A stretch of DNA of 64,000 nucleotides, taken from assembly GCF_000759025.1 (NCBI RefSeq), contig NZ_JPOS01000018.1:124001-188000 (forward strand), read 5' to 3'. Under the pieces are notes generated by a model, which saw nothing but the letters and a program-made list of their open reading frames with translations, was not told the origin of the DNA and made no database searches. The number at the start of each line of letters is the position of its first letter. Positions within the stretch are counted from its first letter, which is position 1. The translations under genes and the position numbers were made by a program. This DNA is from Phaeodactylibacter xiamenensis (GTDB lineage Bacteria > Bacteroidota > Bacteroidia > Chitinophagales > Saprospiraceae). This document shows positions 1-64,000 of the stretch, piece by piece.

Positions 1-194
1 TTGAGCTGCGCTTTGAGGAAGCTGGTCAGGTCTCCCTGTTTAATCAGAACGGGCAATTGTTGCACGATGAACACCTGCCCGGCAGCACAGGCAGCCACAC
101 ACTCCATCTGCACCACCTGCCAGCAGGGCTTTACTATTTGTCAGTACGCACCCGGTATGGCATTCAAATGAAGAAATTGGTTATTGCAAGATAA
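1..194 (+). CDS. C-terminal end of a T9SS-secreted protein (partial, 5' end outside window)
   Basis: An open frame enters from the left edge (first full codon at base 3) and stops at 192-194. The last ~63 residues read like a type IX secretion type A sorting domain: alternating hydrophobic strands, a 'FNQNGQLL' turn, then 'LPAGLYYLSVRT' and a basic finish 'MKKLVIAR'. The L-x-x-G-x-Y-x-L/V core and terminal K/R are hallmarks of this domain, which directs proteins through the Bacteroidota outer membrane and is then removed. The passenger domain lies outside the window, so the function is unknown. Followed by a ~110-base gap and a convergent aconitase gene. Confidence 0.75.
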   Translation, partial: ELRFEEAGQVSLFNQNGQLLHDEHLPGSTGSHTLHLHHLPAGLYYLSVRTRYGIQMKKLVIAR

Positions 195-305
195 GGAGGG
201 TAGCGGGCGTGGAAGAAGATTACTGCTAACAGTCGGTTCCATGCCCGTCCTCTCTTTTTGGCTAACTATACGTTGCCGGGCTTAAAAGAAGGCTCCTGCA
301 CCCTG

Positions 306-2246
306 TTATTCTTTGAAGTGATTGATAATCCCACCCTTCAGCAAGACCTCCACCTGACGCCCACTCAGGCTATGCCGGCAGGCGATATCCGTATTTTTCG
401 TGAGGTTGCGGATGTGTATGTCATCGCCTGACTGAATCGACTCACGGGCAGAAGTTACGGCGAGCATGTCTCCCCGCCCGATTTTTTCGTAGTCTTCAGG
501 GTTGATGAATTCCAGCGGAAGAATGCCGAAGTTGACCAGGTTCTGCCAGCCAATCCGGGCATAACTTTTAGCAATCACCGCCAGTTGCCCCAGGTACTTA
601 GGTGCGAGTGCAGCATGCTCCCGGCTGGAGCCCTGTGCGTAATTCTCACCAGCTACCACGATATGCCCCGGATGGGCAGCCTGGGCATCTTTTGCCCGTT
701 CATAAAAAGAGTCATCAATTACGATATAGCTGTACTTGCTAATCTCCGGGATATTGCTCCTCAAGGGCAGCACTTCTGCTCCGGCTTTTAGGATTTCATC
801 GGTGGAAATATTGTCGTCCATTTTCAGCAGCACGGGCGCATCGTAGGCATTCGGGTAGGGGTCGAAGGTGGGCAGGGACTTGATGTTGGGCCCTTTGACC
901 AAATCGGTACCCTGTCCGTTTTGGGAGGGGGCGACCAGCATCTGCTCGTTGATGATCTGCTGATCCGGAGCTTTATATTTCGGATAAGTAATCCCCAAAT
1001 CTTTTTCCAGGTCTCTGGGGTCGGTGATCTTGCCTGTCAGTGCGGTAGCGGCGGCCGTCTCCGGGCTACAGAGGTACACCTGGTCATCGAGGGTGCCCGA
1101 TCGGCCCGGAAAGTTGCGGGGCATAGTCCTCAGGCTGATTTTCCCGCTGGCTGGTGCCTGCCCCATCCCGATACAGCCCATACAGCCCGACTGATGAAAG
1201 CGGGCTCCGGCGTGCAGGAGGTTGAAGAAACCATCGGTGCGCGACAGGTTCTCCGTAAGTTGCCGGGAAGTGGGGTTGATATCAAAAGACACATCAGGGT
1301 GTGCCATCCGACCTTTCACAATCTCGGAAACGACCCAAAAGTCGCGTAGCCCCGGATTAGCACTCGAACCGATCACCACCTGATGTACCGATTGACCAGC
1401 CACTTCCCGTACCGGCACTACATTGCCCGGGCTGCTGGGCTTGGCGATCAGGGGTTCCAGTTCGGAAAGGTCAATGACCTCATGGGCATCGTACCTGGCA
1501 TCTGCATCGGCTTTCAGCTCCGAGAAGTCCTCCTCCCGGCCCTGCGCACGCAGAAAACGCTTGATCTCTTCATCCGCCGGAAAAACAGAAGTCGTAGCCC
1601 CCAACTCCGTACCCATATTGGCAATGACATGGCGATCCATAGCCGAGAGGGATTTCAGTCCTTCTCCATAGTACTCCAGGATGTAGCCCACGCCCCCTTT
1701 GACATCATAGCGGCGCAGCATTTCCAGGATTACATCCTTGGCGCTCACCCAGTCCGGCAACTGCCCTTTGAGCTCCACGCCCATCACCTTTGGCATTTTG
1801 ACGAAGTAAGGCTTGCCTGCCACAGCTGCCGCTACGTCCAGCCCTCCGGTACCGATGGCCAGCATGCCCAGGGCGCCGGCGGCCGGCGTATGGCTGTCCG
1901 AGCCTACCATGGTTTTGCCAGGTTTGCCGAAGCGTTCCATGTGCACCGGGTGGCTAACCCCATTGCCGGGCCGGCTAAACCAGTAACCGTATTTTTCAGC
2001 AGCGGATTGCAGAAAGAGATGATCATCGGCATTTTTGTGGTCGCCCTGCAGCAGATTGTGATCCACGTACTGTACAGCGACCTCCGTTTGGGCTTTGTCG
2101 AGCCCCATGGCTTCCAGTTCCAGCATCACGAGCGTGCCTGTGGCATCCTGTTGCAGTGCCTGGTCGATTTTCAGGCCAATTTCCGTGCCGGGTTTCATTT
2201 CACCTTCAACGAGGTGGGCGTCAATCAGTTTTTGCGCGACATTCAT
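306..2246 (-). CDS. Aconitate hydratase, short ~645-residue (Aquifex-type) subfamily
   Basis: TCA-cycle enzyme interconverting citrate and isocitrate in the cytoplasm. The 646-residue length and order (N-terminal aconitase domains 1-3 to about residue 440, linker, then the swivel domain with 'DDNISTDEIL' and 'GENYAQGSSREHAAL') match the short putative aconitase subfamily rather than the ~900-residue AcnA. Visible active-site segments include 'DSHTPAAGALG' and 'SGCMGCIGMG', which supplies two Fe-S cysteines. The position of the first cluster cysteine, normally in a G-S-C-T-N motif, reads 'GSSANPG', so that ligand appears to be serine. A further cysteine lies in 'YLCSPETAA'. Start is the ATG at 2244-2246; the 303 bases upstream hold no convincing gene. 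Family assignment is firm; the Fe-S ligand set is unusual. Confidence 0.9.
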   Translation of the reverse strand: MNVAQKLIDAHLVEGEMKPGTEIGLKIDQALQQDATGTLVMLELEAMGLDKAQTEVAVQYVDHNLLQGDHKNADDHLFLQSAAEKYGYWFSRPGNGVSHPVHMERFGKPGKTMVGSDSHTPAAGALGMLAIGTGGLDVAAAVAGKPYFVKMPKVMGVELKGQLPDWVSAKDVILEMLRRYDVKGGVGYILEYYGEGLKSLSAMDRHVIANMGTELGATTSVFPADEEIKRFLRAQGREEDFSELKADADARYDAHEVIDLSELEPLIAKPSSPGNVVPVREVAGQSVHQVVIGSSANPGLRDFWVVSEIVKGRMAHPDVSFDINPTSRQLTENLSRTDGFFNLLHAGARFHQSGCMGCIGMGQAPASGKISLRTMPRNFPGRSGTLDDQVYLCSPETAAATALTGKITDPRDLEKDLGITYPKYKAPDQQIINEQMLVAPSQNGQGTDLVKGPNIKSLPTFDPYPNAYDAPVLLKMDDNISTDEILKAGAEVLPLRSNIPEISKYSYIVIDDSFYERAKDAQAAHPGHIVVAGENYAQGSSREHAALAPKYLGQLAVIAKSYARIGWQNLVNFGILPLEFINPEDYEKIGRGDMLAVTSARESIQSGDDIHIRNLTKNTDIACRHSLSGRQVEVLLKGGIINHFKE

Positions 2247-2549
2247 AGGAGCGGTGGTTTTAGTGCGCCTTTTGAACGAATCTGCCGGGTAGAGGTTCGA
2301 GTGCAGGGTGCAGGAAGTCGATCAGGGCGGGCACCGCTTTGGGATTTGCAAGGGCAGTCCCTTTTGCATTTGAATTCAAGTGGAATGACCGGCGCGAGGT
2401 GAAGTTCTCCCGCACTTGTTTGGATAATTATGTTGCGGAGGCAAAGGTCATTACGCGGGAAAATTTCCGAGAGCTTGTCAGAATTGAGCGGACTACTCCT
2501 AGCGCCTGTTGAGAAATACTTTTTTCCTGACGAGAGATTATGTGGTTTA
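2247..2549. other. Intergenic stretch without a convincing gene
   Basis: About 300 bases between the aconitase start and the PIN-type toxin stop. A leftward open frame exists, but its translation is basic, low in hydrophobic residues and resembles no family I know. The stretch most likely carries the aconitase promoter. I could not place a clear Bacteroidota -33/-7 pair. Confidence 0.4.
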
Positions 2550-3029
2550 CTATCTCTCATTCACTTCAGATAAGACAAACTCATAGAGGCTTTTAGAGAC
2601 CCTAAACCCAACCTCATCCTTCAGAGAATCAAGAGGTGTTTTTACATTTTCAATCAGACCCTGTTGTTTAGCAAGCATTAGAATACCGAGCAATCCAATA
2701 ATGGGTATGCCATATTCTTTCGCAATCTTCCTTCCAGCTCTTTCATCTATGATTAAAAAATCGGGTTGTAATTTTATAGCTAGGGCAATGGCTTCTGCTT
2801 CCCCCTTATCAATGCTTTCTAACAGAGATCCTAAATACGGATTATTCTCAACTTCAAGAGGTTTAAGCCAATTGCTGGAATTAATAATTGTTTTTTGCTC
2901 TTCAAACCTTAAAAGCTCCTTGTGAACTGCCAACGGTATGATTACCTCATTATATAACTTTGGAAGTATATCAAGCAGATTAATCTGAATAAGATTGGTA
3001 ATTGTAGTAGTGTCGCTAATAACGACCAT
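2550..3029 (-). CDS. DUF3368 / PIN-like toxin of a type II toxin-antitoxin pair
   Basis: A 159-residue protein with the PIN-fold acidic pattern: 'VISDTTTITNL' at the N-terminus, 'DKGEAEAIALA' in the middle and 'FLIIDERAGRKIA' near residue 100. These match DUF3368 proteins, which are VapC-related metal-dependent ribonucleases. It lies 9 bases downstream of the UPF0175 gene on the same strand, which is the usual partner and order (antitoxin first). Base composition is more AT-rich than the neighbouring aconitase and GH3 genes, suggesting a mobile stress/defence pair. RNase activity is inferred from family membership only. Confidence 0.8.
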   Translation of the reverse strand: MVVISDTTTITNLIQINLLDILPKLYNEVIIPLAVHKELLRFEEQKTIINSSNWLKPLEVENNPYLGSLLESIDKGEAEAIALAIKLQPDFLIIDERAGRKIAKEYGIPIIGLLGILMLAKQQGLIENVKTPLDSLKDEVGFRVSKSLYEFVLSEVNER

Positions 3030-3038
3030 AACCGAATT

Positions 3039-3293
3039 TTACTTGTTTAGCTTTTGTTTGTAAGCTTCCATTGCTTTCAAATCATCCATTAAATCCTCTA
3101 CTTCGTATTTGATACTGATATTTCGTTTCGACAGTTCTTTCTGGAAAGTTATCTGGTCAATACTGGCAAAATTGCGGGCTTGTCCCATAGTCATTTTGCC
3201 CAGGTCGTAAAAATGAGTAGCCATCTCAATTAGGAATTCTTGTGGAGTCATGTTGAGCTCCTGAAGCATTTTTGAGGAAATTTGTATACCCAT
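3039..3293 (-). CDS. UPF0175 family antitoxin
   Basis: A small helical protein with the UPF0175 signature: an N-terminal strand and 'ELNMTPQEFLIEMA', then 'LGKMTMGQARNFASID' and 'QKELSKRNISIKYEVEDL', a DNA-binding-like helical core. UPF0175 proteins are antitoxins of DUF3368 toxins, and the toxin follows 9 bases downstream. The frame stays open upstream into the end of the GH3 gene. I chose the ATG at 3291-3293 because the protein then begins MGIQISS, like family N-termini; an ATG ending at 3323 is the alternative. It probably binds the toxin and represses its own promoter (inference). Confidence 0.75.
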   Translation of the reverse strand: MGIQISSKMLQELNMTPQEFLIEMATHFYDLGKMTMGQARNFASIDQITFQKELSKRNISIKYEVEDLMDDLKAMEAYKQKLNK

Positions 3294-3358
3294 ACTATTG
3301 AAAATTAAGCTTTCAGAATACATGAATAACACATGCTGCAGTCTTGTAGTTCCCGATA

Positions 3359-4903
3359 TTAACCCCCACCCTCCTGCCGCAGACTCCGGTGCACAAAAGC
3401 CGACCATTCCGCAAAACGCTTGCCCTTCATCACGCGGGGGAATTTGTTCTGCCCGCCAAGCTTACCCTTAGCCGCCTGCCAGTCGTAGAAGCGCTGAATA
3501 GGCAGGATTTCCACCCTGATCCCGAGCAGACTGTCCCGCTCTGTTTTGTAATCATCATTGACCTGCTTCAGGGCCTCGTCGAGCAGGCGGGTGACCTGTT
3601 CCTTATCCACCTCCCGCTCTGTGCCAATGTACCAGTGGTGCAAAAACCGGTTGCCTTCCTGCACGGGGGCCACTGTAAACTCCCGCACGCTCAGGTCGAG
3701 GGCTTCTTCCACCGCTTGTATGCCCTGATTCATATTGTCTACTGAGAGGTGCTCTCCGCAGATGCTGAGGAAGTGCTTGGTCCGCCCGCTGATGATGATC
3801 TCGGGATTGCCCGCTTCCGGGAAGCGCACCGTATCCCCTATGAGGTAACGCCAGGCACCGGCACAGGTGGTGAGGAGGAGAGCGTAGTCTACCCCGGGCT
3901 CCACTTCTGCAATGGTCAGTGTCTGCGGATTACCGATCAGCTTACCATCTTCGTCGAAGTTGCTGCTGTTGAAGGGGATAAACTCAAAGAAGATGCCGTT
4001 GTGCAACAACAAGCGCATGGCATTGGTCTCCGGCCGTTGCTGATAGGCAATAAAGCCTTCGCTGGCCAGGTAAGAGTCCATGTAGATGAGCGGGCGGTCG
4101 AGCAGGCGCTCGAAGCCCTTTTTCAGCGGCTCAAAAGCAATGCCGCCGTGGACACACACTTCCAGGTTAGGCCAGATATCGTGTATGGTATCCAATTGGT
4201 GGTCTTCGATAATGCGCTCCATCATGAGCTGCAGCCAGGAAGGAATGCCCACGAGAAAGCCGATATCCCATTCCGGTGCATGGCGGGAGATCTCCGCAAT
4301 CTTCTCATCCCAGCTTTTGATACGTGATATTTTGCCCCCCGGTTTGTAGTAAGGGCGCAGCCAAAACGGCGGTTGACTGGCATTGATGCCGCTGAGGTCG
4401 CCCCGGAAGTAACCGCCCTGATTGTCCAGGTCGCTGCTGCCGCCCAGCATTAGCATGGGCTTGGTGAAGAGGTCGGGGTCGACATCAAAGTTGGTTAGGG
4501 CGAAGAACATCCGGAGACCGGCGTGCTTCATGGACCGGCGCATCTCGTCCGTGACCGGAATGTGCTTGCTTGGTGCCCCGGAGGTGCCGGAACTGAGTGC
4601 AAAGTGCGTCACCTTGCCCGGCCAGCTTACATCTTCCACCTCGCGCAGGGCCATGTGCCACCACTGCTCGTACATGGTATCGTAATCAAAAATGGGCACC
4701 TTTTCCCGAAAGGTGTCAATGCAGTGCTCGTCCTGCAGAATATCTTTGAAATCGTAATACTGCCCGAAGGCAGTGCCCTGTGCCCGCTTGAGCAGGCGGC
4801 GAAGGGTCCGCCTCTGCAATTGGATGGGCGCGGCGCGGCGCCGTTTCTGCAATTGTTCGCCTACAGTAAGACTACGCTTGATGAGTTTTCCGAAAAAAGC
4901 CAT
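3359..4903 (-). CDS. GH3-family acyl-acid adenylating/amidating enzyme
   Basis: 514 residues, the normal length for bacterial GH3 proteins, which belong to the ANL adenylate-forming superfamily. The ATP-binding loop 'LSSGTSGAPSKHIPVT' near residue 107 is intact, followed by a GH3 middle region ('YLASEGFIAYQQRP') and a C-terminal domain with 'ISGRTKHFLSICGEHLS', where the GRT/H block orients for the second half-reaction. Plant GH3s join amino acids to hormones; bacterial homologues have no settled substrate, so the substrate is unknown here. The ~280 bases to the next gene are non-coding. Confidence 0.88.
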   Translation of the reverse strand: MAFFGKLIKRSLTVGEQLQKRRRAAPIQLQRRTLRRLLKRAQGTAFGQYYDFKDILQDEHCIDTFREKVPIFDYDTMYEQWWHMALREVEDVSWPGKVTHFALSSGTSGAPSKHIPVTDEMRRSMKHAGLRMFFALTNFDVDPDLFTKPMLMLGGSSDLDNQGGYFRGDLSGINASQPPFWLRPYYKPGGKISRIKSWDEKIAEISRHAPEWDIGFLVGIPSWLQLMMERIIEDHQLDTIHDIWPNLEVCVHGGIAFEPLKKGFERLLDRPLIYMDSYLASEGFIAYQQRPETNAMRLLLHNGIFFEFIPFNSSNFDEDGKLIGNPQTLTIAEVEPGVDYALLLTTCAGAWRYLIGDTVRFPEAGNPEIIISGRTKHFLSICGEHLSVDNMNQGIQAVEEALDLSVREFTVAPVQEGNRFLHHWYIGTEREVDKEQVTRLLDEALKQVNDDYKTERDSLLGIRVEILPIQRFYDWQAAKGKLGGQNKFPRVMKGKRFAEWSAFVHRSLRQEGGG

Positions 4904-5182
4904 AGACGTTTCGAGTTTTGGGGTTGTAAACTACGAAAATCTGTGGTGTTGTGCAGGAATCTTTGACCACCGTCAAAAACTAAAACCATGAAGGACCTGC
5001 CCAATCAGAGTTAAGACCTAATTACCTCACCTACTTTCATCTTTCGAAAGAAACCATTATCTTTATTTGGAATACTCTATTATTTTAAATCTCTCTAAAT
5101 ACTCTCTGAGATGAAGACTTACTTACTGAGCAAAGAGGTAGCTGATATTTCGGTTTCCTCCTTGTAAAATCCACACCCGCTC

Positions 5183-5743
5183 ATGAAATATTCAGCCGTT
5201 TTTATAACAACCTTCCTGTATTCTGTTACTATTTTTCTTTTTACCTCCTGTGAGAAAATCAGCCCCCAGCCTGAAAATAGGTCTAATGCTTCTTACCACC
5301 TGAATGGGCTGGATGGAGCGCTCTGGAAAGGAGCTAGTGCAAGACAATCATATTACTTAAAAGATACCTTTGACCTAAGCATTCAGGCCTCCGAAAAAGG
5401 ATTGGTGAAAAGGACGATATCGTTGGATCATTTGTTAATAAAAGAAGGCATTCAGGAAATTAGTGGTATCAGGAAATTAGGGTCAACAGATAATAATAGT
5501 CCTGCTGCAAGTGTGCGGACCATTTCAGATGATGGTCATGACTTTTTAATTCTGGACTGGTATTACCTGGATACATCCGCTGTAGACAACTGGGTCAATA
5601 TTATCCAGTATAACGAAGAAACACAGTTTATACAAGGTACGTTTCAGTTTACGGCTATCCGTGATACGGTATTCGTTGGCGGTAATGATTTACCCGATAC
5701 GATTCAGGTGCGAGAGGGGTATTTTGAAGCCACTTTGGAATAA
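5183..5743 (+). CDS. Predicted lipoprotein of unknown function
   Basis: 186 residues. The N-terminus is a type II signal peptide, with a hydrophobic stretch ending in the lipobox 'LFTSC' around residue 23. The mature part has no transmembrane helix and is rich in short beta-like segments; the C-terminus 'GYFEATLE' resembles small beta-sandwich lipoproteins of Bacteroidota ('...G.F.at...'), but I do not recognise a named family. It probably sits on the periplasmic side of a membrane. Convergent with YjbQ, with 23 bases between the stop codons. Confidence 0.6.
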   Translation: MKYSAVFITTFLYSVTIFLFTSCEKISPQPENRSNASYHLNGLDGALWKGASARQSYYLKDTFDLSIQASEKGLVKRTISLDHLLIKEGIQEISGIRKLGSTDNNSPAASVRTISDDGHDFLILDWYYLDTSAVDNWVNIIQYNEETQFIQGTFQFTAIRDTVFVGGNDLPDTIQVREGYFEATLE

Positions 5744-5766
5744 TCGAACCTCTATCCTTTTAAAAT

Positions 5767-6180
5767 TCAACCATACACCGTAGCCACCAATTGTCGGCTA
5801 CCCCCATGATTGCGAAACTCGCAGAGATAAATCCCCTGCCAGGTGCCCAGATTGAGCCGGCCTTTGGTGATTGGAATAGTCACAGAAGAGCCGATCATTG
5901 CCGCTTTGATGTGGGCGGGCATATCGTCAGGGCCCTCGATGGTGTGGGTGAGAAAGGGGAGGTTTTCCGGCACAACGTGGTTGAAGATGCTTTCGAAGTC
6001 CGTACGCACATCCGGATCGGCATTCTCATTGATGGTGAGGGCAGCGGAAGTGTGTTTGATAAACAGGTGAAGCATGCCGCGGTCGGGCAGGGCACCCTTC
6101 AATTGCCGCTGTACTTCGGCGGTGATGATGTGGTAGCCCCGCTCGAAAGCAGGGAGGGCGAATTCGTATTGTTGTACCAT
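5767..6180 (-). CDS. yjbQ: YjbQ / UPF0047 family protein
   Basis: 137 residues, the typical family size. Signature segments are present: 'HLFIKHTSAALTINENAD', followed by 'DPDVRTDFESIFN', and near the end 'PITKGRLNLGTWQGIYL'. The family forms a trimeric cytoplasmic barrel; E. coli YjbQ has a weak secondary thiamine-phosphate synthase activity, and the true role is unsettled. It ends 12 bases after the TolC-like gene in the same direction, so it may be the last gene of the efflux transcript, though no functional link is known. Confidence 0.9.
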   Translation of the reverse strand: MVQQYEFALPAFERGYHIITAEVQRQLKGALPDRGMLHLFIKHTSAALTINENADPDVRTDFESIFNHVVPENLPFLTHTIEGPDDMPAHIKAAMIGSSVTIPITKGRLNLGTWQGIYLCEFRNHGGSRQLVATVYG

Positions 6181-6191
6181 GCTGTAAAGTT

Positions 6192-7544
6192 TTATCGCAC
6201 CAGCCCCCCAATCAGGCGGATCAGCTCCGTCTCTGTGTTTTTGAGGTTGAAGACCGCATTGAGGCGCTGCTGGGAAGCATTGATGTAACTCACCTGTATA
6301 GTACGATAATCGAAGCTGTTAATCAAGCCCCCCCGGAAGCGCTCCTCGGCAATTTCCAGGTTGCGGCGGGCATTACTCACCAGGCTTGTGGTTACTTCCA
6401 CCAGGCGCTTTTGGGTGTTGTAGGTCGCCAGGGTGTTGGCCAACTGGTTATTGAGGGTGCGCTTGAGGTCGCTAATGTTGAGCTGAGCGATGAGTTCCTC
6501 CTTGCGGGCATTCTCCAACCGGATTTTACGGGCCCCACCATCGTAGATCGGGTAGGAAGCCGAGAGGTTGAGGAACGGCTGAAAGGTCTTGGCGGCAATC
6601 TGCGGGATTTCCTGAATGGTCTCATTCGGGCCGAAACTCAGGGTTTGTTCGCCAAAGGAGATACCGACGTTGTAGGTTGCACCGGCGTTTATCTGTACCG
6701 TAGGCTTGAAGGCTGCTTCCTGCAGACGGGTGTTGATGGACGACAGCTCCCGGTTGATGTACTCGTTGCGCAACTGCACATTATTGCTTTCCATCTCCTG
6801 CTGCAGGTCGGCCAGCTGATAGTCTTCGGCTGCGTAGGAAAGGGTGTCGGTGAGGGTGTAGGAAGTGCCCATATCGTCGATGCCCATCGCCAGGTTAAGG
6901 TTGCGGATGGCGGTTTCGTAAGTATTGATCTGCAGCACGTAGTTGGTGGAATCGTTGAGGTAGGCGTCTTGCGTCTGCAGGATATCGAAGGTGCTCGACT
7001 GCCCAAACTCCTGCCGCACTTCCTGATACGCCACGCGGTCGCGGGAAAGTTCCAGGACTTCCATCAGCACGTCGAGTTGTTCTTGTTGCACCAGGGCATT
7101 GTAATAGGCATTGATGATGGCCTGAATACTGTTTTGCACGGCCAGCTGCTGATTGCTCTGGCTCAGCTCTGCCTGTGTTTCCAGCTGTTCTTTGGTGATC
7201 TGCACCCGGTAGCCATCAAAGAGGATCATGCTGGCCTCTATGCCCGGTGTGATGCCGGTGTTGTAGGTGTTGGCAGCCGTCAGCGGGCCCGCCGGGTTGC
7301 TGAGGTTGCGGTAGTTGTTTTGAGAATTGGCCGTCAGGTTGATGGTCGGGACTTTCCCGGCGATGGCCCAGTCGTCATTGCGCTCCGCAATATCGGCGCG
7401 GGCTTCCGCAATTTTGATCTGGAAGTTGTTCTCCAGCCCCTTTTGAATGGCATCGGACAAGCTAAGGTTTTCCTGTGCCTTTCCCGTAAGGGCAAAAAGC
7501 AGCAGGGCGGGCAGTAGTGCGAGTTGTACTTTCATAGTTGACAT
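6192..7544 (-). CDS. TolC-family outer-membrane efflux channel
   Basis: About 450 residues with a signal peptide ending near 'ALTGKAQ'. Two repeated OEP domains follow, each with long amphipathic helices and the typical 'LSDAIQKGLENNFQIKIAEAR' start (first copy near the mature N-terminus). The C-terminal repeat includes 'EERFRGGLINSFDY' and 'YINASQQRLNAVFNLKNTE', classic for TolC-like channels. The frame is open to 7649, but that would overlap the GtrA gene, and the leader is obvious only from MSTMKVQ (7542-7544) or MKVQ (7533-7535). It completes the three-part pump encoded upstream. Confidence 0.92.
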   Translation of the reverse strand: MSTMKVQLALLPALLLFALTGKAQENLSLSDAIQKGLENNFQIKIAEARADIAERNDDWAIAGKVPTINLTANSQNNYRNLSNPAGPLTAANTYNTGITPGIEASMILFDGYRVQITKEQLETQAELSQSNQQLAVQNSIQAIINAYYNALVQQEQLDVLMEVLELSRDRVAYQEVRQEFGQSSTFDILQTQDAYLNDSTNYVLQINTYETAIRNLNLAMGIDDMGTSYTLTDTLSYAAEDYQLADLQQEMESNNVQLRNEYINRELSSINTRLQEAAFKPTVQINAGATYNVGISFGEQTLSFGPNETIQEIPQIAAKTFQPFLNLSASYPIYDGGARKIRLENARKEELIAQLNISDLKRTLNNQLANTLATYNTQKRLVEVTTSLVSNARRNLEIAEERFRGGLINSFDYRTIQVSYINASQQRLNAVFNLKNTETELIRLIGGLVR

Positions 7545-7623
7545 GGTAGTTTGACGGATCTGCCCGCCCGGCCGTGGCTTCACGGATAGACAGGAATACA
7601 TAATGCTATTTTTTCTCCGCCGC

Positions 7624-8037
7624 TTATATAAACTTGCGTTCAAAGACATATCGCTTGAGGTAAAAGTTGTAAAAGAATACGATGCCCGTAGCGATCAGCT
7701 TGGTTAGGGCCTGGTATTCCATAAAAAAGGCAAACCGGGTCAATGCATAAACAATCCCAGTGTTGATACTGAGCCCCACCACGGAGACCAGGACCGAGAG
7801 CAAAAAAGCCCGGCGGGCTGAGCCCTGCAGCTGAAATACGAAGCGCTTTTGCATCATAAAATTCAGCACAACGGCACAGGAATAGGACACGATATTGGCC
7901 GGCACCGGCGCCCAGTCCTGATAATCCACGAGCCAGAGGTAGAGCAGGAAGTCCACCGAGGTGGCCACTGCGCCCGACATGGCAAATTTGGCTTTCATTT
8001 TTACCAGCTGCGCCAGCGTTTCCTTGTTCAGCCCCAT
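7624..8037 (-). CDS. GtrA-family membrane protein
   Basis: About 137 residues with four predicted transmembrane helices and the GtrA pattern 'FAMSGAVATSVDFLLYLWL' then 'NIVSYSCAVVLNFMMQKRFVF' (shown in parts) and a basic C-terminus 'NFYLKRYVFERKF'. GtrA proteins are thought to help move polyprenyl-linked sugars across the inner membrane. I prefer the ATG at 8035-8037 because AAAGGAG lies six bases upstream; an ATG at 8056-8058 is possible. It sits between the RND pump and TolC genes, an odd place for a sugar flippase-like gene, so the grouping may be co-transcription rather than shared function. Confidence 0.85.
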   Translation of the reverse strand: MGLNKETLAQLVKMKAKFAMSGAVATSVDFLLYLWLVDYQDWAPVPANIVSYSCAVVLNFMMQKRFVFQLQGSARRAFLLSVLVSVVGLSINTGIVYALTRFAFFMEYQALTKLIATGIVFFYNFYLKRYVFERKFI

Positions 8038-8073
8038 GGGTTCTCCTTTTGGCGGCAAAGGTAGCCTTTAAAA

Positions 8074-11000
8074 TCAACCGAGCATAAAGGACAGCGCGCC
8101 GACCACCACCACGACGGTGACCAGCACATACCACAGGAACTCATATCCAGTCTCCCGCCGTACCGCAGGCTCTACCGCTTCGTAGCTCGGCTTCACGCCG
8201 TTCCAGGCATAAGAAGCATAAACCTTGAAGCGGTTCATAATAATGAGCAGCACCGGCAGCAACACCAGAATAACCGCCGTAATGACCAAAAGGCCGAAGG
8301 AGACCGCAATCGCCATCGGAATGAGGAACTGCGCCTGCAGGCTCTTCTCAAACAATAGCGGTGCCAGTCCGGCAAAGGTGGTCACGGTGGTCAGCACAAT
8401 GGGCCGGAAACGCGACAGGCCAGTCTCGTACACCGCGTCCATATGCGAGCGCCCTTCTTCAATCATCGTATTGTAGGTGCTCACAAAAACCAGGGCGTCA
8501 TTCACCAGAATACCGATCAGCGCGATAATGCCCAGGGCGGAGAACAAGCTGATGGGGAGCCCCATGAGCCAGTGCCCCCAGCCTACCCCGATAAACCCAA
8601 ACGGAATCAGCAGGAAGACGAGCAGCGCCTGCCCGACGGAGCGGAACGTCAGCGCAATCACAAAGAACATGAGGGAAAGCACAATGCTAAATACGGTCTG
8701 AATAGATTTGGCTGATTTCTGCTGCTCTCTGTTCTGCCCTTCGTAAATGGCAGAAACGGAACTGTAACCGCTCAGGATTTCCGGGATGATCTCGTCTTGT
8801 AAGCTGGCAGTGACATCGCTTACCGAAACGTCGTTATTTGACACATCGGCCTCAATTTTCACCTCCCGCTTACCATCGATGTGGTTGATGTTGATCACGC
8901 CCCGCTTCAGCTCCAGGGTAGCAATTTCCGAAAGGGGAAACTCCCGCCCGTCCTCGAAGCGGATGCGCATGTCTTTTAGTTTGTTGATGTTGTCGCGGTC
9001 TTCCCGGTCGTAGCGTACCCACACCCGCACTTCATCCTGACCGCGCTGCAGGCGCTGCACTTCGCTGCCGAAGAAACCACTACGCACCTGCCCGACCACA
9101 TCCTGCAGCTTCAGCCCCAGGTATTTACCCTTCTCGGTAAGTTGGATATTGACCTCCCTGAGCCCCTCCTGATTGTTGTCGACGACATCCGCCAGTTCAG
9201 AAAGGCCCTGCATGGCTGCTTTGACTTCTTCGGTAGCCGCCTTGAGCTGAGTGTAATCCTCCCCGATCAGGGAAATGGAAATCGGCTTGCCAAAGGCGGA
9301 GGCAGCGCCAAAGGTGAGCACCTCCGCGGTGGGAATATCGCCTACCATTTGCCGGATCGTATTGGTGACGGCCCGGGCGGTCAGGCTGTCCCGGTTTTCA
9401 CCATCCAGTATGTTTACGCTGATGTTGCCCTGATAGGTAGTGGGGCCAAGGTTGACCTCTACCCGCTCGATGGCCTGTTTGTCGCCATTGAAGTAGTGCT
9501 GGCTCAGGGAGTCATTCGCGCGCCAGGCGGCGTCCTCAATCATTTGCAGTTTGTCCAGAGTGATATGCTCCCGGGTGCCGGCGGGCATTTGCAGCTGTAT
9601 GGTAATGTCGTCCCGCTCAATAATAGGAAAGAAGGTCGTACTGATGATCCCTCCGCCAATAGCGCCGCCGGTAATGACCAGAAGGCCGACCAGGACAGCG
9701 ATGGTAAAAAATTTGTTGTACATGACAAACTTCAGGGTAGGCCCATAGAGCTTGTGGCGCATCCAGTTCATAGCTTGCTCAAAGGCTTGCTGTACCTTGT
9801 TGGTGTCGCGGTCTGGGCTGAGGGCTTTACTGTGGGCTACGTGAGTAGGCAAGATCACCGCTCCTTCAATAAGGGAAAAGATGAGAGAAAAGATCACCAC
9901 AATCGCCATTTGTGAAAAGAAGTCGCCCAGCCGCCCGTCAATGAACAGGAAGGAGGAAAAGGCAAGTACGGTGGTGACGATGGCGGCAAAGACGGCAGGC
10001 AGTACCTGTAGGGTGCCTTCCAGGGCAGCTTTCAGGCGAGGTACTCCCGCTTCGTACTGCTGATAGATGTTTTCGCCAATTACAATCCCGTCATCCACCA
10101 GGATACCGATCACAAGGATCATACCGAACAGGGAAATAACATTAATGGTCACGCCCAGGGCTCCTGCCACCACAAACATGCCGGCAAAGGAGATTGGAAT
10201 GGCAATGGCCACCCAGAACGCCAGCCGCCAGTGCAGGAACATGGCCAGCAGCACCAGCACGATACCGAAGCCCAGCAGCCCGTTCTCCATCAGCAAGTCG
10301 ATCCGCTGCCGGAGCACATCGGAGCCATCGCGAATGACAGTGGCTTCGATGATATCATTTTTTTCATTAAAATCCCGGACGTATTCCTGCACCTTATCCG
10401 TGATGGAAATCATGTCCTCTTCCAGGGTATTCTGTACCGTGACGACCACCGAAGGTTCTCCGTTCAGGTAGCTGCGGTTGGGCGAGTCGGCCCAGCGGTC
10501 TGAAAGGTCGGCGATTTCATAGAGGCGCACCACACTGCCTTCAGGCGTGGTCTTCACAATGATGTCGCGCAGCCCTTCGGCATAGTACTCTTTATTGCGG
10601 GCACGCACCAACAGCTCTTCGTCTTCCCCCTTGATGGTACCGCCGGTGATTTCAATATTGGCAGCCCGTACCGCCAGTGTCGCCTGCTGAAAAGTCAGCC
10701 CGTAAGCCCGCAGGTCCTTTTCACGGAAAGCAATCTCAATTTCCTCTTCCGGGAAACCGCTCAGGCTCACCTTAGAGATGCCCTCCATCTGCCGGAGGTC
10801 TTCCTCTACCTGCCGGCCGTAGCGCTTCAGGGTCTTGAGGTTCACATCCCCACTAAGTGCAAAGCTGATGGCAAAGCCCAGGTTTTCCTGAATATACACC
10901 ACCGGTGGCTCCAGCCCTACAGGAAAAGAACTGATCTGGTCCACAGCATTGCGCACATCCACGAGCACGTCATCAGTATTGAAGCCTTTGAGCACTTCCA

Positions 11001-11280
11001 CTGTGATGCTGCCACTGTTTTCGCTCGAAACGGAAGTATAGCGCTCCACACCGGTCACCCCTTTGAGGTTTTCCTCGATGCGCTTAACGACGCCTTCCTC
11101 CATTTCTTCCGGGGACGAACCAGGGTAGACCAATTGTATGCTGATAATCCGGCTGGGCACCTCAGGGAAGAAGGTGGACTTCATGTTGAATAGCCCGGCA
11201 ATGCCGAGCACAAAAAGCCCGACCATGATCAGGTTGGCGGCTACCGGAAATTTGATAAAGTAGTTGACAAATCTTTGCAT
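8074..11280 (-). CDS. RND-family efflux pump inner-membrane subunit (AcrB/MexB-like)
   Basis: 1,068 residues, the normal size of a hydrophobe/amphiphile RND transporter. It begins with a first helix 'FPVAANLIMVGLFVLG', a large periplasmic porter loop, helices 2-6 carrying the proton-relay pair in 'GILVDDGIVIGENIYQ' (two aspartates, helix 4), a second large loop, and helices 8-12 with 'GILVNDALVFVSTYN'. It exports drugs, bile-like compounds or metabolites using the proton gradient, working with the adaptor 8 bases upstream and TolC downstream. Substrate cannot be read from sequence. The MarR-like gene at the head of the cluster is the likely regulator. Confidence 0.95.
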   Translation of the reverse strand: MQRFVNYFIKFPVAANLIMVGLFVLGIAGLFNMKSTFFPEVPSRIISIQLVYPGSSPEEMEEGVVKRIEENLKGVTGVERYTSVSSENSGSITVEVLKGFNTDDVLVDVRNAVDQISSFPVGLEPPVVYIQENLGFAISFALSGDVNLKTLKRYGRQVEEDLRQMEGISKVSLSGFPEEEIEIAFREKDLRAYGLTFQQATLAVRAANIEITGGTIKGEDEELLVRARNKEYYAEGLRDIIVKTTPEGSVVRLYEIADLSDRWADSPNRSYLNGEPSVVVTVQNTLEEDMISITDKVQEYVRDFNEKNDIIEATVIRDGSDVLRQRIDLLMENGLLGFGIVLVLLAMFLHWRLAFWVAIAIPISFAGMFVVAGALGVTINVISLFGMILVIGILVDDGIVIGENIYQQYEAGVPRLKAALEGTLQVLPAVFAAIVTTVLAFSSFLFIDGRLGDFFSQMAIVVIFSLIFSLIEGAVILPTHVAHSKALSPDRDTNKVQQAFEQAMNWMRHKLYGPTLKFVMYNKFFTIAVLVGLLVITGGAIGGGIISTTFFPIIERDDITIQLQMPAGTREHITLDKLQMIEDAAWRANDSLSQHYFNGDKQAIERVEVNLGPTTYQGNISVNILDGENRDSLTARAVTNTIRQMVGDIPTAEVLTFGAASAFGKPISISLIGEDYTQLKAATEEVKAAMQGLSELADVVDNNQEGLREVNIQLTEKGKYLGLKLQDVVGQVRSGFFGSEVQRLQRGQDEVRVWVRYDREDRDNINKLKDMRIRFEDGREFPLSEIATLELKRGVININHIDGKREVKIEADVSNNDVSVSDVTASLQDEIIPEILSGYSSVSAIYEGQNREQQKSAKSIQTVFSIVLSLMFFVIALTFRSVGQALLVFLLIPFGFIGVGWGHWLMGLPISLFSALGIIALIGILVNDALVFVSTYNTMIEEGRSHMDAVYETGLSRFRPIVLTTVTTFAGLAPLLFEKSLQAQFLIPMAIAVSFGLLVITAVILVLLPVLLIIMNRFKVYASYAWNGVKPSYEAVEPAVRRETGYEFLWYVLVTVVVVVGALSFMLG

Positions 11281-11288
11281 GGTAGAGA

Positions 11289-12473
11289 CTATTCTGCGCT
11301 GCCCAGTTGGTCCTTAGGCCCGGTCTTTGCCGATTGTGCGTTTTTAGATTTTTGTTGCGTGCTGATGCGGACTTTCATGCCATCAAATGCGTCCGGTATG
11401 GGCTGCGCCAGAATGGGCGTACCATCTTTCAATCCCCGGATAATCGCAGACTCATCAGTCATTTTTACCACCTGTACTTCTTCCATTCGGAGAATAGAAT
11501 CCTGTACAACGAAGACCCCCCGCTGATCATTGAGCAGGTTGCGGGGCAGCGCAAAAGCATTGTCAATACTGCTGGCAACCACATCGCCGCGCAGGTACAT
11601 ATTTTCCTTCAGGTCGCTGCCGCTCACGGCGATGAACACCCGTACCGTCTGCGTACCTGCATCCACCTGATCGCTGATGCGGCGGATTTTGCCGTTCCAG
11701 CTGCCTTCAATATCTTCTGAGTATAGCTCCACCGGGTTGCCTACGGCCAGGTACTTCAGGTCGCGCAGGGCAACGGTGGCTTCCAGTTCGTAGCTGCCGG
11801 TGCTCATCAGTTCGCCCAGTTTCTGCCCGGCCCGCACCACCGCACCCGGGTTGATGGAGGCAGCCGTAATCACCCCGCTAAAAGGTGCGTACAGCGTATA
11901 CTTGTCCAGCCGCTCCTCCTGGCTTTTGATGGTGTAGTACTGGCTGTACAGATTGCGGGAAGCAATGAAATACTTTTCCTGATCATTCAAAGCCTCCGGG
12001 AAAGCTTTGATGGGGGCTTCCACCTCAAAATTATCGAGATAGTCCTTCCAGTGCTCATAGCTTTCCGGGTAGTCAATCTTCAGGTCGGGCATCAGCTGAG
12101 TGATGGCGTTGAGGAGGTTGCTTTTTTGCGAAAGCAGGGAAAGTTTAGCTTCCTCCTGATTGACTTTGATCAGTAAGGCTCCTTTCGGGAAATAAGTGCC
12201 GACTTTGAAGGAGCGCTCCGTTTTTTCGAGGGTGCCTGTCACTTCTGAGAAAAGGTCAATTTTGTCATAGGCCGACAGTTCCCCCTGTACATTCAGGGTT
12301 GTGGGAATGCTGCCCAGGCGCACATGCATAGTATCGACCATTTTCACTTTGGTGCCAGCCACTTTGGGGCGGGGCGGTTGTTTCTGATTGCTCAGGAAGC
12401 GAGACAGGGCAAATGCACCGATGAGGAGGACGAGCCCTGCAAACATGATAATTCTTCTGGCGGTGATGCTCAT
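11289..12473 (-). CDS. RND efflux periplasmic adaptor (HlyD/MFP family)
   Basis: 394 residues with a single N-terminal membrane anchor ('IIMFAGLVLLIGAFALSRF'), then a lipoyl-like half ('YDKIDLFSEVTGTLEKT'), a helical hairpin, the second lipoyl half ('LYAPFSGVITAASINPGAVV') and a beta-barrel domain ('LREL..VGNPVELYS' type region). It bridges the inner-membrane pump and TolC. It is encoded 8 bases before the pump, so the two are surely co-transcribed. The C-terminal tail is Lys/Gln/Ser-rich and probably disordered. An operator-like palindrome lies 32 bases upstream of its start, at 12506-12519. Confidence 0.93.
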   Translation of the reverse strand: MSITARRIIMFAGLVLLIGAFALSRFLSNQKQPPRPKVAGTKVKMVDTMHVRLGSIPTTLNVQGELSAYDKIDLFSEVTGTLEKTERSFKVGTYFPKGALLIKVNQEEAKLSLLSQKSNLLNAITQLMPDLKIDYPESYEHWKDYLDNFEVEAPIKAFPEALNDQEKYFIASRNLYSQYYTIKSQEERLDKYTLYAPFSGVITAASINPGAVVRAGQKLGELMSTGSYELEATVALRDLKYLAVGNPVELYSEDIEGSWNGKIRRISDQVDAGTQTVRVFIAVSGSDLKENMYLRGDVVASSIDNAFALPRNLLNDQRGVFVVQDSILRMEEVQVVKMTDESAIIRGLKDGTPILAQPIPDAFDGMKVRISTQQKSKNAQSAKTGPKDQLGSAE

Positions 12474-12505
12474 AAATCAGCGTTATTGATGGCTGTTAAT
12501 ATTTA

Positions 12506-12519
12506 GTTGTATCTGCAAC
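12506..12519. promoter_or_regulatory. Operator-like palindrome, copy 2 (between regulator and adaptor genes)
   Basis: GTTGTATCTGCAAC, which differs at only two positions from the perfect palindrome at 12980-12993. It abuts the MarR-like gene's stop codon and precedes the adaptor gene. Its position suggests that the regulator controls a second, internal start for the pump genes. No protein-binding evidence; inferred from repetition and symmetry. Confidence 0.5.
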
Positions 12520-12972
12520 TTACTTATGATTGCAGGTGAATTTCTGGTAAATCTGTGACAGCACACGCTTGCAGATAGCCAGGTCTTCTTCCGGAATGCC
12601 TTCCGTTGCTTCCTGTACCGTCTGCTGTGCTTCCGGCAGGAGTTCTTCGCGAAGGGACCGGCCCCGGTGCGTCAGGTAGATGAGCTTATTGCGCTTGTCT
12701 TCCTGATCAGGTATTCGGACTACGATATTCGCCGCTTCCAGGCTTTGCAGGGCGCGGGCAATCGTGCCTTTGTCCTTGATATTGGAAACGGCCAGGTCCT
12801 GCTGCCGTACACCTTCTTTTACCCAAAGGTCAACCAGAATGCCCATATGCTGTGCTGATAATCCCAACTCGTCCAATGCGGTCCGTTTCCGGATCTCATT
12901 GGCCAGCAGCCGCCCGACGCGGTTGGTCAGAAAAACAAGGGAATTAACAGGAAATTCAACAGCTTGGCTCAT
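12520..12972 (-). CDS. MarR-family transcriptional regulator
   Basis: 150 residues with the winged-helix MarR layout: N-terminal dimerisation helix, 'LGLSAQHMGILVDLWVKEG' leading into the recognition region 'QQDLAVSNIKDKGTIARAL', then the wing 'VVRIPDQEDKRNKLIYLTHRG', which carries the D-x-R-x-K pattern typical of the family. MarR proteins are dimers that release DNA on binding phenolic or oxidised ligands. It is the first gene of the leftward efflux cluster and is flanked on both sides by nearly identical palindromes, so autoregulation plus pump control is likely. Confidence 0.92.
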   Translation of the reverse strand: MSQAVEFPVNSLVFLTNRVGRLLANEIRKRTALDELGLSAQHMGILVDLWVKEGVRQQDLAVSNIKDKGTIARALQSLEAANIVVRIPDQEDKRNKLIYLTHRGRSLREELLPEAQQTVQEATEGIPEEDLAICKRVLSQIYQKFTCNHK

Positions 12973-12979
12973 TCAATTG

Positions 12980-12993
12980 GTTGCATTTGCAAC
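12980..12993. promoter_or_regulatory. Operator-like perfect palindrome, copy 1 (upstream of regulator gene)
   Basis: GTTGCATTTGCAAC, a 6-2-6 perfect inverted repeat located 7 bases upstream of the MarR-like start codon, in the divergent region shared with the HMA-like gene. TTGC...GCAA cores are common for MarR-family operators. The second copy at 12506-12519 supports a specific binding site. Confidence 0.6.
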
Positions 12994-13143
12994 GAGAACG
13001 CATCATGGTGTATTTAGTTTAGTGAAGGTGATATTTTTTTGTTGCGCTCGGTTGCGGAACACGAAAATCAGAAAATTGTCAAAAAAAAGAGCCGCTTTTT
13101 GATCCGCCCCCTGGAAAAGCCCCGTACCTCTTTTAAAAGCACT

Positions 13144-13566
13144 ATGGCAAATTCATCAAAAAGGAACCTTTTATTAGGTGGTGCGCTGCTGCTTGGCATT
13201 ATCGCTTTTGTGGCACTGGCACTCCGGCAGGACCCTGTCCCTAACGCACAGGTCCAACTGAGCCGAATCGATTTCGAAGCGCCTCTGGACAAGCAGGAAG
13301 CAAAGGCAATTCAGCACGCTGTCATGAACACAGCAGGCGTGAAACATTGCTATCTCAATGCCGGAGCCGGCACATTGACTTTTAGCTACGACCTGCGCGA
13401 GCAACAAAACGAGGTCGTCCTGGCTGCCGTACAGCAGACCGCGGCTACAGATGCCCGACTGTATCAGGTATCGGAATCTGCAAAGGCTTCAAGCTGCCCG
13501 GTAACGGGGGCAGGTTCACCGGTAAAAAAAGTGCTTGCCTACGCCAGCCAGATTTGGCCTTTTTAG
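13144..13566 (+). CDS. Membrane-anchored HMA-like (ferredoxin-fold) protein
   Basis: 140 residues from the ATG at 13144; the frame is open further upstream, but the extra part is implausibly basic. After a basic start there is one membrane helix ('LLLGGALLLGIIAFVALAL'), then a ~70-residue domain whose pattern ('LDKQEAKAIQHAVMNTAGVKHCYLNAGAGTLTFSYD', given only as a pattern) follows the heavy-metal-associated fold. It lacks the usual CxxC metal loop; single cysteines remain at 'KHCYL' and 'SSCPV'. Role unknown. It precedes the truncated haemoglobin gene by 55 bases and may be co-transcribed with it. Confidence 0.55.
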   Translation: MANSSKRNLLLGGALLLGIIAFVALALRQDPVPNAQVQLSRIDFEAPLDKQEAKAIQHAVMNTAGVKHCYLNAGAGTLTFSYDLREQQNEVVLAAVQQTAATDARLYQVSESAKASSCPVTGAGSPVKKVLAYASQIWPF

Positions 13567-13621
13567 TGCGCTGCCAAGTATTCAACCCAATTCCATTTCA
13601 AAATAATTTAAAACTTAAAAC

Positions 13622-14167
13622 ATGAACACTCGATTATTGATCCTGCTGTTGGGCATGGCTTGCCTGACTTTCACGGCCTGTGACAACGACGACGAAGAGC
13701 CGATGATGACCGAAGACACCCTTTATCAGAAGCTGGGCGGCACCACGATGGTGACTGATCCTGCCGGGGGTATGATTGAACAGGGCCGGCTTGGCTTGCG
13801 CTCAGTGGTCGACAGCTCCATTTTTGTGATTGCTGCTGATCCGGTATTGAGCCCTTATTTTGCTTCGCTACTGGCAGAAGTTGGAAATGGGAACACCACC
13901 AATCTCGCTATTCTGAGCGAAAACCTGACTGATTTCTTTTGTGTCGCTACCGGTGCAGAAAACTATACCTACGACGGTATGGATATGGTGAGCGCGCACG
14001 ATCCGGCACAAAACCCACGCATGGAACAGAAATCAACCGATGCGGCCTATGATGCCTTCATTGCAGCAGTAGCCGAGGGTGCCATGCAAAATAATGTGCC
14101 TGAAGAATTGATTGGAGAGGTAGGGGCGCTCCTGGAGACCCTGCGCGCTGATGTCGTGCAGCAGTAA
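13622..14167 (+). CDS. Group I truncated haemoglobin-like lipoprotein
   Basis: 181 residues. A lipoprotein signal ends at 'CLTFTAC' (Cys about residue 20), followed by an acidic linker and a truncated-globin domain: 'LYQKLGGTTMV' (helix A/B), 'DPVLSPYFASLL', 'LSENLTDFFCVATGAENYTYDG', then 'MDMVSAHDPAQN', where the histidine is in the proximal F8 position, and a final helix 'EELIGEVGALLETLRADVV'. Known trHbs bind O2 or NO in the cytoplasm; an exported lipid-anchored form would act at the membrane surface in the periplasm. Assignment rests on the motif order; haem binding is inferred. Confidence 0.8.
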   Translation: MNTRLLILLLGMACLTFTACDNDDEEPMMTEDTLYQKLGGTTMVTDPAGGMIEQGRLGLRSVVDSSIFVIAADPVLSPYFASLLAEVGNGNTTNLAILSENLTDFFCVATGAENYTYDGMDMVSAHDPAQNPRMEQKSTDAAYDAFIAAVAEGAMQNNVPEELIGEVGALLETLRADVVQQ

Positions 14168-14196
14168 AACCGCTCCGGAATAACCCTGTCCTAATG

Positions 14197-14240
14197 AAAA
14201 AAGCCGCCTGAGCAATAATTTAGCTCAAAGCGGCTTTTTT
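14197..14240. terminator. Bidirectional intrinsic terminator
   Basis: A-tract, GCCGC stem, inner GAGC/GCTC pair, loop, GCGGC and T-tract. It lies between the convergent truncated-haemoglobin (+) and isomerase-like (-) genes. A-run on one side and T-run on the other make it work in both directions. Confidence 0.85.
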
Positions 14241-14258
14241 CTTTCAACGTAATTCAAA

Positions 14259-14555
14259 TTAGTTCAAAGAGAACTGCATGACTGCGTCTGAGGTATTGTG
14301 GAACATCAGCTCAGAAATATTAGGGCTCATGTACTCACTCAGTGGTAACTGGGCGATATTTTCCATAACCTCAAACTCAGAAGTTCCAGTCATGATGGCC
14401 CAAAGTTTGGACCGGTCCATAGACAGAGAATAGGCTTTGACCCTTCCGTCTGCCAACATAGTGTTGATGATGTAGCGCTGCTTGGGAATTAGCGCCATAA
14501 ATTCCTCATCAAAAGTCTGTGGCAGATCAAATTCTATCATGAATGTTTTTTTCAT
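14259..14555 (-). CDS. Muconolactone-isomerase-like (ferredoxin-fold) small protein
   Basis: 98 residues from the ATG at 14553-14555 (the longer frame to 14618 adds a composition-poor tail). The sequence 'TFMIEFDLPQTFDEEFM', 'QRYIINTMLADGRVKAYSLS', 'LWAIMTGTSEFEVMENIAQLP' follows the muconolactone delta-isomerase / YCII-like dimeric alpha-beta barrel pattern, where strands alternate with helices and substrate binds between subunits. No ring-cleavage pathway genes are nearby, so a catabolic role is unlikely; function unknown. Shares the bidirectional terminator with the globin gene. Confidence 0.6.
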   Translation of the reverse strand: MKKTFMIEFDLPQTFDEEFMALIPKQRYIINTMLADGRVKAYSLSMDRSKLWAIMTGTSEFEVMENIAQLPLSEYMSPNISELMFHNTSDAVMQFSLN

Positions 14556-14744
14556 CGTTTCGCTTTTAGTTCTGTGCTTAGCGCGGCGAGAATAAGCTGC
14601 GTCGTTTGGCAAGCACAAATTAATAAGGCACTGAGGCCCGCGATGAGCAAGCCTCGCCTATATTAAATGCGCAAAGGGGCGTATATGTTGTACCATTGCT
14701 GTTAAGGAAGCATTAAGAATAACAGGCTTGTGCCGTCAGGTAGC

Positions 14745-15491
14745 CTACCGCGTAATAACGATGTAGTCGCGGATCAGTGTTTTTAGAAAGCCTATGCGGT
14801 CGCGGGGCATCTCCTCTATATTTAGAAGCTCTTGCAGACGGCCGGTGAGCTCCCGTAGTGCCTGTTCATGAGCAGGGTTGCGGTGACTGCGGTAGCGGGC
14901 CAGCATGTTTTTGATGAGCAGCATATCTTCCTCGGCCAGCTGCTGTACCTGCGGATAGGTCAGCTCGTAATTGTCCAGAGAGTTGATCCCAAGAATATCT
15001 GACAGCCCAAACTGTAGCTGATGGCGCAGGCGGATGACCGTAGTGTTGGCAGTCATATCGCCCAGGCGCTGATTATTGCTGGAGGAGCTGATGAAGACGG
15101 CCGCCAGGATGCCTGAAGAAAACACCGAATCTACAATATGAAATACCGCCCGCAGCAGGTAATCGCTCAGCCCCGGTTCCTGCCCGTCGACCCGCACTAC
15201 ACGGATGCCCATGGCCCGCTTCCCCCAGGTCTGCCCGTTGGTCATAATCTCCGAAAACAAGTGATAACCCATAAACAGGATCAGCGGGAAAAGTCCGTAG
15301 AGCACCCCGGCGAGCATGGTCCCCGCGATGGCATTGCCCAGGAGGCGGCCAAAGATGAGCACCACCACGACAAAGAAGATCATCATGATGATGAAAAAAT
15401 CGATGATAAACGCCATGGCGCGCTCCCGCAGCAGGGCCAGCTCGTACTCAATAACGACGTTCTGGGCGGTCCGTATTTCGATGATCTTCAC
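14745..15491 (-). CDS. RDD-family membrane protein
   Basis: 248 residues. The name-giving residues are visible: 'ELALLRERAMAFIIDFFIIMM' (R and D of helix 1) and 'TWGKRAMGIRVVRVDG', then 'LLRAVFHIVDSVFSS' and 'NQRLGDMTANTTVIR'. Three to four membrane helices are followed by a ~90-residue cytoplasmic helical tail ending 'LKTLIRDYIVITR'. RDD proteins are poorly understood membrane proteins, some linked to ion or compatible-solute transport. It is divergent (102 bases) from the SpoIIM-MoxR-DUF58 operon and is a standard member of that neighbourhood in Bacteroidota. Confidence 0.88.
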   Translation of the reverse strand: MKIIEIRTAQNVVIEYELALLRERAMAFIIDFFIIMMIFFVVVVLIFGRLLGNAIAGTMLAGVLYGLFPLILFMGYHLFSEIMTNGQTWGKRAMGIRVVRVDGQEPGLSDYLLRAVFHIVDSVFSSGILAAVFISSSSNNQRLGDMTANTTVIRLRHQLQFGLSDILGINSLDNYELTYPQVQQLAEEDMLLIKNMLARYRSHRNPAHEQALRELTGRLQELLNIEEMPRDRIGFLKTLIRDYIVITR

Positions 15492-15593
15492 AGTAATTGG
15501 TCAATTTACTTTCTAAACTAACGCAAATAATTCACGGTTTGCAACATTTTTCCTAAAATAGAGCTTCCTGTAAAGGAGTTATAACCTCACCGA

Positions 15594-17444
15594 ATGCGCG
15601 AGACAAAATTCATTCAGCAAAATAAAGACAAGTGGCGGGCTTTTGACGAGGCCCTGGGCCAGGAAGGGCGTGACCCGGAAAAACTGGATGATCTTTTCGT
15701 GCAGGTGACGGACGATCTTTCCTACGCCCGGACATTCTACCCCAACCGCTCGGTGCGGGTCTACCTCAATGGCCTGGCGCAGCGCGTCTTCACCGCACTC
15801 TACCGCAACCGCCGTTCTTCTGCTCACCGCCTAGTCACGTTTTGGACGGACGAACTGCCGCAGCTGGTGTACGAGGCCCGCAGGGAGTTTCGGTTTTCCT
15901 TTCTCATTTTTGCCCTGGCTATGCTTATAGGCATGGTCTCCAGTGCCAGCGAGCCAGAGTTCCTGCGGGTCATACTGGGCGATTCCTATGTGGATATGAC
16001 CCTGGAAAATATCGAGGCAGGTGACCCCATGGCCGTCTACAAGGAAAAGGGGGCATTTGAGATGTCCCTTGGCATTACCATCAACAACCTGTGGGTGTCT
16101 TTCCTGACTTTTGTGACGGGTGCTTTTTTCACCATCGGCTCCATTGCCGTGCTGATCCGCAACGGTGTCATGCTGGGGGCTTTCCAATACTTCTTCATTG
16201 AGCGGGACTTATTCTGGGAATCTTTTTTGACGGTTTGGATTCACGGGACACTGGAGATTTCAGCCATTATTATTGCTGGTTCAGCGGGCATCACTATGGG
16301 CAAAGGGCTGGTTTTCCCTGGTACCTTCAACCGCATGCAAGCCTTTCAGAAGTCGGCCCGGCGGGGCATAAAAATCATGGTCGGCATAGCGCCCATCATC
16401 ATCATGGCGGGCTTTATAGAGGGTTACCTGACCCGGCATACCGAAACACCGGATATCATACGGGGGCTGTTCATTTTTTTATGCCTCGCCTTTGTGCTGC
16501 TGTACTTCGTATGGTACCCCCGCATTAAAGCCCGGATTGGTTTTGATCAGCCGGTACGCGATACCCGCCTTACACCGGATGCGAAACTCGACTTGTCATT
16601 CACGAAGATCCGGTCGGCCGGGGAGCTGTTCACCGATTTGTTTGTGGTCTACAAGCGTCACTTTGGAACCTTTTTGATAGGCAGTGTGGCCAGTGCCTTT
16701 TTGTTTATCGCATTTGCCTTTCTGCCGGGGAATGCCCTGCCTGAGGACCGGTTTAGTTTTCCACCGGGTATTTACCTGGGGCTGGAGAATATGGGCCAGT
16801 TTTTTAACAATCCCGCCGCTCCCCTGATCCCCTTTGCGCATGTCTTAAGCTTTTCCTTTATCGGGCTGTTGGTTTTCAGAAAGCTGGGGCAGGAAGAGCG
16901 ATCTGACTATAAAAGGTCGCCCGGCATTGCCTTTATAAACCTCATGCCACCTATGGGCGCACTGACGGCCCTGTTGTATACCAATGACTGGTACACCATT
17001 TTCCTGGTCGTCCTCTTTGCTGTTGTACCGGCCATCTGGGGCTACTGCAGTTACCGCGAAGGGCGCAATTCCCTTTCGGCCTTCAGCAAAAGCCTGTCGT
17101 TGTGGAGCCCCAACTTCAGCCGGGTATTCAGCCTCTCGTTTACGCTATTGCTGGTTGGGCTGCTGTTTTACTCGCTGGTCAATACGGTGCTGGCCTGGTT
17201 TTTCCTGGATCTGGTGACCTGGGTGGTCTCGCTCGATCAGGCTGGGATGGACCAACTGAGCGTGGTATTGCTGGCCTTTCTGAGTGTATGGCTGCTTTAC
17301 TTGGTCTCGGCCATGCTGCTTTTGGGTGGTGGGCTGTTGTACTATACCTTATTGGAAATACAGGAAGCGCCCGGCTTGCGGCAGCGCATACAGGAAATCG
17401 GGCTGCAAACCCGGATTAGAGGACTGGAAAAAGAGCGGAGATGA
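15594..17444 (+). CDS. Stage II sporulation protein M (SpoIIM/DUF95) family membrane protein, long form
   Basis: 616 residues, about twice the usual SpoIIM length. The first ~330 residues form the family core: soluble N-terminus 'KFIQQNKDKWRAFDEALGQ', then helices including 'NNLWVSFLTFVTGAFFTIG' and 'VWIHGTLEISAIIIAGSAG', which is the diagnostic HGTLE motif. A second membrane block of about six helices fills residues ~340-610. This organism does not look like a spore former; in non-sporulating bacteria the family travels with MoxR and DUF58 genes. First gene of a tightly packed five-gene operon; its stop overlaps the next start by four bases (ATGA). Confidence 0.85.
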   Translation: MRETKFIQQNKDKWRAFDEALGQEGRDPEKLDDLFVQVTDDLSYARTFYPNRSVRVYLNGLAQRVFTALYRNRRSSAHRLVTFWTDELPQLVYEARREFRFSFLIFALAMLIGMVSSASEPEFLRVILGDSYVDMTLENIEAGDPMAVYKEKGAFEMSLGITINNLWVSFLTFVTGAFFTIGSIAVLIRNGVMLGAFQYFFIERDLFWESFLTVWIHGTLEISAIIIAGSAGITMGKGLVFPGTFNRMQAFQKSARRGIKIMVGIAPIIIMAGFIEGYLTRHTETPDIIRGLFIFLCLAFVLLYFVWYPRIKARIGFDQPVRDTRLTPDAKLDLSFTKIRSAGELFTDLFVVYKRHFGTFLIGSVASAFLFIAFAFLPGNALPEDRFSFPPGIYLGLENMGQFFNNPAAPLIPFAHVLSFSFIGLLVFRKLGQEERSDYKRSPGIAFINLMPPMGALTALLYTNDWYTIFLVVLFAVVPAIWGYCSYREGRNSLSAFSKSLSLWSPNFSRVFSLSFTLLLVGLLFYSLVNTVLAWFFLDLVTWVVSLDQAGMDQLSVVLLAFLSVWLLYLVSAMLLLGGGLLYYTLLEIQEAPGLRQRIQEIGLQTRIRGLEKERR

Positions 17445-18220
17445 GGCAGCAACGGCATAGCATATCCATAAATATTCGGGCCGTACTCCTGGCAATGGTG
17501 CTTTTCAGCCCCTGCCTTAGCGCCCAGACTTACCTGGAACGGGAGGTCGCCCCGGCTGAAATCGACCGGGAGCGCTGGGAATCTGCAAAGGAAGGCCTAA
17601 GCTATCCAACACCGGAGAACCGTCAGCGCCGGGAGGCTGACGAACAGAGCCAAAGTAAAAAGGGCGGTGGGGAGCGGGAAGGCCCGCAGCCGGAACTGAG
17701 CCCTGCGCCAGAGCCCTGGGTGAGTGGCGATACAGCGGCTTTACTGCTGCGCATCTTTTTCTGGATCATTATTGCGGTTGTTATAGCCGTACTTCTCCGC
17801 TATCTGTTGGGGCTCAAGCGGCCGCCAAAGAATACCCGCATTGAGCGGGGGCTGAGTTCCGGTATTGACCTGGAAGCTATTGAAGAAGACCTGCCCGAAG
17901 CTCAACTGGAAGATTTTTTGCAGCAAGCCATCAACAACAAGCAGTTTTCGCTGGCTGTACGGCTCTATTACCTGGTCCTGTTACAGGGGCTTACCAATAA
18001 AAAGATGGTCAGTTGGCAAAAAGACAAAACCAACAATCAGTATGTGCAGGAGTTGGGCGGTACCCCGCTTCAACAGGATTTCCGTAGCGTGACCCTGCTG
18101 TTCGAGCGGGTCTGGTACGGCGATCAGGCGCTCGACGAAGCTGCTTTTGAACGAATCACGCCCCGGTTTCAGGCTTTTGCGCAACGCATTCAGGATTTAA
18201 AACCAGACTATGCTCAATAA
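17441..18220 (+). CDS. DUF4129 domain membrane protein
   Basis: 259 residues: a signal-like leader ending 'CLSAQ', a low-complexity Lys/Glu/Pro region (residues ~60-95), one membrane helix ('IFFWIIIAVVIAVLLRYLL') and a C-terminal cytoplasmic DUF4129 region ('AINNKQFSLAVRLYYLVLL', 'YGDQALDEAAFERI'). DUF4129 genes nearly always accompany MoxR/DUF58 genes, and the fused form is found with transglutaminase proteins. Start and stop overlap both neighbours (4 and 11 bases), implying translational coupling. Exact role unknown; likely part of a membrane-anchored complex operated by the MoxR ATPase. Confidence 0.8.
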   Translation: MRQQRHSISINIRAVLLAMVLFSPCLSAQTYLEREVAPAEIDRERWESAKEGLSYPTPENRQRREADEQSQSKKGGGEREGPQPELSPAPEPWVSGDTAALLLRIFFWIIIAVVIAVLLRYLLGLKRPPKNTRIERGLSSGIDLEAIEEDLPEAQLEDFLQQAINNKQFSLAVRLYYLVLLQGLTNKKMVSWQKDKTNNQYVQELGGTPLQQDFRSVTLLFERVWYGDQALDEAAFERITPRFQAFAQRIQDLKPDYAQ

Positions 18221-19487
18221 GCGGCGGACCATAACCATCGCAGTAGCCCTGGCCATCATCGGCTTGCTACTGACCCTGCTCTTCCGCAGTGACCGGAAGG
18301 AGCCTGTGGACTGGCGGGAGACCTACGAGGGGCAAAGCCGGGCACCCTATGGCACTTCCATCCTGAAGACCTTGCTGGAAGGGCACTTTCAAACGGATAC
18401 CCTCCTCGTCCTTCAGGATAGCCTAAAGGGACAACTCGACACCCTGCCCGCTGATGCGGTATACCTGTTTTTTGGGCAAGCCATGTACCAGGATTCTGCG
18501 GATCAGCAGGCATTAATGGACTTCATTGCCGCCGGAAATACGGCTTTTATGGCTACTAAATCGCTGCCGGATTACCTGGGGGCTTCTTTGTTCGCCACCC
18601 GGGCGTACTGTCCGGGGACAGATTGGGATCAATATCAGCTGGTCGTGGATTCTACCGCAGGCTTAAACTTCGTTCACCCCAATCTGGCGGTAGACAACAA
18701 TATGCAGTTTACTTTTATTGACCGGGGCTATCCGGCCAATTACTACTGGACCGGTCTGCCGCCGGCGTTGTTTTGTGCACAGGAGGAAGCCTTTCTGCCC
18801 CTGGGTATCATTAGCGACACGCTGTACAACTTCACCCGTCAGGCCTATGGCAACGGGTACGTCTATCTCCACACCACCCCGCTGGCTTTCGCCAATTACC
18901 ATCTGATAGAAGATTATGGTGTGGAATACCTGCGCCGGGTGCTGACCCACCTCGATGCCGCAGGACCGGTCTACTGGGACCGCTACAGTCAGGTGCCTGA
19001 AAAATCAGATGGCTTTCAACCGCCCACTGGTCAAAGACGCCTGAATGCCGATGGGCCGCTGAGCTTTATTCTGAGTGAGCCTGCACTGACCTGGGCATGG
19101 TACCTCCTGCTGGGCATGGGCATACTCTACCTCGTTTTCCGGGCCAAGCGGCAACAGCGCGTCATTCCCGTATTGGAGCCTAACCGGAACACCTCACTGG
19201 AGTTTCTCAATATGATTGGCCGGTTGTACTTTTTGCAAAACAACCACCGGCAGCTGGCCCTGCAGCAAATCAGTATGCTGAAGCAGCACATCCGGCGCCG
19301 GTATGACATTAAGGAACTGAGCGAAGAGACCGCGCCAACACTGGCACAGCGCTCAGGAGTGGAGGAAGCCCACCTGAAACGCCTGATGACCTTTGACCGC
19401 AACATTCAAAGCTCTACTTTTATGTCGGGCAAGACGCTGTCGGACTTTCACCAATTAATCGAACATTTCTACCAAAACAGTAAATAG
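18210..19487 (+). CDS. DUF4350 domain membrane protein
   Basis: 425 residues with an N-terminal helix ('TITIAVALAIIGLLLTLLF'), a large extracytoplasmic domain beginning 'YEGQSRAPYGTSILKTLLE' (the GTSI-type start of DUF4350) and including 'YLFFGQAMYQDSADQQALMDFIAAG' in pattern, a second helix ('AWYLLLGMGILYLVFRAKR') and a cytoplasmic helical tail of ~120 residues. The domain is distantly related to GldG/ABC-transporter auxiliary domains. Overlaps the DUF4129 gene by 11 bases and abuts the MoxR gene, so it belongs to the same complex. Confidence 0.8.
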   Translation: MLNKRRTITIAVALAIIGLLLTLLFRSDRKEPVDWRETYEGQSRAPYGTSILKTLLEGHFQTDTLLVLQDSLKGQLDTLPADAVYLFFGQAMYQDSADQQALMDFIAAGNTAFMATKSLPDYLGASLFATRAYCPGTDWDQYQLVVDSTAGLNFVHPNLAVDNNMQFTFIDRGYPANYYWTGLPPALFCAQEEAFLPLGIISDTLYNFTRQAYGNGYVYLHTTPLAFANYHLIEDYGVEYLRRVLTHLDAAGPVYWDRYSQVPEKSDGFQPPTGQRRLNADGPLSFILSEPALTWAWYLLLGMGILYLVFRAKRQQRVIPVLEPNRNTSLEFLNMIGRLYFLQNNHRQLALQQISMLKQHIRRRYDIKELSEETAPTLAQRSGVEEAHLKRLMTFDRNIQSSTFMSGKTLSDFHQLIEHFYQNSK

Positions 19488-20576
19488 ATGCACCTGGACG
19501 AGCACGATGACCCCATGAATACTCCGGATGAGGGCGCTGAACGCGAAACACCGCAGCCCAATGAGGAATCGCAGGGCATACCGCCCCTGCCGCCTAAGGC
19601 AGATACCGAGTGGCAGCCGCCCAATCCGGCCATGCAACAGATCAATATCGCAGTAAGCCGGGTCAGGGAAGAACTGCACAAGCTGATTATCGGGCAGGAT
19701 GAAATGCTGGAGTTGCTGATTGCAGCACTGTTTTCCGGCGGGCATGTGCTGCTGGAGGGCGTACCGGGTATTGCCAAAACCCTCACCGCCAAACTGATGG
19801 CGCAGGCAATGGAAGTTGATTTTTCCCGCATACAGTTCACCCCCGACCTGATGCCGAGCGACGTGGTAGGCACCACGGTTTTCAATATGCAACAGTCTTC
19901 CTTTAGCTTCAACGCCGGTCCGGTCTTTTCCAATGTCGTCCTGATCGATGAAATCAACCGGGCGCCGGCCAAGACACAGGCCGCCCTGTTCGAGGTGATG
20001 GAGGAATACCAGGTGACGGTAGACGGGGAGACTTATCCTATGAAGCTGCCCTTCTTCGTCATTGCCACCCAAAACCCGATTGAGCAGGAGGGTACCTACA
20101 AGTTGCCGGAGGCACAGCTCGACCGCTTCCTCATCAAGATCAACCTGCAGTACCCCAGCCTCGATGAGGAGAAGCTCATCCTGCGCCGCTTCCGGTCGGA
20201 CTTCGGCATGGCGCAGCGCAGCACGGTCAGGCCGGTTTTCAATGCGCAGGAAATTCAAGAGTGCCAGGCACTGGTGCAACAGGTGCACATCAAGGATGAA
20301 CTACTGGACTACATTGCCGCTATTGTGCACGACACCCGCAACAACGGCGATCTCTTCCTGGGCGCATCGCCCCGGGCCTCGCTCGCGATTATGAAAATGG
20401 CGAAGGCTATAGCTGCTATGCGCGGGCGGGATTTTGTGACCCCGGATGACATTCAGTACGTGGCCTATCCGGTGCTCAACCACCGGGTTATGCTGACACC
20501 GGAACGGGAGATGGAAGGCTATACGACCCGCGAAGTCGTGCAGGCCATTATTCAGAAGATCGAAGTCCCCCGCTAA
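19488..20576 (+). CDS. MoxR-family AAA+ ATPase
   Basis: 362 residues. An acidic/Pro-rich lead of ~45 residues precedes the AAA+ core with Walker A 'LEGVPGIAKTLTAK', Walker B 'VVLIDEINRAPAKTQAALFE', sensor 1 'VIATQNPIEQEGTY' and sensor 2 region 'GASPRASLAIMKMAKA'. MoxR ATPases act as chaperone-like machines with von Willebrand-type partners, here the DUF58 protein whose start overlaps this stop by one base (TAATG). An alternative start 27 bases in (second Met, 'MNTPDEG') is possible. Confidence 0.93.
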   Translation: MHLDEHDDPMNTPDEGAERETPQPNEESQGIPPLPPKADTEWQPPNPAMQQINIAVSRVREELHKLIIGQDEMLELLIAALFSGGHVLLEGVPGIAKTLTAKLMAQAMEVDFSRIQFTPDLMPSDVVGTTVFNMQQSSFSFNAGPVFSNVVLIDEINRAPAKTQAALFEVMEEYQVTVDGETYPMKLPFFVIATQNPIEQEGTYKLPEAQLDRFLIKINLQYPSLDEEKLILRRFRSDFGMAQRSTVRPVFNAQEIQECQALVQQVHIKDELLDYIAAIVHDTRNNGDLFLGASPRASLAIMKMAKAIAAMRGRDFVTPDDIQYVAYPVLNHRVMLTPEREMEGYTTREVVQAIIQKIEVPR

Positions 20577-21898
20577 TGAAAGCTATCCATCTGACCGACC
20601 GGTTCTTTTGGGCATTTGGCGGGCTGGTTGTCCTGTTTGTCATTTGCTTTTGGGTGCCTGTGCTATTGCCTGGGGCGCAAGCGATATTCGTCCTGCTATT
20701 GGCTACGGTCATACTCGATGGGCTATTGCTGTTTGGTAAGAACATGGAGGTCAGTGCTGCCCGTCAAACACCCAAAATCATGGGCCTCGGGGACAATAAC
20801 CCCATAAAAGTCCGGATGGAGAATGCCTCCAACCTGCCGCTTTCCATCCGACTGATTGATGAGCTGCCCGTACAGTTTCAGCGGCGGGATTTTGAATACC
20901 GGATTAGTCTTGGCTCGGGCGCATCTGAAACGCTGCACTACGACCTCCGGCCGGTGGAGCGTGGGCAGTATACGTTTGGGGACCTCAACCTGTTTTTGTC
21001 TTCTCAGATCGGGCTATTAGAACGCCGGTGGGTAGCGCCGGCAGAAGCCGCTGTCCCGGTTTATCCGTCGGTACTACAGATGAAACAACTGGAACTGCGT
21101 GCCCTCGACCGCATCGCCCAGCATCCCGGCATCAAGAAAATACGCCGCATTGGGCATAGTTATGAATTCGAACAAATCAAAAATTACGTCCGTGGCGATG
21201 ACTACCGCAGCATCAACTGGAAAGCCAGCAGCCGGCGCGGCACGTTGATGGTCAATCAGTACGAAGACGAGCGCTCCCAGCAAATCTACTCCATCATCGA
21301 CAAGAGCCGGGTCATGAAGATGCCCTTCGAGGGGCTGAGCCTGATGGATTACGCTGTGAATGCAAGCCTGGCGATCTCCAATATCGCGCTCAAAAAGTAC
21401 GACCGGGCCGGGCTGATCACTTTTTCAGATAAGATTGGCGCCACCGTTAAGGCCGATAGCAAAGCCACGCAGCTCAACAAAATCCTCAACGCCCTGTACG
21501 CTGAGCAGGAGCGGCAGGTGGAGGCCAACTACGAACTGCTGTACTACGCTGCCCGCAAGCTGATTGCCGGGCGGAGCATGATTTTGTTGTACACCAATTT
21601 TGAGAGCCGGTTTGCATTGGAGCGGGCGTTACCGTTCCTGCGCCGCATCAATCGTACCCATCTGCTCGTAGTCATCTTCTTTGAGAACACCGAAATCCGC
21701 ACCTTCATCGAGGAGGAGGCCACCCACATTGAGGATATCTACCTGCAGACCGTCGCCCGGAAATACCTGAACGAAAAAGCGCAGATGGTGCAGCAATTAC
21801 GGCAGTACGGCATTCAGGCGGTACTGACCCGCCCGGAGGACCTATCCGTCAATACCGTGAATAAATATTTGGAGCTGAAGTCGCGGGGATTGATTTAG
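20576..21898 (+). CDS. DUF58 / vWA-like protein, partner of MoxR
   Basis: 440 residues: two N-terminal membrane helices ('FFWAFGGLVVLFVICFWV' and a second by residue 45), a beta-rich domain, and the DUF58 hallmark 'YVRGDDYRSINWKASSR' around residue 205, followed by a vWA-like region starting 'QQIYSIIDKSRVM', where the usual metal-site DxSxS is modified to DKSR. DUF58 proteins couple to MoxR ATPases in envelope-stress or assembly functions. Last gene of the operon; its stop overlaps by four bases the stop of the oppositely directed toxin gene. Confidence 0.9.
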   Translation: MKAIHLTDRFFWAFGGLVVLFVICFWVPVLLPGAQAIFVLLLATVILDGLLLFGKNMEVSAARQTPKIMGLGDNNPIKVRMENASNLPLSIRLIDELPVQFQRRDFEYRISLGSGASETLHYDLRPVERGQYTFGDLNLFLSSQIGLLERRWVAPAEAAVPVYPSVLQMKQLELRALDRIAQHPGIKKIRRIGHSYEFEQIKNYVRGDDYRSINWKASSRRGTLMVNQYEDERSQQIYSIIDKSRVMKMPFEGLSLMDYAVNASLAISNIALKKYDRAGLITFSDKIGATVKADSKATQLNKILNALYAEQERQVEANYELLYYAARKLIAGRSMILLYTNFESRFALERALPFLRRINRTHLLVVIFFENTEIRTFIEEEATHIEDIYLQTVARKYLNEKAQMVQQLRQYGIQAVLTRPEDLSVNTVNKYLELKSRGLI

Positions 21899-22179
21899 GT
21901 AAACGGAGTATTTGATCGATTATCGAAAATTGAGATAATCGTAATTGATGATTTACCAATTTCATATATCAATGAAATACTCGGTGTAATAACGCATTTC
22001 CTAAACTTTGGAAATTGTCTGGAAGGAGGACAGAAGTGCTTATACTTTTTTAGGTTTTCGACAAGGGTGTCCATTTTTTGATCCAGAGCAATCGCGTCGT
22101 CTATGGACCGCCGGGATAAATAGTCAATTAAGGCGAGATAGTCATCTTCTGCAGTTTGAGTAAATTGTACGGTAACCAT
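21895..22179 (-). CDS. ParE/RelE-superfamily toxin
   Basis: 94 residues with the ParE layout: 'VQFTQTAEDDYLALIDYLS', a helical pair, then strands 'FRKCVITPSISLIYEIG' and 'SSITIISIFDNRSNT'. Catalytic residues vary among families, so gyrase or ribosome targeting cannot be told. The gene is AT-rich, unlike the adjacent DUF58 gene, and its stop codon interlocks with that gene's stop. The probable antitoxin starts 12 bases upstream on the same strand. Confidence 0.75.
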   Translation of the reverse strand: MVTVQFTQTAEDDYLALIDYLSRRSIDDAIALDQKMDTLVENLKKYKHFCPPSRQFPKFRKCVITPSISLIYEIGKSSITIISIFDNRSNTPFT

Positions 22180-22191
22180 AGGAGAAAAGAA

Positions 22192-22425
22192 CTATAGCCG
22201 ATTTTTCACTTTGACCTTTATAGCTTCGTAGGGAGCGACATGCCCTTTTTCTAAGTCTAGTTGTCCTTGTTCAATTTTTCTTTTTTCTTCTTCAGAGAGG
22301 GTATCCCACCAGTCTTTATCGTCCAAAAGCGAAGCAAAGATCGCCCGAATCTGTACAAGCAAGTCAGGGTCATCCGTCTCGACGATCATTCTGTGTAGAT
22401 CGTTTTTAATGTGGGCTGTACTCAT
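22192..22425 (-). CDS. Probable antitoxin of the ParE-like toxin
   Basis: 77 residues from the ATG at 22423-22425 (the frame is open to 22491, but the extra residues look non-coding). Helical, charged: 'MSTAHIKNDLHRMIVETDD', 'LVQIRAIFASLLDDKDWWDTLSEEEKRKIEQG', ending in a basic tail 'AIKVKVKNRL'. The 'WWDTLSEEEKxxIEQG' pattern is typical of small helical antitoxins that pair with ParE/RelE toxins in Bacteroidota and cyanobacteria. Spacing to the toxin is 12 bases, antitoxin first. Confidence 0.7.
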   Translation of the reverse strand: MSTAHIKNDLHRMIVETDDPDLLVQIRAIFASLLDDKDWWDTLSEEEKRKIEQGQLDLEKGHVAPYEAIKVKVKNRL

Positions 22426-22501
22426 AATTAAGTTTTCTACGTAACAAAATACAAAACCATAAGGTTCCTTCATAAAATCGGCAAACTGCAATCCATCTAA
22501 A

Positions 22502-22729
22502 TTACTTCTGCCATTTTTTCAAGCTTGCTTTCGCCTCTTCCTGGCTTATAATTTTACCTTCTTCAACTTGTTGCAGTCCGGTGTTAATTTTTTCCAACAG
22601 GATGAGCCGTTCCACTAACACATCGAGCGGAAACTGATCGGGGAGTGATTGTAAGATCTCAAGGACTTTTTCTTTTAACAGCAGCTCTGATTTTCCGCGA
22701 AAAACAGTATCGCTTTGGTATTCGTTCAT
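22502..22729 (-). CDS. Small helical antitoxin-like protein without an adjacent toxin
   Basis: 75 residues from the ATG at 22727-22729 (an alternative ATG at 22745-22747 adds six residues). Central part 'LPDQFPLDVLVERLILLEKINTGLQQVEEGKIISQEEAK' (pattern) resembles the common antitoxin form in which a helix is followed by 'G-x-x-x-S-x-E-E'. There is no toxin of its own next to it; 76 bases downstream lies the ParE antitoxin gene. It may be a second subunit of the same module or a leftover from a lost pair. Confidence 0.55.
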   Translation of the reverse strand: MNEYQSDTVFRGKSELLLKEKVLEILQSLPDQFPLDVLVERLILLEKINTGLQQVEEGKIISQEEAKASLKKWQK

Positions 22730-22843
22730 ATACAAGTTGGGTACCATATAAAAGCCTCCTCCAATTTTAACACATCAACAATCGATAATTAATTGTTAAT
22801 ATTATCAAAAAAAGATAATTTTATAGAAACGAAGAATCCTTAA

Positions 22844-23344
22844 ATGAAAGTATATCTACAAGATGTCGAAAAGGATGAATTAGTAGAAGCAATAATTGAA
22901 AAAGCTGATAATGAAGGTATGCCTCTGAAAAAAGACGGATGGCAATTCAATTGGAGAAAACTATCAAAAATAGAGGGGGCACAATTCTATAAGCTTACTA
23001 CGGTTGACAAGCCTGAAATAGTTGAAGGAATTCTAATGCTGACTTTGATAAATAGAGAAATCCTTTATATGAATAACATTGAAGTGGCACCTCATAATTA
23101 TGGGTCGGACGGAAAATTTGAAAATGTCGCTGGATCCCTACTAGCTTTTGGATGTTACAAGAGCTTTGAATTAGGAAAGGAAAACTATTTAGGTTTTTTA
23201 TCATTTGATAGTAAAACCCAACTTATTGAATTGTATCAAGAAAAATATGGTGCAACTTATGCTATGGGACAAAAGATGTTTTTTAGCCCCCAAGCAGGAA
23301 AAGAATTAATGAGGAAATATTTATTGATCGAACTTGATAAATAA
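22844..23344 (+). CDS. GNAT-fold-like protein, probable toxin partner of the following HTH gene
   Basis: 166 residues. The mid-part 'EGILMLTLINREILYMNNIEVAPHNYG' followed by 'VAGSLLAFGCYKSFELGKENYLGFLSF' reads like strands 4-5 and the acetyl-CoA helix of a small GNAT acetyltransferase, with 'YQEKYGATYAMGQKMFF' as the C-terminal strand. Base composition is strongly AT-rich compared with most of the window. The XRE gene begins 8 bases after its stop. Pairs of GNAT-like and XRE proteins form toxin-antitoxin modules that acetylate tRNA; this is an inference from arrangement and fold, not a family match. Confidence 0.55.
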   Translation: MKVYLQDVEKDELVEAIIEKADNEGMPLKKDGWQFNWRKLSKIEGAQFYKLTTVDKPEIVEGILMLTLINREILYMNNIEVAPHNYGSDGKFENVAGSLLAFGCYKSFELGKENYLGFLSFDSKTQLIELYQEKYGATYAMGQKMFFSPQAGKELMRKYLLIELDK

Positions 23345-23351
23345 GGAAAAA

Positions 23352-23843
23352 ATGGCAAAAGATAAAGAAGTGAATATTGGCGGGATTAATGGTCTTGGAG
23401 AGGGACTTATAAATACGAATGCCAAAGACTTTAAGGAATTGAAATCGATGATAAAAGAACTTTCTGCAGATCAAAATGAGGAAGAAAGAATAAAAAATGA
23501 ATTTCTGTCTATAAGATTTCAAATGGAATCTTATTTGAATTCAGCCACTGATAAAATAATACTTGCAGGAGAGTTTATTGAAAAATATTTAAAAGTCATT
23601 AAGATCAAAAAGAAAGACTTTGCTAAATACATAAATTATGAAGAATCAAATCTGAGCGCATTACTAAAAGGACGAAGGAAAATAAATACAGATATCGCAC
23701 TTAAATTAGGTAAGATTTTCAAGATGAATCCCGAAATTTGGTTACATCTCGAAAGTAAGAATGAGCTGATCGGGGAAACAAAAAATAAAAAAGAAGATTA
23801 CGATAAATACAGTCTTCAAGACTTATTGAAGAAAACTGGTTAA
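23352..23843 (+). CDS. XRE/HigA-type helix-turn-helix protein, probable antitoxin
   Basis: 163 residues from the ATG at 23352. The N-terminal ~60 residues are charged and helical; residues ~80-145 form the HTH: 'KVIKIKKKDFAKYINYEESNLSALLKG' and 'ALKLGKIFKMNPEIWLHLES' in pattern, which is the HigA-like ending (aligned with '...p.iwl.lq...'). HigA proteins neutralise a partner and repress their own operon. A TTG at 23334 overlapping the preceding gene is a less likely start. Confidence 0.75.
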   Translation: MAKDKEVNIGGINGLGEGLINTNAKDFKELKSMIKELSADQNEEERIKNEFLSIRFQMESYLNSATDKIILAGEFIEKYLKVIKIKKKDFAKYINYEESNLSALLKGRRKINTDIALKLGKIFKMNPEIWLHLESKNELIGETKNKKEDYDKYSLQDLLKKTG

Positions 23844-23867
23844 AAGTGGATACGGCACACATAAAGA

Positions 23868-23902
23868 CTAGCCGACAATACTGCGCTGCGCACTGCGGCT
23901 AG
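23868..23902. other. Stem-loop at the right edge of the AT-rich island
   Basis: CTAGCCG and its exact complement CGGCTAG separated by 21 bases, between the convergent HTH and hemB genes. There is no T-tract, so it is a weak terminator candidate or an element boundary. Confidence 0.35.
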
Positions 23903-23923
23903 CCGGGCTGTACAACCCATACC

Positions 23924-24907
23924 TCACCCACATCGCTCCGCAAAATCCTTAGCAAAGTAAGTGATGATCACGTCCGCCCCGGCCCGGTGCAGGCTCAACA
24001 GGGTCTCCGGCATCGCCTGTTCGTAGTCCAGCCAGCCGTTTTGGCAGGCGGCCATGAGCATGGCGCACTCGCCGCTCACGTGGTAGGCCGCAATGGGCAC
24101 CTCGAAGTGCTGCTTCATGGTGAGGATGACATCCATGTAGTGCAGGGCAGGCTTGACCATGAGGAAATCTGCCCCCTCTAGCATATCTAGCTCCCCCTCA
24201 ATCAAAGCTTCCCGGCGGTTGGCAGGGTTCATTTGGTAGGTCTTCTTGTCGGCGGGGATGTCCTCGCCCTCCACCGGGGCGCTGTCGAGGGCATCGCGAA
24301 ATGGCCCGTAGAAGGCGCTTGCGTACTTAGCAGTGTAGGACATGATGCCGGTATCCGAAAAGCCTTCTTCATCAAGTGCGACGCGGAGGGCTTCCACCCG
24401 GCCATCCATCATATCTGAAGGGCCGAGGATGTCGAAGCCGGCTTTGGCTTGTGCCAATCCCATTTTTTGCAGCACATGCAGGGTCTCATCATTCAGAATT
24501 TTACCGTCATGCACGATGCCATCGTGCCCATCCGAGCTGTAGGGGTCAAGAGCTACGTCACTAATCAGGCATGCTTCTGGAAAGGCGGCTTTAATCTCAG
24601 CGGCAGCGCTCAGGTAGAAGTTATCATCGTCATAGCTGAAAGTACCCCGCTTGTCCTTTTTGTTGTCCGGTATTTTTGGAAAAAGGATGAACGATTGCAG
24701 CCCCAATGCCATACAGGCTTTAACTTCTTTCAGGGCTTCATCCACAGAAAGGCGGAAGGTGCCGGGCAAAGAGGGTATGGCTTCGCGTAGGCCACTGCCT
24801 TCCACCAGGAAAAGCGGCTGTACGAGGTGCTGAGGGGTAAGGTGGATTTCCTGAGCCAGGCCACGAATGGCGGCACTGCGGCGGTTACGTCTGGGTCTTC
24901 TGAGCAT
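23924..24907 (-). CDS. hemB: Delta-aminolevulinic acid dehydratase (porphobilinogen synthase)
   Basis: 327 residues. Joins two 5-aminolevulinate molecules to porphobilinogen in haem synthesis. Both Schiff-base lysines are in place: 'MSYTAKYASAFYGPFR' and 'DFLMVKPALHYMD'. The metal segment 'DVALDPYSSDGHDG' is the Asp-rich, cysteine-free version, so the enzyme should use Mg/K rather than catalytic zinc. The helical N-terminal arm 'RRPRRNRRSAAIRGL' is typical. Its start codon directly abuts the stop of the upstream yidD gene, so the two are co-transcribed. Confidence 0.97.
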   Translation of the reverse strand: MLRRPRRNRRSAAIRGLAQEIHLTPQHLVQPLFLVEGSGLREAIPSLPGTFRLSVDEALKEVKACMALGLQSFILFPKIPDNKKDKRGTFSYDDDNFYLSAAAEIKAAFPEACLISDVALDPYSSDGHDGIVHDGKILNDETLHVLQKMGLAQAKAGFDILGPSDMMDGRVEALRVALDEEGFSDTGIMSYTAKYASAFYGPFRDALDSAPVEGEDIPADKKTYQMNPANRREALIEGELDMLEGADFLMVKPALHYMDVILTMKQHFEVPIAAYHVSGECAMLMAACQNGWLDYEQAMPETLLSLHRAGADVIITYFAKDFAERCG

Positions 24908-25156
24908 TTAGGAAGATTTGTGTTTTTTTGGATTTTTCGGCACCGGGTCATAGCCGTGCGGGCCCCAGGGGTGGCATTTGAACAAACGCTTAAGGCCCAG
25001 CCAGATTCCCTTGATAGGGCCCCATTCTTCTATAGCGCCTACCATGTAGTGCGAACAGGTTGGCGTGAAGCGGCAGCTTGGCCCCAGCAGGGGTGAAATC
25101 GCCACCTGGTAGAAGCGGATAGGCAGAATAAACAGCGTTTTGAAAAAACTTTTCAT
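24908..25156 (-). CDS. yidD: YidD membrane-protein insertion efficiency factor
   Basis: About 82 residues. Signature '[20 protein letters not shown]' and '[17 protein letters not shown]' are the invariant parts of YidD (Haemolysin-domain UPF0161), a small amphipathic membrane-associated protein that assists YidC. The ATG at 25154-25156 gives the normal '[17 protein letters not shown]' beginning; an upstream ATG at 25201 would add an atypical leader. Usually found beside rnpA and yidC, but here it precedes hemB. Confidence 0.95.
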
Positions 25157-25290
25157 GCCGAATGTCGTAGATTCACTCCTATAAACGGCTCGGGGGCGCA
25201 TAGGGTTGCCCTGATAAGGCTGCTAAAAAGCCTATTGTTTTTGTAGGGTTTTTCACTACCCTTTGCTTTATTTGCTCTTCATTTTTATCT

Positions 25291-27081
25291 ATGGCTACAG
25301 GCGCGATTATTACCCTTGTTGTTATTGCAGTTGCAGTGGTGCTCTTTGCTACCGAGGCTTTGTCTATCGACCTGGTCGCTATGCTTATCATGATCAGCCT
25401 GGTGCTGACGGGGGTCATCTCCCCGGAACAGGGCGTCGCCGGCTTCAGCAATCCGGCGACCATGACCGTGGCGTTTATGTTTGTGCTGAGTGCCGCCTTG
25501 CTTAAAACCGGGGCCCTGCAGTCCGTTGCTCATCAGCTTTCGGCCATCTTCCGGCAGAATTTCCGCCTCGGGCTGGTGCTCATGATGCTCCTGATCGCGC
25601 TCATTTCCGCGTTTATCAACAACACGCCTGTAGTGGCGGTATTCATCCCGGTAGTAGTGCAGATTGCCTACTCCTCCGGGCAGGCGCCAAGCAAGATGCT
25701 CATTCCCTTGTCGTATGCCTCAATCATGGGCGGGATGTGCACCCTCATCGGAACGTCCACCAACATACTGGTCAGTGGTATCGCCGAGCAGGAGGGGCTG
25801 CCGGCATTTGGAATGTTCCAACTAGGGGCAGTAGGGGTGCCGCTCATGCTGGCCGGCATGGCCTACATGATGCTCATCGGGCGCAAGCTATTGCCTGAAC
25901 GGCAAAAGGAAAACCTCACCGAGCGCTTTGGGCTGGGCGACTACCTTACCGAACTGCAACTGCTGGAGGGCAATGAACTTTCCGGGCAGCGCATTATGGA
26001 CTCCGCCCTGGTGAAGGAGCTGGAAATGGACATCATCGAAGTGGTCCGCAATGGGCAGCGCTTCACGCTCCCACCTGGCGATTTCACGCTGGAGGCAGGC
26101 GACCTGCTCAAGGTGCGCTGTGATGTGGCCAAGGTCAAAGCGCTCAAGGAACGGGTAAAAATTATAGCCGATAACACGCTAAAAGTAGGCGATAACTTCC
26201 TGGGCGAAAAAAATACCAGCCTCGTGGAACTGGTCGTCACCGCAGGCTCTGTTTTTTCCAACCGCACCCTGAAAAGCCTGGACTTCCGCCGTACCTACCG
26301 GGCTATCCCACTCGCCATCCGCCACCGCAACGAGATCCTGCACGACCATCTCTACAGCGTTCCCCTGGTACCCGGTGATGTCATCCTGGCTGAAGTCAAG
26401 CAGCATTACATCACCAACCTCAAGCAGATGGAAGCAGAGCAAGACGCGCCTTTTGTCATGCTTTCTGAGGACCGCCTCTCGGACTTTAACCGACGGCAGT
26501 TTGCTATCGTCATGTCGGTGATTGCCTTTGTAATCCTCACGGCTACCTTTAACCTGCTGCCCATTATGGTCGGCACACTGACGGGCGTATTAGCGCTGGT
26601 GCTCGCCCGCAGCCTGAGTATGAAGGAAGTCTATGAGGCCATCAACTGGAAGATCGTATTCTTGCTGGCAGGAGCACTTAGCCTGGGCACCGCTATGGGC
26701 AATACCGGGCTGGACCAGATGATCGCCGGCGGCCTGATTGGTTACCTTGGGGCCTATGGGCCGGTAGCTATTGTGGCGGGGCTGTACCTGACCACTTCCC
26801 TGCTTACGGAAATCATGTCGAACAACGCTACCGCTGCGCTGCTTGCGCCCATTGCCATCGCAACAGCTACTCAACTTGGCGTCAGCGCCACACCGCTATT
26901 GGTGGCCGTGACCATTGCTGCCTCGGCTAGTTTTATGACGCCGATTGGCTATCAGACCAATACCATGGTCTACAGTGCGGGCAGCTACCGGTTCCGCGAT
27001 TTTTTCCGGGCAGGAGTGGGCCTCAATCTGATGTTTTGGGTGCTGGCGAGCTTGCTGATCCCCTGGCTGTTCCCGTTTTAG
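25291..27081 (+). CDS. SLC13/DASS-family transporter with internal RCK_C-like domains
   Basis: 596 residues with ~11 membrane helices. Two transport signatures are present: 'SAFINNTPVVAVFIP' with 'GTSTNILVSG' in the first half and 'TEIMSNNATAALLAPIA' with 'TPIGYQTNTMVYSAG' in the second, matching sodium-dependent sulphate/dicarboxylate carriers. Between helices, residues ~200-390 hold two TrkA-C/RCK_C-like domains ('DIIEVVRNGQRFTLPPGDFTLEAGDLLKVRC' pattern), which sense ligands in related proteins. Substrate uncertain (sulphate, thiosulphate or dicarboxylate). Its stop overlaps the stop of the opposite gene by four bases. Confidence 0.88.
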   Translation: MATGAIITLVVIAVAVVLFATEALSIDLVAMLIMISLVLTGVISPEQGVAGFSNPATMTVAFMFVLSAALLKTGALQSVAHQLSAIFRQNFRLGLVLMMLLIALISAFINNTPVVAVFIPVVVQIAYSSGQAPSKMLIPLSYASIMGGMCTLIGTSTNILVSGIAEQEGLPAFGMFQLGAVGVPLMLAGMAYMMLIGRKLLPERQKENLTERFGLGDYLTELQLLEGNELSGQRIMDSALVKELEMDIIEVVRNGQRFTLPPGDFTLEAGDLLKVRCDVAKVKALKERVKIIADNTLKVGDNFLGEKNTSLVELVVTAGSVFSNRTLKSLDFRRTYRAIPLAIRHRNEILHDHLYSVPLVPGDVILAEVKQHYITNLKQMEAEQDAPFVMLSEDRLSDFNRRQFAIVMSVIAFVILTATFNLLPIMVGTLTGVLALVLARSLSMKEVYEAINWKIVFLLAGALSLGTAMGNTGLDQMIAGGLIGYLGAYGPVAIVAGLYLTTSLLTEIMSNNATAALLAPIAIATATQLGVSATPLLVAVTIAASASFMTPIGYQTNTMVYSAGSYRFRDFFRAGVGLNLMFWVLASLLIPWLFPF

Positions 27082-29759
27082 GAGGATTCCCTGAGTTTCA
27101 GGCTGACGTGGAAGGTCTCGAAGTCTTCCCGCTGAATGTCAAAGCCCTTCCGCTCAAAAAGGGTGAGCATGCCTTTATTGGAAGAGAGAACCGTGGCGTA
27201 GATTTCGCTTAGCTTCATATCCCGTCCGATTTCGATGATGTAATCGGTCATCTGACTGCCGAGGCGCTGCCCCTGCCATTCGTCCGCAATGAGGATGGCA
27301 TACTCGGCGGCCTCCCCCCATGGATCGGCAATGATACGCACTACCCCAATCATCTCCTCTTTCCCATCTTGTTCAATAAGGGCCACAACAGCCATTTCCC
27401 GGTCGTAGTCAATTTGGGTGAATCGGGTCATTAGCTCGTGCGTCATTTTGGGCACATAGCCAAAAAAACGGAAGTAAAGCGACTCCTTCGATAAACGGTT
27501 GACCATTTCGAGTTCCATAGGCTCGTCCTCGGGGCGTATGGGGCGTAAGAAAACCGGCGTACCGTTTTTCGCTTTTATGGTCCGGCGGTAACGCCCGGGA
27601 TAAGGAGGGATAACCAGGTGCGAATAGGGCCTGCGCTCCGCCCGGCTGACATTGGGGTCGAGGACGACATGGGCATCCAGCATCACGCCTTCCTTGTCGT
27701 CCATCACAAAAGGGTTGATATCAATTTCCTGGATTTCCGGAAAGTCCATCACCAGGTAGGCAAACTTACAGAGCGTGAAGGCCAGCAGGTCGAGGTCCAC
27801 CCCCTTGCGGTTTCGGTAACCCTTAAGCAGCGGATAAATTTTGGTCTGCTCAATCATGCGCTGTGCCAACGCCATGTTCATTGGTGGCAGTTCCAGCCGG
27901 GTATCCCGGTAGACCTCCACTGCAATACCGCCTTTGCCCACCGCAATCACAGGACCCAGCAAGGCATCTTTTCGGGAACCGATCAGCAATTCGAAGGGTT
28001 TGTTGACCATCCGCTCGATCACCACCCCACGGATATCCGCCTTAGGAGCGTGCTTACGGGTGTTGTCCAACGCCTGTTGATAAGCCTCGCGCACAGCAGC
28101 TTCATCCGGCAGGTTGAGGCATACCCCTCCGATATCGGACTTGTGGTAAATGTCCGGGCTGGCCACCTTGAGAGCCACCGGATAACCGCACTGCTCCGCA
28201 AAGGCCACGGCTTCATCCGCCGAATGCGCCAGCTGATAATTGGTGACAGGCATCTCATAAAAAGAGAGCAGCTCCTTGGCTTCACTTTCCATGAGCTGCT
28301 GCCGGCCTTCCCCCAGCACTTTTCGGATAAGCGCCAGCGCTTTTTCCCGGTCGGGCTTAAACTCCATAGGCTCCTCGGGCGGCGTCTCGTAGAGTAATTC
28401 CAGGTTGCGGTTGTACTCAAAGATGCGCAGGAAGACATCCACCGCGCTCTCCGGGTAGCGGTAATGCGGCACTTTTCCCGACTCCAGAATTTCCCGCCCT
28501 TCCACTACCGCCTGTTCGCCCATCCAGGTCGCCAGGATAGGCTTGCGGGCACGCTTATTGACCTTCACAACAGCTTCGGCTATAGCCTCCGGATCGGTAT
28601 TCGCCTGATAGGTCAGGATCAGGAGTACCCCATCCGTATTTTTGTCTTTCAGCAGTATTTCAAGGGCGGTTTGGTAGACCTCTGCGGAGGCATTGCCCCG
28701 TACATTCACCGGGTTATTGTGGCTCCAGTTGACGGGCAGGCTTTCGCTGAGTTTTTCATAAGTTTTCTCGGTAAGCTGGGCCAGTTCGCCTCCCTTGGCC
28801 ACCAGATAGTCCGTTGCCAGAATGGCGGGGCCACCGGCATTGGTAAGAATGGCCATGCGGTTGCCATTGGGCCGGGGCTGCATCGCCAGCGACTGCGCGC
28901 TGTTAAAGAGCTGTGCGATAGTGGATACCCGAATAATACCCGACCGCTGAAAGGCAGCAGAAAACACCCGGTCGTTCCCCGCCAGTGCCCCGGTATGGGA
29001 ACGGGCTACCCGTCGCCCCTCCCGGCTGCGTCCGGCTTTCAGTACAATGATCGGTTTGTGCCGTGCAAAGGCACGTGCTGCGCTCATGAACCGCCGGGCT
29101 TCCTTCACCGTCTCCATGTACACCAGGATACAGGAAGTGTGGTTGTCGGTCCCAAAAAAATCGATTAGGTCCGCAAAGCCAACGTCTGCCATAGCGCCCA
29201 CGGATACGAAGTAACTGAACCCCACATTCTGCTCCATTGCCCAATCGAGCGTAGACATACCGAGTGCGCCGCTTTGAGAAATGAACGCAATGTTACCCGG
29301 GTTAGCTATGCGGGAAGAAAAACTGGCATTGAGCCCCAGATAAGGATTGATGAAGCCCATGCAATTGGGTCCAAGCACGCGCATATTATGCTCCCGCGCA
29401 ATTTTCTTAATGCGTTCCAGCCGGTGCAGCCCCTCTTCGTCTGTTTCGTTGAATCCGGCGGATAGGATGGCAATGCCGCCTACTCCGGTTTTGCCACACT
29501 CCCGCACAATGCGCATCACGGCGTACGAAGGCGCGGTAATAATGGCCAGGTCAGGCGCCTCAGGCACATCACCGATATGGTAATAGCTTTTGAGCCCAAA
29601 GACTTCCCTGTGCCGGATATTGACCGGGGTAATGACACCTTTGAACTCGCCTTCCAGCAGGTTGCGCATCACCGTAAAGCCGATAGACGTGGTTTTATCA
29701 GAGGCGCCGATAACGGCAATAGAGCGGGGCTGAAACAGCTTTTTGAGTTGCTTGCGCAT
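27078..29759 (-). CDS. ADP-forming acyl-CoA synthetase fused to a GNAT domain (Pat/PatZ-like protein acetyltransferase)
   Basis: 893 residues from the ATG at 29757-29759 (an upstream extension to 29909 would overlap the HDAC-like gene). Domains in order: CoA-binding Rossmann ('RSIAVIGASDK'), succinyl-CoA-ligase-like domain with 'RSHTGALAGND' (H255, the phosphohistidine position), ATP-grasp (~485-700, 'GYPVALKVASPDIYHKSD') and a C-terminal GNAT domain ('AEYAILIADEWQGQRLGSQM'). Salmonella Pat and E. coli PatZ share this order and acetylate lysines, e.g. of acetyl-CoA synthetase; their ligase half is described as inactive. Here the histidine is retained, so ligase activity may survive. Followed upstream, 2 bases away, by a deacetylase-like gene. 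Confidence 0.9.
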   Translation of the reverse strand: MRKQLKKLFQPRSIAVIGASDKTTSIGFTVMRNLLEGEFKGVITPVNIRHREVFGLKSYYHIGDVPEAPDLAIITAPSYAVMRIVRECGKTGVGGIAILSAGFNETDEEGLHRLERIKKIAREHNMRVLGPNCMGFINPYLGLNASFSSRIANPGNIAFISQSGALGMSTLDWAMEQNVGFSYFVSVGAMADVGFADLIDFFGTDNHTSCILVYMETVKEARRFMSAARAFARHKPIIVLKAGRSREGRRVARSHTGALAGNDRVFSAAFQRSGIIRVSTIAQLFNSAQSLAMQPRPNGNRMAILTNAGGPAILATDYLVAKGGELAQLTEKTYEKLSESLPVNWSHNNPVNVRGNASAEVYQTALEILLKDKNTDGVLLILTYQANTDPEAIAEAVVKVNKRARKPILATWMGEQAVVEGREILESGKVPHYRYPESAVDVFLRIFEYNRNLELLYETPPEEPMEFKPDREKALALIRKVLGEGRQQLMESEAKELLSFYEMPVTNYQLAHSADEAVAFAEQCGYPVALKVASPDIYHKSDIGGVCLNLPDEAAVREAYQQALDNTRKHAPKADIRGVVIERMVNKPFELLIGSRKDALLGPVIAVGKGGIAVEVYRDTRLELPPMNMALAQRMIEQTKIYPLLKGYRNRKGVDLDLLAFTLCKFAYLVMDFPEIQEIDINPFVMDDKEGVMLDAHVVLDPNVSRAERRPYSHLVIPPYPGRYRRTIKAKNGTPVFLRPIRPEDEPMELEMVNRLSKESLYFRFFGYVPKMTHELMTRFTQIDYDREMAVVALIEQDGKEEMIGVVRIIADPWGEAAEYAILIADEWQGQRLGSQMTDYIIEIGRDMKLSEIYATVLSSNKGMLTLFERKGFDIQREDFETFHVSLKLRESS

Positions 29760-29761
29760 GA

Positions 29762-30718
29762 TTAGAATTTCCAGTAAGAACGTAAGTTGCCCATCACGGC
29801 GTGCACGTAGATTTCGAAAGTTTCCCAAACGCGCATGCCGGAGAGCGTTTCCTCCTCGTGGTAGGGCTTGTCGAGCCCGTTCATGCCAGCCAGGAAGTTG
29901 AACAGGCAACGGGGCATTTCATCAGTATTGTACCCGCCCTCCAGTGTGGCAAACATATTGCTGAAGCGTTTGCGCAACCGCTGCCCGAGTTTGTAGTAGA
30001 AGCCGGATGAGGCTTTCAGATCGAGCAGCATATCGCGCTGATGCATGTCGAAGCCGGCAGAAAGAGCCAGCACATCGGGCTGAAATTGCTCGATAATGGG
30101 AAAGAAGTAATCCAGGGTTTCGCTCAGGATATCATCTGCAGAGCCGGGCGGCAGGGGTACGTTGATGTTGAAGCCTTTACCTTTGCCCACACCAATCTCT
30201 TCGACGAAGCCGTGCCCGGGATAGGCCGGGTATTGGTGCATCGACCAGTACAGGACCTTATCGGTATTGTAAAAAATCTCAGAAGTGCCATCGCCGAGGT
30301 GCCCGTCGAAGTCGAAGATTGCCACCCGTTTGCCTTCTTCCACCAGCCGCTGTGCAGCCACCGCCACATTATTAAACAGGCAGAAGCCACTACCCCGGTG
30401 GGCGTAAGCGTGGTGCCCGGGAGGACGGACCAGGGCAAATCCATTGGTATCAGAGGCCATGACAGTGGCTCCAACCGCAAACCTTGCCGCTTCAAAACTA
30501 CCTGGAGAAGTGGGGGTATCCCCATCAAGGGCTTGTCCGAACTCGCAGGCAGACTTAATACTTTTGATATGGTCTTTGGTATGAACCAGCGGCAAAAAAG
30601 GGGCCCCGTCAATCAGTTCTGTCTCCGGCAACTCGCCCATCACCTCGAACCGTTTTCTGTTTTCCGGGTGCAGCCCGGTATCGTGCTCCAGCACAACAGG
30701 ATTATAAATTAGCTGCAT
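29762..30718 (-). CDS. Histone-deacetylase-family protein (AcuC/class II-like)
   Basis: 318 residues from 'MQLIYNPVVLEHDTG' (ATG 30716-30718; an ATG at 30772 adds 18 residues). Catalytic elements of zinc deacetylases are intact: 'VRPPGHHAYAHRG', metal ligands in 'IFDFDGHLGDGTSE' (Asp and His), the second Asp in 'LSAGFDMHQRD', and the transition-state tyrosine in 'LEGGYN'. Bacterial members remove acetyl groups from proteins (AcuC) or polyamines. The partner gene 2 bases downstream is a Pat-like acetyltransferase, so the two plausibly form an acetylation/deacetylation pair. Confidence 0.92.
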   Translation of the reverse strand: MQLIYNPVVLEHDTGLHPENRKRFEVMGELPETELIDGAPFLPLVHTKDHIKSIKSACEFGQALDGDTPTSPGSFEAARFAVGATVMASDTNGFALVRPPGHHAYAHRGSGFCLFNNVAVAAQRLVEEGKRVAIFDFDGHLGDGTSEIFYNTDKVLYWSMHQYPAYPGHGFVEEIGVGKGKGFNINVPLPPGSADDILSETLDYFFPIIEQFQPDVLALSAGFDMHQRDMLLDLKASSGFYYKLGQRLRKRFSNMFATLEGGYNTDEMPRCLFNFLAGMNGLDKPYHEEETLSGMRVWETFEIYVHAVMGNLRSYWKF

Positions 30719-30832
30719 AGGTTTCGTATCGGGGTGCGGTGGAGGCGCGAAGGCACCGGATGTAATATTCATAAAAGGTGGTTTTTCGTTTGCGTTGCCG
30801 GACGCCCGGGCGCCGGTCTTAAGGTAATAGAT

Positions 30833-32701
30833 TTACCAGAGGTTGCCAAATAATACTCTGAAATCGGAATCTGTAAGCAGGCCAATAAGCTGCCCTTCCC
30901 GCTCTACGGGCATACAGCCAATCCTGTGCTGCTTCATCAGCCGGGCGGCTTCCTCCAGAGTAGTCTGTTGGGTAGCCGTGATGAGTTCCCGGGTCATAAT
31001 CGCACTGACGACTTCGTGATCGTCCACTCCGGCAGCGGCTTCGAGATTGGTACGGGTTACTAACCCTTTCAGATTGCCGTGGTCATCTTCAATGGGCAGG
31101 TGGCGGATCCGTTTCCACTCCATAATAGCTTTGGCCAGCCCAATGGGCTCCTGCTCGTTGAGGGTGTACAAATCGGTTTTCATGACCCGTCCGATGGACG
31201 TTGTCTCTTTTTTGAACACGTAGATCTGCGCAGCATCAATATCCGGCCATTCGTGTACCGGGATATCAGCCTCCTGCCCCTGAATCATAGCGTCAGTCAC
31301 TTCCCTCACGGCCACGCCGGCACCGTAACGTTCTCTGAGGTTGCGGAAATTCCTGATGGTCCAGCAGGCGCCATTGGCATGCCCCGCAACCCTCCGCTCA
31401 ATAATGGACAGGTAGGATGCCGATTGTCCGCTCGTAAACCCGCACCTTTGAAGCCCCTCGGCAGCAAGGGGCAGCAGTTCTTCCAGGATAATCCTGCGGA
31501 CCGGCCGGTGCTTGCCATTCCAGCCAAGGGAAGCATACAGGCTCGACCGGGCAGCCCGGTAGAAGTTGCTCTTGGCATGCTGAAAAGAAACCGTCTCGTG
31601 CAGATTAAGGTATCGAGGGGGCAGCCCTTTCATCAGCCCGACCCAAAAAGCGAAGTTGGCCATTTGGTCTTTAATAGTAGGCCCGGCTGGAATGTACCGG
31701 TTTTCCAGCCTCAGGTGGGCTTGCTCATCGTCGCCTACACCATAGCAAGGGCGGTTCCAGCTGTAGATGGTGCCATTGTGCAGGCGCAAGGCCCGGAGAT
31801 TAGGTGTACGGCCTTCATCGAGCATTTGCAAGGCATCTTCCTGAATGTCGCCGGTGAGGATAAGGGGGAAGCGGGTGATGTTGTCCTTAAATAGCTGCAC
31901 AGGCGATTCCTCCAGCCACCCCCGTCCAAAGTTGACGCGGTTGTGGCGGTCCCGAATTTGATTGGCCGACCGGCGGGTATCAATGCTCTGCTGGAATACA
32001 GCAATACGGGTTTCGTGCCACAGTTCCCGCCCAAATAAAAGAGGGGAATTGGCCGTGGCCGCTAAGACAGGTGCAGCGATGTACTGAGCCCAGTTATACG
32101 CTTCTGAAAAAGACCGGGGATCGAGCTGTAGGTGGAGTTGCCAGCTGGTATTGGCTGCCTCGTACATCACCGATGGCAAGGAGGTGGTCAGCTCATCGGC
32201 TCCGTGGATATTAATCTCAAAAGCACCGCCCCGCAACTCTGTCAAGCCCCTGTTAAGGACATCAAACCGCTCCAGTGGAGTCATGTGCTCCAGGTCGAGG
32301 TGATGCCTGCGGATCGTAGGGAGTATGCCGGTGATAATGGGCTGAATGCCCTGTGGTGCTCCTACTTCTTTGAGTTTTTTGAGCAAGGCCCGGAGCTGGT
32401 CTTCGGTCTTTTTTAACGCACTATTGTTAAGCTCATAGGGAGAAAGGTTGGCTTCCAGGTTGAACTGCCCTATTTCGAAGGTGAAATCTTTAGGAAGATC
32501 GGGCAACAAACTAAAAGCCAGTGAGGAAGGCTGACGGGCAGCGTCAACCATGCAAAGCTCCTGTTCGGCACCAATACGCTGATGCCCTTTTTCGAACCGG
32601 TCTTCTTTGATCATTCGCTCCAGGGCCTGTACGTCCCTGATCAAACTTTGTAAGTAGGCGGCACGATTTTCTGTGGCAGGCTTAACGGCTAGGTCTCCCA
32701 T
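30833..32701 (-). CDS. Glutamate-cysteine ligase-like (GCS2) protein with C-terminal CBS pair
   Basis: 622 residues. The first ~440 residues are a GCS2-type ligase: 'RIGAEQELCMVD' (metal-binding glutamates), 'FNLEANLSPYELNNSALKK', 'RGGAFEINIHGADE' and 'NRYIPAGPTIKDQMAN'. The last ~130 residues hold two CBS motifs ('HLPIEDDHGNLKGLVTRTNL' and 'IGCMPVEREGQLIGLLTDSD'), an adenine-nucleotide sensing module. True GCS2 proteins make gamma-glutamylcysteine or related gamma-glutamyl amides. The CBS fusion suggests control by energy status. It lies between the acetylation pair and a universal stress protein, all on the same strand. Confidence 0.85.
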   Translation of the reverse strand: MGDLAVKPATENRAAYLQSLIRDVQALERMIKEDRFEKGHQRIGAEQELCMVDAARQPSSLAFSLLPDLPKDFTFEIGQFNLEANLSPYELNNSALKKTEDQLRALLKKLKEVGAPQGIQPIITGILPTIRRHHLDLEHMTPLERFDVLNRGLTELRGGAFEINIHGADELTTSLPSVMYEAANTSWQLHLQLDPRSFSEAYNWAQYIAAPVLAATANSPLLFGRELWHETRIAVFQQSIDTRRSANQIRDRHNRVNFGRGWLEESPVQLFKDNITRFPLILTGDIQEDALQMLDEGRTPNLRALRLHNGTIYSWNRPCYGVGDDEQAHLRLENRYIPAGPTIKDQMANFAFWVGLMKGLPPRYLNLHETVSFQHAKSNFYRAARSSLYASLGWNGKHRPVRRIILEELLPLAAEGLQRCGFTSGQSASYLSIIERRVAGHANGACWTIRNFRNLRERYGAGVAVREVTDAMIQGQEADIPVHEWPDIDAAQIYVFKKETTSIGRVMKTDLYTLNEQEPIGLAKAIMEWKRIRHLPIEDDHGNLKGLVTRTNLEAAAGVDDHEVVSAIMTRELITATQQTTLEEAARLMKQHRIGCMPVEREGQLIGLLTDSDFRVLFGNLW

Positions 32702-32767
32702 GATGCAGGGGTTTGTATGCGCAGGCTCAGGGCCGGCATGGTTTTAAGGTCTCAGGTGCAGATCGGT

Positions 32768-33622
32768 TTAATGTTTAAGCATGAGCAATGGGATTTTGGA
32801 ATGCAGAGCCATATTTTTGGTTTCGCTTCGTCGGAACAGCCGGTCCCACCAGCTGTGTTTGGGTACATACATGGCCAGTACGTCGATTTCAAAAGACTGT
32901 ATGAAGTCTTCCAGCCCATCCGTAACGGTTGCGCCTTCCAGGGAGTGAAAACTAATCTGCAGGGCGGGCGCGTGGTTGTCAAAAAACGTGGATAAGCCTG
33001 CGATGTCCAGGGTCTTCTCGACAGAGCTGTCCAGATTGACATGGGCGCACCGGAGTACAGGATGGAAGGGGGCCAGGAGTTTGCCGTACTCCCAGATATG
33101 GTACGGGTCTGCGTCACCTAAATTGGTGGCAAAGCCCGCTACGTTGATATCGTGGTAGGAGGCATGCTCCGGCACGACCCATACATGGCAGTCAGTATGC
33201 TCTACAACAGCGGTAGTCACACTGCCCCAGAACCGGTCCAGTGCGTTATGCTCGCCGCGGGTGCCCATGACGATGAGCTCCACTTCGTCCCGGCGGGCTA
33301 CATCTGCAATCAGGCTGGCGGGCGTACCGATTTCCACATCAGAGTTGATTTTGGGGACACCCGACAGCTGCCCGGTGGCGTGCAGCTGTGTCAAGCCAAT
33401 TTCAACAAATTCCTTAATAGCTTCACCAGCAGCAGCAGCTTTTTCCTTAGTGGCCTGAGCTGCCATTACCGGCAAGTCCAGGGCTTCATATTCCGGATAA
33501 ATTACATGCAGTAGCTCTATATCCGCTTCGAATTTATCGGCCAGCATGAGCGCATAGCGGAACGCATTCAGAGCAGTGTCGGAAAAGTCTGTAGGTACAA
33601 GTATTTTATTGATGGTATCCAT
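32768..33622 (-). CDS. Universal stress protein, tandem UspA domains
   Basis: 284 residues, two Usp domains. The first (1-150) begins 'INKILVPTDFSDTALNAFRYAL' (pattern) and carries the ATP-loop 'ELIVMGTRGEHNALDRFWGSVT', close to the G-2x-G-9x-G(S/T) motif. The second is degenerate: it retains the strand 'IDVLAMYVPKHSWWDRLF' but lacks the nucleotide loop. In Bacteroidota such proteins accompany energy-stress genes. Same strand as the GCS2-CBS gene, 66 bases away. Confidence 0.92.
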   Translation of the reverse strand: MDTINKILVPTDFSDTALNAFRYALMLADKFEADIELLHVIYPEYEALDLPVMAAQATKEKAAAAGEAIKEFVEIGLTQLHATGQLSGVPKINSDVEIGTPASLIADVARRDEVELIVMGTRGEHNALDRFWGSVTTAVVEHTDCHVWVVPEHASYHDINVAGFATNLGDADPYHIWEYGKLLAPFHPVLRCAHVNLDSSVEKTLDIAGLSTFFDNHAPALQISFHSLEGATVTDGLEDFIQSFEIDVLAMYVPKHSWWDRLFRRSETKNMALHSKIPLLMLKH

Positions 33623-33655
33623 GGCTTTTGGTTTTGGTCAGAAAGGGCAAAGGGC

Positions 33656-34021
33656 TTAACCGTAGTACAAGATGAACCCCAGCAGGCTGATCACAAAGAA
33701 CAGGCTCAGGCTTAAGGCCAGGCGGGCGGGCCAGTAGCGCCCTCGCTCCGGTGAAATGAGCTGAGTGCCGGCTGTTATAAAACCTGCGAAGGCCAGTATC
33801 CAGCCTATGGCAAAGAACCCCAGCAGGAAAGCGATAATACCAGTAATCGAGAGCCATAAGGCGGATTGCCCCTTGAGCTCGATAGCTTCTTCTACCTCAA
33901 TGGCCATTTTTGGTACACCGGGCTTTGTGCCCGAAGGTGGTGCTAATTCGGCTTTTTCGGGAACGGCCCCTGCCCGGTCGGCTACCAATAACATACTGTG
34001 GAAAGACAAGCCCTGTTGCAT
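33656..34021 (-). CDS. Small two-helix membrane protein
   Basis: Up to 121 residues. The N-terminal ~45 residues are soluble and Pro/Glu-rich; then come the hydrophobic segments 'SITGIIAFLLGFFAIGWILAF' (pattern) and 'LALSLSLFFVISLLGFILYYG' at the very end. Resembles DUF4190-like small proteins but no firm match. The start is uncertain: ATGs at 34019, 33992 and 33905 are possible, and the last gives a compact 83-residue protein beginning MAIEVEEA. Same strand and between the Usp and DUF5686 genes. Confidence 0.55.
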   Translation of the reverse strand: MQQGLSFHSMLLVADRAGAVPEKAELAPPSGTKPGVPKMAIEVEEAIELKGQSALWLSITGIIAFLLGFFAIGWILAFAGFITAGTQLISPERGRYWPARLALSLSLFFVISLLGFILYYG

Positions 34022-34088
34022 AATATCAGGTTTTAGTACTGTCTTTCAAAACAGCATTATTTCCACGGTATTCCAGATGAGAAATATC

Positions 34089-34124
34089 AAGCCTGGCCCC
34101 TGACTTTTATCACGGGCCAGGCTT
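34089..34124. terminator. Hairpin downstream of the DUF5686 gene
   Basis: An 11-base perfect stem (AAGCCTGGCCC / GGGCCAGGCTT) with a 14-base loop, just after the stop of the leftward DUF5686 gene. The T-tract is weak on both strands, so it may be a poor terminator or an RNA-stabilising hairpin. Confidence 0.55.
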
Positions 34125-34137
34125 GAAACAGCCCTGT

Positions 34138-36756
34138 TTAGTCGCCAATACTGAAAGTGCCGCCGCTAATGCCAGAAGCTATACCTACGAGTATGCCCCA
34201 GTCACGGTAGCCTCCATTGTCAAAACCGGCAACGACTTCCACCCGGAAAAACCTCAGGATGTTGTCCAGGGAATACCCAAACTCGTAGTAGGTGCCGGAA
34301 GCCGGTGTGGTCAGCACATTGGCAAACAGGTTTTCCTTAATGCCCATCAGGCGGACTTCCAGAAGTTGGGTAGCCAATAGCTTTCTGAACTGATAATGGG
34401 CTGAGGCACCTGCAAACCGGTCCATGGTGCTGAACTCGTAGTAGGGCAAACGGCGGTAACTGCCCGCAGGCGTGGCGGTAGTCAGAGTGAGCTGATTCCC
34501 CGTAAAGTGACGGTAATCTGCAAAGCCAACGTAGTCGTTATTAAGGAACAGGCCCGCTTCTGCACGTAGGTCAAGGCGACCGCGCACCCCGATATTCATT
34601 TGGTGCTTAATGCCCATTTCAAGATAAGAAAAGTCAGTTTGGCTGCCCTCAATGCCTTCCAGCCCCTGCCGGTAGGTAAGGTGCAGGGTGGGCGAACTGT
34701 TTTCGACAGGCTCCCGCTCTCCGTTGTAGATTTTATACTTCTGCCAGGGGCGTGCGGTAAGGGTGGCCCTCAGGATGAAAGCGCGCTCTTCTTCAGGGAG
34801 GGAATTGCCCAGCTCGCGGCTCACTGGGAAATTAGAGGCGTAAGTCCGGTCGTCGAAGTCGATCCACACCTGCCGGGTTTGATTGTAGAGTTGGTAGCGA
34901 TTGGCCCACTCTGCCGAGAGGTCGAGGGAGAGGTTTTCCCTGAACTGCTGATGATGGGACAGCCGCAGGTAGTCCTTCTCATACAAGCGGATGAAGTTGC
35001 GGTCGGTGAACAGGTTGACATAGGTATTGAAAAAAAACCCGATAGGCCGGTCGCCGTTGTAGCGGTGGATATACCGGCCAACATCGACGCCAGTGTAGTG
35101 GTCGCCGTAGGAATAACCAATCGCAGCTTTTCCGGTTAACTTCTGCCTTGCAAAAGCATAGCGGGGCGTCACAATAGCAGAAAAACGGCGGTCGTCCTTT
35201 TTATAAGCGTAACCGATATCGGTGTGGAGGCTGAATCCTTCCACAGGGTTGAAGTAGAGGCGGGGTAGCAGTGCTGTGTGGGAGACCAACTGATTTTCCC
35301 CCACTTTATAGGAGCTACCCAGGAGGATATCACCCAGAAAGCCAAACTTGCCGCTGTTGCTGTTGGATGCCAGTGAGTCTGCTTCCTCCTCTGCTTTTTC
35401 CTTCTTAGCCAGGCTGTCTAATTTTTCGTAGCTGCGGGCTTCGATTTCTGTGAGCGGCACCGGCCGTATGGTGGCCCAGTAGACCGAATCTTTTTCGTAG
35501 GCTGTGGAGTCAATGATGTATTCCCGATTTTCGACCACTTCGGGTTCGTCCTGTTCCTGCTGCTCCTGCCGCTCGTACTCCCGCATGAGCTTCCGGAGTT
35601 CCTTACGGGTGAGTTCTTCGCCCCCGATCAGGCGTTCTTCAGGAGTAGCGGTCTCTTCCTGTTTGCGGCTTCCCTTTAGCTGTTCGGCCAGTTCTTTGTT
35701 GAGCTTTTCATCAATGACCGTGAAGTCGCCATCCAGGTCAGGATTTAAAGTGATATCATAATTGCTGACTGTAGCGAGGTAGCGGTATTCAAAGCCAAAG
35801 CCGAGAAATCGACCTTCTACATTGAACTGATGGCTAACGGGGAGCCAGGCTTTTTCTTCAATGGGGGCATAAATTTGCTCAACCTGGAACCGAATGCCCT
35901 GCTGCAGGGTGCTCAGATTGAGGCTGTAGATGCTCCACCAGTCCTCCACGATGTAGAGGTACCCTTCAAACGTGCCATCGCCGGCACTGCGGGGGGTGAC
36001 TTTGATTTTGTTGATGCCGTAGCCCCGGTCCATGAAAAAGCCTTCCAAATCAAAGCGGTAGTAGGCGAATGCACGGGGCGAAAGCGGAGAAACTGCACCC
36101 GATATTTCCGGCTCGTAAAAACTGCCGTTGATGTAATTGGTGGGCGAAGTGGACCGGTCGTCCCCATTGGTGTATACCGAGATGACACGCTCACGGAAGG
36201 TAGCCGGTCGCTCGTACTCTACGATGCTCACGGATTCGGAGGTGAAGGCGGTGGCAGTATCTAGTCCTTCTTTCTCGAGCGTCCCGCGAAGCAGCCCGGG
36301 GATTTTCTTCAGCCTTCCACTACCCTTGATGTACACTTCGGCAGAGTAGGCATCGAGCTGCTGACGGTGGTAGCTGGCTTTCGCAATCGCCCGGCGCATG
36401 ATAGTGTAGGCGGGGTTTTCAGCGCCTTCCATGACATCCACGGCCTCTAACTGTACGGGCTGCTCCTGTAGTGATATGTTGAGCAATTCCATCCGGTTAC
36501 CAACAACAACAGGCTTTGCTACCGTTTTGTAGCCCAAAAACTGAAATACCAATTGGTAGCTGCCTTTGGGCAGTCTGATTTCGTAGTACCCTTCCTCATT
36601 AGTAGTGGTGCCGGTGCCCGTTTCCTGAACGAAGATGCTGGCGTAGGAAAGCGGCGCACCGTCCGGACCGGTCACTTTACCGGATAGCCCCCCGGATTGT
36701 GCAAAAAGTACGGCAGTGGAAAAAGTCAAAAGAAAGGTAGTCCATATGAGCTTCAT
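34138..36756 (-). CDS. DUF5686 outer-membrane protein with carboxypeptidase-regulatory-like domain
   Basis: 872 residues. Signal peptide ('FLLTFSTAVLFAQ'), then a carboxypeptidase-D regulatory-like beta domain ('LSGKVTGPDGAPLSYASIFV', 'TTTNEEGYYEIRLPKG'), then the long DUF5686 region, which continues to the C-terminus as repeated amphipathic strands typical of a beta-barrel. The last residues 'VGIASGISGGTFSIGD' do not have the usual terminal aromatic. The middle contains a Lys/Glu-rich cytosol-unlike loop (~residues 370-470). Common in Bacteroidota, with TonB-receptor-like architecture; role unknown. Confidence 0.88.
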   Translation of the reverse strand: MKLIWTTFLLTFSTAVLFAQSGGLSGKVTGPDGAPLSYASIFVQETGTGTTTNEEGYYEIRLPKGSYQLVFQFLGYKTVAKPVVVGNRMELLNISLQEQPVQLEAVDVMEGAENPAYTIMRRAIAKASYHRQQLDAYSAEVYIKGSGRLKKIPGLLRGTLEKEGLDTATAFTSESVSIVEYERPATFRERVISVYTNGDDRSTSPTNYINGSFYEPEISGAVSPLSPRAFAYYRFDLEGFFMDRGYGINKIKVTPRSAGDGTFEGYLYIVEDWWSIYSLNLSTLQQGIRFQVEQIYAPIEEKAWLPVSHQFNVEGRFLGFGFEYRYLATVSNYDITLNPDLDGDFTVIDEKLNKELAEQLKGSRKQEETATPEERLIGGEELTRKELRKLMREYERQEQQEQDEPEVVENREYIIDSTAYEKDSVYWATIRPVPLTEIEARSYEKLDSLAKKEKAEEEADSLASNSNSGKFGFLGDILLGSSYKVGENQLVSHTALLPRLYFNPVEGFSLHTDIGYAYKKDDRRFSAIVTPRYAFARQKLTGKAAIGYSYGDHYTGVDVGRYIHRYNGDRPIGFFFNTYVNLFTDRNFIRLYEKDYLRLSHHQQFRENLSLDLSAEWANRYQLYNQTRQVWIDFDDRTYASNFPVSRELGNSLPEEERAFILRATLTARPWQKYKIYNGEREPVENSSPTLHLTYRQGLEGIEGSQTDFSYLEMGIKHQMNIGVRGRLDLRAEAGLFLNNDYVGFADYRHFTGNQLTLTTATPAGSYRRLPYYEFSTMDRFAGASAHYQFRKLLATQLLEVRLMGIKENLFANVLTTPASGTYYEFGYSLDNILRFFRVEVVAGFDNGGYRDWGILVGIASGISGGTFSIGD

Positions 36757-37025
36757 AGCATTGGGTTTGTTCGGTCAATCAGGGTGCAATAACGGCCAGT
36801 CAGGATAAGCGCGCACTTCTTTTAGCTGAATGCCTGTATTCTGACGATGAGGCTAACCACCAAAAGTAGGGAACCCTGCATCAGTAACAAATAACTATTT
36901 CCGGAATAGGTTTGTTAGTAACATTATTGTATTTTACCAAAAGAGCTGCAGCTAATACGAGTATAAGTGAACCCTGTTTGTTTGTTGCGCTCCGCCGCAG
37001 GCTCTTACGAATACACACTGTAATT

Positions 37026-37349
37026 ATGGCGTTTATTAAATTTTCAAAGTTACCGAGGCACCAGCAGTACCAGTATAAGCCTCGCTTTTGGAACCCTGAA
37101 AAAGAGGACCTGGAAGAGCGGCTCAAACGGGTGGAAGAGCTGAAAGCCGGTGAGGCAGAAGGCGTTAAGGCGCGCCTTTCCGGAAGTTTCCGCCGGGGCT
37201 ATCAGAAAGCGGAGGACAACCGCTTCCGGCAGCGGCAGGTACAGCGCTCCAATTTGGTTTTGCTGGGGGTAATCGCACTGCTGTTACTTTTTTCTTACCT
37301 GTTTATCAGCGTATATTTGCCTGAAATAGCAGCAGCTATCGGAGAATAG
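37026..37349 (+). CDS. Small basic membrane-anchored protein of unknown function
   Basis: 107 residues from the ATG at 37026 (the frame is open upstream, but without a sensible start). The first 75 residues are highly basic and charged ('FSKLPRHQQYQYKPRFWNP', 'EDLEERLKRVEELKAGEAEG'), followed by one membrane helix ('LVLLGVIALLLLFSYLFISVY') near the C-terminus. The pattern is that of a tail-anchored cytoplasmic protein. It lies 35 bases before mutL and is probably co-transcribed. I have seen similar unnamed proteins next to mutL in Bacteroidota but cannot name a family. Confidence 0.65.
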   Translation: MAFIKFSKLPRHQQYQYKPRFWNPEKEDLEERLKRVEELKAGEAEGVKARLSGSFRRGYQKAEDNRFRQRQVQRSNLVLLGVIALLLLFSYLFISVYLPEIAAAIGE

Positions 37350-37384
37350 CAGCTCATTGATGAATAAAACGAGGAGTTCCCTAT

Positions 37385-39262
37385 ATGGCTGATCTCATTC
37401 AGCTCTTGCCCGATGCAATCGCGAATCAAATTGCGGCTGGAGAAGTTATTCAGCGCCCTGCTTCTGCCGTGAAGGAGTTGATGGAAAATGCCATCGATGC
37501 AGGTGCCACCGAAGTAAAGCTGGTCATTAAAGATGCCGGAAAAGCGCTGATACAGGTGATCGACAACGGCTGTGGCATGTCTGAAACCGATGCCCGAATG
37601 GCCTTCGAGCGGCACGCAACCTCCAAGATCCGGTCGGCACAGGATTTATTCGCCATCCGGACCATGGGCTTTCGCGGTGAAGCACTGGCCTCCATCGCGG
37701 CCATCGCGCAGGTCGAAATTAAGACCCGCCGTCATTCCGATGAACTGGGCACCCGCCTGGTCATTGATGGCTCAGAAATCAAGGCTCAGGAGCCCTGTCA
37801 GTGCCCGCAGGGGACTACGATTTCTATTAAGAACCTCTTTTTCAATGTGCCTGCCCGCCGGAACTTCCTGAAGTCGAACCCGGTGGAAATGCGGCATATT
37901 AATGACGAGTTTCAACGGATTGCCATTGCCAACTCTGATATCTTTTTTTCCCTTCATCACAACGGCAGTGAAATCTTCCATCTGCCTGGAGGAAAGCTCC
38001 GGCAGCGCCTGATTGGCGTTTTCGGTAGCCATTCCAATAAAAAGCTGGTGCCGGTAGCGGAAGAAACGGAGGTGCTCCGCCTCAATGGGTACGTGGGCAA
38101 GCCGGAATTCGCTAAAAAAACCCGGGGCGAACAGTACTTCTTCGTCAACAACCGTTTCATCAAAAGCCACTACCTGAACCATGCCTTGGTCTCGGCCTAC
38201 GAAGACCTGCTGCCAACGGGCACTTACCCGCTCTATGTTATTTTCATAGATATTGATCCCAAACGGATAGACATCAACGTGCACCCCACCAAACAGGAGA
38301 TCAAATTTGAAGATGAGCGCCTGGTGTACAACTACCTCCGCGTATCGGTACGGCATGCGCTCGGGCAGTACAATGTGATGCCGAGCCTCGATTTTGAACA
38401 GGATCCGACGTTCAGTCAGCCTGCGCCCATAAGGCCACGCTCAGAAGCCCCTACGGGCACAGGCAGTGTAAAACCAAGTGGCGGGAGCAGCCCGGCTGCC
38501 GGTCAGGGGGAAGCGTCTTCGGATGCAAGCCGCCACGCAAGTAACCTCAAACACTGGCAGGATGTGTATGAGGGGCTAGACGAATTCGATGCTCAACCCG
38601 AAGCGCAGGCCACTCCGGGATCGGAGCATGAAGAACCCCTGACGCTGGAGAGCGATTGGAAAGAAGAACAGAGCAGTACGCCGGGCGAACCGGTGCAGGA
38701 AAAGAAAAAGCCCACACAGCTTCACAACAGTTACATTCTCACGCAAATCAAGTCCGGTATCATGCTGCTCGATCAGCAGGCTGCCCACGAGCGCATCCTT
38801 TACGAGCGGTACCTTCACGTACTGTCGCAGCAGAAGAGCACCACCCAAAAGCAGTTGTTCCCTCGCACCCTTTCCCTGCCTCCCGCTGATGCTGAACTGC
38901 TCAAGGAACTCCTGGAGCCGATCAATCAGCTGGGTTTTGATATTCAGGAATTCGGAGCCAACACCTTCGTGATCAATGGGGTGCCTGCCGAACTGGCTGG
39001 TAAGCAGGACGACCTCAAAACCATAGAATCCCTGCTGGAGCAGTACAAGGGCAACCTGGAGCTCAACCTGGGCACTCATGAAAATATTGCAAGGGCCATG
39101 GCGCGGAGCGCAGCGATAAAAAAAGGCAAAATGCTGGAGCCCAATGAAATGCAAACCCTTATTGATCAGCTATTTGGGTGCGAAGTACCTTACCTGAGCC
39201 CCTCTGGCAAACGATGCTTCATTACCATGGAATTGGAAGAACTGGCCAAACGATTTGAGTAG
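37385..39262 (+). CDS. mutL: DNA mismatch repair protein MutL
   Basis: 625 residues. The GHKL ATPase domain is complete: 'VKELMENAIDAGA', 'VIDNGCGMSETDA', 'FERHATSKI', 'TMGFRGEALASIAAIA' and 'GTTISIKNLFFNVPARRNF'. A Pro/Ser-rich linker (~345-440) leads to the dimerisation domain with 'LLDQQAAHERILYERYL'. The endonuclease motif of MutH-less bacteria reads DQHAxxExxxxE; here the histidine is glutamine. The later zinc-site motifs ('ACR', 'CPHGRP') are replaced by 'ARSAAIKKG' and 'YLSPSGKRCF'. So ATPase and dimerisation functions are clear, while nicking activity is doubtful. Confidence 0.96.
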   Translation: MADLIQLLPDAIANQIAAGEVIQRPASAVKELMENAIDAGATEVKLVIKDAGKALIQVIDNGCGMSETDARMAFERHATSKIRSAQDLFAIRTMGFRGEALASIAAIAQVEIKTRRHSDELGTRLVIDGSEIKAQEPCQCPQGTTISIKNLFFNVPARRNFLKSNPVEMRHINDEFQRIAIANSDIFFSLHHNGSEIFHLPGGKLRQRLIGVFGSHSNKKLVPVAEETEVLRLNGYVGKPEFAKKTRGEQYFFVNNRFIKSHYLNHALVSAYEDLLPTGTYPLYVIFIDIDPKRIDINVHPTKQEIKFEDERLVYNYLRVSVRHALGQYNVMPSLDFEQDPTFSQPAPIRPRSEAPTGTGSVKPSGGSSPAAGQGEASSDASRHASNLKHWQDVYEGLDEFDAQPEAQATPGSEHEEPLTLESDWKEEQSSTPGEPVQEKKKPTQLHNSYILTQIKSGIMLLDQQAAHERILYERYLHVLSQQKSTTQKQLFPRTLSLPPADAELLKELLEPINQLGFDIQEFGANTFVINGVPAELAGKQDDLKTIESLLEQYKGNLELNLGTHENIARAMARSAAIKKGKMLEPNEMQTLIDQLFGCEVPYLSPSGKRCFITMELEELAKRFE

Positions 39263-39307
39263 TAAAGCGTTGTTTAGTTGCTCACAGCCTAATCATCATC
39301 TACGCTA

Positions 39308-39985
39308 TTGCCTATGTTCAGAGTAACGGAAGTTGTCAAACACCTGCTCATCATTAATGTCCTGATGTACCTGGGCAGCATGCTGCTGGGAGACCCCTCT
39401 CACGGGACCTCCATAGACTTGGTCAATGAGAGGCTAACCGATTTTTCCCTTTGGGGCAGGTACCGGTTAGCGATGTTTTTTCCGACCTCAGACTATTTTC
39501 GGCCGTTTCAGATTGTGACGCATATGTTTATGCATGCAGATATCGGGCACTTGTTCTTCAATATGTTTGCGGTGTTCATGTTTGGCCCGCCACTGGAAGA
39601 TGTTTGGGGGCCCAAGCGGTTCCTGTTTTACTATCTGCTGACCGGGTTCGGCTCTGTATTGCTGCACACCCTGGTACGAGGCGTGGAAATTTACTGGTTT
39701 GGAGAGTCTGTTTTTGCCGCAAATGTGCCTTCGCTGGGAGCATCCGGTGCAGTTTTTGGCCTTTTGGTAGGTTACGGTATGTTATTTCCGGACAACCGTA
39801 TCATGCTGCTGTTCCCGCCCATACCGCTTAAGGCAAAGTACTTTGTGCTCATTTACGCGGGGGTTGAACTATTCATGGGGCTCGGCAATTTAAATACCGG
39901 TGTGGCGCACTATGCGCACCTGGGAGGGGCTTTGTTTGGCTTTTTGCTCATCCTGTACTGGCGGAAGTTTGGTTCAAGGTTATGA
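39308..39985 (+). CDS. Rhomboid intramembrane serine protease (first of two)
   Basis: 225 residues with six membrane helices. Catalytic serine in 'LGASGAVFGLLVGYG' (helix 4) and histidine in 'GVAHYAHLGGALFGF' (helix 6) form the rhomboid dyad; the oxyanion helper 'HMFMHADIGHLFFNMFAVFMF' (pattern) is intact. Cuts membrane proteins within the bilayer; substrates unknown. Start MPMFRV at 39308 or MFRV at 39314. It is 123 bases before a second rhomboid gene on the same strand. Confidence 0.92.
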   Translation: MPMFRVTEVVKHLLIINVLMYLGSMLLGDPSHGTSIDLVNERLTDFSLWGRYRLAMFFPTSDYFRPFQIVTHMFMHADIGHLFFNMFAVFMFGPPLEDVWGPKRFLFYYLLTGFGSVLLHTLVRGVEIYWFGESVFAANVPSLGASGAVFGLLVGYGMLFPDNRIMLLFPPIPLKAKYFVLIYAGVELFMGLGNLNTGVAHYAHLGGALFGFLLILYWRKFGSRL

Positions 39986-40008
39986 CTTTGGCCTAAAGGC
40001 TGGGCAGA

Positions 40009-40030
40009 TTAGTCCCGGGGACTGGACTAA
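40009..40030. other. Two overlapping alternative hairpins between the rhomboid genes
   Basis: TTAGTCC pairs with GGACTAA across an 8-base loop; within the same segment AGTCCC pairs with GGGACT. The two pairings exclude each other. No T-tract, and no conserved riboswitch features are seen; could be chance. Confidence 0.25.
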
Positions 40031-40108
40031 ATCAGCAGAAGCTAGTACCTTGTGGGTCCCGGGCTCAAGCAGCTCCAAATATTAATAATTATTTAGAACC
40101 GATAATGC

Positions 40109-41056
40109 ATGCTACAGTCAATCTGGGACGATGCTAAACGAGAACTCAGCCGGGGGAACATGATAACCCAGCTGATCATCATAAACGTTGCGGTATTTGT
40201 CATCATCAACCTGGTCCGCTTGTTTCTCTTTTTGGGCAATGGTGGGTCCGTACCGGAGTTGTACAGTACAATACTGCACTTCTTTTGTATGTCTTCCGAC
40301 TGGAAATTTTTCCTGACGCACCCCTGGGGCATGTTTACCAGTATGTTCCTTCACGAGGGCTTCTGGCACTTGCTCTGGAATATGCTGTTCCTGTATTGGT
40401 TCGGACGGATTGTAGGGGATTTTATTGGTGATCAGCGCATCTTGCCGCTCTATTTGCTGGGCGGACTGACGGGCGCTGTGGTGTTTTTTATTTCTGCTAA
40501 CCTTTTACCCTATGGTATGGGAGGGCGGTTTGCCCTGGGGGCTTCAGCTGGTGTCATGGCTATCGTAGTGGCGGCGGGGACCATCTCTCCGGACTACATT
40601 ATGCGGCTTTTGCTGCTGGGTGATGTCAAACTGAAGTACATCGTAGCGGTACTTGTATTTCTGGACCTGATCCTGATTCCTAACGGAGGCAATACAGGGG
40701 GGCACTTCGCTCACCTGGGCGGAGCTTTCTTTGGCTGGCTGTTTGTCACACAGCTGCGGAATGGTAATGACTTCTCCGAACCTGTCAACAATATCCTCGA
40801 CAGAATTAGTGATCTCTACAACCGGATAACCTCCGGAAAGCGCAGCAGCAAACGCCCAACGGTAGTCTACCGTAACCCCAACCGGAAGCGCAGCACTGGC
40901 TCCCGCAAAGGGCAGGCGGCTTCTGATACCAATAATGGAAACAGCAGTGCCTACCAGGAAAAGCTGGATAAAATCCTGGATAAGATAAAGGATTCCGGCT
41001 ACGACAGCCTGACTAAGGAAGAGAAAGAGTTCCTCTTCAATGCCAGTAAGCGTTAG
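40109..41056 (+). CDS. Rhomboid intramembrane serine protease with C-terminal DUF6576 tail (second of two)
   Basis: 315 residues. Rhomboid core with 'LGASAGVMAIVVAAG' (Ser) and 'NTGGHFAHLGGAFFGW' (His); 'FLHEGFWHLLWNMLFLYWFG' is the loop-1/helix-2 signature. After the last helix comes a ~110-residue basic, Ser/Arg-rich tail ending in 'KILDKIKDSGYDSLTKEEKEF', which is the DUF6576 helical motif seen in Bacteroidota rhomboids. The paralogue 123 bases upstream lacks this tail. Roles of the tandem pair are unknown; they probably arose by duplication and differ in regulation. Confidence 0.93.
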   Translation: MLQSIWDDAKRELSRGNMITQLIIINVAVFVIINLVRLFLFLGNGGSVPELYSTILHFFCMSSDWKFFLTHPWGMFTSMFLHEGFWHLLWNMLFLYWFGRIVGDFIGDQRILPLYLLGGLTGAVVFFISANLLPYGMGGRFALGASAGVMAIVVAAGTISPDYIMRLLLLGDVKLKYIVAVLVFLDLILIPNGGNTGGHFAHLGGAFFGWLFVTQLRNGNDFSEPVNNILDRISDLYNRITSGKRSSKRPTVVYRNPNRKRSTGSRKGQAASDTNNGNSSAYQEKLDKILDKIKDSGYDSLTKEEKEFLFNASKR

Positions 41057-41133
41057 TGAGAAGGGGATATTTTGGTATCCATTAGTTGCTTCGCCCTGGC
41101 TTCGCAGTATGCACTTAACACCCAACAAAACCT

Positions 41134-42183
41134 ATGTTGAAGCTGCTGAGATGGTTGAACATTATTCTGGTTCTGATTACTCTGGTCAGCTATTCGGCAG
41201 CATGGGTAAACCCTAAAACTTTCTGGCCTCTTTCCTTCTTTGCATTGCCTTTTCCCTGGCTGCTGCTAGCCAATCTGTTGTTCATCGGATTTTGGGCTTT
41301 TATTAGAAAATATCAGGCGCTGCTTTCCCTTGGCTGTTTACTGTTGGGGTGGACTCACCTGACTGGTTTCGTAGGGCTCAATTTACCCGGCCCTGTCGAT
41401 AAAGCTGCACTTACCGTGAAGACCTTTAATGCTTACGGGTTTCGAAAAGAAGCGGTTACCGGCAAGCGGTATACGGCGGAAGAAATGCCCCGGTATTTTC
41501 CAACGGAAGGCATTGACGTGCTGTGCCTGCAGGAATTTCCAACCTACTACCCCAGGAATTACTTCATCGACTACTTTAGGAATCAAGCGGGCTTCAAATA
41601 TGTACATGCCATCCCTAATGGTGCTTTGGCCATTTTCAGCCGATATCCCATAGAGAAGACCCACACGCACTACTTCGTTAAACATTTCAATGGCTTTCAG
41701 TGGGCGGATATTAAAGTGGAAGGAAAGCTGGTCAGGGTCTTCAACCTGCATCTACAGTCCAACGGCGTTTCCGGCATGGCCAATGAAGTGGCCAAGGAGG
41801 GCAACCTGCAGGATAAGAAAACCTGGAACAAGGTCAAAGGCATGGCCGGGCGTTTCAAAAGGGCTGAGCAGCGGCGTGTAGAGCAAACGGAAGCTGTGGT
41901 AGCAGAAATCCAAAAAAGCCCCCACCCGGTCCTCGTCTGCGGCGATTTTAACGCCACCCCTCAGTCTTATTCCTACCGGCAGTTGTCTCAGGGGTTGAAA
42001 GACGCCTTCCGGGAAGCCGGTACCGGCCTGGGCACCACCTACGCTGGCAAGATCCCTGCTTTGCGCATCGACTACCAACTCTACAGCCCTGCCCTGCAGG
42101 CCCTCGATCAGGATATCCGTACCGAGCGCCTCTCTGATCACCATTCCGTTGTCGCTTTTTACAAATGGGCATCGGCAGACTAA
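41134..42183 (+). CDS. Endonuclease/exonuclease/phosphatase (EEP) family protein with N-terminal membrane helices
   Basis: 349 residues. Three N-terminal hydrophobic segments within ~90 residues, then the EEP fold: 'LTVKTFNAYGF' (Asn start), 'IDVLCLQEFPTYYPR' (metal Glu), 'VFNLHLQSNGVSG', 'PVLVCGDFNATPQSYSYRQL' (Asp-Asn) and the ending 'ERLSDHHSVVAFY' (Asp-His). All key catalytic residues are present. Members cleave phosphodiesters in nucleic acids or lipids; the membrane anchor suggests an extracytoplasmic phosphodiesterase. Substrate unknown. Confidence 0.88.
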   Translation: MLKLLRWLNIILVLITLVSYSAAWVNPKTFWPLSFFALPFPWLLLANLLFIGFWAFIRKYQALLSLGCLLLGWTHLTGFVGLNLPGPVDKAALTVKTFNAYGFRKEAVTGKRYTAEEMPRYFPTEGIDVLCLQEFPTYYPRNYFIDYFRNQAGFKYVHAIPNGALAIFSRYPIEKTHTHYFVKHFNGFQWADIKVEGKLVRVFNLHLQSNGVSGMANEVAKEGNLQDKKTWNKVKGMAGRFKRAEQRRVEQTEAVVAEIQKSPHPVLVCGDFNATPQSYSYRQLSQGLKDAFREAGTGLGTTYAGKIPALRIDYQLYSPALQALDQDIRTERLSDHHSVVAFYKWASAD

Positions 42184-42416
42184 CGTACTCAAAGCCCCCA
42201 TTCACAAGACCAAAAGGGTAACCGAAGAAAAAAAGCCATATCCCACCCAACGATGGCCTAATTTCGTACGTGAAGGTTTGCACAACGGCTTTGAAAGCAG
42301 CTGCTAATGGTCAGATGATCATTTTCCGGTTATGCAGCGAATTCGCTCTTGAAGCGAATGCAGCTCAAAGGGCGAGATCCCAACATAGTCTTCATCTCCT
42401 AAAACACCTCCATCGT

Positions 42417-45400
42417 ATGAAAAAGAAAAGTATTATGCTGCGGGTTATTACACTCGTCCTTGGATTGAGTGCCTGCACCCTGTCGGCTCAGACGGTTTTT
42501 TTCGAGCCCAGCCCATTTGTATGTGGCCTTGATTGCTATGTTATGTATGCTGAAGCAGAAGGGCTGCAGCAACCATTAACCTACCAATGGAATACCGGCG
42601 AAAACTCGAATAACATCACCATCTGTCAGCCGGGCTGCTACTCTGTCACTATCACCGGAGAGAGTGGGATATCAGTGGATAGCACCCTTTGCCTCGACCT
42701 GGTGTTTGACCCCTTCCCCACCATACAGGCTTCCCCTGATTGCCCGGCTTCTCAGGAGCCCATTCTGGTGGACAGCAACTACGTGGTCTGTCAGCAGGCT
42801 TGTGTGGGCAGCACCATCCGATATTCTTCTGGCATCAGTGGTTTGGACAGCCTTAGCTCCAGCTGGTCTGTATTCAACGAGAACACTGGTCAACCTGCAG
42901 ATTATACCACGATTGAAGACAACATCATCGAAGTGGCCTGGGCTCAGCCGGGTATTTACTCCATCTATCAAAGCGGTATCGTCAATGAGCCGCCCTTCTT
43001 CTGTGACGCGCAGGGCTACACTTGTGTGAATGTCGTATCTCCTCCGGAAAGTGCGGTCAGTAGTGTGCCGGAAGCAGTAGAAGGAACGGTGACGTTGTGC
43101 CAGAGCCAGCCTCTGTACCTGGAGTACACCGGCGAAGATGCCGATAGCTTATACTGGGACTTTGGCAATGGCGTTACCGCTACCGGCGGAGAAGTCGATT
43201 ATACCTACCCGGAGGCGGGCACTTACGAGCTGATGCTGATTGCCTCCCGCTTTTGCGCCTGCAATGACACCACCCTGCTCACCATAAACGTTGAGGAAAC
43301 AGAAACACCAATTGTCGACTGCGTGGGTACGGTCTGCGAAGGCATGCTCGGCACCTATACCGCTCAGAGTGACTGTAGTACCTTCCTGTGGTCGGTCAGT
43401 GAGGGCGGTATTATTGTGGACGGGGGCGGCACCGCCGATGACTATATTAGTGTGCTGTGGGAAACGGGCCCTGAGGGCACCGTAGAGCTGCTAACGGAAG
43501 ATTGCCCGGGCACCAATTGCCCGGTGCCGGCAACCCTGGTGGTACCGGTTATTTCCGATCAGGCGGAGGTGGAAGGTCCGGCTTTAGTCTGCCCCGGCAG
43601 CCGGGCAGTTTATAGCATACCAGCCTACGAAGGTGTCAGTTTTGAGTGGGATGTGACCAACTTCGGCAGTATCGTTTCCGGGCAGGGCACTCATGAAATC
43701 GAGGTGGAATGGCTGAACACCATCCCTGCGCCCACGCAAACCGTCAGCGTAACTTTTGATAACTGCTACCTGGGCTGCGGAGGCAGTGCTGAGCTGGAGG
43801 TCGAGATTCAGCCGGCCTTTTATCTGAGCGGCCCAATCGAGGTATGCCCCAATACTCCTGCCACCTACGATGCCATTCAGGCCAATACCGGTAATCCCAT
43901 CCCTGCCCTTTGGCGGTTGACGGATGCAGCGAATGCAGTGATTTGGCAGTCCTCGGGCAGTACCGCTTCTGTGGAAATTCCTATGAACGTAGCGCCTGGA
44001 TTTTATCTGCTCACAGCAGAGCCAGGCAATGCCAATTCATCCTGTACGCCCGAGGCGACCCGCCGGGTGCAGGTGCTGTCTCCTCCCGATCCGGTGGATG
44101 CCATCGCTGGCAATACCGTGATTTGCCTGGGAGCCACAACAACCTATAGTGCCACCCCGGTTGGCGATAATGTCGCGCTGGAATGGACCGTCAACAACGG
44201 GGGGACGCTCACCACCCGCATGGGCGAAACCATCAATGTAACCTGGGGTGCTGCACCGCCCTACGAGCTAAGTGTAGTACAAGTCAATACAGTAGGACCG
44301 CCTTGTGCTTCCTCTTCGGTTAGCTTAACTGCCGAAGCTTTCGACAATTTAGAGATCAGCGGTGACCCTAATGCCTGCTTTGACGGCATCAGTACCTTCA
44401 CGGCGACCGACGCGGAGCACCTCGACTATGAATGGACCATCATTCCTGCCACGGCCGGAACCATTGTTTCGGAATCGGATGAAAGCACGGTGGATATCCT
44501 CTGGCATGAAGTGGGCAATGTACAGGTACAAGCTGCGGTCTGCGCCGAAACTGCGGTTTTTGACGTTGAAGTACACGCCCTGCCACAGCCTACCGTTGCC
44601 GCGCCTGCCTTTTTCTGCCCCAATGAAGCAGCCCCCGTCTCCGCGGCTCCGGGCTTCAACTCCTACACCTGGTACAATACCAATGATGTGGCGGTGGCTA
44701 CCGGCATGACGCCTGAGTTGGCACCCGGCAGTTATGCATTGGTGGTGACCGACGAATTTGGTTGTGAAGGTACAGAGACCTTCCAAATCGAGCCCTATCC
44801 CAGCTCCGAGGTGAGTATTTCCACCCCCGACCCCTGGATTTTCTGCAACCTCCCGCCTTCCACCCGCCTCGTTGCTCAGGCTTCCTCTGCCGGGTTTTCC
44901 TATCAGTGGTTTCAGGATGGGGCGCCCGTGGGCACAGATACGCCGGAGTATACCGCGACTGAATTCGGCATCTACACGGTCGGTATTACAGATCAAAATG
45001 GCTGTACCTTCCTCAGTGCGCCCTTTGAGGTAGAGGAGAACTGCAACGATGTCATCTGTGGTAACCCGCCCGGCCCTTCCTGCTCAGGTGTGGATATGGG
45101 CTTCGAAATCACCGATGGTGCCGAGTGCGAAACGAAGCTATACACCAATCAGTCAGGAGATATGCTGCCAGGTACCGCTTACTGGCGTTTCTTCTTCCGG
45201 GACGGCGTTCAGACCGATGCCAGCAACGATGAGAACCCCACTATTGAGCATCAGGAAGTGGGCTATTACCGGGTAGTGCTTTCCGGCAGCTTTCCCAACC
45301 CTGACGATCCCGGAACAACTCTGACCTGCCGTTTTTCCGCAGTAGACTCGGTGGAAGCGCTGGCTGATTTTCATGTGGCACCGGCCTGTGCCAACAGCCC

Positions 45401-48386
45401 TACGGCATTTGAAGACCTGTCCACCTTTCTGCCCTCCTCAGGCATTGTCGGCTGGTCTTGGGACTTCGGTGATCCGGGCAGTGGGGCGGATAATACCTCT
45501 ACGCAGGTCAATCCCACTCACGTCTTCAGTGCGACTGGCGATTATCTGGTCACGTTGACGATTACGACAATCAGCGGGTGTACAAGCAGTACCACGAAAA
45601 CGGTATCAGTAGTGGCCCCTCCGCCGGTAGCTTTCAATCCGCCCGAGACCAACTGCGCCAGCAGCCCTACGGCATTTGTAGTGCCCGCCGGAGGCTTTGC
45701 GCTTTACGAATGGGACTTTGGCGACCCGGGCAGTGGTGCCGCTAACACCTCTCAGCGCCGCGAGGCTTACCACCATTATGAATTGCCGGGCACTTATGAA
45801 GTGACCCTGTCGGCGGCCAACATTGAGGGTTGCACACAGTCCTTTTCCCAAAATGTCACCATTAGCCCAAACAACCTGAGTGGTGACATTACGCTGGACC
45901 CCATACCGCCTGTTTGCCAGGGTGTGGAGATCAATGCCGAATCGCCCGGTGGTGGCATTAGCTGGCAGTGGAGCACCGGAGCGGACACAGAGTCGCTCAC
46001 GCTTATCGAAGAAGGCATTTACGAACTTACCGTCACCGACGCCAATGGCTGCACCTACGAGCCGCCCGCAGCAAACGTAGGCATTACGCCCGCCCCACTT
46101 GTGGATATCCGGGCTACCGACTACGACGAGTACGGGCAGGCTACGGCCTATTACTACGAAAGCTACAGTACCTGTCAGGGGGAGAATGTTTTCCTCGAAG
46201 TGCCTAATAGCGAACTGTACCCTGGTTATGCCTACACCTGGAGTACCGGTCAGAACGGCCAGGCTATCGAATTCTCCGAAGACAAGGACAACCTGCTTGA
46301 TGCGGGCAATTATACCTTTGAAGTCACTGCGGTGGATGGGGCTACGGGCTGTTCCGCGGTTGCCGTACTGGAAGTCATTGTGCACCCACTGCCCGATGTG
46401 CCGGTCATCCTGGCGGATCAGCCTGCGCCGATTTGTGAGGGCACGATGGCGACCCTATCCGTGGACGCTCCGCTGCCCGGGCTGACTTATGTCTGGAGCA
46501 CGGGGGAAACAGGTACGGCTATTGAAGTCTCCGAAGGGGGCGAATACACCGTGACGGCCACCAATGCAGAAGGCTGCACACAGGTAAGCGAAGCTTTTGA
46601 ATTGCTCCCCGGGCCGGATATTGCCCGTGTACCAAACGGCTGCTACACCCGCTGCCGCCCGGACACGATTTGCCTGCCCGACATTCCCAATGTAGCGAGC
46701 TATCAGTGGTACTTCAATGGCAGCCCGGTGGCACCGCCGGAGGGTACGATGCCCGAACTGATCGTGGAGGATGCCGGCGATTACTACCTGGAAATGGTGG
46801 GCACCAATGGCTGTGTGCTGCAGTCTGACCCGCTCAGCCTCGAACTGTTCGATGGGTTCGGCAGCTTTGCCGGGGAGGTTTACTTTGATGTGAATGACAA
46901 CGGAATCATCGATGCGCCGGATACCCTCATGAGCGGTATTGATATCCTGCTGCTACAGAATGGCAGCATACTGGATCAGAGCACCTCCACGCAGGATGGC
47001 GGCTATGGCTTTATCGATCAGCCCTCCAATGAAGACTACACCCTCGCCGTAGATACTGCCAATCTTGAGGGCTTCCTGGAAGCGGTTTGGGTCAATACAG
47101 ACACCACGCTTGTGGGCTGTGATCAGGTCGTCGTGACAGACTGGCTCATCCGCATCAACTGCCCGACGGAGAGCGACACCACGCTCACCTTTTCAGCCTG
47201 TGAGGGCAGCAGTATTACTTATAACGGAGTGGAAATAGCCGCTGGTAGTCAGGACGTTTTCCACTTCACCAATACCGATGGCTGCGATTCTACGGTCAAT
47301 GTGCTGGTGGAGGAACTTGAGGTGTTCACGAATGCCTTTGACCTCTCTTTCTGCGAAGGTGAAATACTCGAGCACGACGGGATGGCACTGAATGAAGGCC
47401 TGAATGAAATCATCCTCAGCAGCAGTGCCGGTTGCGACTCGGTGCTACAGATACAAGTTGCCTTACTCGAACCGGTCACTACAGAACAATCCGTGCAAAT
47501 CTGCGATGGCGAAACCTATTTCTTCCATGGCGAAGAACTGCTGCCCGGGGAATCCGGAACGGTCATGCTCATCAGTGAGGCGGGTTGTGACTCTATCGTG
47601 AACCTGAGCGTAGAACTATCGCCTGAAGTGATAGCTGATATCTCGACCGAGGCGGCCTGTCCCAACGAGGAAACCGGCACGCTCTCAGTAAATCTGGTCA
47701 GCGCGCCCAATCCGCCCTACACCTATGCTATCGGTCAGGGCAGCCCGCAGGCATCACCCGACTTTGAGGGACTGTCCGCAGGTAACTACACCGTGACAAT
47801 CACCGATGGAAGTGGGTGCGAAACGACCTTCGATGGCCTTGTAGAAGCCTTTGAATCCCTGGCAGTAATGGTACGCTGGGATACCCTAAGCTGTGAAAAC
47901 CCGGAATCCATCATCACCGTCGATATTACTTCCGGGGAAACGCCTGACCTGGCTTTCACCTGGTCAGACGGTTCCGCAACGCTCGACCGGGTCATCGGTA
48001 CCGCAGGGACTTACGATTTGGAGATTGACAACGGTTGCGAAACCTTCAGTGAAAGCATTATGCTGGCACCGCCCCTCATGGAAGGCCAAAACTGGATGTA
48101 TGTACCGAACGCATTTTCCCCCAATGGTGACAACAACAATGATGTGTTCCGGGCCTTCACCAGCGATGAAGTCGCAGGGGTGCTGGACTACCGGCTTCGC
48201 ATCTTCGACCGCTGGGGCGTGCAGGTTTTTGAAAGTACCGACCCGGACAGTGGCTGGGACGGCGTCATGAATGGCACCTTGCGCAACGGAGGTGTCTTTG
48301 CCTGGTCGATTCAGGCGAAGGTGATCAATTGCCTTCAGGAAGAAGTGGCGGTGGAGCGCCGCGGTGAAGTGGTGCTATTGAGGTAA
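42417..48386 (+). CDS. Very large PKD-domain T9SS cargo protein with type B (gliding-associated) C-terminal domain
   Basis: 1,989 residues from the ATG at 42417 (MKKKSIM); the signal peptide ends near 'LSACTLSAQ'. The body is a chain of beta-sandwich modules: PKD-like repeats ('YWDFGNGVTATGG', 'GWSWDFGDPGSGA', 'YEWDFGDPGSGA'), many short Ig-like repeats rich in Cys and Trp, an SdrD-B-like segment ('GEVYFDVNDNGIIDAPDT'), and three repeats of the form 'C-x-G-...-G-C-D-S'. The C-terminus 'YVPNAFSPNGDNNNDVFRAF' with 'RIFDRWGVQVFES' is the type B sorting domain. Probably surface-bound adhesin or matrix protein. Translation from the upstream ATG at 42270 would add an implausible leader. Confidence 0.93.
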   Translation: MKKKSIMLRVITLVLGLSACTLSAQTVFFEPSPFVCGLDCYVMYAEAEGLQQPLTYQWNTGENSNNITICQPGCYSVTITGESGISVDSTLCLDLVFDPFPTIQASPDCPASQEPILVDSNYVVCQQACVGSTIRYSSGISGLDSLSSSWSVFNENTGQPADYTTIEDNIIEVAWAQPGIYSIYQSGIVNEPPFFCDAQGYTCVNVVSPPESAVSSVPEAVEGTVTLCQSQPLYLEYTGEDADSLYWDFGNGVTATGGEVDYTYPEAGTYELMLIASRFCACNDTTLLTINVEETETPIVDCVGTVCEGMLGTYTAQSDCSTFLWSVSEGGIIVDGGGTADDYISVLWETGPEGTVELLTEDCPGTNCPVPATLVVPVISDQAEVEGPALVCPGSRAVYSIPAYEGVSFEWDVTNFGSIVSGQGTHEIEVEWLNTIPAPTQTVSVTFDNCYLGCGGSAELEVEIQPAFYLSGPIEVCPNTPATYDAIQANTGNPIPALWRLTDAANAVIWQSSGSTASVEIPMNVAPGFYLLTAEPGNANSSCTPEATRRVQVLSPPDPVDAIAGNTVICLGATTTYSATPVGDNVALEWTVNNGGTLTTRMGETINVTWGAAPPYELSVVQVNTVGPPCASSSVSLTAEAFDNLEISGDPNACFDGISTFTATDAEHLDYEWTIIPATAGTIVSESDESTVDILWHEVGNVQVQAAVCAETAVFDVEVHALPQPTVAAPAFFCPNEAAPVSAAPGFNSYTWYNTNDVAVATGMTPELAPGSYALVVTDEFGCEGTETFQIEPYPSSEVSISTPDPWIFCNLPPSTRLVAQASSAGFSYQWFQDGAPVGTDTPEYTATEFGIYTVGITDQNGCTFLSAPFEVEENCNDVICGNPPGPSCSGVDMGFEITDGAECETKLYTNQSGDMLPGTAYWRFFFRDGVQTDASNDENPTIEHQEVGYYRVVLSGSFPNPDDPGTTLTCRFSAVDSVEALADFHVAPACANSPTAFEDLSTFLPSSGIVGWSWDFGDPGSGADNTSTQVNPTHVFSATGDYLVTLTITTISGCTSSTTKTVSVVAPPPVAFNPPETNCASSPTAFVVPAGGFALYEWDFGDPGSGAANTSQRREAYHHYELPGTYEVTLSAANIEGCTQSFSQNVTISPNNLSGDITLDPIPPVCQGVEINAESPGGGISWQWSTGADTESLTLIEEGIYELTVTDANGCTYEPPAANVGITPAPLVDIRATDYDEYGQATAYYYESYSTCQGENVFLEVPNSELYPGYAYTWSTGQNGQAIEFSEDKDNLLDAGNYTFEVTAVDGATGCSAVAVLEVIVHPLPDVPVILADQPAPICEGTMATLSVDAPLPGLTYVWSTGETGTAIEVSEGGEYTVTATNAEGCTQVSEAFELLPGPDIARVPNGCYTRCRPDTICLPDIPNVASYQWYFNGSPVAPPEGTMPELIVEDAGDYYLEMVGTNGCVLQSDPLSLELFDGFGSFAGEVYFDVNDNGIIDAPDTLMSGIDILLLQNGSILDQSTSTQDGGYGFIDQPSNEDYTLAVDTANLEGFLEAVWVNTDTTLVGCDQVVVTDWLIRINCPTESDTTLTFSACEGSSITYNGVEIAAGSQDVFHFTNTDGCDSTVNVLVEELEVFTNAFDLSFCEGEILEHDGMALNEGLNEIILSSSAGCDSVLQIQVALLEPVTTEQSVQICDGETYFFHGEELLPGESGTVMLISEAGCDSIVNLSVELSPEVIADISTEAACPNEETGTLSVNLVSAPNPPYTYAIGQGSPQASPDFEGLSAGNYTVTITDGSGCETTFDGLVEAFESLAVMVRWDTLSCENPESIITVDITSGETPDLAFTWSDGSATLDRVIGTAGTYDLEIDNGCETFSESIMLAPPLMEGQNWMYVPNAFSPNGDNNNDVFRAFTSDEVAGVLDYRLRIFDRWGVQVFESTDPDSGWDGVMNGTLRNGGVFAWSIQAKVINCLQEEVAVERRGEVVLLR

Positions 48387-48404
48387 ACCGTGGAGTTGAT
48401 GGCG

Positions 48405-48451
48405 TAAAAAAGCCCCCGGCTTCTCACTTGGAAGTTCCGGGGGCTTTTTTT
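48405..48451. terminator. Intrinsic terminator (likely bidirectional)
   Basis: AAAAAAGCCCCCGG stem, 15-base loop, CCGGGGGCTTTTTTT. Lies between the giant T9SS gene (+) and the DUF3127 gene (-), with an A-run on one side and a T-run on the other. Confidence 0.9.
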
Positions 48452-48464
48452 GAGCGTACCATTT

Positions 48465-48845
48465 TTAGAACGGCAGGTCGTCATCCGCCTGACTGGCTGG
48501 TTCATCGTTGGCAGATGGGAATTCTGAGTCCGGGAATCCGGAGTCTGCAGACTTTGGAGGTGCTGTTGGAGCCGCATTTGCACCGCCCTGCTCCAGGCGC
48601 CAGGCATTCAGGTTGGTGAAGTATTTACCATTCCATTCCCGGCCACGCAAGTCGAAGTGGACTTTGATCATCTGCCCTTCCTCAAAGGGGTCGAGCAGGG
48701 CACAGCGGTCCTGCACCAGCTGGAATTTCACAAACTGCGGATAGTTGCCCTCGGTCTCGATGACGAACTCCCGGGCCTGGAATGAATCGGTCTTTTGCTC
48801 CGTTTCGTATTTCTTATGTAGCTTTCCTTCTACTTCGAATGACAT
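48465..48845 (-). CDS. DUF3127 OB-fold-like protein with an SSB-type acidic tip
   Basis: 126 residues. The first ~90 form the DUF3127 domain ('FEVEGKLHKKYETEQKTDSF', 'REFVIETEGNYPQFVKFQLV', 'FDLRGREWNGKYFTNLNAW'), which resembles a single-stranded-DNA-binding OB fold and is nearly confined to Bacteroidota. A flexible Ala/Pro/Ser-rich linker leads to the last six residues DDDLPF, almost the same as the DDDIPF tip by which SSB proteins recruit repair enzymes. A DNA-processing role is inferred; no function is established for the family. Confidence 0.85.
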   Translation of the reverse strand: MSFEVEGKLHKKYETEQKTDSFQAREFVIETEGNYPQFVKFQLVQDRCALLDPFEEGQMIKVHFDLRGREWNGKYFTNLNAWRLEQGGANAAPTAPPKSADSGFPDSEFPSANDEPASQADDDLPF

Positions 48846-48903
48846 AGGATGGCGTTGTTAAGTGGTTTAATAGTAGATGAGCAAAGGTAAGAAATCTTGG
48901 GGG

Positions 48904-49242
48904 CTATGCCGCAGCAAAATCGGATGGATTGCGAATGTAGGCTGGGTCTGTACCCATAATAATATCATTCCTGTCTACTCCCATTCCGACTAGTTCATCA
49001 GCTATAAGCAAGTCCGAGTTATTCTGCTGGAGCCAGATTTTCTCATCAATTATATCCAGGTGAATCGTACAATAATGAATGTAAGCATCTTCAGTCCACC
49101 CAAGCCTAAGTAGGAGATAATGATGGCTTTTCAGGTCATAAACAACCTGATAGCCAACCCCTTCCTGATTAGCGACTGGTTCCTGTGCGTAACGGTTGAG
49201 CAGAGTGGTGATATAGTGGCTGTATCGGGCTATTTTATCCAT
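48904..49242 (-). CDS. XisI-family protein (orphan)
   Basis: 112 residues matching XisI, named after the fdxN excision element controlling factors of cyanobacteria: 'YITTLLNRYAQEP', 'QVVYDLKSHHYLLLRLGW', 'YIHYCTIHLDIIDEKIWLQQN' (pattern) and 'IADELVGMGVDRNDIIMG'. XisI is normally encoded right beside XisH, an endonuclease-like partner; no XisH frame lies on either side here. Function of solitary XisI proteins is unknown. The gene is more AT-rich than its neighbours. Confidence 0.85.
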   Translation of the reverse strand: MDKIARYSHYITTLLNRYAQEPVANQEGVGYQVVYDLKSHHYLLLRLGWTEDAYIHYCTIHLDIIDEKIWLQQNNSDLLIADELVGMGVDRNDIIMGTDPAYIRNPSDFAAA

Positions 49243-49285
49243 TTTTTGATTTTAAAATAGTGTTTACTTACTGATTTATCAACCC

Positions 49286-49912
49286 CTACCCTTGAACATA
49301 CACCACATACTTCTCAATATAATAATCCATCTTAAAGTAATCCGTAATCGGGAACAGCTCCACATAGTGGCCTTTGCCGAGGGCTTTGATCTCACTTTTG
49401 AGGTCGCCCCCCTTGAGGGTCAGCAAGCCGTTGGGCAGGGCGTGGCGTTCTTCCCGTTTGAGCAGGCGCTGTGTCCAGGGCACTAGCTTATCGAGGCTGG
49501 CAACGGCCCGGCAGACTACGAAGTCAAAGCGGTCTTTAAGTTCCTCTGCCCGGACGTGTTTGGCTTCGGCATTTTCCAGCCCGATGGCGTCGATGATTTC
49601 CTGCACGACTTTGATTTTCTTGCGCGTGCCATCGATGAGGGTGAACTGCACATTGGGGTAAAGGATGGCGAGGGGGATGCCCGGCAGCCCGCCCCCGGTA
49701 CCCAGGTCCAGGATTTTGGCGCCCGTCCGGAACTTCACCACCTGTGGTATCGCCAGGGCGTGCAGGATGTGGTGGGGGTACAGTTGGTCGATGTCCTTAC
49801 GGGAAATGACGTTGATCTTGTCGTTCCACTCCCGGTAAAGCGGGCCGAGTTGTTCAAACTGAGCGATCTGCTGCTCCGTCAGCTTTGGAAAGTGCTCGAG
49901 TAAAGCTTCCAT
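49286..49912 (-). CDS. rsmG: 16S rRNA (guanine527-N7)-methyltransferase
   Basis: 208 residues from the ATG at 49910-49912. Adds a methyl group to G527 of 16S rRNA using S-adenosylmethionine. The SAM site 'AKILDLGTGGGLPGIPLAIL' (pattern) is followed by 'FTLIDGTRKKIKVVQ' and 'FDFVVCRAVASLDKLVPW', the RsmG signature. It starts 1 base after the stop of the pseudouridine synthase gene upstream, so the two are co-transcribed and both modify RNA. A longer start at 49936 would overlap that gene. Confidence 0.95.
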   Translation of the reverse strand: MEALLEHFPKLTEQQIAQFEQLGPLYREWNDKINVISRKDIDQLYPHHILHALAIPQVVKFRTGAKILDLGTGGGLPGIPLAILYPNVQFTLIDGTRKKIKVVQEIIDAIGLENAEAKHVRAEELKDRFDFVVCRAVASLDKLVPWTQRLLKREERHALPNGLLTLKGGDLKSEIKALGKGHYVELFPITDYFKMDYYIEKYVVYVQG

Positions 49913-49913
49913 A

Positions 49914-50594
49914 TTAATCGTTGAAGTTAAAGGCATTCCATACCGGGTCCTGCGGGGGCAGTGGTGCGGTGATGGTCTCTTCCTGATTGGATACCGGGTG
50001 GCGGAAAGTCAGCTTCCAGGCATGCAGGTGGATAGACCGGTCGGGATTGCTCCGCCGGAAGCCGTACTTGACATCACCTTTGATGGGGCAGCCAATATCC
50101 GCCAGCTGTGCCCGAATTTGGTGGTGGCGACCGGTATGCAGGCGGATTTCCAGCAGGTGGTAATGATCACTGCTGTCCAGATAGCGGTAGGACAGCTCTG
50201 CCCGCTTGGCATCTTTCTGAGGACCTGAATAGGCAATAGTTTTATTTTTTCGACCGTCGCGCCTGAGGTAATGGATAAGCTTGCCCTCCATCGCTTCCGG
50301 TCGGTTGGCAACGGCAGCGAGGTAAACTTTTTCCACCTGCCGTTCGCGGAACTGCTCATTGAGGTGGGCCAGGGCATTTTCAGAACGGGCGAAGAGCACG
50401 ACCCCGCTTGCCGGACGGTCCAGCCGGTGTACCAGCCCCAGTTTGGATTTGCAGTAGATTTCACCCAGCTGGTCCATGGCTTTGTCTCCGGTTTTGTCGG
50501 TTGCGACCGGCAGCCCGGCGGGTTTATTGAAGGCGATGAGCTGATTGTTCTTGTAAAGTACGAGCTCACCGATGTCGAATTCAGGTTGTGGCAT
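49914..50594 (-). CDS. RluA-family RNA pseudouridine synthase
   Basis: 226 residues from the ATG at 50592-50594; the frame is open to 50729, but that part lies inside the glycosyltransferase gene. Catalytic motif 'LVHRLDRPASGVVLFAR' carries the active aspartate (RLD), with 'LIAFNKPAGLPVATDKTG' before it and 'LHTGRHHQIRAQLADIG' after. There is no S4 domain. Members isomerise uridines in rRNA or tRNA; the short form resembles RluA/TruC. The start overlaps the end of the glycosyltransferase gene by 14 bases. Confidence 0.92.
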   Translation of the reverse strand: MPQPEFDIGELVLYKNNQLIAFNKPAGLPVATDKTGDKAMDQLGEIYCKSKLGLVHRLDRPASGVVLFARSENALAHLNEQFRERQVEKVYLAAVANRPEAMEGKLIHYLRRDGRKNKTIAYSGPQKDAKRAELSYRYLDSSDHYHLLEIRLHTGRHHQIRAQLADIGCPIKGDVKYGFRRSNPDRSIHLHAWKLTFRHPVSNQEETITAPLPPQDPVWNAFNFND

Positions 50595-51552
50595 TGGCCG
50601 TTGTTTTTTGTTCAGTGCCGCCTTTGGTGATGCGGCGGATTTTGTAAGGTCGTTTTTGCTGGGACTCGTAGTAAGTCCGCATCTGTATTTCCACCACAAT
50701 ACCGATGGTAATGAGCTGAATGCCGCCAAGGACCAGCATCAGGCCGAGTATGAGCAGGGGCTTGCCCCAAATGTCCTGCCCCAGGATTTTCAGCACCCCA
50801 AGATAGCCATTTATTAGCAGGCCAACGAGCAACAGGAGGACCCCCGTATTGCCAAAGAGATGCATGGGGCGCTGCATGTACTGCTTGAGGAAGAGCATCA
50901 GCAGCAGATCACTCACCACCTTGAAGGTCCGCCCCAGTCCATACTTGGACTCCCCAAACTCCCGGGCGTGGTGCTTGACGGGAATCTGAATGATACGCGC
51001 ACCTTCCAGGTGGGCCAGTACCGGTATGAAACGGTGAAGCTCTCCGTAAATGCCCATATCTTTGGCAATCTCAGACCGGAAAACCCGGAGCGCACAGCCA
51101 TAGTCTTTCAAGTGTACCCCGGAAGAGTTGCGGATGATAAAGTTGGCGATCATGCTCGGGATTTTGCGGAGTATCCAGCCGTCTTTGCGCTTGGCCCGCT
51201 CCCCTGCCACCATATCATAATCTCCTTCTTCTGCCATTTTAAGCATGGCCGGAATGTCGGAAGGGTCGTTTTGCAGGTCTCCATCCATGGTCGCGATGTA
51301 CTCCCCCTCGGCGGCTTCAATGCCGGCCATTAGTGCGGCACTTTGCCCGTAGTTTTTCCGGAACTCGACCACCTTTAGTCGGGGGTGGTCAATGCTGTAC
51401 AGCTCCCGCAGGGTATTGTCCGTAGAGCCATCGTCTACATAGACAATCTCGTAGTCCATCCCATCGAGTGCAGCGGTAATGCGCTCCACCAGCGGTTTGA
51501 TGTTCAGTTCTTCGTTATAAACCGTGACGACGGCTGATATTTTTATAGACAT
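50581..51552 (-). CDS. Family 2 glycosyltransferase with C-terminal membrane helices (DPM1/ArnC-like)
   Basis: 323 residues. GT-A fold: 'ISAVVTVYNEELNIKPLVER', nucleotide site 'IVYVDDGSTDNTLRELY' and 'YIATMDGDLQNDPSDIPAML' (the DxD metal motif). Two C-terminal helices ('FGNTGVLLLLVGLLINGYLG' and 'LLILGLMLVLGGIQLITIGIV' in pattern) anchor it to the inner membrane. Such enzymes load a sugar onto undecaprenyl phosphate, which then donates it outside the cell. The GT39 gene five bases upstream is a natural user of that lipid-linked sugar. Confidence 0.92.
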   Translation of the reverse strand: MSIKISAVVTVYNEELNIKPLVERITAALDGMDYEIVYVDDGSTDNTLRELYSIDHPRLKVVEFRKNYGQSAALMAGIEAAEGEYIATMDGDLQNDPSDIPAMLKMAEEGDYDMVAGERAKRKDGWILRKIPSMIANFIIRNSSGVHLKDYGCALRVFRSEIAKDMGIYGELHRFIPVLAHLEGARIIQIPVKHHAREFGESKYGLGRTFKVVSDLLLMLFLKQYMQRPMHLFGNTGVLLLLVGLLINGYLGVLKILGQDIWGKPLLILGLMLVLGGIQLITIGIVVEIQMRTYYESQQKRPYKIRRITKGGTEQKTTANATT

Positions 51553-51556
51553 AAAA

Positions 51557-53140
51557 CTAGAATTTCACAATATCATAGACTTTCCCACCGTGCCGCATCA
51601 GGAGCTCGTCCTGTTTTTCATAGGGCACGAAGGGATATGCTTTGGGATCAATGATGTAATAAGCCGAGGTGTCGGGCGTTTCCCGGTCGATGGGAATGAT
51701 GCGCCCTGCTTCACGAGTCATGTAGAAGGAGGTCATCGGCTGCCATTCGGTATCTTTATAAACGCGTAAGTCGGCCGATTGATATTCCTGCGCCACGCGC
51801 AAGGCATCTTTCCGCACCACATCCCCAAAATCATTGGCATGCCGGTCGGGCAGGGCAAACCAGTTGAAGGCAATGCGCACCACCAGCAAGACAGCCGCTA
51901 TAGTCAGTAGCCGGGCCTCGCGGAACTTCCATGCTCCGTATGCCAGCGCGCTGAAGGCCACAAACAGGCTCAGGCTTTTGGCCCACAGCCAGGGCGTGGC
52001 CTGCAGGCGTTCCAGAAAGAGGGGCGCCAATGCCGCAGGAGGTAGAATGAGGCAGCAAAACAGCAGCAGCTTCATCGTCACCCGGTAGGGCCAGGGCCGG
52101 TCTTCCTTCTGCTGTTCATGCAGGTACAGCAGGGTAATGAACAGCAAGGGGATGATCATGAAAACATAGCGGGGGTGCACCTTGGGCGCCGTCCAGTACA
52201 CGGTGATGTTGACCAGGAAGGTCAGGAAAATAAAGGCGATAAACGGGTGCTGCCAGACCTGTGTCCAGGACCGCCTGCGGAACAGGTACAGCGCCAGTAA
52301 GCCCCACGGCATGAAGTGGTAAACCAGCAGCTCAAAGGGGTAGGTGAACAGGTGAAAAAGCGTGAACCAGAGCGGATAACGCCCGGCGGTACGCTTGGCC
52401 GACTCGTTGAACAAAACCGAAGCTAATTCCTCCAGGCTATTATACTGCAAATAAGTCGCATAGTAGCTGCCTACCACCGCCAAAAAGACTAGCCCGCCCA
52501 GGATATGCTGCCACTGAAACAGACGGCGGAACTGCTTTTGGTACACCAACCATGCCACGATTGTAAACCCCTGAAAAACCACCGACGGGAGCCCTTTCAT
52601 CAGGAAACCCACCGCGGCCAGAAAGTAAGAACCGGCAAATGCCGCCAGCCACCGTTCCCGCGCCGCCAGGTGGTAGAAGACCATAAATGACAGAAAAGTC
52701 ACCCAGGAATAGCTGATGTCGATTAGCCCAAGAAAGGAATCGTAGAAGAGGATACGGCCACAGGTCAGGAACGCCAGTGCGCTCAGGAAAGCCATCTCGT
52801 GGCTGAAATGCTTACGCACAAAGTAGTAGATCGTACCACAATACAGCAGGAGGAAGGCCACGGTAGGGATGCGGACAGACCATTCGTCCATACTGCCGGT
52901 CAGCTGGAAAACACCCAGCAGCATCCAGTTGTAGACCGGTGGTTTTTTGTAGTAAAACGCCCCGTGCAGCTGTGGTACGATATAGTTGTCGGACAGCCGC
53001 ATTTCCAAAGCCACCCAGGCCCGAAGCGCCTCATCATCGATGAGGGTAAGCACGCCCAGGTTGATGAGCAGGGCGGGCAGTACCAGTAAAAGGATGAGCC
53101 CGTAAAGCCAGCGTTGGTAGCGTTCTGTATTGCGGTCCAA
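51557..53140 (-). CDS. ArnT/GT39-like polyprenyl-sugar transferase
   Basis: 527 residues and about 12 membrane helices. The first extracytoplasmic loop has 'IDDEALRAWVALEMRLSDNY' with the acidic catalytic-site residues of GT39/GT83 enzymes, then 'LHGAFYYKKPPVYNWMLLG' (pattern), the K/PP block that is typical of ArnT. These proteins move a sugar from a polyprenyl phosphate to lipid A or protein. It is followed five bases later by the GT2 that would make the donor. Acceptor unknown. Confidence 0.88.
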   Translation of the reverse strand: MDRNTERYQRWLYGLILLLVLPALLINLGVLTLIDDEALRAWVALEMRLSDNYIVPQLHGAFYYKKPPVYNWMLLGVFQLTGSMDEWSVRIPTVAFLLLYCGTIYYFVRKHFSHEMAFLSALAFLTCGRILFYDSFLGLIDISYSWVTFLSFMVFYHLAARERWLAAFAGSYFLAAVGFLMKGLPSVVFQGFTIVAWLVYQKQFRRLFQWQHILGGLVFLAVVGSYYATYLQYNSLEELASVLFNESAKRTAGRYPLWFTLFHLFTYPFELLVYHFMPWGLLALYLFRRRSWTQVWQHPFIAFIFLTFLVNITVYWTAPKVHPRYVFMIIPLLFITLLYLHEQQKEDRPWPYRVTMKLLLFCCLILPPAALAPLFLERLQATPWLWAKSLSLFVAFSALAYGAWKFREARLLTIAAVLLVVRIAFNWFALPDRHANDFGDVVRKDALRVAQEYQSADLRVYKDTEWQPMTSFYMTREAGRIIPIDRETPDTSAYYIIDPKAYPFVPYEKQDELLMRHGGKVYDIVKF

Positions 53141-53382
53141 AAACTTCGGTTTTCAAATTTGGGGGCAAAAGTACGCTAAGAACTTGGCTTAAAACTACTT
53201 ACATGGAGATTAATTCCTTTTCGGGGTAGGTTTTTCAATGCCAGGGCGAAAAAAGGGTGCGATTCGGTGGTTTCCATACCGGTACGATGCACCTGGAAGC
53301 AGGCTATTTGTGGAAAGAGCTTACGAAAGCCCCGCCTGACAAGGAGAAAAACCATTATATTTCCGCCAAATCAATACGCCAC

Positions 53383-53796
53383 ATGCCAAAAGTAACGCTC
53401 AACAGCACCCACGAATTCACCAAAACCTTCCACGCCGAAGACGTTGCCCTATTTGCCGGGCTTTCCCAGGACGACAACCCCATCCACCTTGATGAAGCCT
53501 ACGCAAAAGATACAGTTTTCAAAGCCCGGGTAGTGCACGGGGTGCTGCTGCTTAGCATGTTCTCTAAGATATTTGGCACGATATACCCGGGACAGGGTGG
53601 CATCTATATGTCACAAAGCGCTGAATTCCTCCGCCCCGCCTACATAGGCGATGAGCTTACCGCCAAAGCAACGCTGACCAGCTTTGAGGATAAGAAAAAA
53701 CAGGGGGTGTTCTCCTGCCAGGCTTTCAACTCCAGAGGCAAGCTGTTACTGAATGGGGAGGCGAAAATACTATTCCCCAAGGCGTTTGAAGTGTAG
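53383..53796 (+). CDS. MaoC-like (R)-specific enoyl-CoA hydratase / dehydratase
   Basis: 137 residues from the ATG at 53383 (the frame is open to 53257 without good composition). Hot-dog fold with the catalytic Asp/His in 'FAGLSQDDNPIHLDEAYAK', followed by 'VVHGVLLLSMFSKIFGTIYPGQG' (pattern). PhaJ/MaoC proteins hydrate enoyl-CoAs for fatty-acid or polyhydroxyalkanoate use. No neighbouring lipid genes indicate the pathway. Divergent from the GT39 gene. Confidence 0.92.
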   Translation: MPKVTLNSTHEFTKTFHAEDVALFAGLSQDDNPIHLDEAYAKDTVFKARVVHGVLLLSMFSKIFGTIYPGQGGIYMSQSAEFLRPAYIGDELTAKATLTSFEDKKKQGVFSCQAFNSRGKLLLNGEAKILFPKAFEV

Positions 53797-53861
53797 CAAG
53801 CTAACCGTTGTGAACAGGGGCAAAGCCATGGGGCGTAATGAGGATTGGCGAAAGCTACAAG

Positions 53862-54440
53862 TCATTTTCCTATCTGTTCCAAATAAGCTTCATTCTCCTC
53901 CATGAAATCAGCGTAGGCTTTCAGGAGGTTGCTCTCGCTGTCGATAATGTCCATGAGCAGGTACGTAAAACGAGTTCTTGTTTCTGCACTGCTGTCATTG
54001 ACGTGCCCATAGGCAAAATCAGCCAACCGGTTTATTTTAGCCGATAGGATATCAGTGACCTGCTCGATTTCCAGCAAATACGCAATAAGCTCGAAGTCGA
54101 GCAGTTCTGCTTTATTCGCTACGAAAAACCGCAAACTGATGTTCTTGACCGTAGCGACCTGAAAGCCCCCGAGGCTGTAAAGGATTTCCCCAAGGGACTG
54201 CTTTTTATCCATGCTGTCGCGCTCAAAAAAATCGTAGATTTCAATGTGGCGGTTCAGCACCGAATCCAGAGCCGTTTTATTTGAATTGATCTCATTTTCG
54301 ATGGCCAGCAGGGTCTTTTCGAGGTAGGCTTCATTGTCCTGCTTCTCTTTGTAATTGTTGATGGAAACGGCAATCAGCACCCCAATGACTACGATACCAA
54401 TTTCCTGGAGGAAGTATACAAGGCGATTGTTGCTTTTCAT
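53862..54440 (-). CDS. DUF6090 family membrane protein
   Basis: 192 residues. The N-terminal sequence 'LVYFLQEIGIVVIGVLIAVSINNYKEKQDNEAYL' (pattern) is the family mark: one membrane helix with the E-I-x-x-V-V-I-G-V-L-I-A motif, then a long helical domain rich in charged residues that ends 'YADFMEENEAYLEQIGK'. DUF6090 proteins are frequent, often multi-copy, in marine Bacteroidota; function unknown. The gene is AT-richer than the neighbours on its left and marks the beginning of the accessory stretch. Confidence 0.8.
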   Translation of the reverse strand: MKSNNRLVYFLQEIGIVVIGVLIAVSINNYKEKQDNEAYLEKTLLAIENEINSNKTALDSVLNRHIEIYDFFERDSMDKKQSLGEILYSLGGFQVATVKNISLRFFVANKAELLDFELIAYLLEIEQVTDILSAKINRLADFAYGHVNDSSAETRTRFTYLLMDIIDSESNLLKAYADFMEENEAYLEQIGK

Positions 54441-54817
54441 GCTTGTCCGGTGTTTGAAGGTTTGTATGGCTTTGTTTTTACTCTTTCTAAGACGATTTGA
54501 TGTTCTTCCGGGTGCATCGCGAACGCAGAGTTCAAGATAAGGCCGATTTCACACTTTACCAATGTGAAAAAGGACCGACCAGCCAAGAGATGACCGTTAT
54601 AAAGCCTCAATAGCGATTCCGCAAACGCCGTCTCGGCGGCTACCGCATTCAAGGAAGGTAAAACGATGGGAAGCTTTCCATTTTCCACCCTTCATCAGGT
54701 TTTATTTTTTAGCTTAGAGCCATTAAAAGATGAATCATGTTGCTACACATTATGCTTGGTTTTCAGGCCTTACTGACGATGGCTGTGCTGCCAAATGAAA
54801 GGATTACAGGAGAAGAC
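54441..54817. other. Intergenic region between DUF6090 and DinB genes
   Basis: About 375 bases. A leftward 83-codon open frame (54437-54688) overlaps the DUF6090 start by four bases, but its composition is unlike a protein and no homology is recalled. A rightward extension of the DinB frame to 54737 would add a hydrophobic leader ('LLHIMLGFQALLTMAVL'), which I judge less likely than the ATG at 54818. Confidence 0.35.
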
Positions 54818-55360
54818 ATGAAAAACAATACGCGTACGCATACGCAGCCTGCCGAACCCACCGGGGATGACCTTACGACCATGATGCGGCGTTATACCGC
54901 CTATAACCACTGGGCCAATCAGCAGCTTGCGGAGTGGTTGCGCACCGCCTCAGAAGAAGACCTGCACCGGGAAATCGAATCCAGTTTTTCCAGCCTACAG
55001 GAAACGGTACTGCACATTTGGAGCGCTGAGCACCTCTGGCTGCAGATTGTAAAAGATGAATCCGCGGAGAACAACCCTGCCAAGCATTTTAATGGCAGCA
55101 AAGAGGACCTGCTCAAGGGCTGGTTACAGGCCTCCGAAAACTTTAACAACCACGTACAAACTATGTCTCTTGAAGACCTGCAAGCCAAACGCCCGAAGTC
55201 GCGCGGAGAGGGCTATACGGTCATTGCCGATATGATCCATCACTGCATGAACCACAGCACCTACCACCGGGGGCAGCTGATCACGATGGGGCGGCAGGCA
55301 AGGTTGGGCAGCCCTCCCAGGACGGATTTTATTTACTATGTTGGCCTGTCTGGTGAATAA
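54818..55360 (+). CDS. DinB-family metal-dependent hydrolase-like protein
   Basis: 180 residues from the ATG at 54818, preceded by an AGGAGA six bases upstream. Four-helix DinB fold: 'TAYNHWANQQLAEWLRTASE' (the W/N-rich start), metal histidines in 'VLHIWSAEHLWLQI' and 'HHCMNHSTYHRGQLITMGRQ' near the C-terminus. DinB/YfiT-like proteins bind a divalent metal with three histidines and act as thiol transferases or hydrolases; the E. coli name is historical. No operon partner is clear. Confidence 0.88.
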   Translation: MKNNTRTHTQPAEPTGDDLTTMMRRYTAYNHWANQQLAEWLRTASEEDLHREIESSFSSLQETVLHIWSAEHLWLQIVKDESAENNPAKHFNGSKEDLLKGWLQASENFNNHVQTMSLEDLQAKRPKSRGEGYTVIADMIHHCMNHSTYHRGQLITMGRQARLGSPPRTDFIYYVGLSGE

Positions 55361-55428
55361 ATGTTGAGGGGAAGGCTATTACAGACCAGCCTAAATATCT
55401 TTTCATTCCATACCCATAAAACCTCACT

Positions 55429-56064
55429 ATGACATCGTACTCACCAACCGCTCAATTTTACGATACAATCTTCGCTCGCGCAGAAAAAGACCAACAAGAA
55501 GCGTTCCTCCGGCAATTGTTTGAACGAGACGCTTCCCTATGTGCAAGTTTTTGGGCTTTTATCAACCCACTACCACAAAGCAGTATAGTGGAAGTCGAGG
55601 CGCTGTCTGCCGAAATAGCCAAAATGCAGGAAAAGACGCTGCACTACCCCTGGGATATTCTATTTGAGATGGACCCTGTAGCGGATGAGTACAGTTCAGA
55701 GCTTACGGACCTCATCGACCGGGAAATCATAGGACCCTATCAGCTAAAAATGGAAGTAGCTTGCCGCACGGGAGATTTGTGCTCAGCCCTAAGCTATTTG
55801 CGTATTATCGAAAAAGGCACCAACGTCGATTGGGAGAACGCCGAAGAACCCGGCAGCCATCATATTGCTGAGGTAAAAGAGCATATCTGTTATCAATTTG
55901 ATTTTCTGAGAAGCTGCTTTCTCGACTATATTTTTTCTGTAGACGCGGTCAGTCAGGGCATCACACAGGCGAAAACGTATCAGGCTGACGCCAATGGTTT
56001 TTTTGACTACTCTGTAGAATGGGGAGGAGTTTTGGAGGTATTTGAAGACCGGCTCCTGGAGTAG
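55429..56064 (+). CDS. Hypothetical protein of unknown family
   Basis: 211 residues, acidic, no signal peptide or membrane helix. Predicted mostly helical, with an even spread of Glu/Asp/Leu and aromatic patches ('LHYPWDILFEMDPVADEYS', 'FDYSVEWGGVLEVFEDRLLE'). Six cysteines do not form a recognisable motif. Followed by its own intrinsic terminator, so it is probably transcribed alone. I do not recognise it. It lies at the left edge of the CRISPR region, but no evidence ties it to that system. Confidence 0.6.
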   Translation: MTSYSPTAQFYDTIFARAEKDQQEAFLRQLFERDASLCASFWAFINPLPQSSIVEVEALSAEIAKMQEKTLHYPWDILFEMDPVADEYSSELTDLIDREIIGPYQLKMEVACRTGDLCSALSYLRIIEKGTNVDWENAEEPGSHHIAEVKEHICYQFDFLRSCFLDYIFSVDAVSQGITQAKTYQADANGFFDYSVEWGGVLEVFEDRLLE

Positions 56065-56072
56065 CGGTAAAT

Positions 56073-56109
56073 GCAAAAGCCCCGGAGTATTAAATCCGAG
56101 GCTTTTTGC
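56073..56109 (+). terminator. Intrinsic terminator after the hypothetical gene
   Basis: GCAAAAGCCCCGG, 10-base loop, CCGAGGCTTTTTGC, beginning 9 bases after the stop codon. The A-run on the left and T-run on the right could serve both strands. It separates the upstream gene from the CRISPR area. Confidence 0.75.
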
Positions 56110-56175
56110 GGTCCGGACGGGAAAGCCGGAAAACACACCTAAGCCTTTGTCTATCAATTGAAAAGGATTAAATAT

Positions 56176-56334
56176 ATGAAGCGTAGTGCAAAGATTGGTG
56201 CAAAAAACTGCAAAAAGGGAAACCCATTAATGCGTCAATCACATTGCCCTATTGCACTCAAAATAGTCACATCACGTGGGGATAAAGTTCAATTTTGTAA
56301 TTTAGAGGCAGGTATCAAACCGGCATACGGTTGA
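56176..56334 (+). CDS. Possible small basic protein (52 residues) upstream of CRISPR array 1
   Basis: ATG at 56176 with AAAAGG about ten bases upstream; stop at 56332-56334. The product begins MKRSAKIGAKNCKKGN and ends LEAGIKPAYG, with three cysteines (NCKK, SHCPI, QFCNL) and a basic N-terminus. No family recognised. A hairpin with a T-tract starts inside its last codons (56327), so a short transcript would end right at the stop. It may be a real small protein, a decayed gene end, or chance. Confidence 0.3.
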   Translation: MKRSAKIGAKNCKKGNPLMRQSHCPIALKIVTSRGDKVQFCNLEAGIKPAYG

Positions 56335-56352
56335 AGTTTTAACCGTTTTTTT
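56327..56352 (+). terminator. Short intrinsic terminator upstream of CRISPR array 1
   Basis: ACGGTT, an 8-base loop, AACCGT and then six further Ts. It would stop rightward transcription from the left before it reaches array 1, which begins 97 bases later, so array 1 must have its own start in 56353-56448. Confidence 0.6.
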
Positions 56353-56448
56353 GTCCTAGTAGAATACATTATCAAAAGATACATACAAATGCAATTTTTA
56401 CATCCTGCTGTATACCAATGTCTTTTGAAGAAAAAAAGCACTTCACGG

Positions 56449-56692
56449 GTCGGAGAGGCCTCTGGCTCGAGAGGTGACTACGACAAAATCTGGCCAATCT
56501 ATCGCTACGTAAGCGATGTCGGAGAGGCCTCTGGCTCGAGAGGTGACTACGACTATAGTTCTCGAACCACACGGGCGAATTTGGACGTCGGAGAGGCCTC
56601 TGGCTCGAGAGGTGACTACGACTCCGAATCCTCTTACAGCCTCGCTACCGCGTACTGTCGGAGAGGCCTCTGGCTCGAGAGGTGACTACGAC
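56449..56692 (+). CRISPR. CRISPR array 1: 4 identical 36-nt repeats, 3 spacers (type VI-B)
   Basis: Repeats at 56449-56484, 56518-56553, 56587-56622 and 56657-56692, starting GTCGGAGAGGCCTCTGG and ending GGTGACTACGAC. Spacers are 33, 33 and 34 nt. Repeat ends GTCG/CGAC pair, and CCTC/GAGG forms an inner stem, as in Cas13b repeats. All four copies look identical, so the array is well kept. Rightward transcription is supported by an intrinsic terminator beginning 3 bases after the last repeat, and by likeness to Cas13b repeats read in crRNA direction. No clear promoter was found. Confidence 0.95.
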
Positions 56693-56694
56693 AG

Positions 56695-56738
56695 AAAGAG
56701 GGCAAGTACAGTTCCATTTGTACTTGCCCTCTTTTTTT
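56695..56738 (+). terminator. Strong intrinsic terminator directly after array 1
   Basis: A 13-base perfect stem (GAGGGCAAGTACA with its complement, 56698-56710 and 56719-56731) extended by AAA/TTT, an 8-base loop and a seven-T tract. It begins 3 bases beyond the final repeat. It fixes array 1 as a separate rightward transcription unit and shields it from array 2, which faces it. Confidence 0.92.
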
Positions 56739-56934
56739 GAGTTCAACTAATTGGTACTCTCGCTTCCTGCTTTCTTAACCGTTGCGAAACTATCCCAGAT
56801 TGGTCGAATCTGGAATTGCGATTTGACCTATTCTGGTATACATCTCCCGTCAAACCTTTCTGAAGACTCAGGACCCGAACCCAAAGTCCCATCTTTCCTT
56901 TTCAGAATACCCCGACGATCAAGACAATATTACT
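56739..56934. other. Spacer region between the two convergent arrays
   Basis: 196 bases without a supported gene. Contains a perfect 7-base hairpin, CCAGATT/AATCTGG with a 5-base loop (56795-56813). It lacks a T-tract on the leftward side, so it is at best a weak stop for array 2 transcripts. Confidence 0.4.
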
Positions 56935-58053
56935 GTCCTAGCCACTCCCCAAACCGGGAGCCTATCGGACTTGAGAGCGATTATTACTAGAGCGTACATC
57001 AAAAGTGCCCTAGTCACTCCTCAAACCGGGAGCCTATCGGACCAACCACAAGCTGGCCCTCCGTGTGAACCAGGTTAGTCCTAGTCACTCCTCAAACCGG
57101 GAGCCTATCGGACCAACCTGTTCGAGTCAGGGTATAGAACTAATTATTGTCCTAGTCACTCCTCAAACCGGGAGCCTATCGGACCAACCTGTTCGAGTCA
57201 GGGTATAGAACTAATTATTGTCCTAGTCACTCCTCAAACCGGGAGCCTATCGGACAAAAAGAGTGCGAAGGCTGCACAGTACATGAAAAAGAGTCCTAGT
57301 CACTCCTCAAACCGGGAGCCTATCGGACGAATTCAATATGTCGCAGCGTTTTTTGATAGGATGCGTCCTAGTCACTCCTCAAACCGGGAGCCTATCGGAC
57401 TTATGATGTGGTAGAGAAGGCACTGGCGCATATCCGTCCTAGTCACTCCTCAAACCGGGAGCCTATCGGACCAGCCTTTTGAGTTAGCTATTGGCACGTG
57501 AAACTTATTGTCCTAGTCACTCCTCAAACCGGGAGCCTATCGGACCAATAAAGATTGAAAAAGACACAAAAAGAATTGGCGTCCTAGTCACTCCTCAAAC
57601 CGGGAGCCTATCGGACACCTCATCTAAAAGCGACGATAAAAAAGAGCCCAATAGTCCTAGTCACTCCTCAAACCGGGAGCCTATCGGACTCAATCTGGTG
57701 GCAGTGCTCATCCGGTACGGCTTCCGTCCTAGTCACTCCTCAAACCGGGAGCCTATCGGACTCGAAGAGGTGACGATGCCGAGCGCAAACAAAGACGGTC
57801 CTAGTCACTCCTCAAACCGGGAGCCTATCGGACGCTAAGTACAACAGCGTTGAGTTGTGCCCATGTAGTTGTCCTAGTCACTCCTCAAACCGGGAGCCTA
57901 TCGGACATATTGATAGTCTTCGCCCCGAAGTACCTGCACTTCGTGTCCTAGTCACTCCTCAAACCGGGAGCCTATCGGACCTAAAGCCTTGGAATCCAGC
58001 CGGGTATATGAATATTAGTCCTAGTCACTCCTCAAACCGGGAGCCTATCGGAC
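56935..58053 (-). CRISPR. CRISPR array 2: 16 repeats of 36 nt, 15 spacers (type VI-B, leftward)
   Basis: Plus-strand repeat starts GTCCTAGTCACTCC and ends GAGCCTATCGGAC; first copy at 56935-56970, last at 58018-58053. Spacers are 35-38 nt. The two leftmost repeats carry changes (two substitutions in 56935-56970, one in 57007-57042); all others look identical. Repeat decay marks the old, leader-distal end, so the leader is on the right beside cas13b and the array reads leftward. The reverse complement aligns with array 1's repeat at 26 of 36 positions. Spacers at 57114-57148 and 57185-57219 are identical, a unit duplication. Confidence 0.95.
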
Positions 58054-58464
58054 AGGTAAAATGTCTAATATGAAAATCGTGTAGTAAGAGTGAGTACTTC
58101 CAATACTTAACTTTACACTTTCCATACTCGATAGAATTAATTACTGAAAAATTTAAATTCTAAGAATAATTTTCAAAATTCTCACTTGGTAAAAACAGAG
58201 GCCTGTCGCCAACTTCCCTATGGCTCACTTGCCAATCTGGTTTAACTCTAAGCCTTCGCTCCAGAGTAGAGAAAATTAATCAAATACCTGAGATTTTTCT
58301 AAAAATGCACATAAAAAATATATATTTACCAAAATCACATTATCAGTGAATACCGCACCCTCCTGACTACCATTGTATGGCACGGAAAGTGGCTTGTATC
58401 CGGTTTCCTAACCTGCGCAGCTGTAAGGATACAGTCTAATTTTTACCCAAACCAAATTTTTGAA
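58054..58464. promoter_or_regulatory. Leader of array 2 and upstream region of cas13b
   Basis: A 411-base AT-rich region between array 2 (leftward) and cas13b (rightward). No gene is supported. On the minus strand TTTTG (complement of 58174-58178), 18 bases, then TAAATTTT (complement of 58148-58155) comes close to the Bacteroidota -33/-7 pattern (TTTG ... TAnnTTTG, one mismatch) and would start the pre-crRNA ~85 bases before the first repeat. For cas13b, TAATTTTT at 58437 is a weak -7 candidate without a good -33. Both are tentative. Confidence 0.35.
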
Positions 58465-61400
58465 ATGACAAATACGCCGAAACGCCGAACGCTTCACAGA
58501 CACCCATCCTACTTTGGGGCCTTTCTGAATATCGCACGTCACAATGCATTTATGATCATGGAGCATTTGTCTACCAAATATGATATGGAGGACAAAAACA
58601 CCCTGGATGAAGCTCAGCTCCCAAATGCCAAACTATTTGGCTGCCTGAAGAAAAGATATGGCAAGCCAGATGTTACAGAAGGTGTCTCGCGCGACTTAAG
58701 AAGATACTTCCCATTCCTTAATTACCCTCTATTCCTACACCTAGAAAAGCAGCAAAACGCGGAACAGGCTGCTACCTATGACATCAATCCTGAAGATATA
58801 GAGTTTACGCTTAAAGGCTTTTTCAGGTTGCTCAACCAAATGCGTAACAACTACTCGCATTACATTTCTAACACAGACTACGGTAAGTTTGACAAGCTCC
58901 CCGTACAAGATATTTACGAAGCCGCTATTTTCAGGCTCCTCGATAGGGGAAAACACACTAAAAGGTTTGACGTCTTTGAAAGTAAGCATACAAGGCACCT
59001 TGAAAGCAACAATAGTGAGTATAGGCCCAGAAGCCTTGCAAACTCTCCAGATCATGAAAACACGGTTGCTTTTGTCACCTGTCTCTTCCTGGAACGCAAA
59101 TACGCCTTTCCTTTTCTGAGCAGACTGGATTGTTTTAGAAGTACTAATGATGCAGCAGAAGGAGATCCCCTAATCCGGAAAGCAAGCCATGAGTGCTATA
59201 CTATGTTTTGTTGCCGGCTTCCACAACCGAAACTGGAAAGCAGTGATATTCTGCTAGACATGGTCAATGAACTTGGGCGGTGCCCGAGTGCTTTGTACAA
59301 CTTGTTGTCAGAAGAAGATCAAGCACGCTTTCACATCAAGCGAGAGGAGATAACCGGTTTTGAAGAAGACCCTGACGAAGAGCTCGAACAAGAGATTGTA
59401 TTAAAACGGCACAGTGACCGTTTCCCTTACTTTGCACTTCGCTATTTTGATGATACAGAGGCTTTTCAAACCTTACGGTTTGATGTATACCTGGGCAGGT
59501 GGAGGACCAAACCGGTTTATAAGAAACGGATCTATGGTCAAGAGCGGGATAGAGTGCTTACCCAATCTATCCGAACCTTTACAAGACTAAGCCGGCTTCT
59601 TCCTATCTACGAAAACGTAAAGCATGATGCTGTCCGACAGAATGAAGAGGATGGCAAATTGGTAAACCCCGATGTAACATCCCAGTTTCACAAAAGCTGG
59701 ATCCAAATAGAAAGTGATGATCGTGCTTTCCTCTCAGACAGAATTGAGCACTTTTCGCCTCATTATAATTTCGGAGATCAGGTCATCGGTTTGAAGTTTA
59801 TCAATCCTGATCGGTATGCCGCTATTCAAAATGTATTTCCAAAGCTACCAGGAGAGGAGAAGAAAGATAAAGATGCAAAACTCGTTAATGAAACAGCAGA
59901 TGCAATAATTAGCACCCATGAGATCCGTAGCTTGTTTTTATACCACTACCTAAGTAAAAAGCCTATTTCAGCAGGGGACGAGAGAAGGTTTATTCAGGTA
60001 GATACGGAGACTTTTATAAAGCAGTATATAGATACGATCAAACTGTTTTTTGAAGATATCAAATCAGGCGAACTACAACCTATTGCCGATCCGCCCAACT
60101 ACCAAAAGAATGAACCCTTACCCTATGTGCGCGGAGATAAAGAGAAGACCCAGGAAGAGCGGGCTCAGTATCGAGAGCGGCAGAAGGAAATTAAAGAAAG
60201 AAGGAAAGAACTTAATACGCTGCTTCAGAATAGGTATGGCCTGTCTATTCAGTACATTCCCAGCCGGCTTAGAGAATACTTGTTGGGTTATAAAAAGGTC
60301 CCCTATGAAAAGCTAGCGCTTCAGAAACTTAGAGCGCAGCGTAAGGAAGTCAAAAAGAGGATCAAGGATATCGAAAAAATGCGCACCCCCAGAGTAGGTG
60401 AACAGGCAACCTGGCTCGCAGAGGATATCGTTTTTTTGACTCCGCCAAAGATGCACACGCCTGAAAGGAAAACTACCAAACACCCACAGAAGCTCAATAA
60501 TGATCAGTTCCGGATCATGCAATCTTCCCTGGCGTACTTTTCCGTAAATAAGAAAGCAATTAAAAAGTTCTTTCAGAAGGAGACGGGGATCGGTCTGTCA
60601 AATAGAGAAACAAGCCATCCGTTTCTGTATAGGATCGACGTTGGGAGGTGCAGGGGTATTTTAGACTTCTACACGGGCTACCTGAAATACAAAATGGACT
60701 GGCTAGATGATGCAATCAAAAAAGTTGATAATCGTAAACATGGCAAGAAGGAGGCTAAAAAGTATGAAAAATATCTACCCTCATCCATTCAGCATAAGAC
60801 TCCTCTTGAATTAGACTACACCCGCCTGCCTGTTTATCTACCAAGAGGCTTATTTAAAAAGGCAATTGTCAAAGCGTTAGCTGCACATGCCGATTTCCAG
60901 GTCGAACCAGAGGAAGACAATGTAATTTTCTGTCTGGACCAGCTCTTGGATGGCGATACCCAAGATTTCTATAATTGGCAACGGTACTATCGCTCTGCGC
61001 TAACGGAAAAAGAAACTGATAACCAGCTTGTCCTCGCCCATCCCTACGCAGAGCAAATATTAGGTACAATTAAGACACTGGAAGGTAAGCAGAAGAACAA
61101 TAAGCTTGGGAACAAGGCGAAACAAAAAATCAAGGATGAACTTATAGATCTAAAAAGAGCAAAACGGAGGTTACTAGACCGGGAACAATACCTACGGGCT
61201 GTACAAGCCGAAGATCGTGCACTATGGCTAATGATACAAGAGCGGCAAAAGCAGAAAGCTGAACATGAGGAAATCGCCTTTGATCAGCTCGACCTTAAAA
61301 ACATCACTAAAATCCTAACAGAGTCTATTGATGCCCGACTCAGAATACCGGATACCAAAGTAGATATTACGGATAAGCTTCCGCTCCGTAGATATGGAGA

Positions 61401-61860
61401 TCTGCGCCGTGTAGCTAAAGATCGCAGACTGGTCAATCTCGCCTCTTACTACCATGTTGCAGGTTTATCCGAAATCCCCTATGATCTTGTGAAGAAAGAA
61501 CTGGAAGAGTACGATCGCCGTAGAGTGGCCTTTTTTGAGCACGTTTATCAGTTTGAAAAAGAAGTATATGACCGCTATGCCGCAGAACTTAGAAACGAAA
61601 ATCCGAAAGGTGAGAGTACTTACTTCAGTCATTGGGAGTACGTAGCTGTTGCGGTAAAGCACTCTGCTGATACTCATTTTAATGAACTCTTCAAAGAGAA
61701 AGTTATGCAATTGCGTAACAAGTTCCACCACAATGAATTCCCCTATTTCGACTGGTTATTGCCAGAGGTAGAAAAGGCGAGTGCCGCTCTATACGCGGAT
61801 AGAGTCTTTGATGTGGCAGAGGGCTACTACCAGAAAATGCGTAAATTAATGCGACAGTAA
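58465..61860 (+). CDS. cas13b: CRISPR-associated RNA-guided ribonuclease Cas13b (type VI-B effector)
   Basis: 1,131 residues, normal Cas13b size. It is a single-protein effector that processes its own pre-crRNA and, once bound to matching RNA, cuts RNA with a composite HEPN site. Both HEPN motifs are present near the two ends, as is specific to Cas13b: 'QMRNNYSHYISN' (R127-N-x3-H132) and 'LRNKFHHNEFPYFDW' (R1084-N-x3-H1089). The N-terminus 'HPSYFGAFLNIARHNAFMIMEHL' (pattern) is the family's opening. The centre is Lys/Arg/Glu-rich, with long charged helices (e.g. residues ~555-640 and ~865-920) suited to crRNA binding. Located 411 bases right of array 2; 13 bases before the accessory gene. AT-richer than the core genome. 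Confidence 0.97.
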   Translation: MTNTPKRRTLHRHPSYFGAFLNIARHNAFMIMEHLSTKYDMEDKNTLDEAQLPNAKLFGCLKKRYGKPDVTEGVSRDLRRYFPFLNYPLFLHLEKQQNAEQAATYDINPEDIEFTLKGFFRLLNQMRNNYSHYISNTDYGKFDKLPVQDIYEAAIFRLLDRGKHTKRFDVFESKHTRHLESNNSEYRPRSLANSPDHENTVAFVTCLFLERKYAFPFLSRLDCFRSTNDAAEGDPLIRKASHECYTMFCCRLPQPKLESSDILLDMVNELGRCPSALYNLLSEEDQARFHIKREEITGFEEDPDEELEQEIVLKRHSDRFPYFALRYFDDTEAFQTLRFDVYLGRWRTKPVYKKRIYGQERDRVLTQSIRTFTRLSRLLPIYENVKHDAVRQNEEDGKLVNPDVTSQFHKSWIQIESDDRAFLSDRIEHFSPHYNFGDQVIGLKFINPDRYAAIQNVFPKLPGEEKKDKDAKLVNETADAIISTHEIRSLFLYHYLSKKPISAGDERRFIQVDTETFIKQYIDTIKLFFEDIKSGELQPIADPPNYQKNEPLPYVRGDKEKTQEERAQYRERQKEIKERRKELNTLLQNRYGLSIQYIPSRLREYLLGYKKVPYEKLALQKLRAQRKEVKKRIKDIEKMRTPRVGEQATWLAEDIVFLTPPKMHTPERKTTKHPQKLNNDQFRIMQSSLAYFSVNKKAIKKFFQKETGIGLSNRETSHPFLYRIDVGRCRGILDFYTGYLKYKMDWLDDAIKKVDNRKHGKKEAKKYEKYLPSSIQHKTPLELDYTRLPVYLPRGLFKKAIVKALAAHADFQVEPEEDNVIFCLDQLLDGDTQDFYNWQRYYRSALTEKETDNQLVLAHPYAEQILGTIKTLEGKQKNNKLGNKAKQKIKDELIDLKRAKRRLLDREQYLRAVQAEDRALWLMIQERQKQKAEHEEIAFDQLDLKNITKILTESIDARLRIPDTKVDITDKLPLRRYGDLRRVAKDRRLVNLASYYHVAGLSEIPYDLVKKELEEYDRRRVAFFEHVYQFEKEVYDRYAAELRNENPKGESTYFSHWEYVAVAVKHSADTHFNELFKEKVMQLRNKFHHNEFPYFDWLLPEVEKASAALYADRVFDVAEGYYQKMRKLMRQ

Positions 61861-61873
61861 AAACAGAACGATC

Positions 61874-62509
61874 ATGGATGAAGGGACGCTTTTGATAAAC
61901 ATTTTGACCGGCCCCGCAAAAGACAAACCGCTATGGTTTGAATTCATAGGCATCGGTGTGACTATCAGTTTAGCAGCTTGGGGCTATTTGCGTGCTTTTG
62001 GGGCTTGGGAAAAACAGAAAAAGCGAGAATTAGAGCTTCAGCACAAACAGAGAAAGCTTGAAATCAAGCTCCAATTTGAGAAGCAGCGGTATGAACATGA
62101 ATTGAAAGCGGCAGAGGGGGTATGGCCTTTGCTAGCCTACTTTTCTTTGTGGGAAAATGACAAGAGCGTATTTGTAAAGCGTGGAGACCATTGGTACTTT
62201 CGCCAAGAGCAGGGGCGCGAATACATTTTAGCGCTTTCTGAAAACTTCTTCAATAAAGGGTATGGTGTTTTTATGCCTGGCCCTGCCAAGGAAAACCTCT
62301 ATCATTTCCGTGGTATGATCTACAAACTCCTTCAGGATTCCAAATCTAATGGCAATGATAATAATGAAGTTCTTCTTAAGAACCAAAGCATGGTTCAAAA
62401 GAAGGACAAACAGGCAGCCCCCAATAAGAAAAGTGTAGAGCAACTTAAAGATGAGATCAATGCCAGTCTTAGGAATATGCTGCAAAAGTCAGAGATTGAT
62501 CTGGATTAG
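61874..62509 (+). CDS. Membrane-anchored coiled-coil protein, candidate Csx28-type accessory of Cas13b
   Basis: 211 residues, starting 13 bases after the cas13b stop, so surely co-transcribed. One membrane helix at ~21-39 ('WFEFIGIGVTISLAAWGYL'), a basic/acidic coiled coil at ~45-80, a mixed domain at ~83-157 ('HWYFRQEQGREYILALSENF', 'NKGYGVFMPG', 'YHFRGMIYKLL') and a charged tail. Type VI-B2 loci carry Csx28, a ~180-residue protein with one N-terminal helix and a divergent HEPN-like part that enhances Cas13b immunity; size, topology and position agree. I see no convincing R-x4-6-H in the C-terminal domain (only RELELQH, R51-H57, in the coiled coil). Homology is inferred from arrangement, not alignment. 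Confidence 0.5.
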   Translation: MDEGTLLINILTGPAKDKPLWFEFIGIGVTISLAAWGYLRAFGAWEKQKKRELELQHKQRKLEIKLQFEKQRYEHELKAAEGVWPLLAYFSLWENDKSVFVKRGDHWYFRQEQGREYILALSENFFNKGYGVFMPGPAKENLYHFRGMIYKLLQDSKSNGNDNNEVLLKNQSMVQKKDKQAAPNKKSVEQLKDEINASLRNMLQKSEIDLD

Positions 62510-62582
62510 TTAGTAGAGAATAAAAACCTATACTGTACATCTTCAATGGTCTTTATCCCTCTTAGATAAAAACCCAACCCAA

Positions 62583-63194
62583 ATGAAACTACCCATCCTG
62601 GCAATTGCGACCCTTCTATTCGCCCTTCCAGCCTTTGCCCAATCCCCGTATGATTTCGACAGCGAGCTTTCTGACATCGCCCGGTCCTTCAGAAATGATA
62701 TCATGGATGAGTATCAGTGTCAGCGGCTGAAAGGAGATGCCGGGGATCTCGCTAACGAAATTGAAGACGCAATAGAGGAAGACGACGAGTATTCCGATGC
62801 CGAGATGCGTCAACTCGGACAGCTAAAGAAGGAAGCAAAAGCCTTGGAACAGTTCATTGCAGCCGTAGGGAATTGTGCAAACTACCTTCCAAGTATATCG
62901 GAATTCCATTTAGCGAATCAAAGAGTAAGGGCTGATGTTTCGTATGTGTCCAAAGACCAGTACTGTGTAGATTTTGTGGTGGCTGGGATCGGCAACTATG
63001 TGGCGTACCTGGCAGTCAATAGCTCCCCTAATAATTATACCGTTTCCTACAAATGGAAAGCACCAGGTGGAATGGACAGTGGAAATGGTACTATGGGGCT
63101 TCCAAAGTCCAGCGTGAGGCACATATATAACAATAGAGAGGAGGTCAATAAAACCCGGATTTCTGTTTATGGGGTGAGTTGCAAGGAATTTTAG
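62583..63194 (+). CDS. Secreted protein of unknown function
   Basis: 203 residues. A clear signal peptide 'LPILAIATLLFALPAFAQ' is cut near residue 20. The first half of the mature chain is acidic and helical ('NEIEDAIEEDDEYSDAEMRQ'), the second half beta-rich ('AYLAVNSSPNNYTVSYKWKA'). Four cysteines ('YQCQR', 'GNCAN', 'QYCVD', 'VSCKEF') may form disulphides. No lipobox. I do not recognise a family. It follows the Csx28-like gene by 73 bases on the same strand; periplasmic location makes a direct CRISPR role unlikely. Confidence 0.6.
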   Translation: MKLPILAIATLLFALPAFAQSPYDFDSELSDIARSFRNDIMDEYQCQRLKGDAGDLANEIEDAIEEDDEYSDAEMRQLGQLKKEAKALEQFIAAVGNCANYLPSISEFHLANQRVRADVSYVSKDQYCVDFVVAGIGNYVAYLAVNSSPNNYTVSYKWKAPGGMDSGNGTMGLPKSSVRHIYNNREEVNKTRISVYGVSCKEF

Positions 63195-63251
63195 TGACCC
63201 TACTTCTTTTTATCTATTGATCCACCACCGAACAAGACCCGATGTACTGCA

Positions 63252-63800
63252 ATGGGTGATTTTAACTTCAAAAGCCGCGATCAGATTGAAGCCCTGCTTA
63301 AGGATGCTTACAGCACGACTACGACCCAGGGCCTGCTGAGTATGATTGAGAGCATAAAGCAGGAAAGGGATCCTTTCTTTTTAACCTTGGCTGAGCTGGA
63401 TCAGATTTTCCGCTGGAAGCTAAGAGGGCAGTATGGCCGGCAACAAAGCCAACGGTCTCTCATCACAAACGAGAATGCAAGGTTAATTACCCAAACGACT
63501 TTCAGCTTTACCAATGCAAGCGAGAGTCTTGAAATAAAATCCAAAATACTCATCCTTACTGTTCTACCTGGAGTGGGCGTTCCAGTCGCCTCTGCAATTT
63601 TGGCTATGGTATTTCCGGAGTCCTATGGTGTAATAGATACCAGGAACTGGAAGGTATTATATGGAGAGGACAAGAACTACTTTACCCACAACGACTATAT
63701 TTTATACCTAACCGACCTTAGGGCGCTCGCCCATAAATGGAGCTTTACTGTACAGCAGATAGATTTAGCGCTTTGGAAATATTATGAGATTTTGTCATAA
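63252..63800 (+). CDS. Helix-hairpin-helix (HhH-GPD-like) protein
   Basis: 182 residues, cytoplasmic. Residues ~102-130 read 'TVLPGVGVPVASAILAMV' followed by 'PESYGVIDTRNWKVLYG'. The L-P-G-V-G hairpin followed some 20 residues later by an Asp (D129) is the arrangement in HhH-GPD DNA glycosylases such as MutY, Nth and Ogg, where that Asp is catalytic. The N-terminal part 'LDQIFRWKLRGQYGRQ' is also seen in uncharacterised relatives. The C-terminal 'QIDLALWKYYEIL' ends the domain. No Fe-S cysteines. Glycosylase, nuclease or simple DNA-binding roles are all open. Confidence 0.6.
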   Translation: MGDFNFKSRDQIEALLKDAYSTTTTQGLLSMIESIKQERDPFFLTLAELDQIFRWKLRGQYGRQQSQRSLITNENARLITQTTFSFTNASESLEIKSKILILTVLPGVGVPVASAILAMVFPESYGVIDTRNWKVLYGEDKNYFTHNDYILYLTDLRALAHKWSFTVQQIDLALWKYYEILS

Positions 63801-64000
63801 TTGAGTCTAGTAAGATTGGCACCTCCGGCTTGGAGCGATTATCCGGTTCATAAGTTGAATGTGGAAACCATACTAAGCTCAAGCCGATTGTTTGAACCTG
63901 ACAGCTTCCAAAAGCTTTCTTTTTTACCCTGATCACTGCCATAATTCCTGCAGACTATCTTCCTATTGAGCGGGCTATCAATGCGGCAGATACAGACTTT
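63801..64000. other. Right edge: no gene supported
   Basis: 200 bases to the window end. A short leftward frame (63745-63942) overlaps the end of the HhH gene and looks like chance. A gene may begin or end just outside. Confidence 0.3.

Follow-up and report, generated by a model that had tools for sequence, protein, structure and literature searches.

Compensated stem changes between the repeats of two CRISPR arrays beside a single cas13b gene in Phaeodactylibacter xiamenensis

Background

A single cas13b gene in Phaeodactylibacter xiamenensis is accompanied by two CRISPR arrays, the 36-nt repeats of which differ from one another. Here we ask how one effector could use both of them, and what the differences between the repeats reveal about the features that Cas13b recognizes. 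The DNA analysed was a stretch of 64,000 nucleotides of this genome, referred to as the window, and all coordinates without a locus name are positions in it. Based upon the sequence alone, an earlier note had claimed that ten positions differ between the two repeats, that six of these form three paired swaps which keep the hairpin, and that this points to selection on RNA structure.

We propose that the arrays are diverged relatives which both feed one VI-B2 Cas13b, and that the two-stem shape of the repeat is kept and a few bases are read while the stems drift in compensated pairs; to this reading we assign a probability of about 0.8. The principle is not new. Compensatory base changes in the stems of CRISPR repeats were published in 2007 by Kunin et al. 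(PMC1896005), and the window is a further instance of them. Its value lies in being a natural paired comparison, with two guide scaffolds beside one effector, that separates shape (the compensated stems) from letters (U19 and A32, usually also U18 and U20). It also suggests specific tests of how strict Cas13b is about the loop, a matter of interest for guide design. The part most worth testing is the exceptional loop of array 1, the swaps among the ten differences being otherwise a clear case of a known kind.

Homologue sample

A Cas13b profile was searched in six partly overlapping genome sets of 395, 199, 397, 349, 158 and 200 genomes, of which 4, 4, 7, 15, 14 and 9, respectively, had a match; in a scan across 84,980 species genomes, nine Cas13b loci could be confirmed. 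The retained sample comprises 47 arrays with 44 distinct repeats from 39 loci, the window included. Ten arrays of low complexity or non-VI-B character were dropped (two in L041, the second of L044, L052 and L099, the first of L068, L100 and L106, and those of L055 and L069), as were L063, whose contig is that of L036, together with L067 and L104, which share one contig and gave a poor consensus. A usable VI-B array was not called in L037, L042, L053, L056, L065, L070 and L105. Loci L057-L060 have weak Cas13 matches (E in the 1e-7 range) and were retained for their VI-B-like repeats, and L094-L096, the other arrays of the window's own genome, were held separate. The repeat of L111 is 35 nt long; its frame was set by hand and it was excluded from the ungapped alignments, which contain 43 repeats with the window and 41 repeats, from 37 other loci, without it.

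The locus

The region is a type VI-B2 CRISPR locus with two arrays, cas13b and csx28. Array 1 (56449-56692, plus strand) consists of four identical 36-nt repeats separated by spacers of 33, 33 and 34 nt. Array 2 (56935-58053, minus strand) has sixteen 36-nt repeats and fifteen spacers of 35-38 nt, one of which, 35 nt long, is present twice in neighbouring positions (57114-57148 and 57185-57219). Repeat homology and the degenerate copies at its low end suggest that array 2 is read on the minus strand; the copies at 56935 and 57007 carry two and one substitutions, respectively, and 56935 is probably the oldest end. Between the convergent arrays, directly behind array 1, lies a 16-nt inverted repeat without mismatches and, after it, a run of T (56695-56734, plus strand); together they are probably an intrinsic terminator.

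The gene cas13b (58465-61860, plus strand) codes for a protein of 1131 aa that matched NF038190.1 (E 1.1e-206) and the PADLOC Cas13b model (E 1.2e-212). It possesses two HEPN motifs (R-x4-H), R127/H132 and R1084/H1089, which are invariant across 15 aligned Cas13b proteins. It is followed by csx28 (61874-62509, plus strand), specifying a VI-B2 accessory protein of 211 aa with matches to NF040556.1 (E 1.1e-14; 54.8 bits versus a cut-off of 50) and PADLOC Csx28 (E 2.2e-49). This is the only Cas13b match in the genome (7.87 Mb, 164 contigs), and a pattern covering both repeats, with up to three mismatches allowed, occurred genome-wide at 4 forward and 16 reverse positions, all in this locus. A search of Rfam with 55500-59500 gave seven matches, each under the gathering score of its own family, and the window's Cas13b was not found in the viral contigs and plasmids searched.

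The VI-B2 system described for Porphyromonas gingivalis (PMC13187072) resembles the window in its cas13b and csx28 genes, its 36-nt hairpin repeats and, as predicted for array 1, a leader hairpin at the first repeat. Compared with that system, as far as the available part of its description goes, the window differs in having two convergent arrays with repeats identical at 26 of 36 positions, array 2 being upstream of cas13b on the opposite strand, in the repeat ends GTC..GAC, and in spacers of 33-38 nt rather than 30 nt.

Comparison of the two repeats

On recounting, the repeats of the two arrays do differ at ten positions (4, 7, 12, 13, 15, 18, 20, 24, 25 and 33), and all three of the paired swaps claimed earlier are seen, at 4:33 (G-C/C-G), 12:25 (C-G/U-A) and 13:24 (U-A/C-G). 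None of the ten pairs counted (1-4/33-36, 9:30 and 10-14/23-27) is changed on one side only; 15:22 and 7:30, which form in the fold of array 1 alone, are changed one-sidedly and lost in array 2. At least three Watson-Crick swaps arose in 46 of 200,000 random mutants of array 1 carrying ten substitutions (P 0.00023, about 2e-4); with six of the substitutions required to fall in the stems, the count was 26 of 200,000. The observation is therefore correct and exceeds chance. When folded, the two repeats have in common an outer stem (1-4/33-36) and an inner stem (10-14/23-27). To these the fold of array 1 adds pair 15:22 and a short helix at 6-7/30-31, its energy being -15.6 kcal/mol and that of array 2 -12.5 kcal/mol. 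Taken singly, neither fold has more than a modest z-score (-2.12 for array 1, -1.75 for array 2).

Each window repeat has the other as its nearest relative (26/36 identical positions; next best 23 and 22), and the two have in common states that are seen not at all or once among the other 41 repeats, e.g. G9, G5, C3 and G34. This suggests that two related arrays diverged, rather than that they had two unrelated origins.

Arrays with different repeats occur in six of the 39 loci, and among these the window is the most diverged, with 10 differences versus 1-4. A compensated swap within one locus has precedent: in L101 and L102 the arrays on either side of cas13b differ by a U-A/C-G swap at 12:25, probably a single event, both genomes (G1435 and G1434) belonging to one genus. 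Loci L048, L060 and L066 have one-sided pair changes only, one of which breaks 9:30. A literature search on paired Cas13b arrays and their repeats returned no such case among the matches listed, which is weak evidence. As regards the layout of L101 and L102, two or three arrays flank cas13b with repeats 1-4 letters apart, and a 175-aa gene adjoining cas13b in L102 had no match in Pfam.

Covariation among Cas13b loci

The structure ((((....((((((........)))))..)..)))) was imposed on the 43 aligned repeats, where 91.6% of its cells are paired. It collected 48 changes affecting both sides of a pair, against a mean of 14.9 in shuffled alignments (0 of 500 reached 48) and a maximum of 17 when the structure was slid along the alignment. 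Removal of the window repeats left 39 such changes among 41 repeats, against 12.9 shuffled and a slid maximum of 17. The covariation score was 0.356, versus 0.231 for the best slid version (+1). Without a supplied structure, RNAalifold recovered 1-4/33-36 and 11-14/23-26, and not 9:30 and 10:27.

By pair, the both-side changes in the 41 repeats numbered 14 at 13:24, nine at 9:30, six at 12:25, five at 14:23 and none at 4:33. Among all 528 column pairs, 13:24 ranked first by MI-APC and second by covariation, 9:30 first by covariation and fifth by MI-APC, and 12:25 fifth by covariation and 22nd by MI-APC; the upper part of the covariation list also has several column pairs that are not in the structure, 14:24 being third. 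When the set of 41 was thinned to 19 sequences the shuffle P values were 0.003 (13:24), 0.008 (9:30), 0.009 (14:23) and 0.12 (12:25), and with nine sequences all four pairs were non-significant. The proposal that these repeats are under selection for RNA structure consequently holds for the inner stem, which is well supported through 13:24 and less strongly through 12:25 taken alone. At 4:33 it has no backing from the homologues, since none of the 41 changes both sides and the swap rests on one locus; for this pair the outcome goes half way towards the refutation that the earlier note had proposed.

Pair 9:30, to which neither the earlier note nor the single folds had pointed, has G-C in each of the two window arrays; in other loci U-A or A-U predominates. 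In the crystal structure of Cas13bt3, A(-9) is described as pairing with U(-30) (PMC7613696), and the covariation seen here agrees with it. Eight of the nine repeats with A9-U30 also have G7, as expected for the A-U-G base triple of that structure (PMC7613696).

A covariance model built without the window gave array 2 a score of 23.9 bits and array 1 20.8 bits, with weak and rough E-values of 0.0099 and 0.049; the matches listed comprised 15 of the 16 copies in array 2 and two of the four in array 1. In the other CRISPR loci of the same genome (L094-L096) no array was matched by this model, which found one non-array place in L096 (15.2 bits, E 0.8).

The likeness to the cases reported by Kunin et al. 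(PMC1896005), as far as the available part of that paper describes them, lies in compensated stem changes that leave the stem-loop intact, and applies to the inner stem and 9:30, not to 4:33. Their changes were seen across repeat clusters from many genomes, whereas those of the window are found also between the arrays of one locus.

Repeat ends and Cas1-Cas2 modules

In the 41 other repeats pair 4:33 is G-C in 40 and G-U in one, and stem 1 is paired in 172 of 172 cells over the 43 repeats. Other VI-B repeats mostly begin with GTTG and end with CAAC; those of the window begin with GTC and end with GAC. A possible but less probable explanation, alternative to RNA pairing for this one stem, is that the outer complementarity and the 4:33 swap were kept for a Cas1-Cas2 integrase acting in trans and needing similar inverted DNA ends. 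The Cas13b locus itself contains no Cas1 or RT-Cas1, and the three Cas1 genes of the genome are on other contigs (C39, C80 and C81) than the window (C18). They belong to a I-B system (L094), a Cas6b-Cas1-Cas2 module (L095) and a Cas1-Cas2 module (L096). The last has a Cas6b gene nearby and an RT gene just upstream, for which the best PADLOC matches were RT-TIR_XII and RT-Protease_XI, with two retron RT families among the 25 matches listed.

Out of 18 end letters, the closer of the two repeat variants in L096 has 16 in common with array 1 and 14 with array 2, and the other variant 15 and 13; for L095 the values are 14 and 11. The best of 42 other VI-B repeats shares only 11 of 18. The window's spacers (33-34 and 35-38 nt) fall within the ranges of L096 (31-37 nt) and L095 (34-38 nt), while in 32 of the 38 other VI-B loci the median period is 65-66, which means spacers of about 30 nt. 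The likeness of the ends fits, indirectly, with spacer uptake in trans by the L096 module, which would account at the DNA level for the complementary ends and for the change at 4:33. A II-C module has been reported to carry out adaptation in trans for a VI-B array (PMC8092290). As in that case, the window has a VI-B array without a cas1 of its own that may use a co-resident module; its possible partner is a predicted Cas1-Cas2 module with a Cas6b gene nearby, and the partner described in PMC8092290 is II-C.

On the other side, stem 1 is formed by four Watson-Crick pairs in the Cas13bt3 crystal (PMC7613696) and is, as noted, always paired in our repeats. The leaders have no clear similarity to those of L095 and L096, the best comparison (array 2 versus L095) being equalled by 6 of 300 shuffles. 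In G504 and G230, moreover, the ends of the VI-B repeats differ from those of co-resident arrays with 47-nt repeats, which are probably II-C. The two reasons for outer complementarity, RNA pairing and integration, can both hold.

The possibility that array 1 is simply an array of one of the genome's other CRISPR loci was considered and rejected; the ends are similar, but the whole repeats agree at only 17-20 of 36 positions and the VI-B model misses those arrays. The arrays of L096 (about 2030-4150) and L095 (from about 4575) seem to be broken up by inserts that resemble each other, are a few hundred bases long, start inside a repeat and contain GATCCCGGTT; these are possibly a mobile or repeat element.

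Bases read by letter and the loop

U19 and A32 are constant in all 43 repeats. U18 and U20 are present in 42, including all 41 outside the window, the sole exception being array 1 with C18 and C20. Its loop is therefore CUCG instead of the usual UUUG, with U19, G21 and A32 kept; G21, also in the loop, is likewise nearly constant outside the stems. Array 2 has UUU at 18-20 and array 1 does not, UUU being a regularity of the 41 other repeats and not known as a published definition. The earlier note had nominated GTGACTA (26-32) and AGGC (8-11) as the bases read by sequence. Across the 47 arrays this stands in part, G10, C11, G26 and A29 being frequent and A32 constant, and fails at columns 8, 9, 28, 30 and 31, which vary; the list also passed over the loop bases (U19, as well as U18, U20 and G21) and the exceptional loop of array 1.

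The contacts described in the Cas13bt3 crystal are with the flipped-out bases C(-8), G(-28) and A(-32) and, in the loop, with A(-17), U(-19) and U(-20), the last of these bonded to a lysine (PMC7613696). Within the present repeat set A32, U19 and U20 of these contacts are conserved, and 8, 17 and 28 are not. Stem 1, stem 2, 9:30 and the contacted A32, U19 and U20 of the Cas13bt3 crRNA thus correspond to paired or conserved columns here. Differences are that Cas13bt3 is a miniature Cas13b (PMC7613696), that its C(-8) and G(-28) contacts are not conserved in our set, and that array 1 deviates in its loop, at 18 and 20.

Under the reading we prefer, that of diverged arrays serving one effector, both arrays would make spacer-repeat guide RNAs for the single Cas13b, a scheme in which we infer transcription, processing and loading. 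Each repeat would be bound by Cas13b as a hairpin of two stems (1-4/33-36 and about 10-15/22-27), pair 9:30 lying in the internal loop, and few bases would be read directly, namely U19, A32 and normally U18 and U20. With the shape held and few bases read, the letters of the stems would be expected to drift in compensated pairs. The CUCG loop may be tolerated because U19, G21 and A32 are kept, and perhaps favoured because it allows the leader to mask the first repeat.

Leader-repeat hairpins

In the P. gingivalis VI-B2 system a leader-repeat hairpin, which was probed there, keeps the first repeat from processing (PMC13187072). For array 1 of the window such a hairpin is predicted: the last 12 nt of the leader (56409-56448, plus strand), AGCACTTCACGG, would pair with the first repeat. 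The computed probability of the first repeat's own hairpin fell from 1.0 alone to 0.0 with 10-100 nt of leader, and dinucleotide-shuffled leaders did as well in 0, 6, 4 and 8 of 1000 cases at 20, 30, 40 and 60 nt. Within the predicted fold, CGG of the leader and base G1 of the repeat pair with the loop CUCG. Restoring UUUG brought the repeat hairpin back to 0.79-0.86 at 30-60 nt of leader (0.10 at 20 nt), while U18 by itself gave 0.13-0.20 at 30-60 nt and U20 by itself 0.0. Array 1 is accordingly predicted to form a leader-repeat hairpin that disrupts its first repeat more than scrambled leaders do.

On the leader side of array 2 (58054-58093, minus strand) the prediction gives a hairpin only at leader lengths of about 40-50 nt, and the outcome depends on length, 579, 43 and 290 of 1000 shuffled leaders being as good at 30, 40 and 60 nt. 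We applied the leader test to 44 of the 47 arrays, leaving out L111 and two others whose contigs include less than 40 nt of leader sequence. At a leader length of 40 nt the combined P was 0.0012, which would be in line with the published enrichment of leader hairpins. The hairpin value of the first repeat was below 0.1 in 26 of 44 arrays with the leader and in 13 of 44 already without it. Repeats are also disrupted (hairpin value below 0.5) by their own preceding spacers, in 9 of 15 cases in array 2 and one of three in array 1, so all such hairpin predictions should be taken with caution. Clean specificity of each leader for its own repeat was looked for and not seen: leader 1 is disruptive for repeat 2 too, at several lengths, as leader 2 partly is for repeat 1.

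A bolder version, which we consider doubtful, is that one Cas13b accepts two repeat families co-adapted to different partners, CUCG locking the first repeat and a trans Cas1-Cas2 setting both ends. If true, Cas13b would be constrained almost only by shape together with U19 and A32. More generally, the results suggest that the repeat may be under three pulls, from effector, leader and spacer integrase.

It seems improbable that array 1 is a decayed or decoy array and not a working source of Cas13b guides, its loop having lost UUUG. The suspicion arises since C18 and C20 occur in none of the 41 other repeats, since position 20 is the one bonded to lysine in Cas13bt3 (PMC7613696), and since the array has three spacers only, for which blastn found nothing credible in 50,697 phage records (24 records matched, lowest E 3 among the 20 listed). 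Yet the larger array 2 is likewise without a credible match in the same records (one record, E 0.3), and array 1 does not have the appearance of a relic. Its four repeats are identical, with intact stems and with U19, G21 and A32 kept, and they score 20.8 bits against a model of other VI-B repeats; a terminator-like hairpin stands directly behind them, and few shuffled leaders equal the leader-repeat hairpin predicted in front. That the paired swaps are an accident of chance or alignment is very improbable indeed, for although only two sequences are compared, their single-fold z-scores are modest and 4:33 lacks support from homologues, so many swaps are expected at P 0.0002 and the 41 other repeats covary at 13:24 and, less strongly, at 12:25; 4:33, taken alone, may be such an accident.

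Spacers and adaptation genes of other VI-B loci

The inner 30 nt of either repeat had no exact match in IMG/VR. When the spacers of array 1 were compared with the locus's own cas region (58301-63900), the best ungapped matches covered 18-19 of 33-34 letters, giving no sign of autoregulation.

The spacer lengths of the window, 33-34 and 35-38 nt, are outside the usual value of about 30 nt (period 66), which is usual and not defining. Six of the 38 other loci (L047, L049, L098, L111, L112 and L113) have a median period of 69-72 and form, together with the window, a class of VI-B loci with long spacers of about 33-38 nt, not 30. Cas1 was not found in the genomes of four of them (G1243, G1281, G1461 and G1506), some of which are incomplete drafts. 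The other two are in genomes with RT-Cas1 beside a VI-B array (G1389 and G1559).

A 2019 survey with 236 Cas13b proteins found RT-Cas1 only with Cas13a, according to the available part of that work (PMC6753606), and a search of later literature for RT-Cas1 with Cas13b returned none among the matches listed. In our sample the VI-B loci of L111 and G1389 appear to be linked to an RT-Cas1 fusion and Cas2. Those of G1389 (L144, 1-4382, and L098) adjoin an array that shares its repeat with the array ending the cas13b contig. In L111 (G1559; 2883-11596) a fusion of 750 aa and Cas2 are located between the VI-B array and cas13b.
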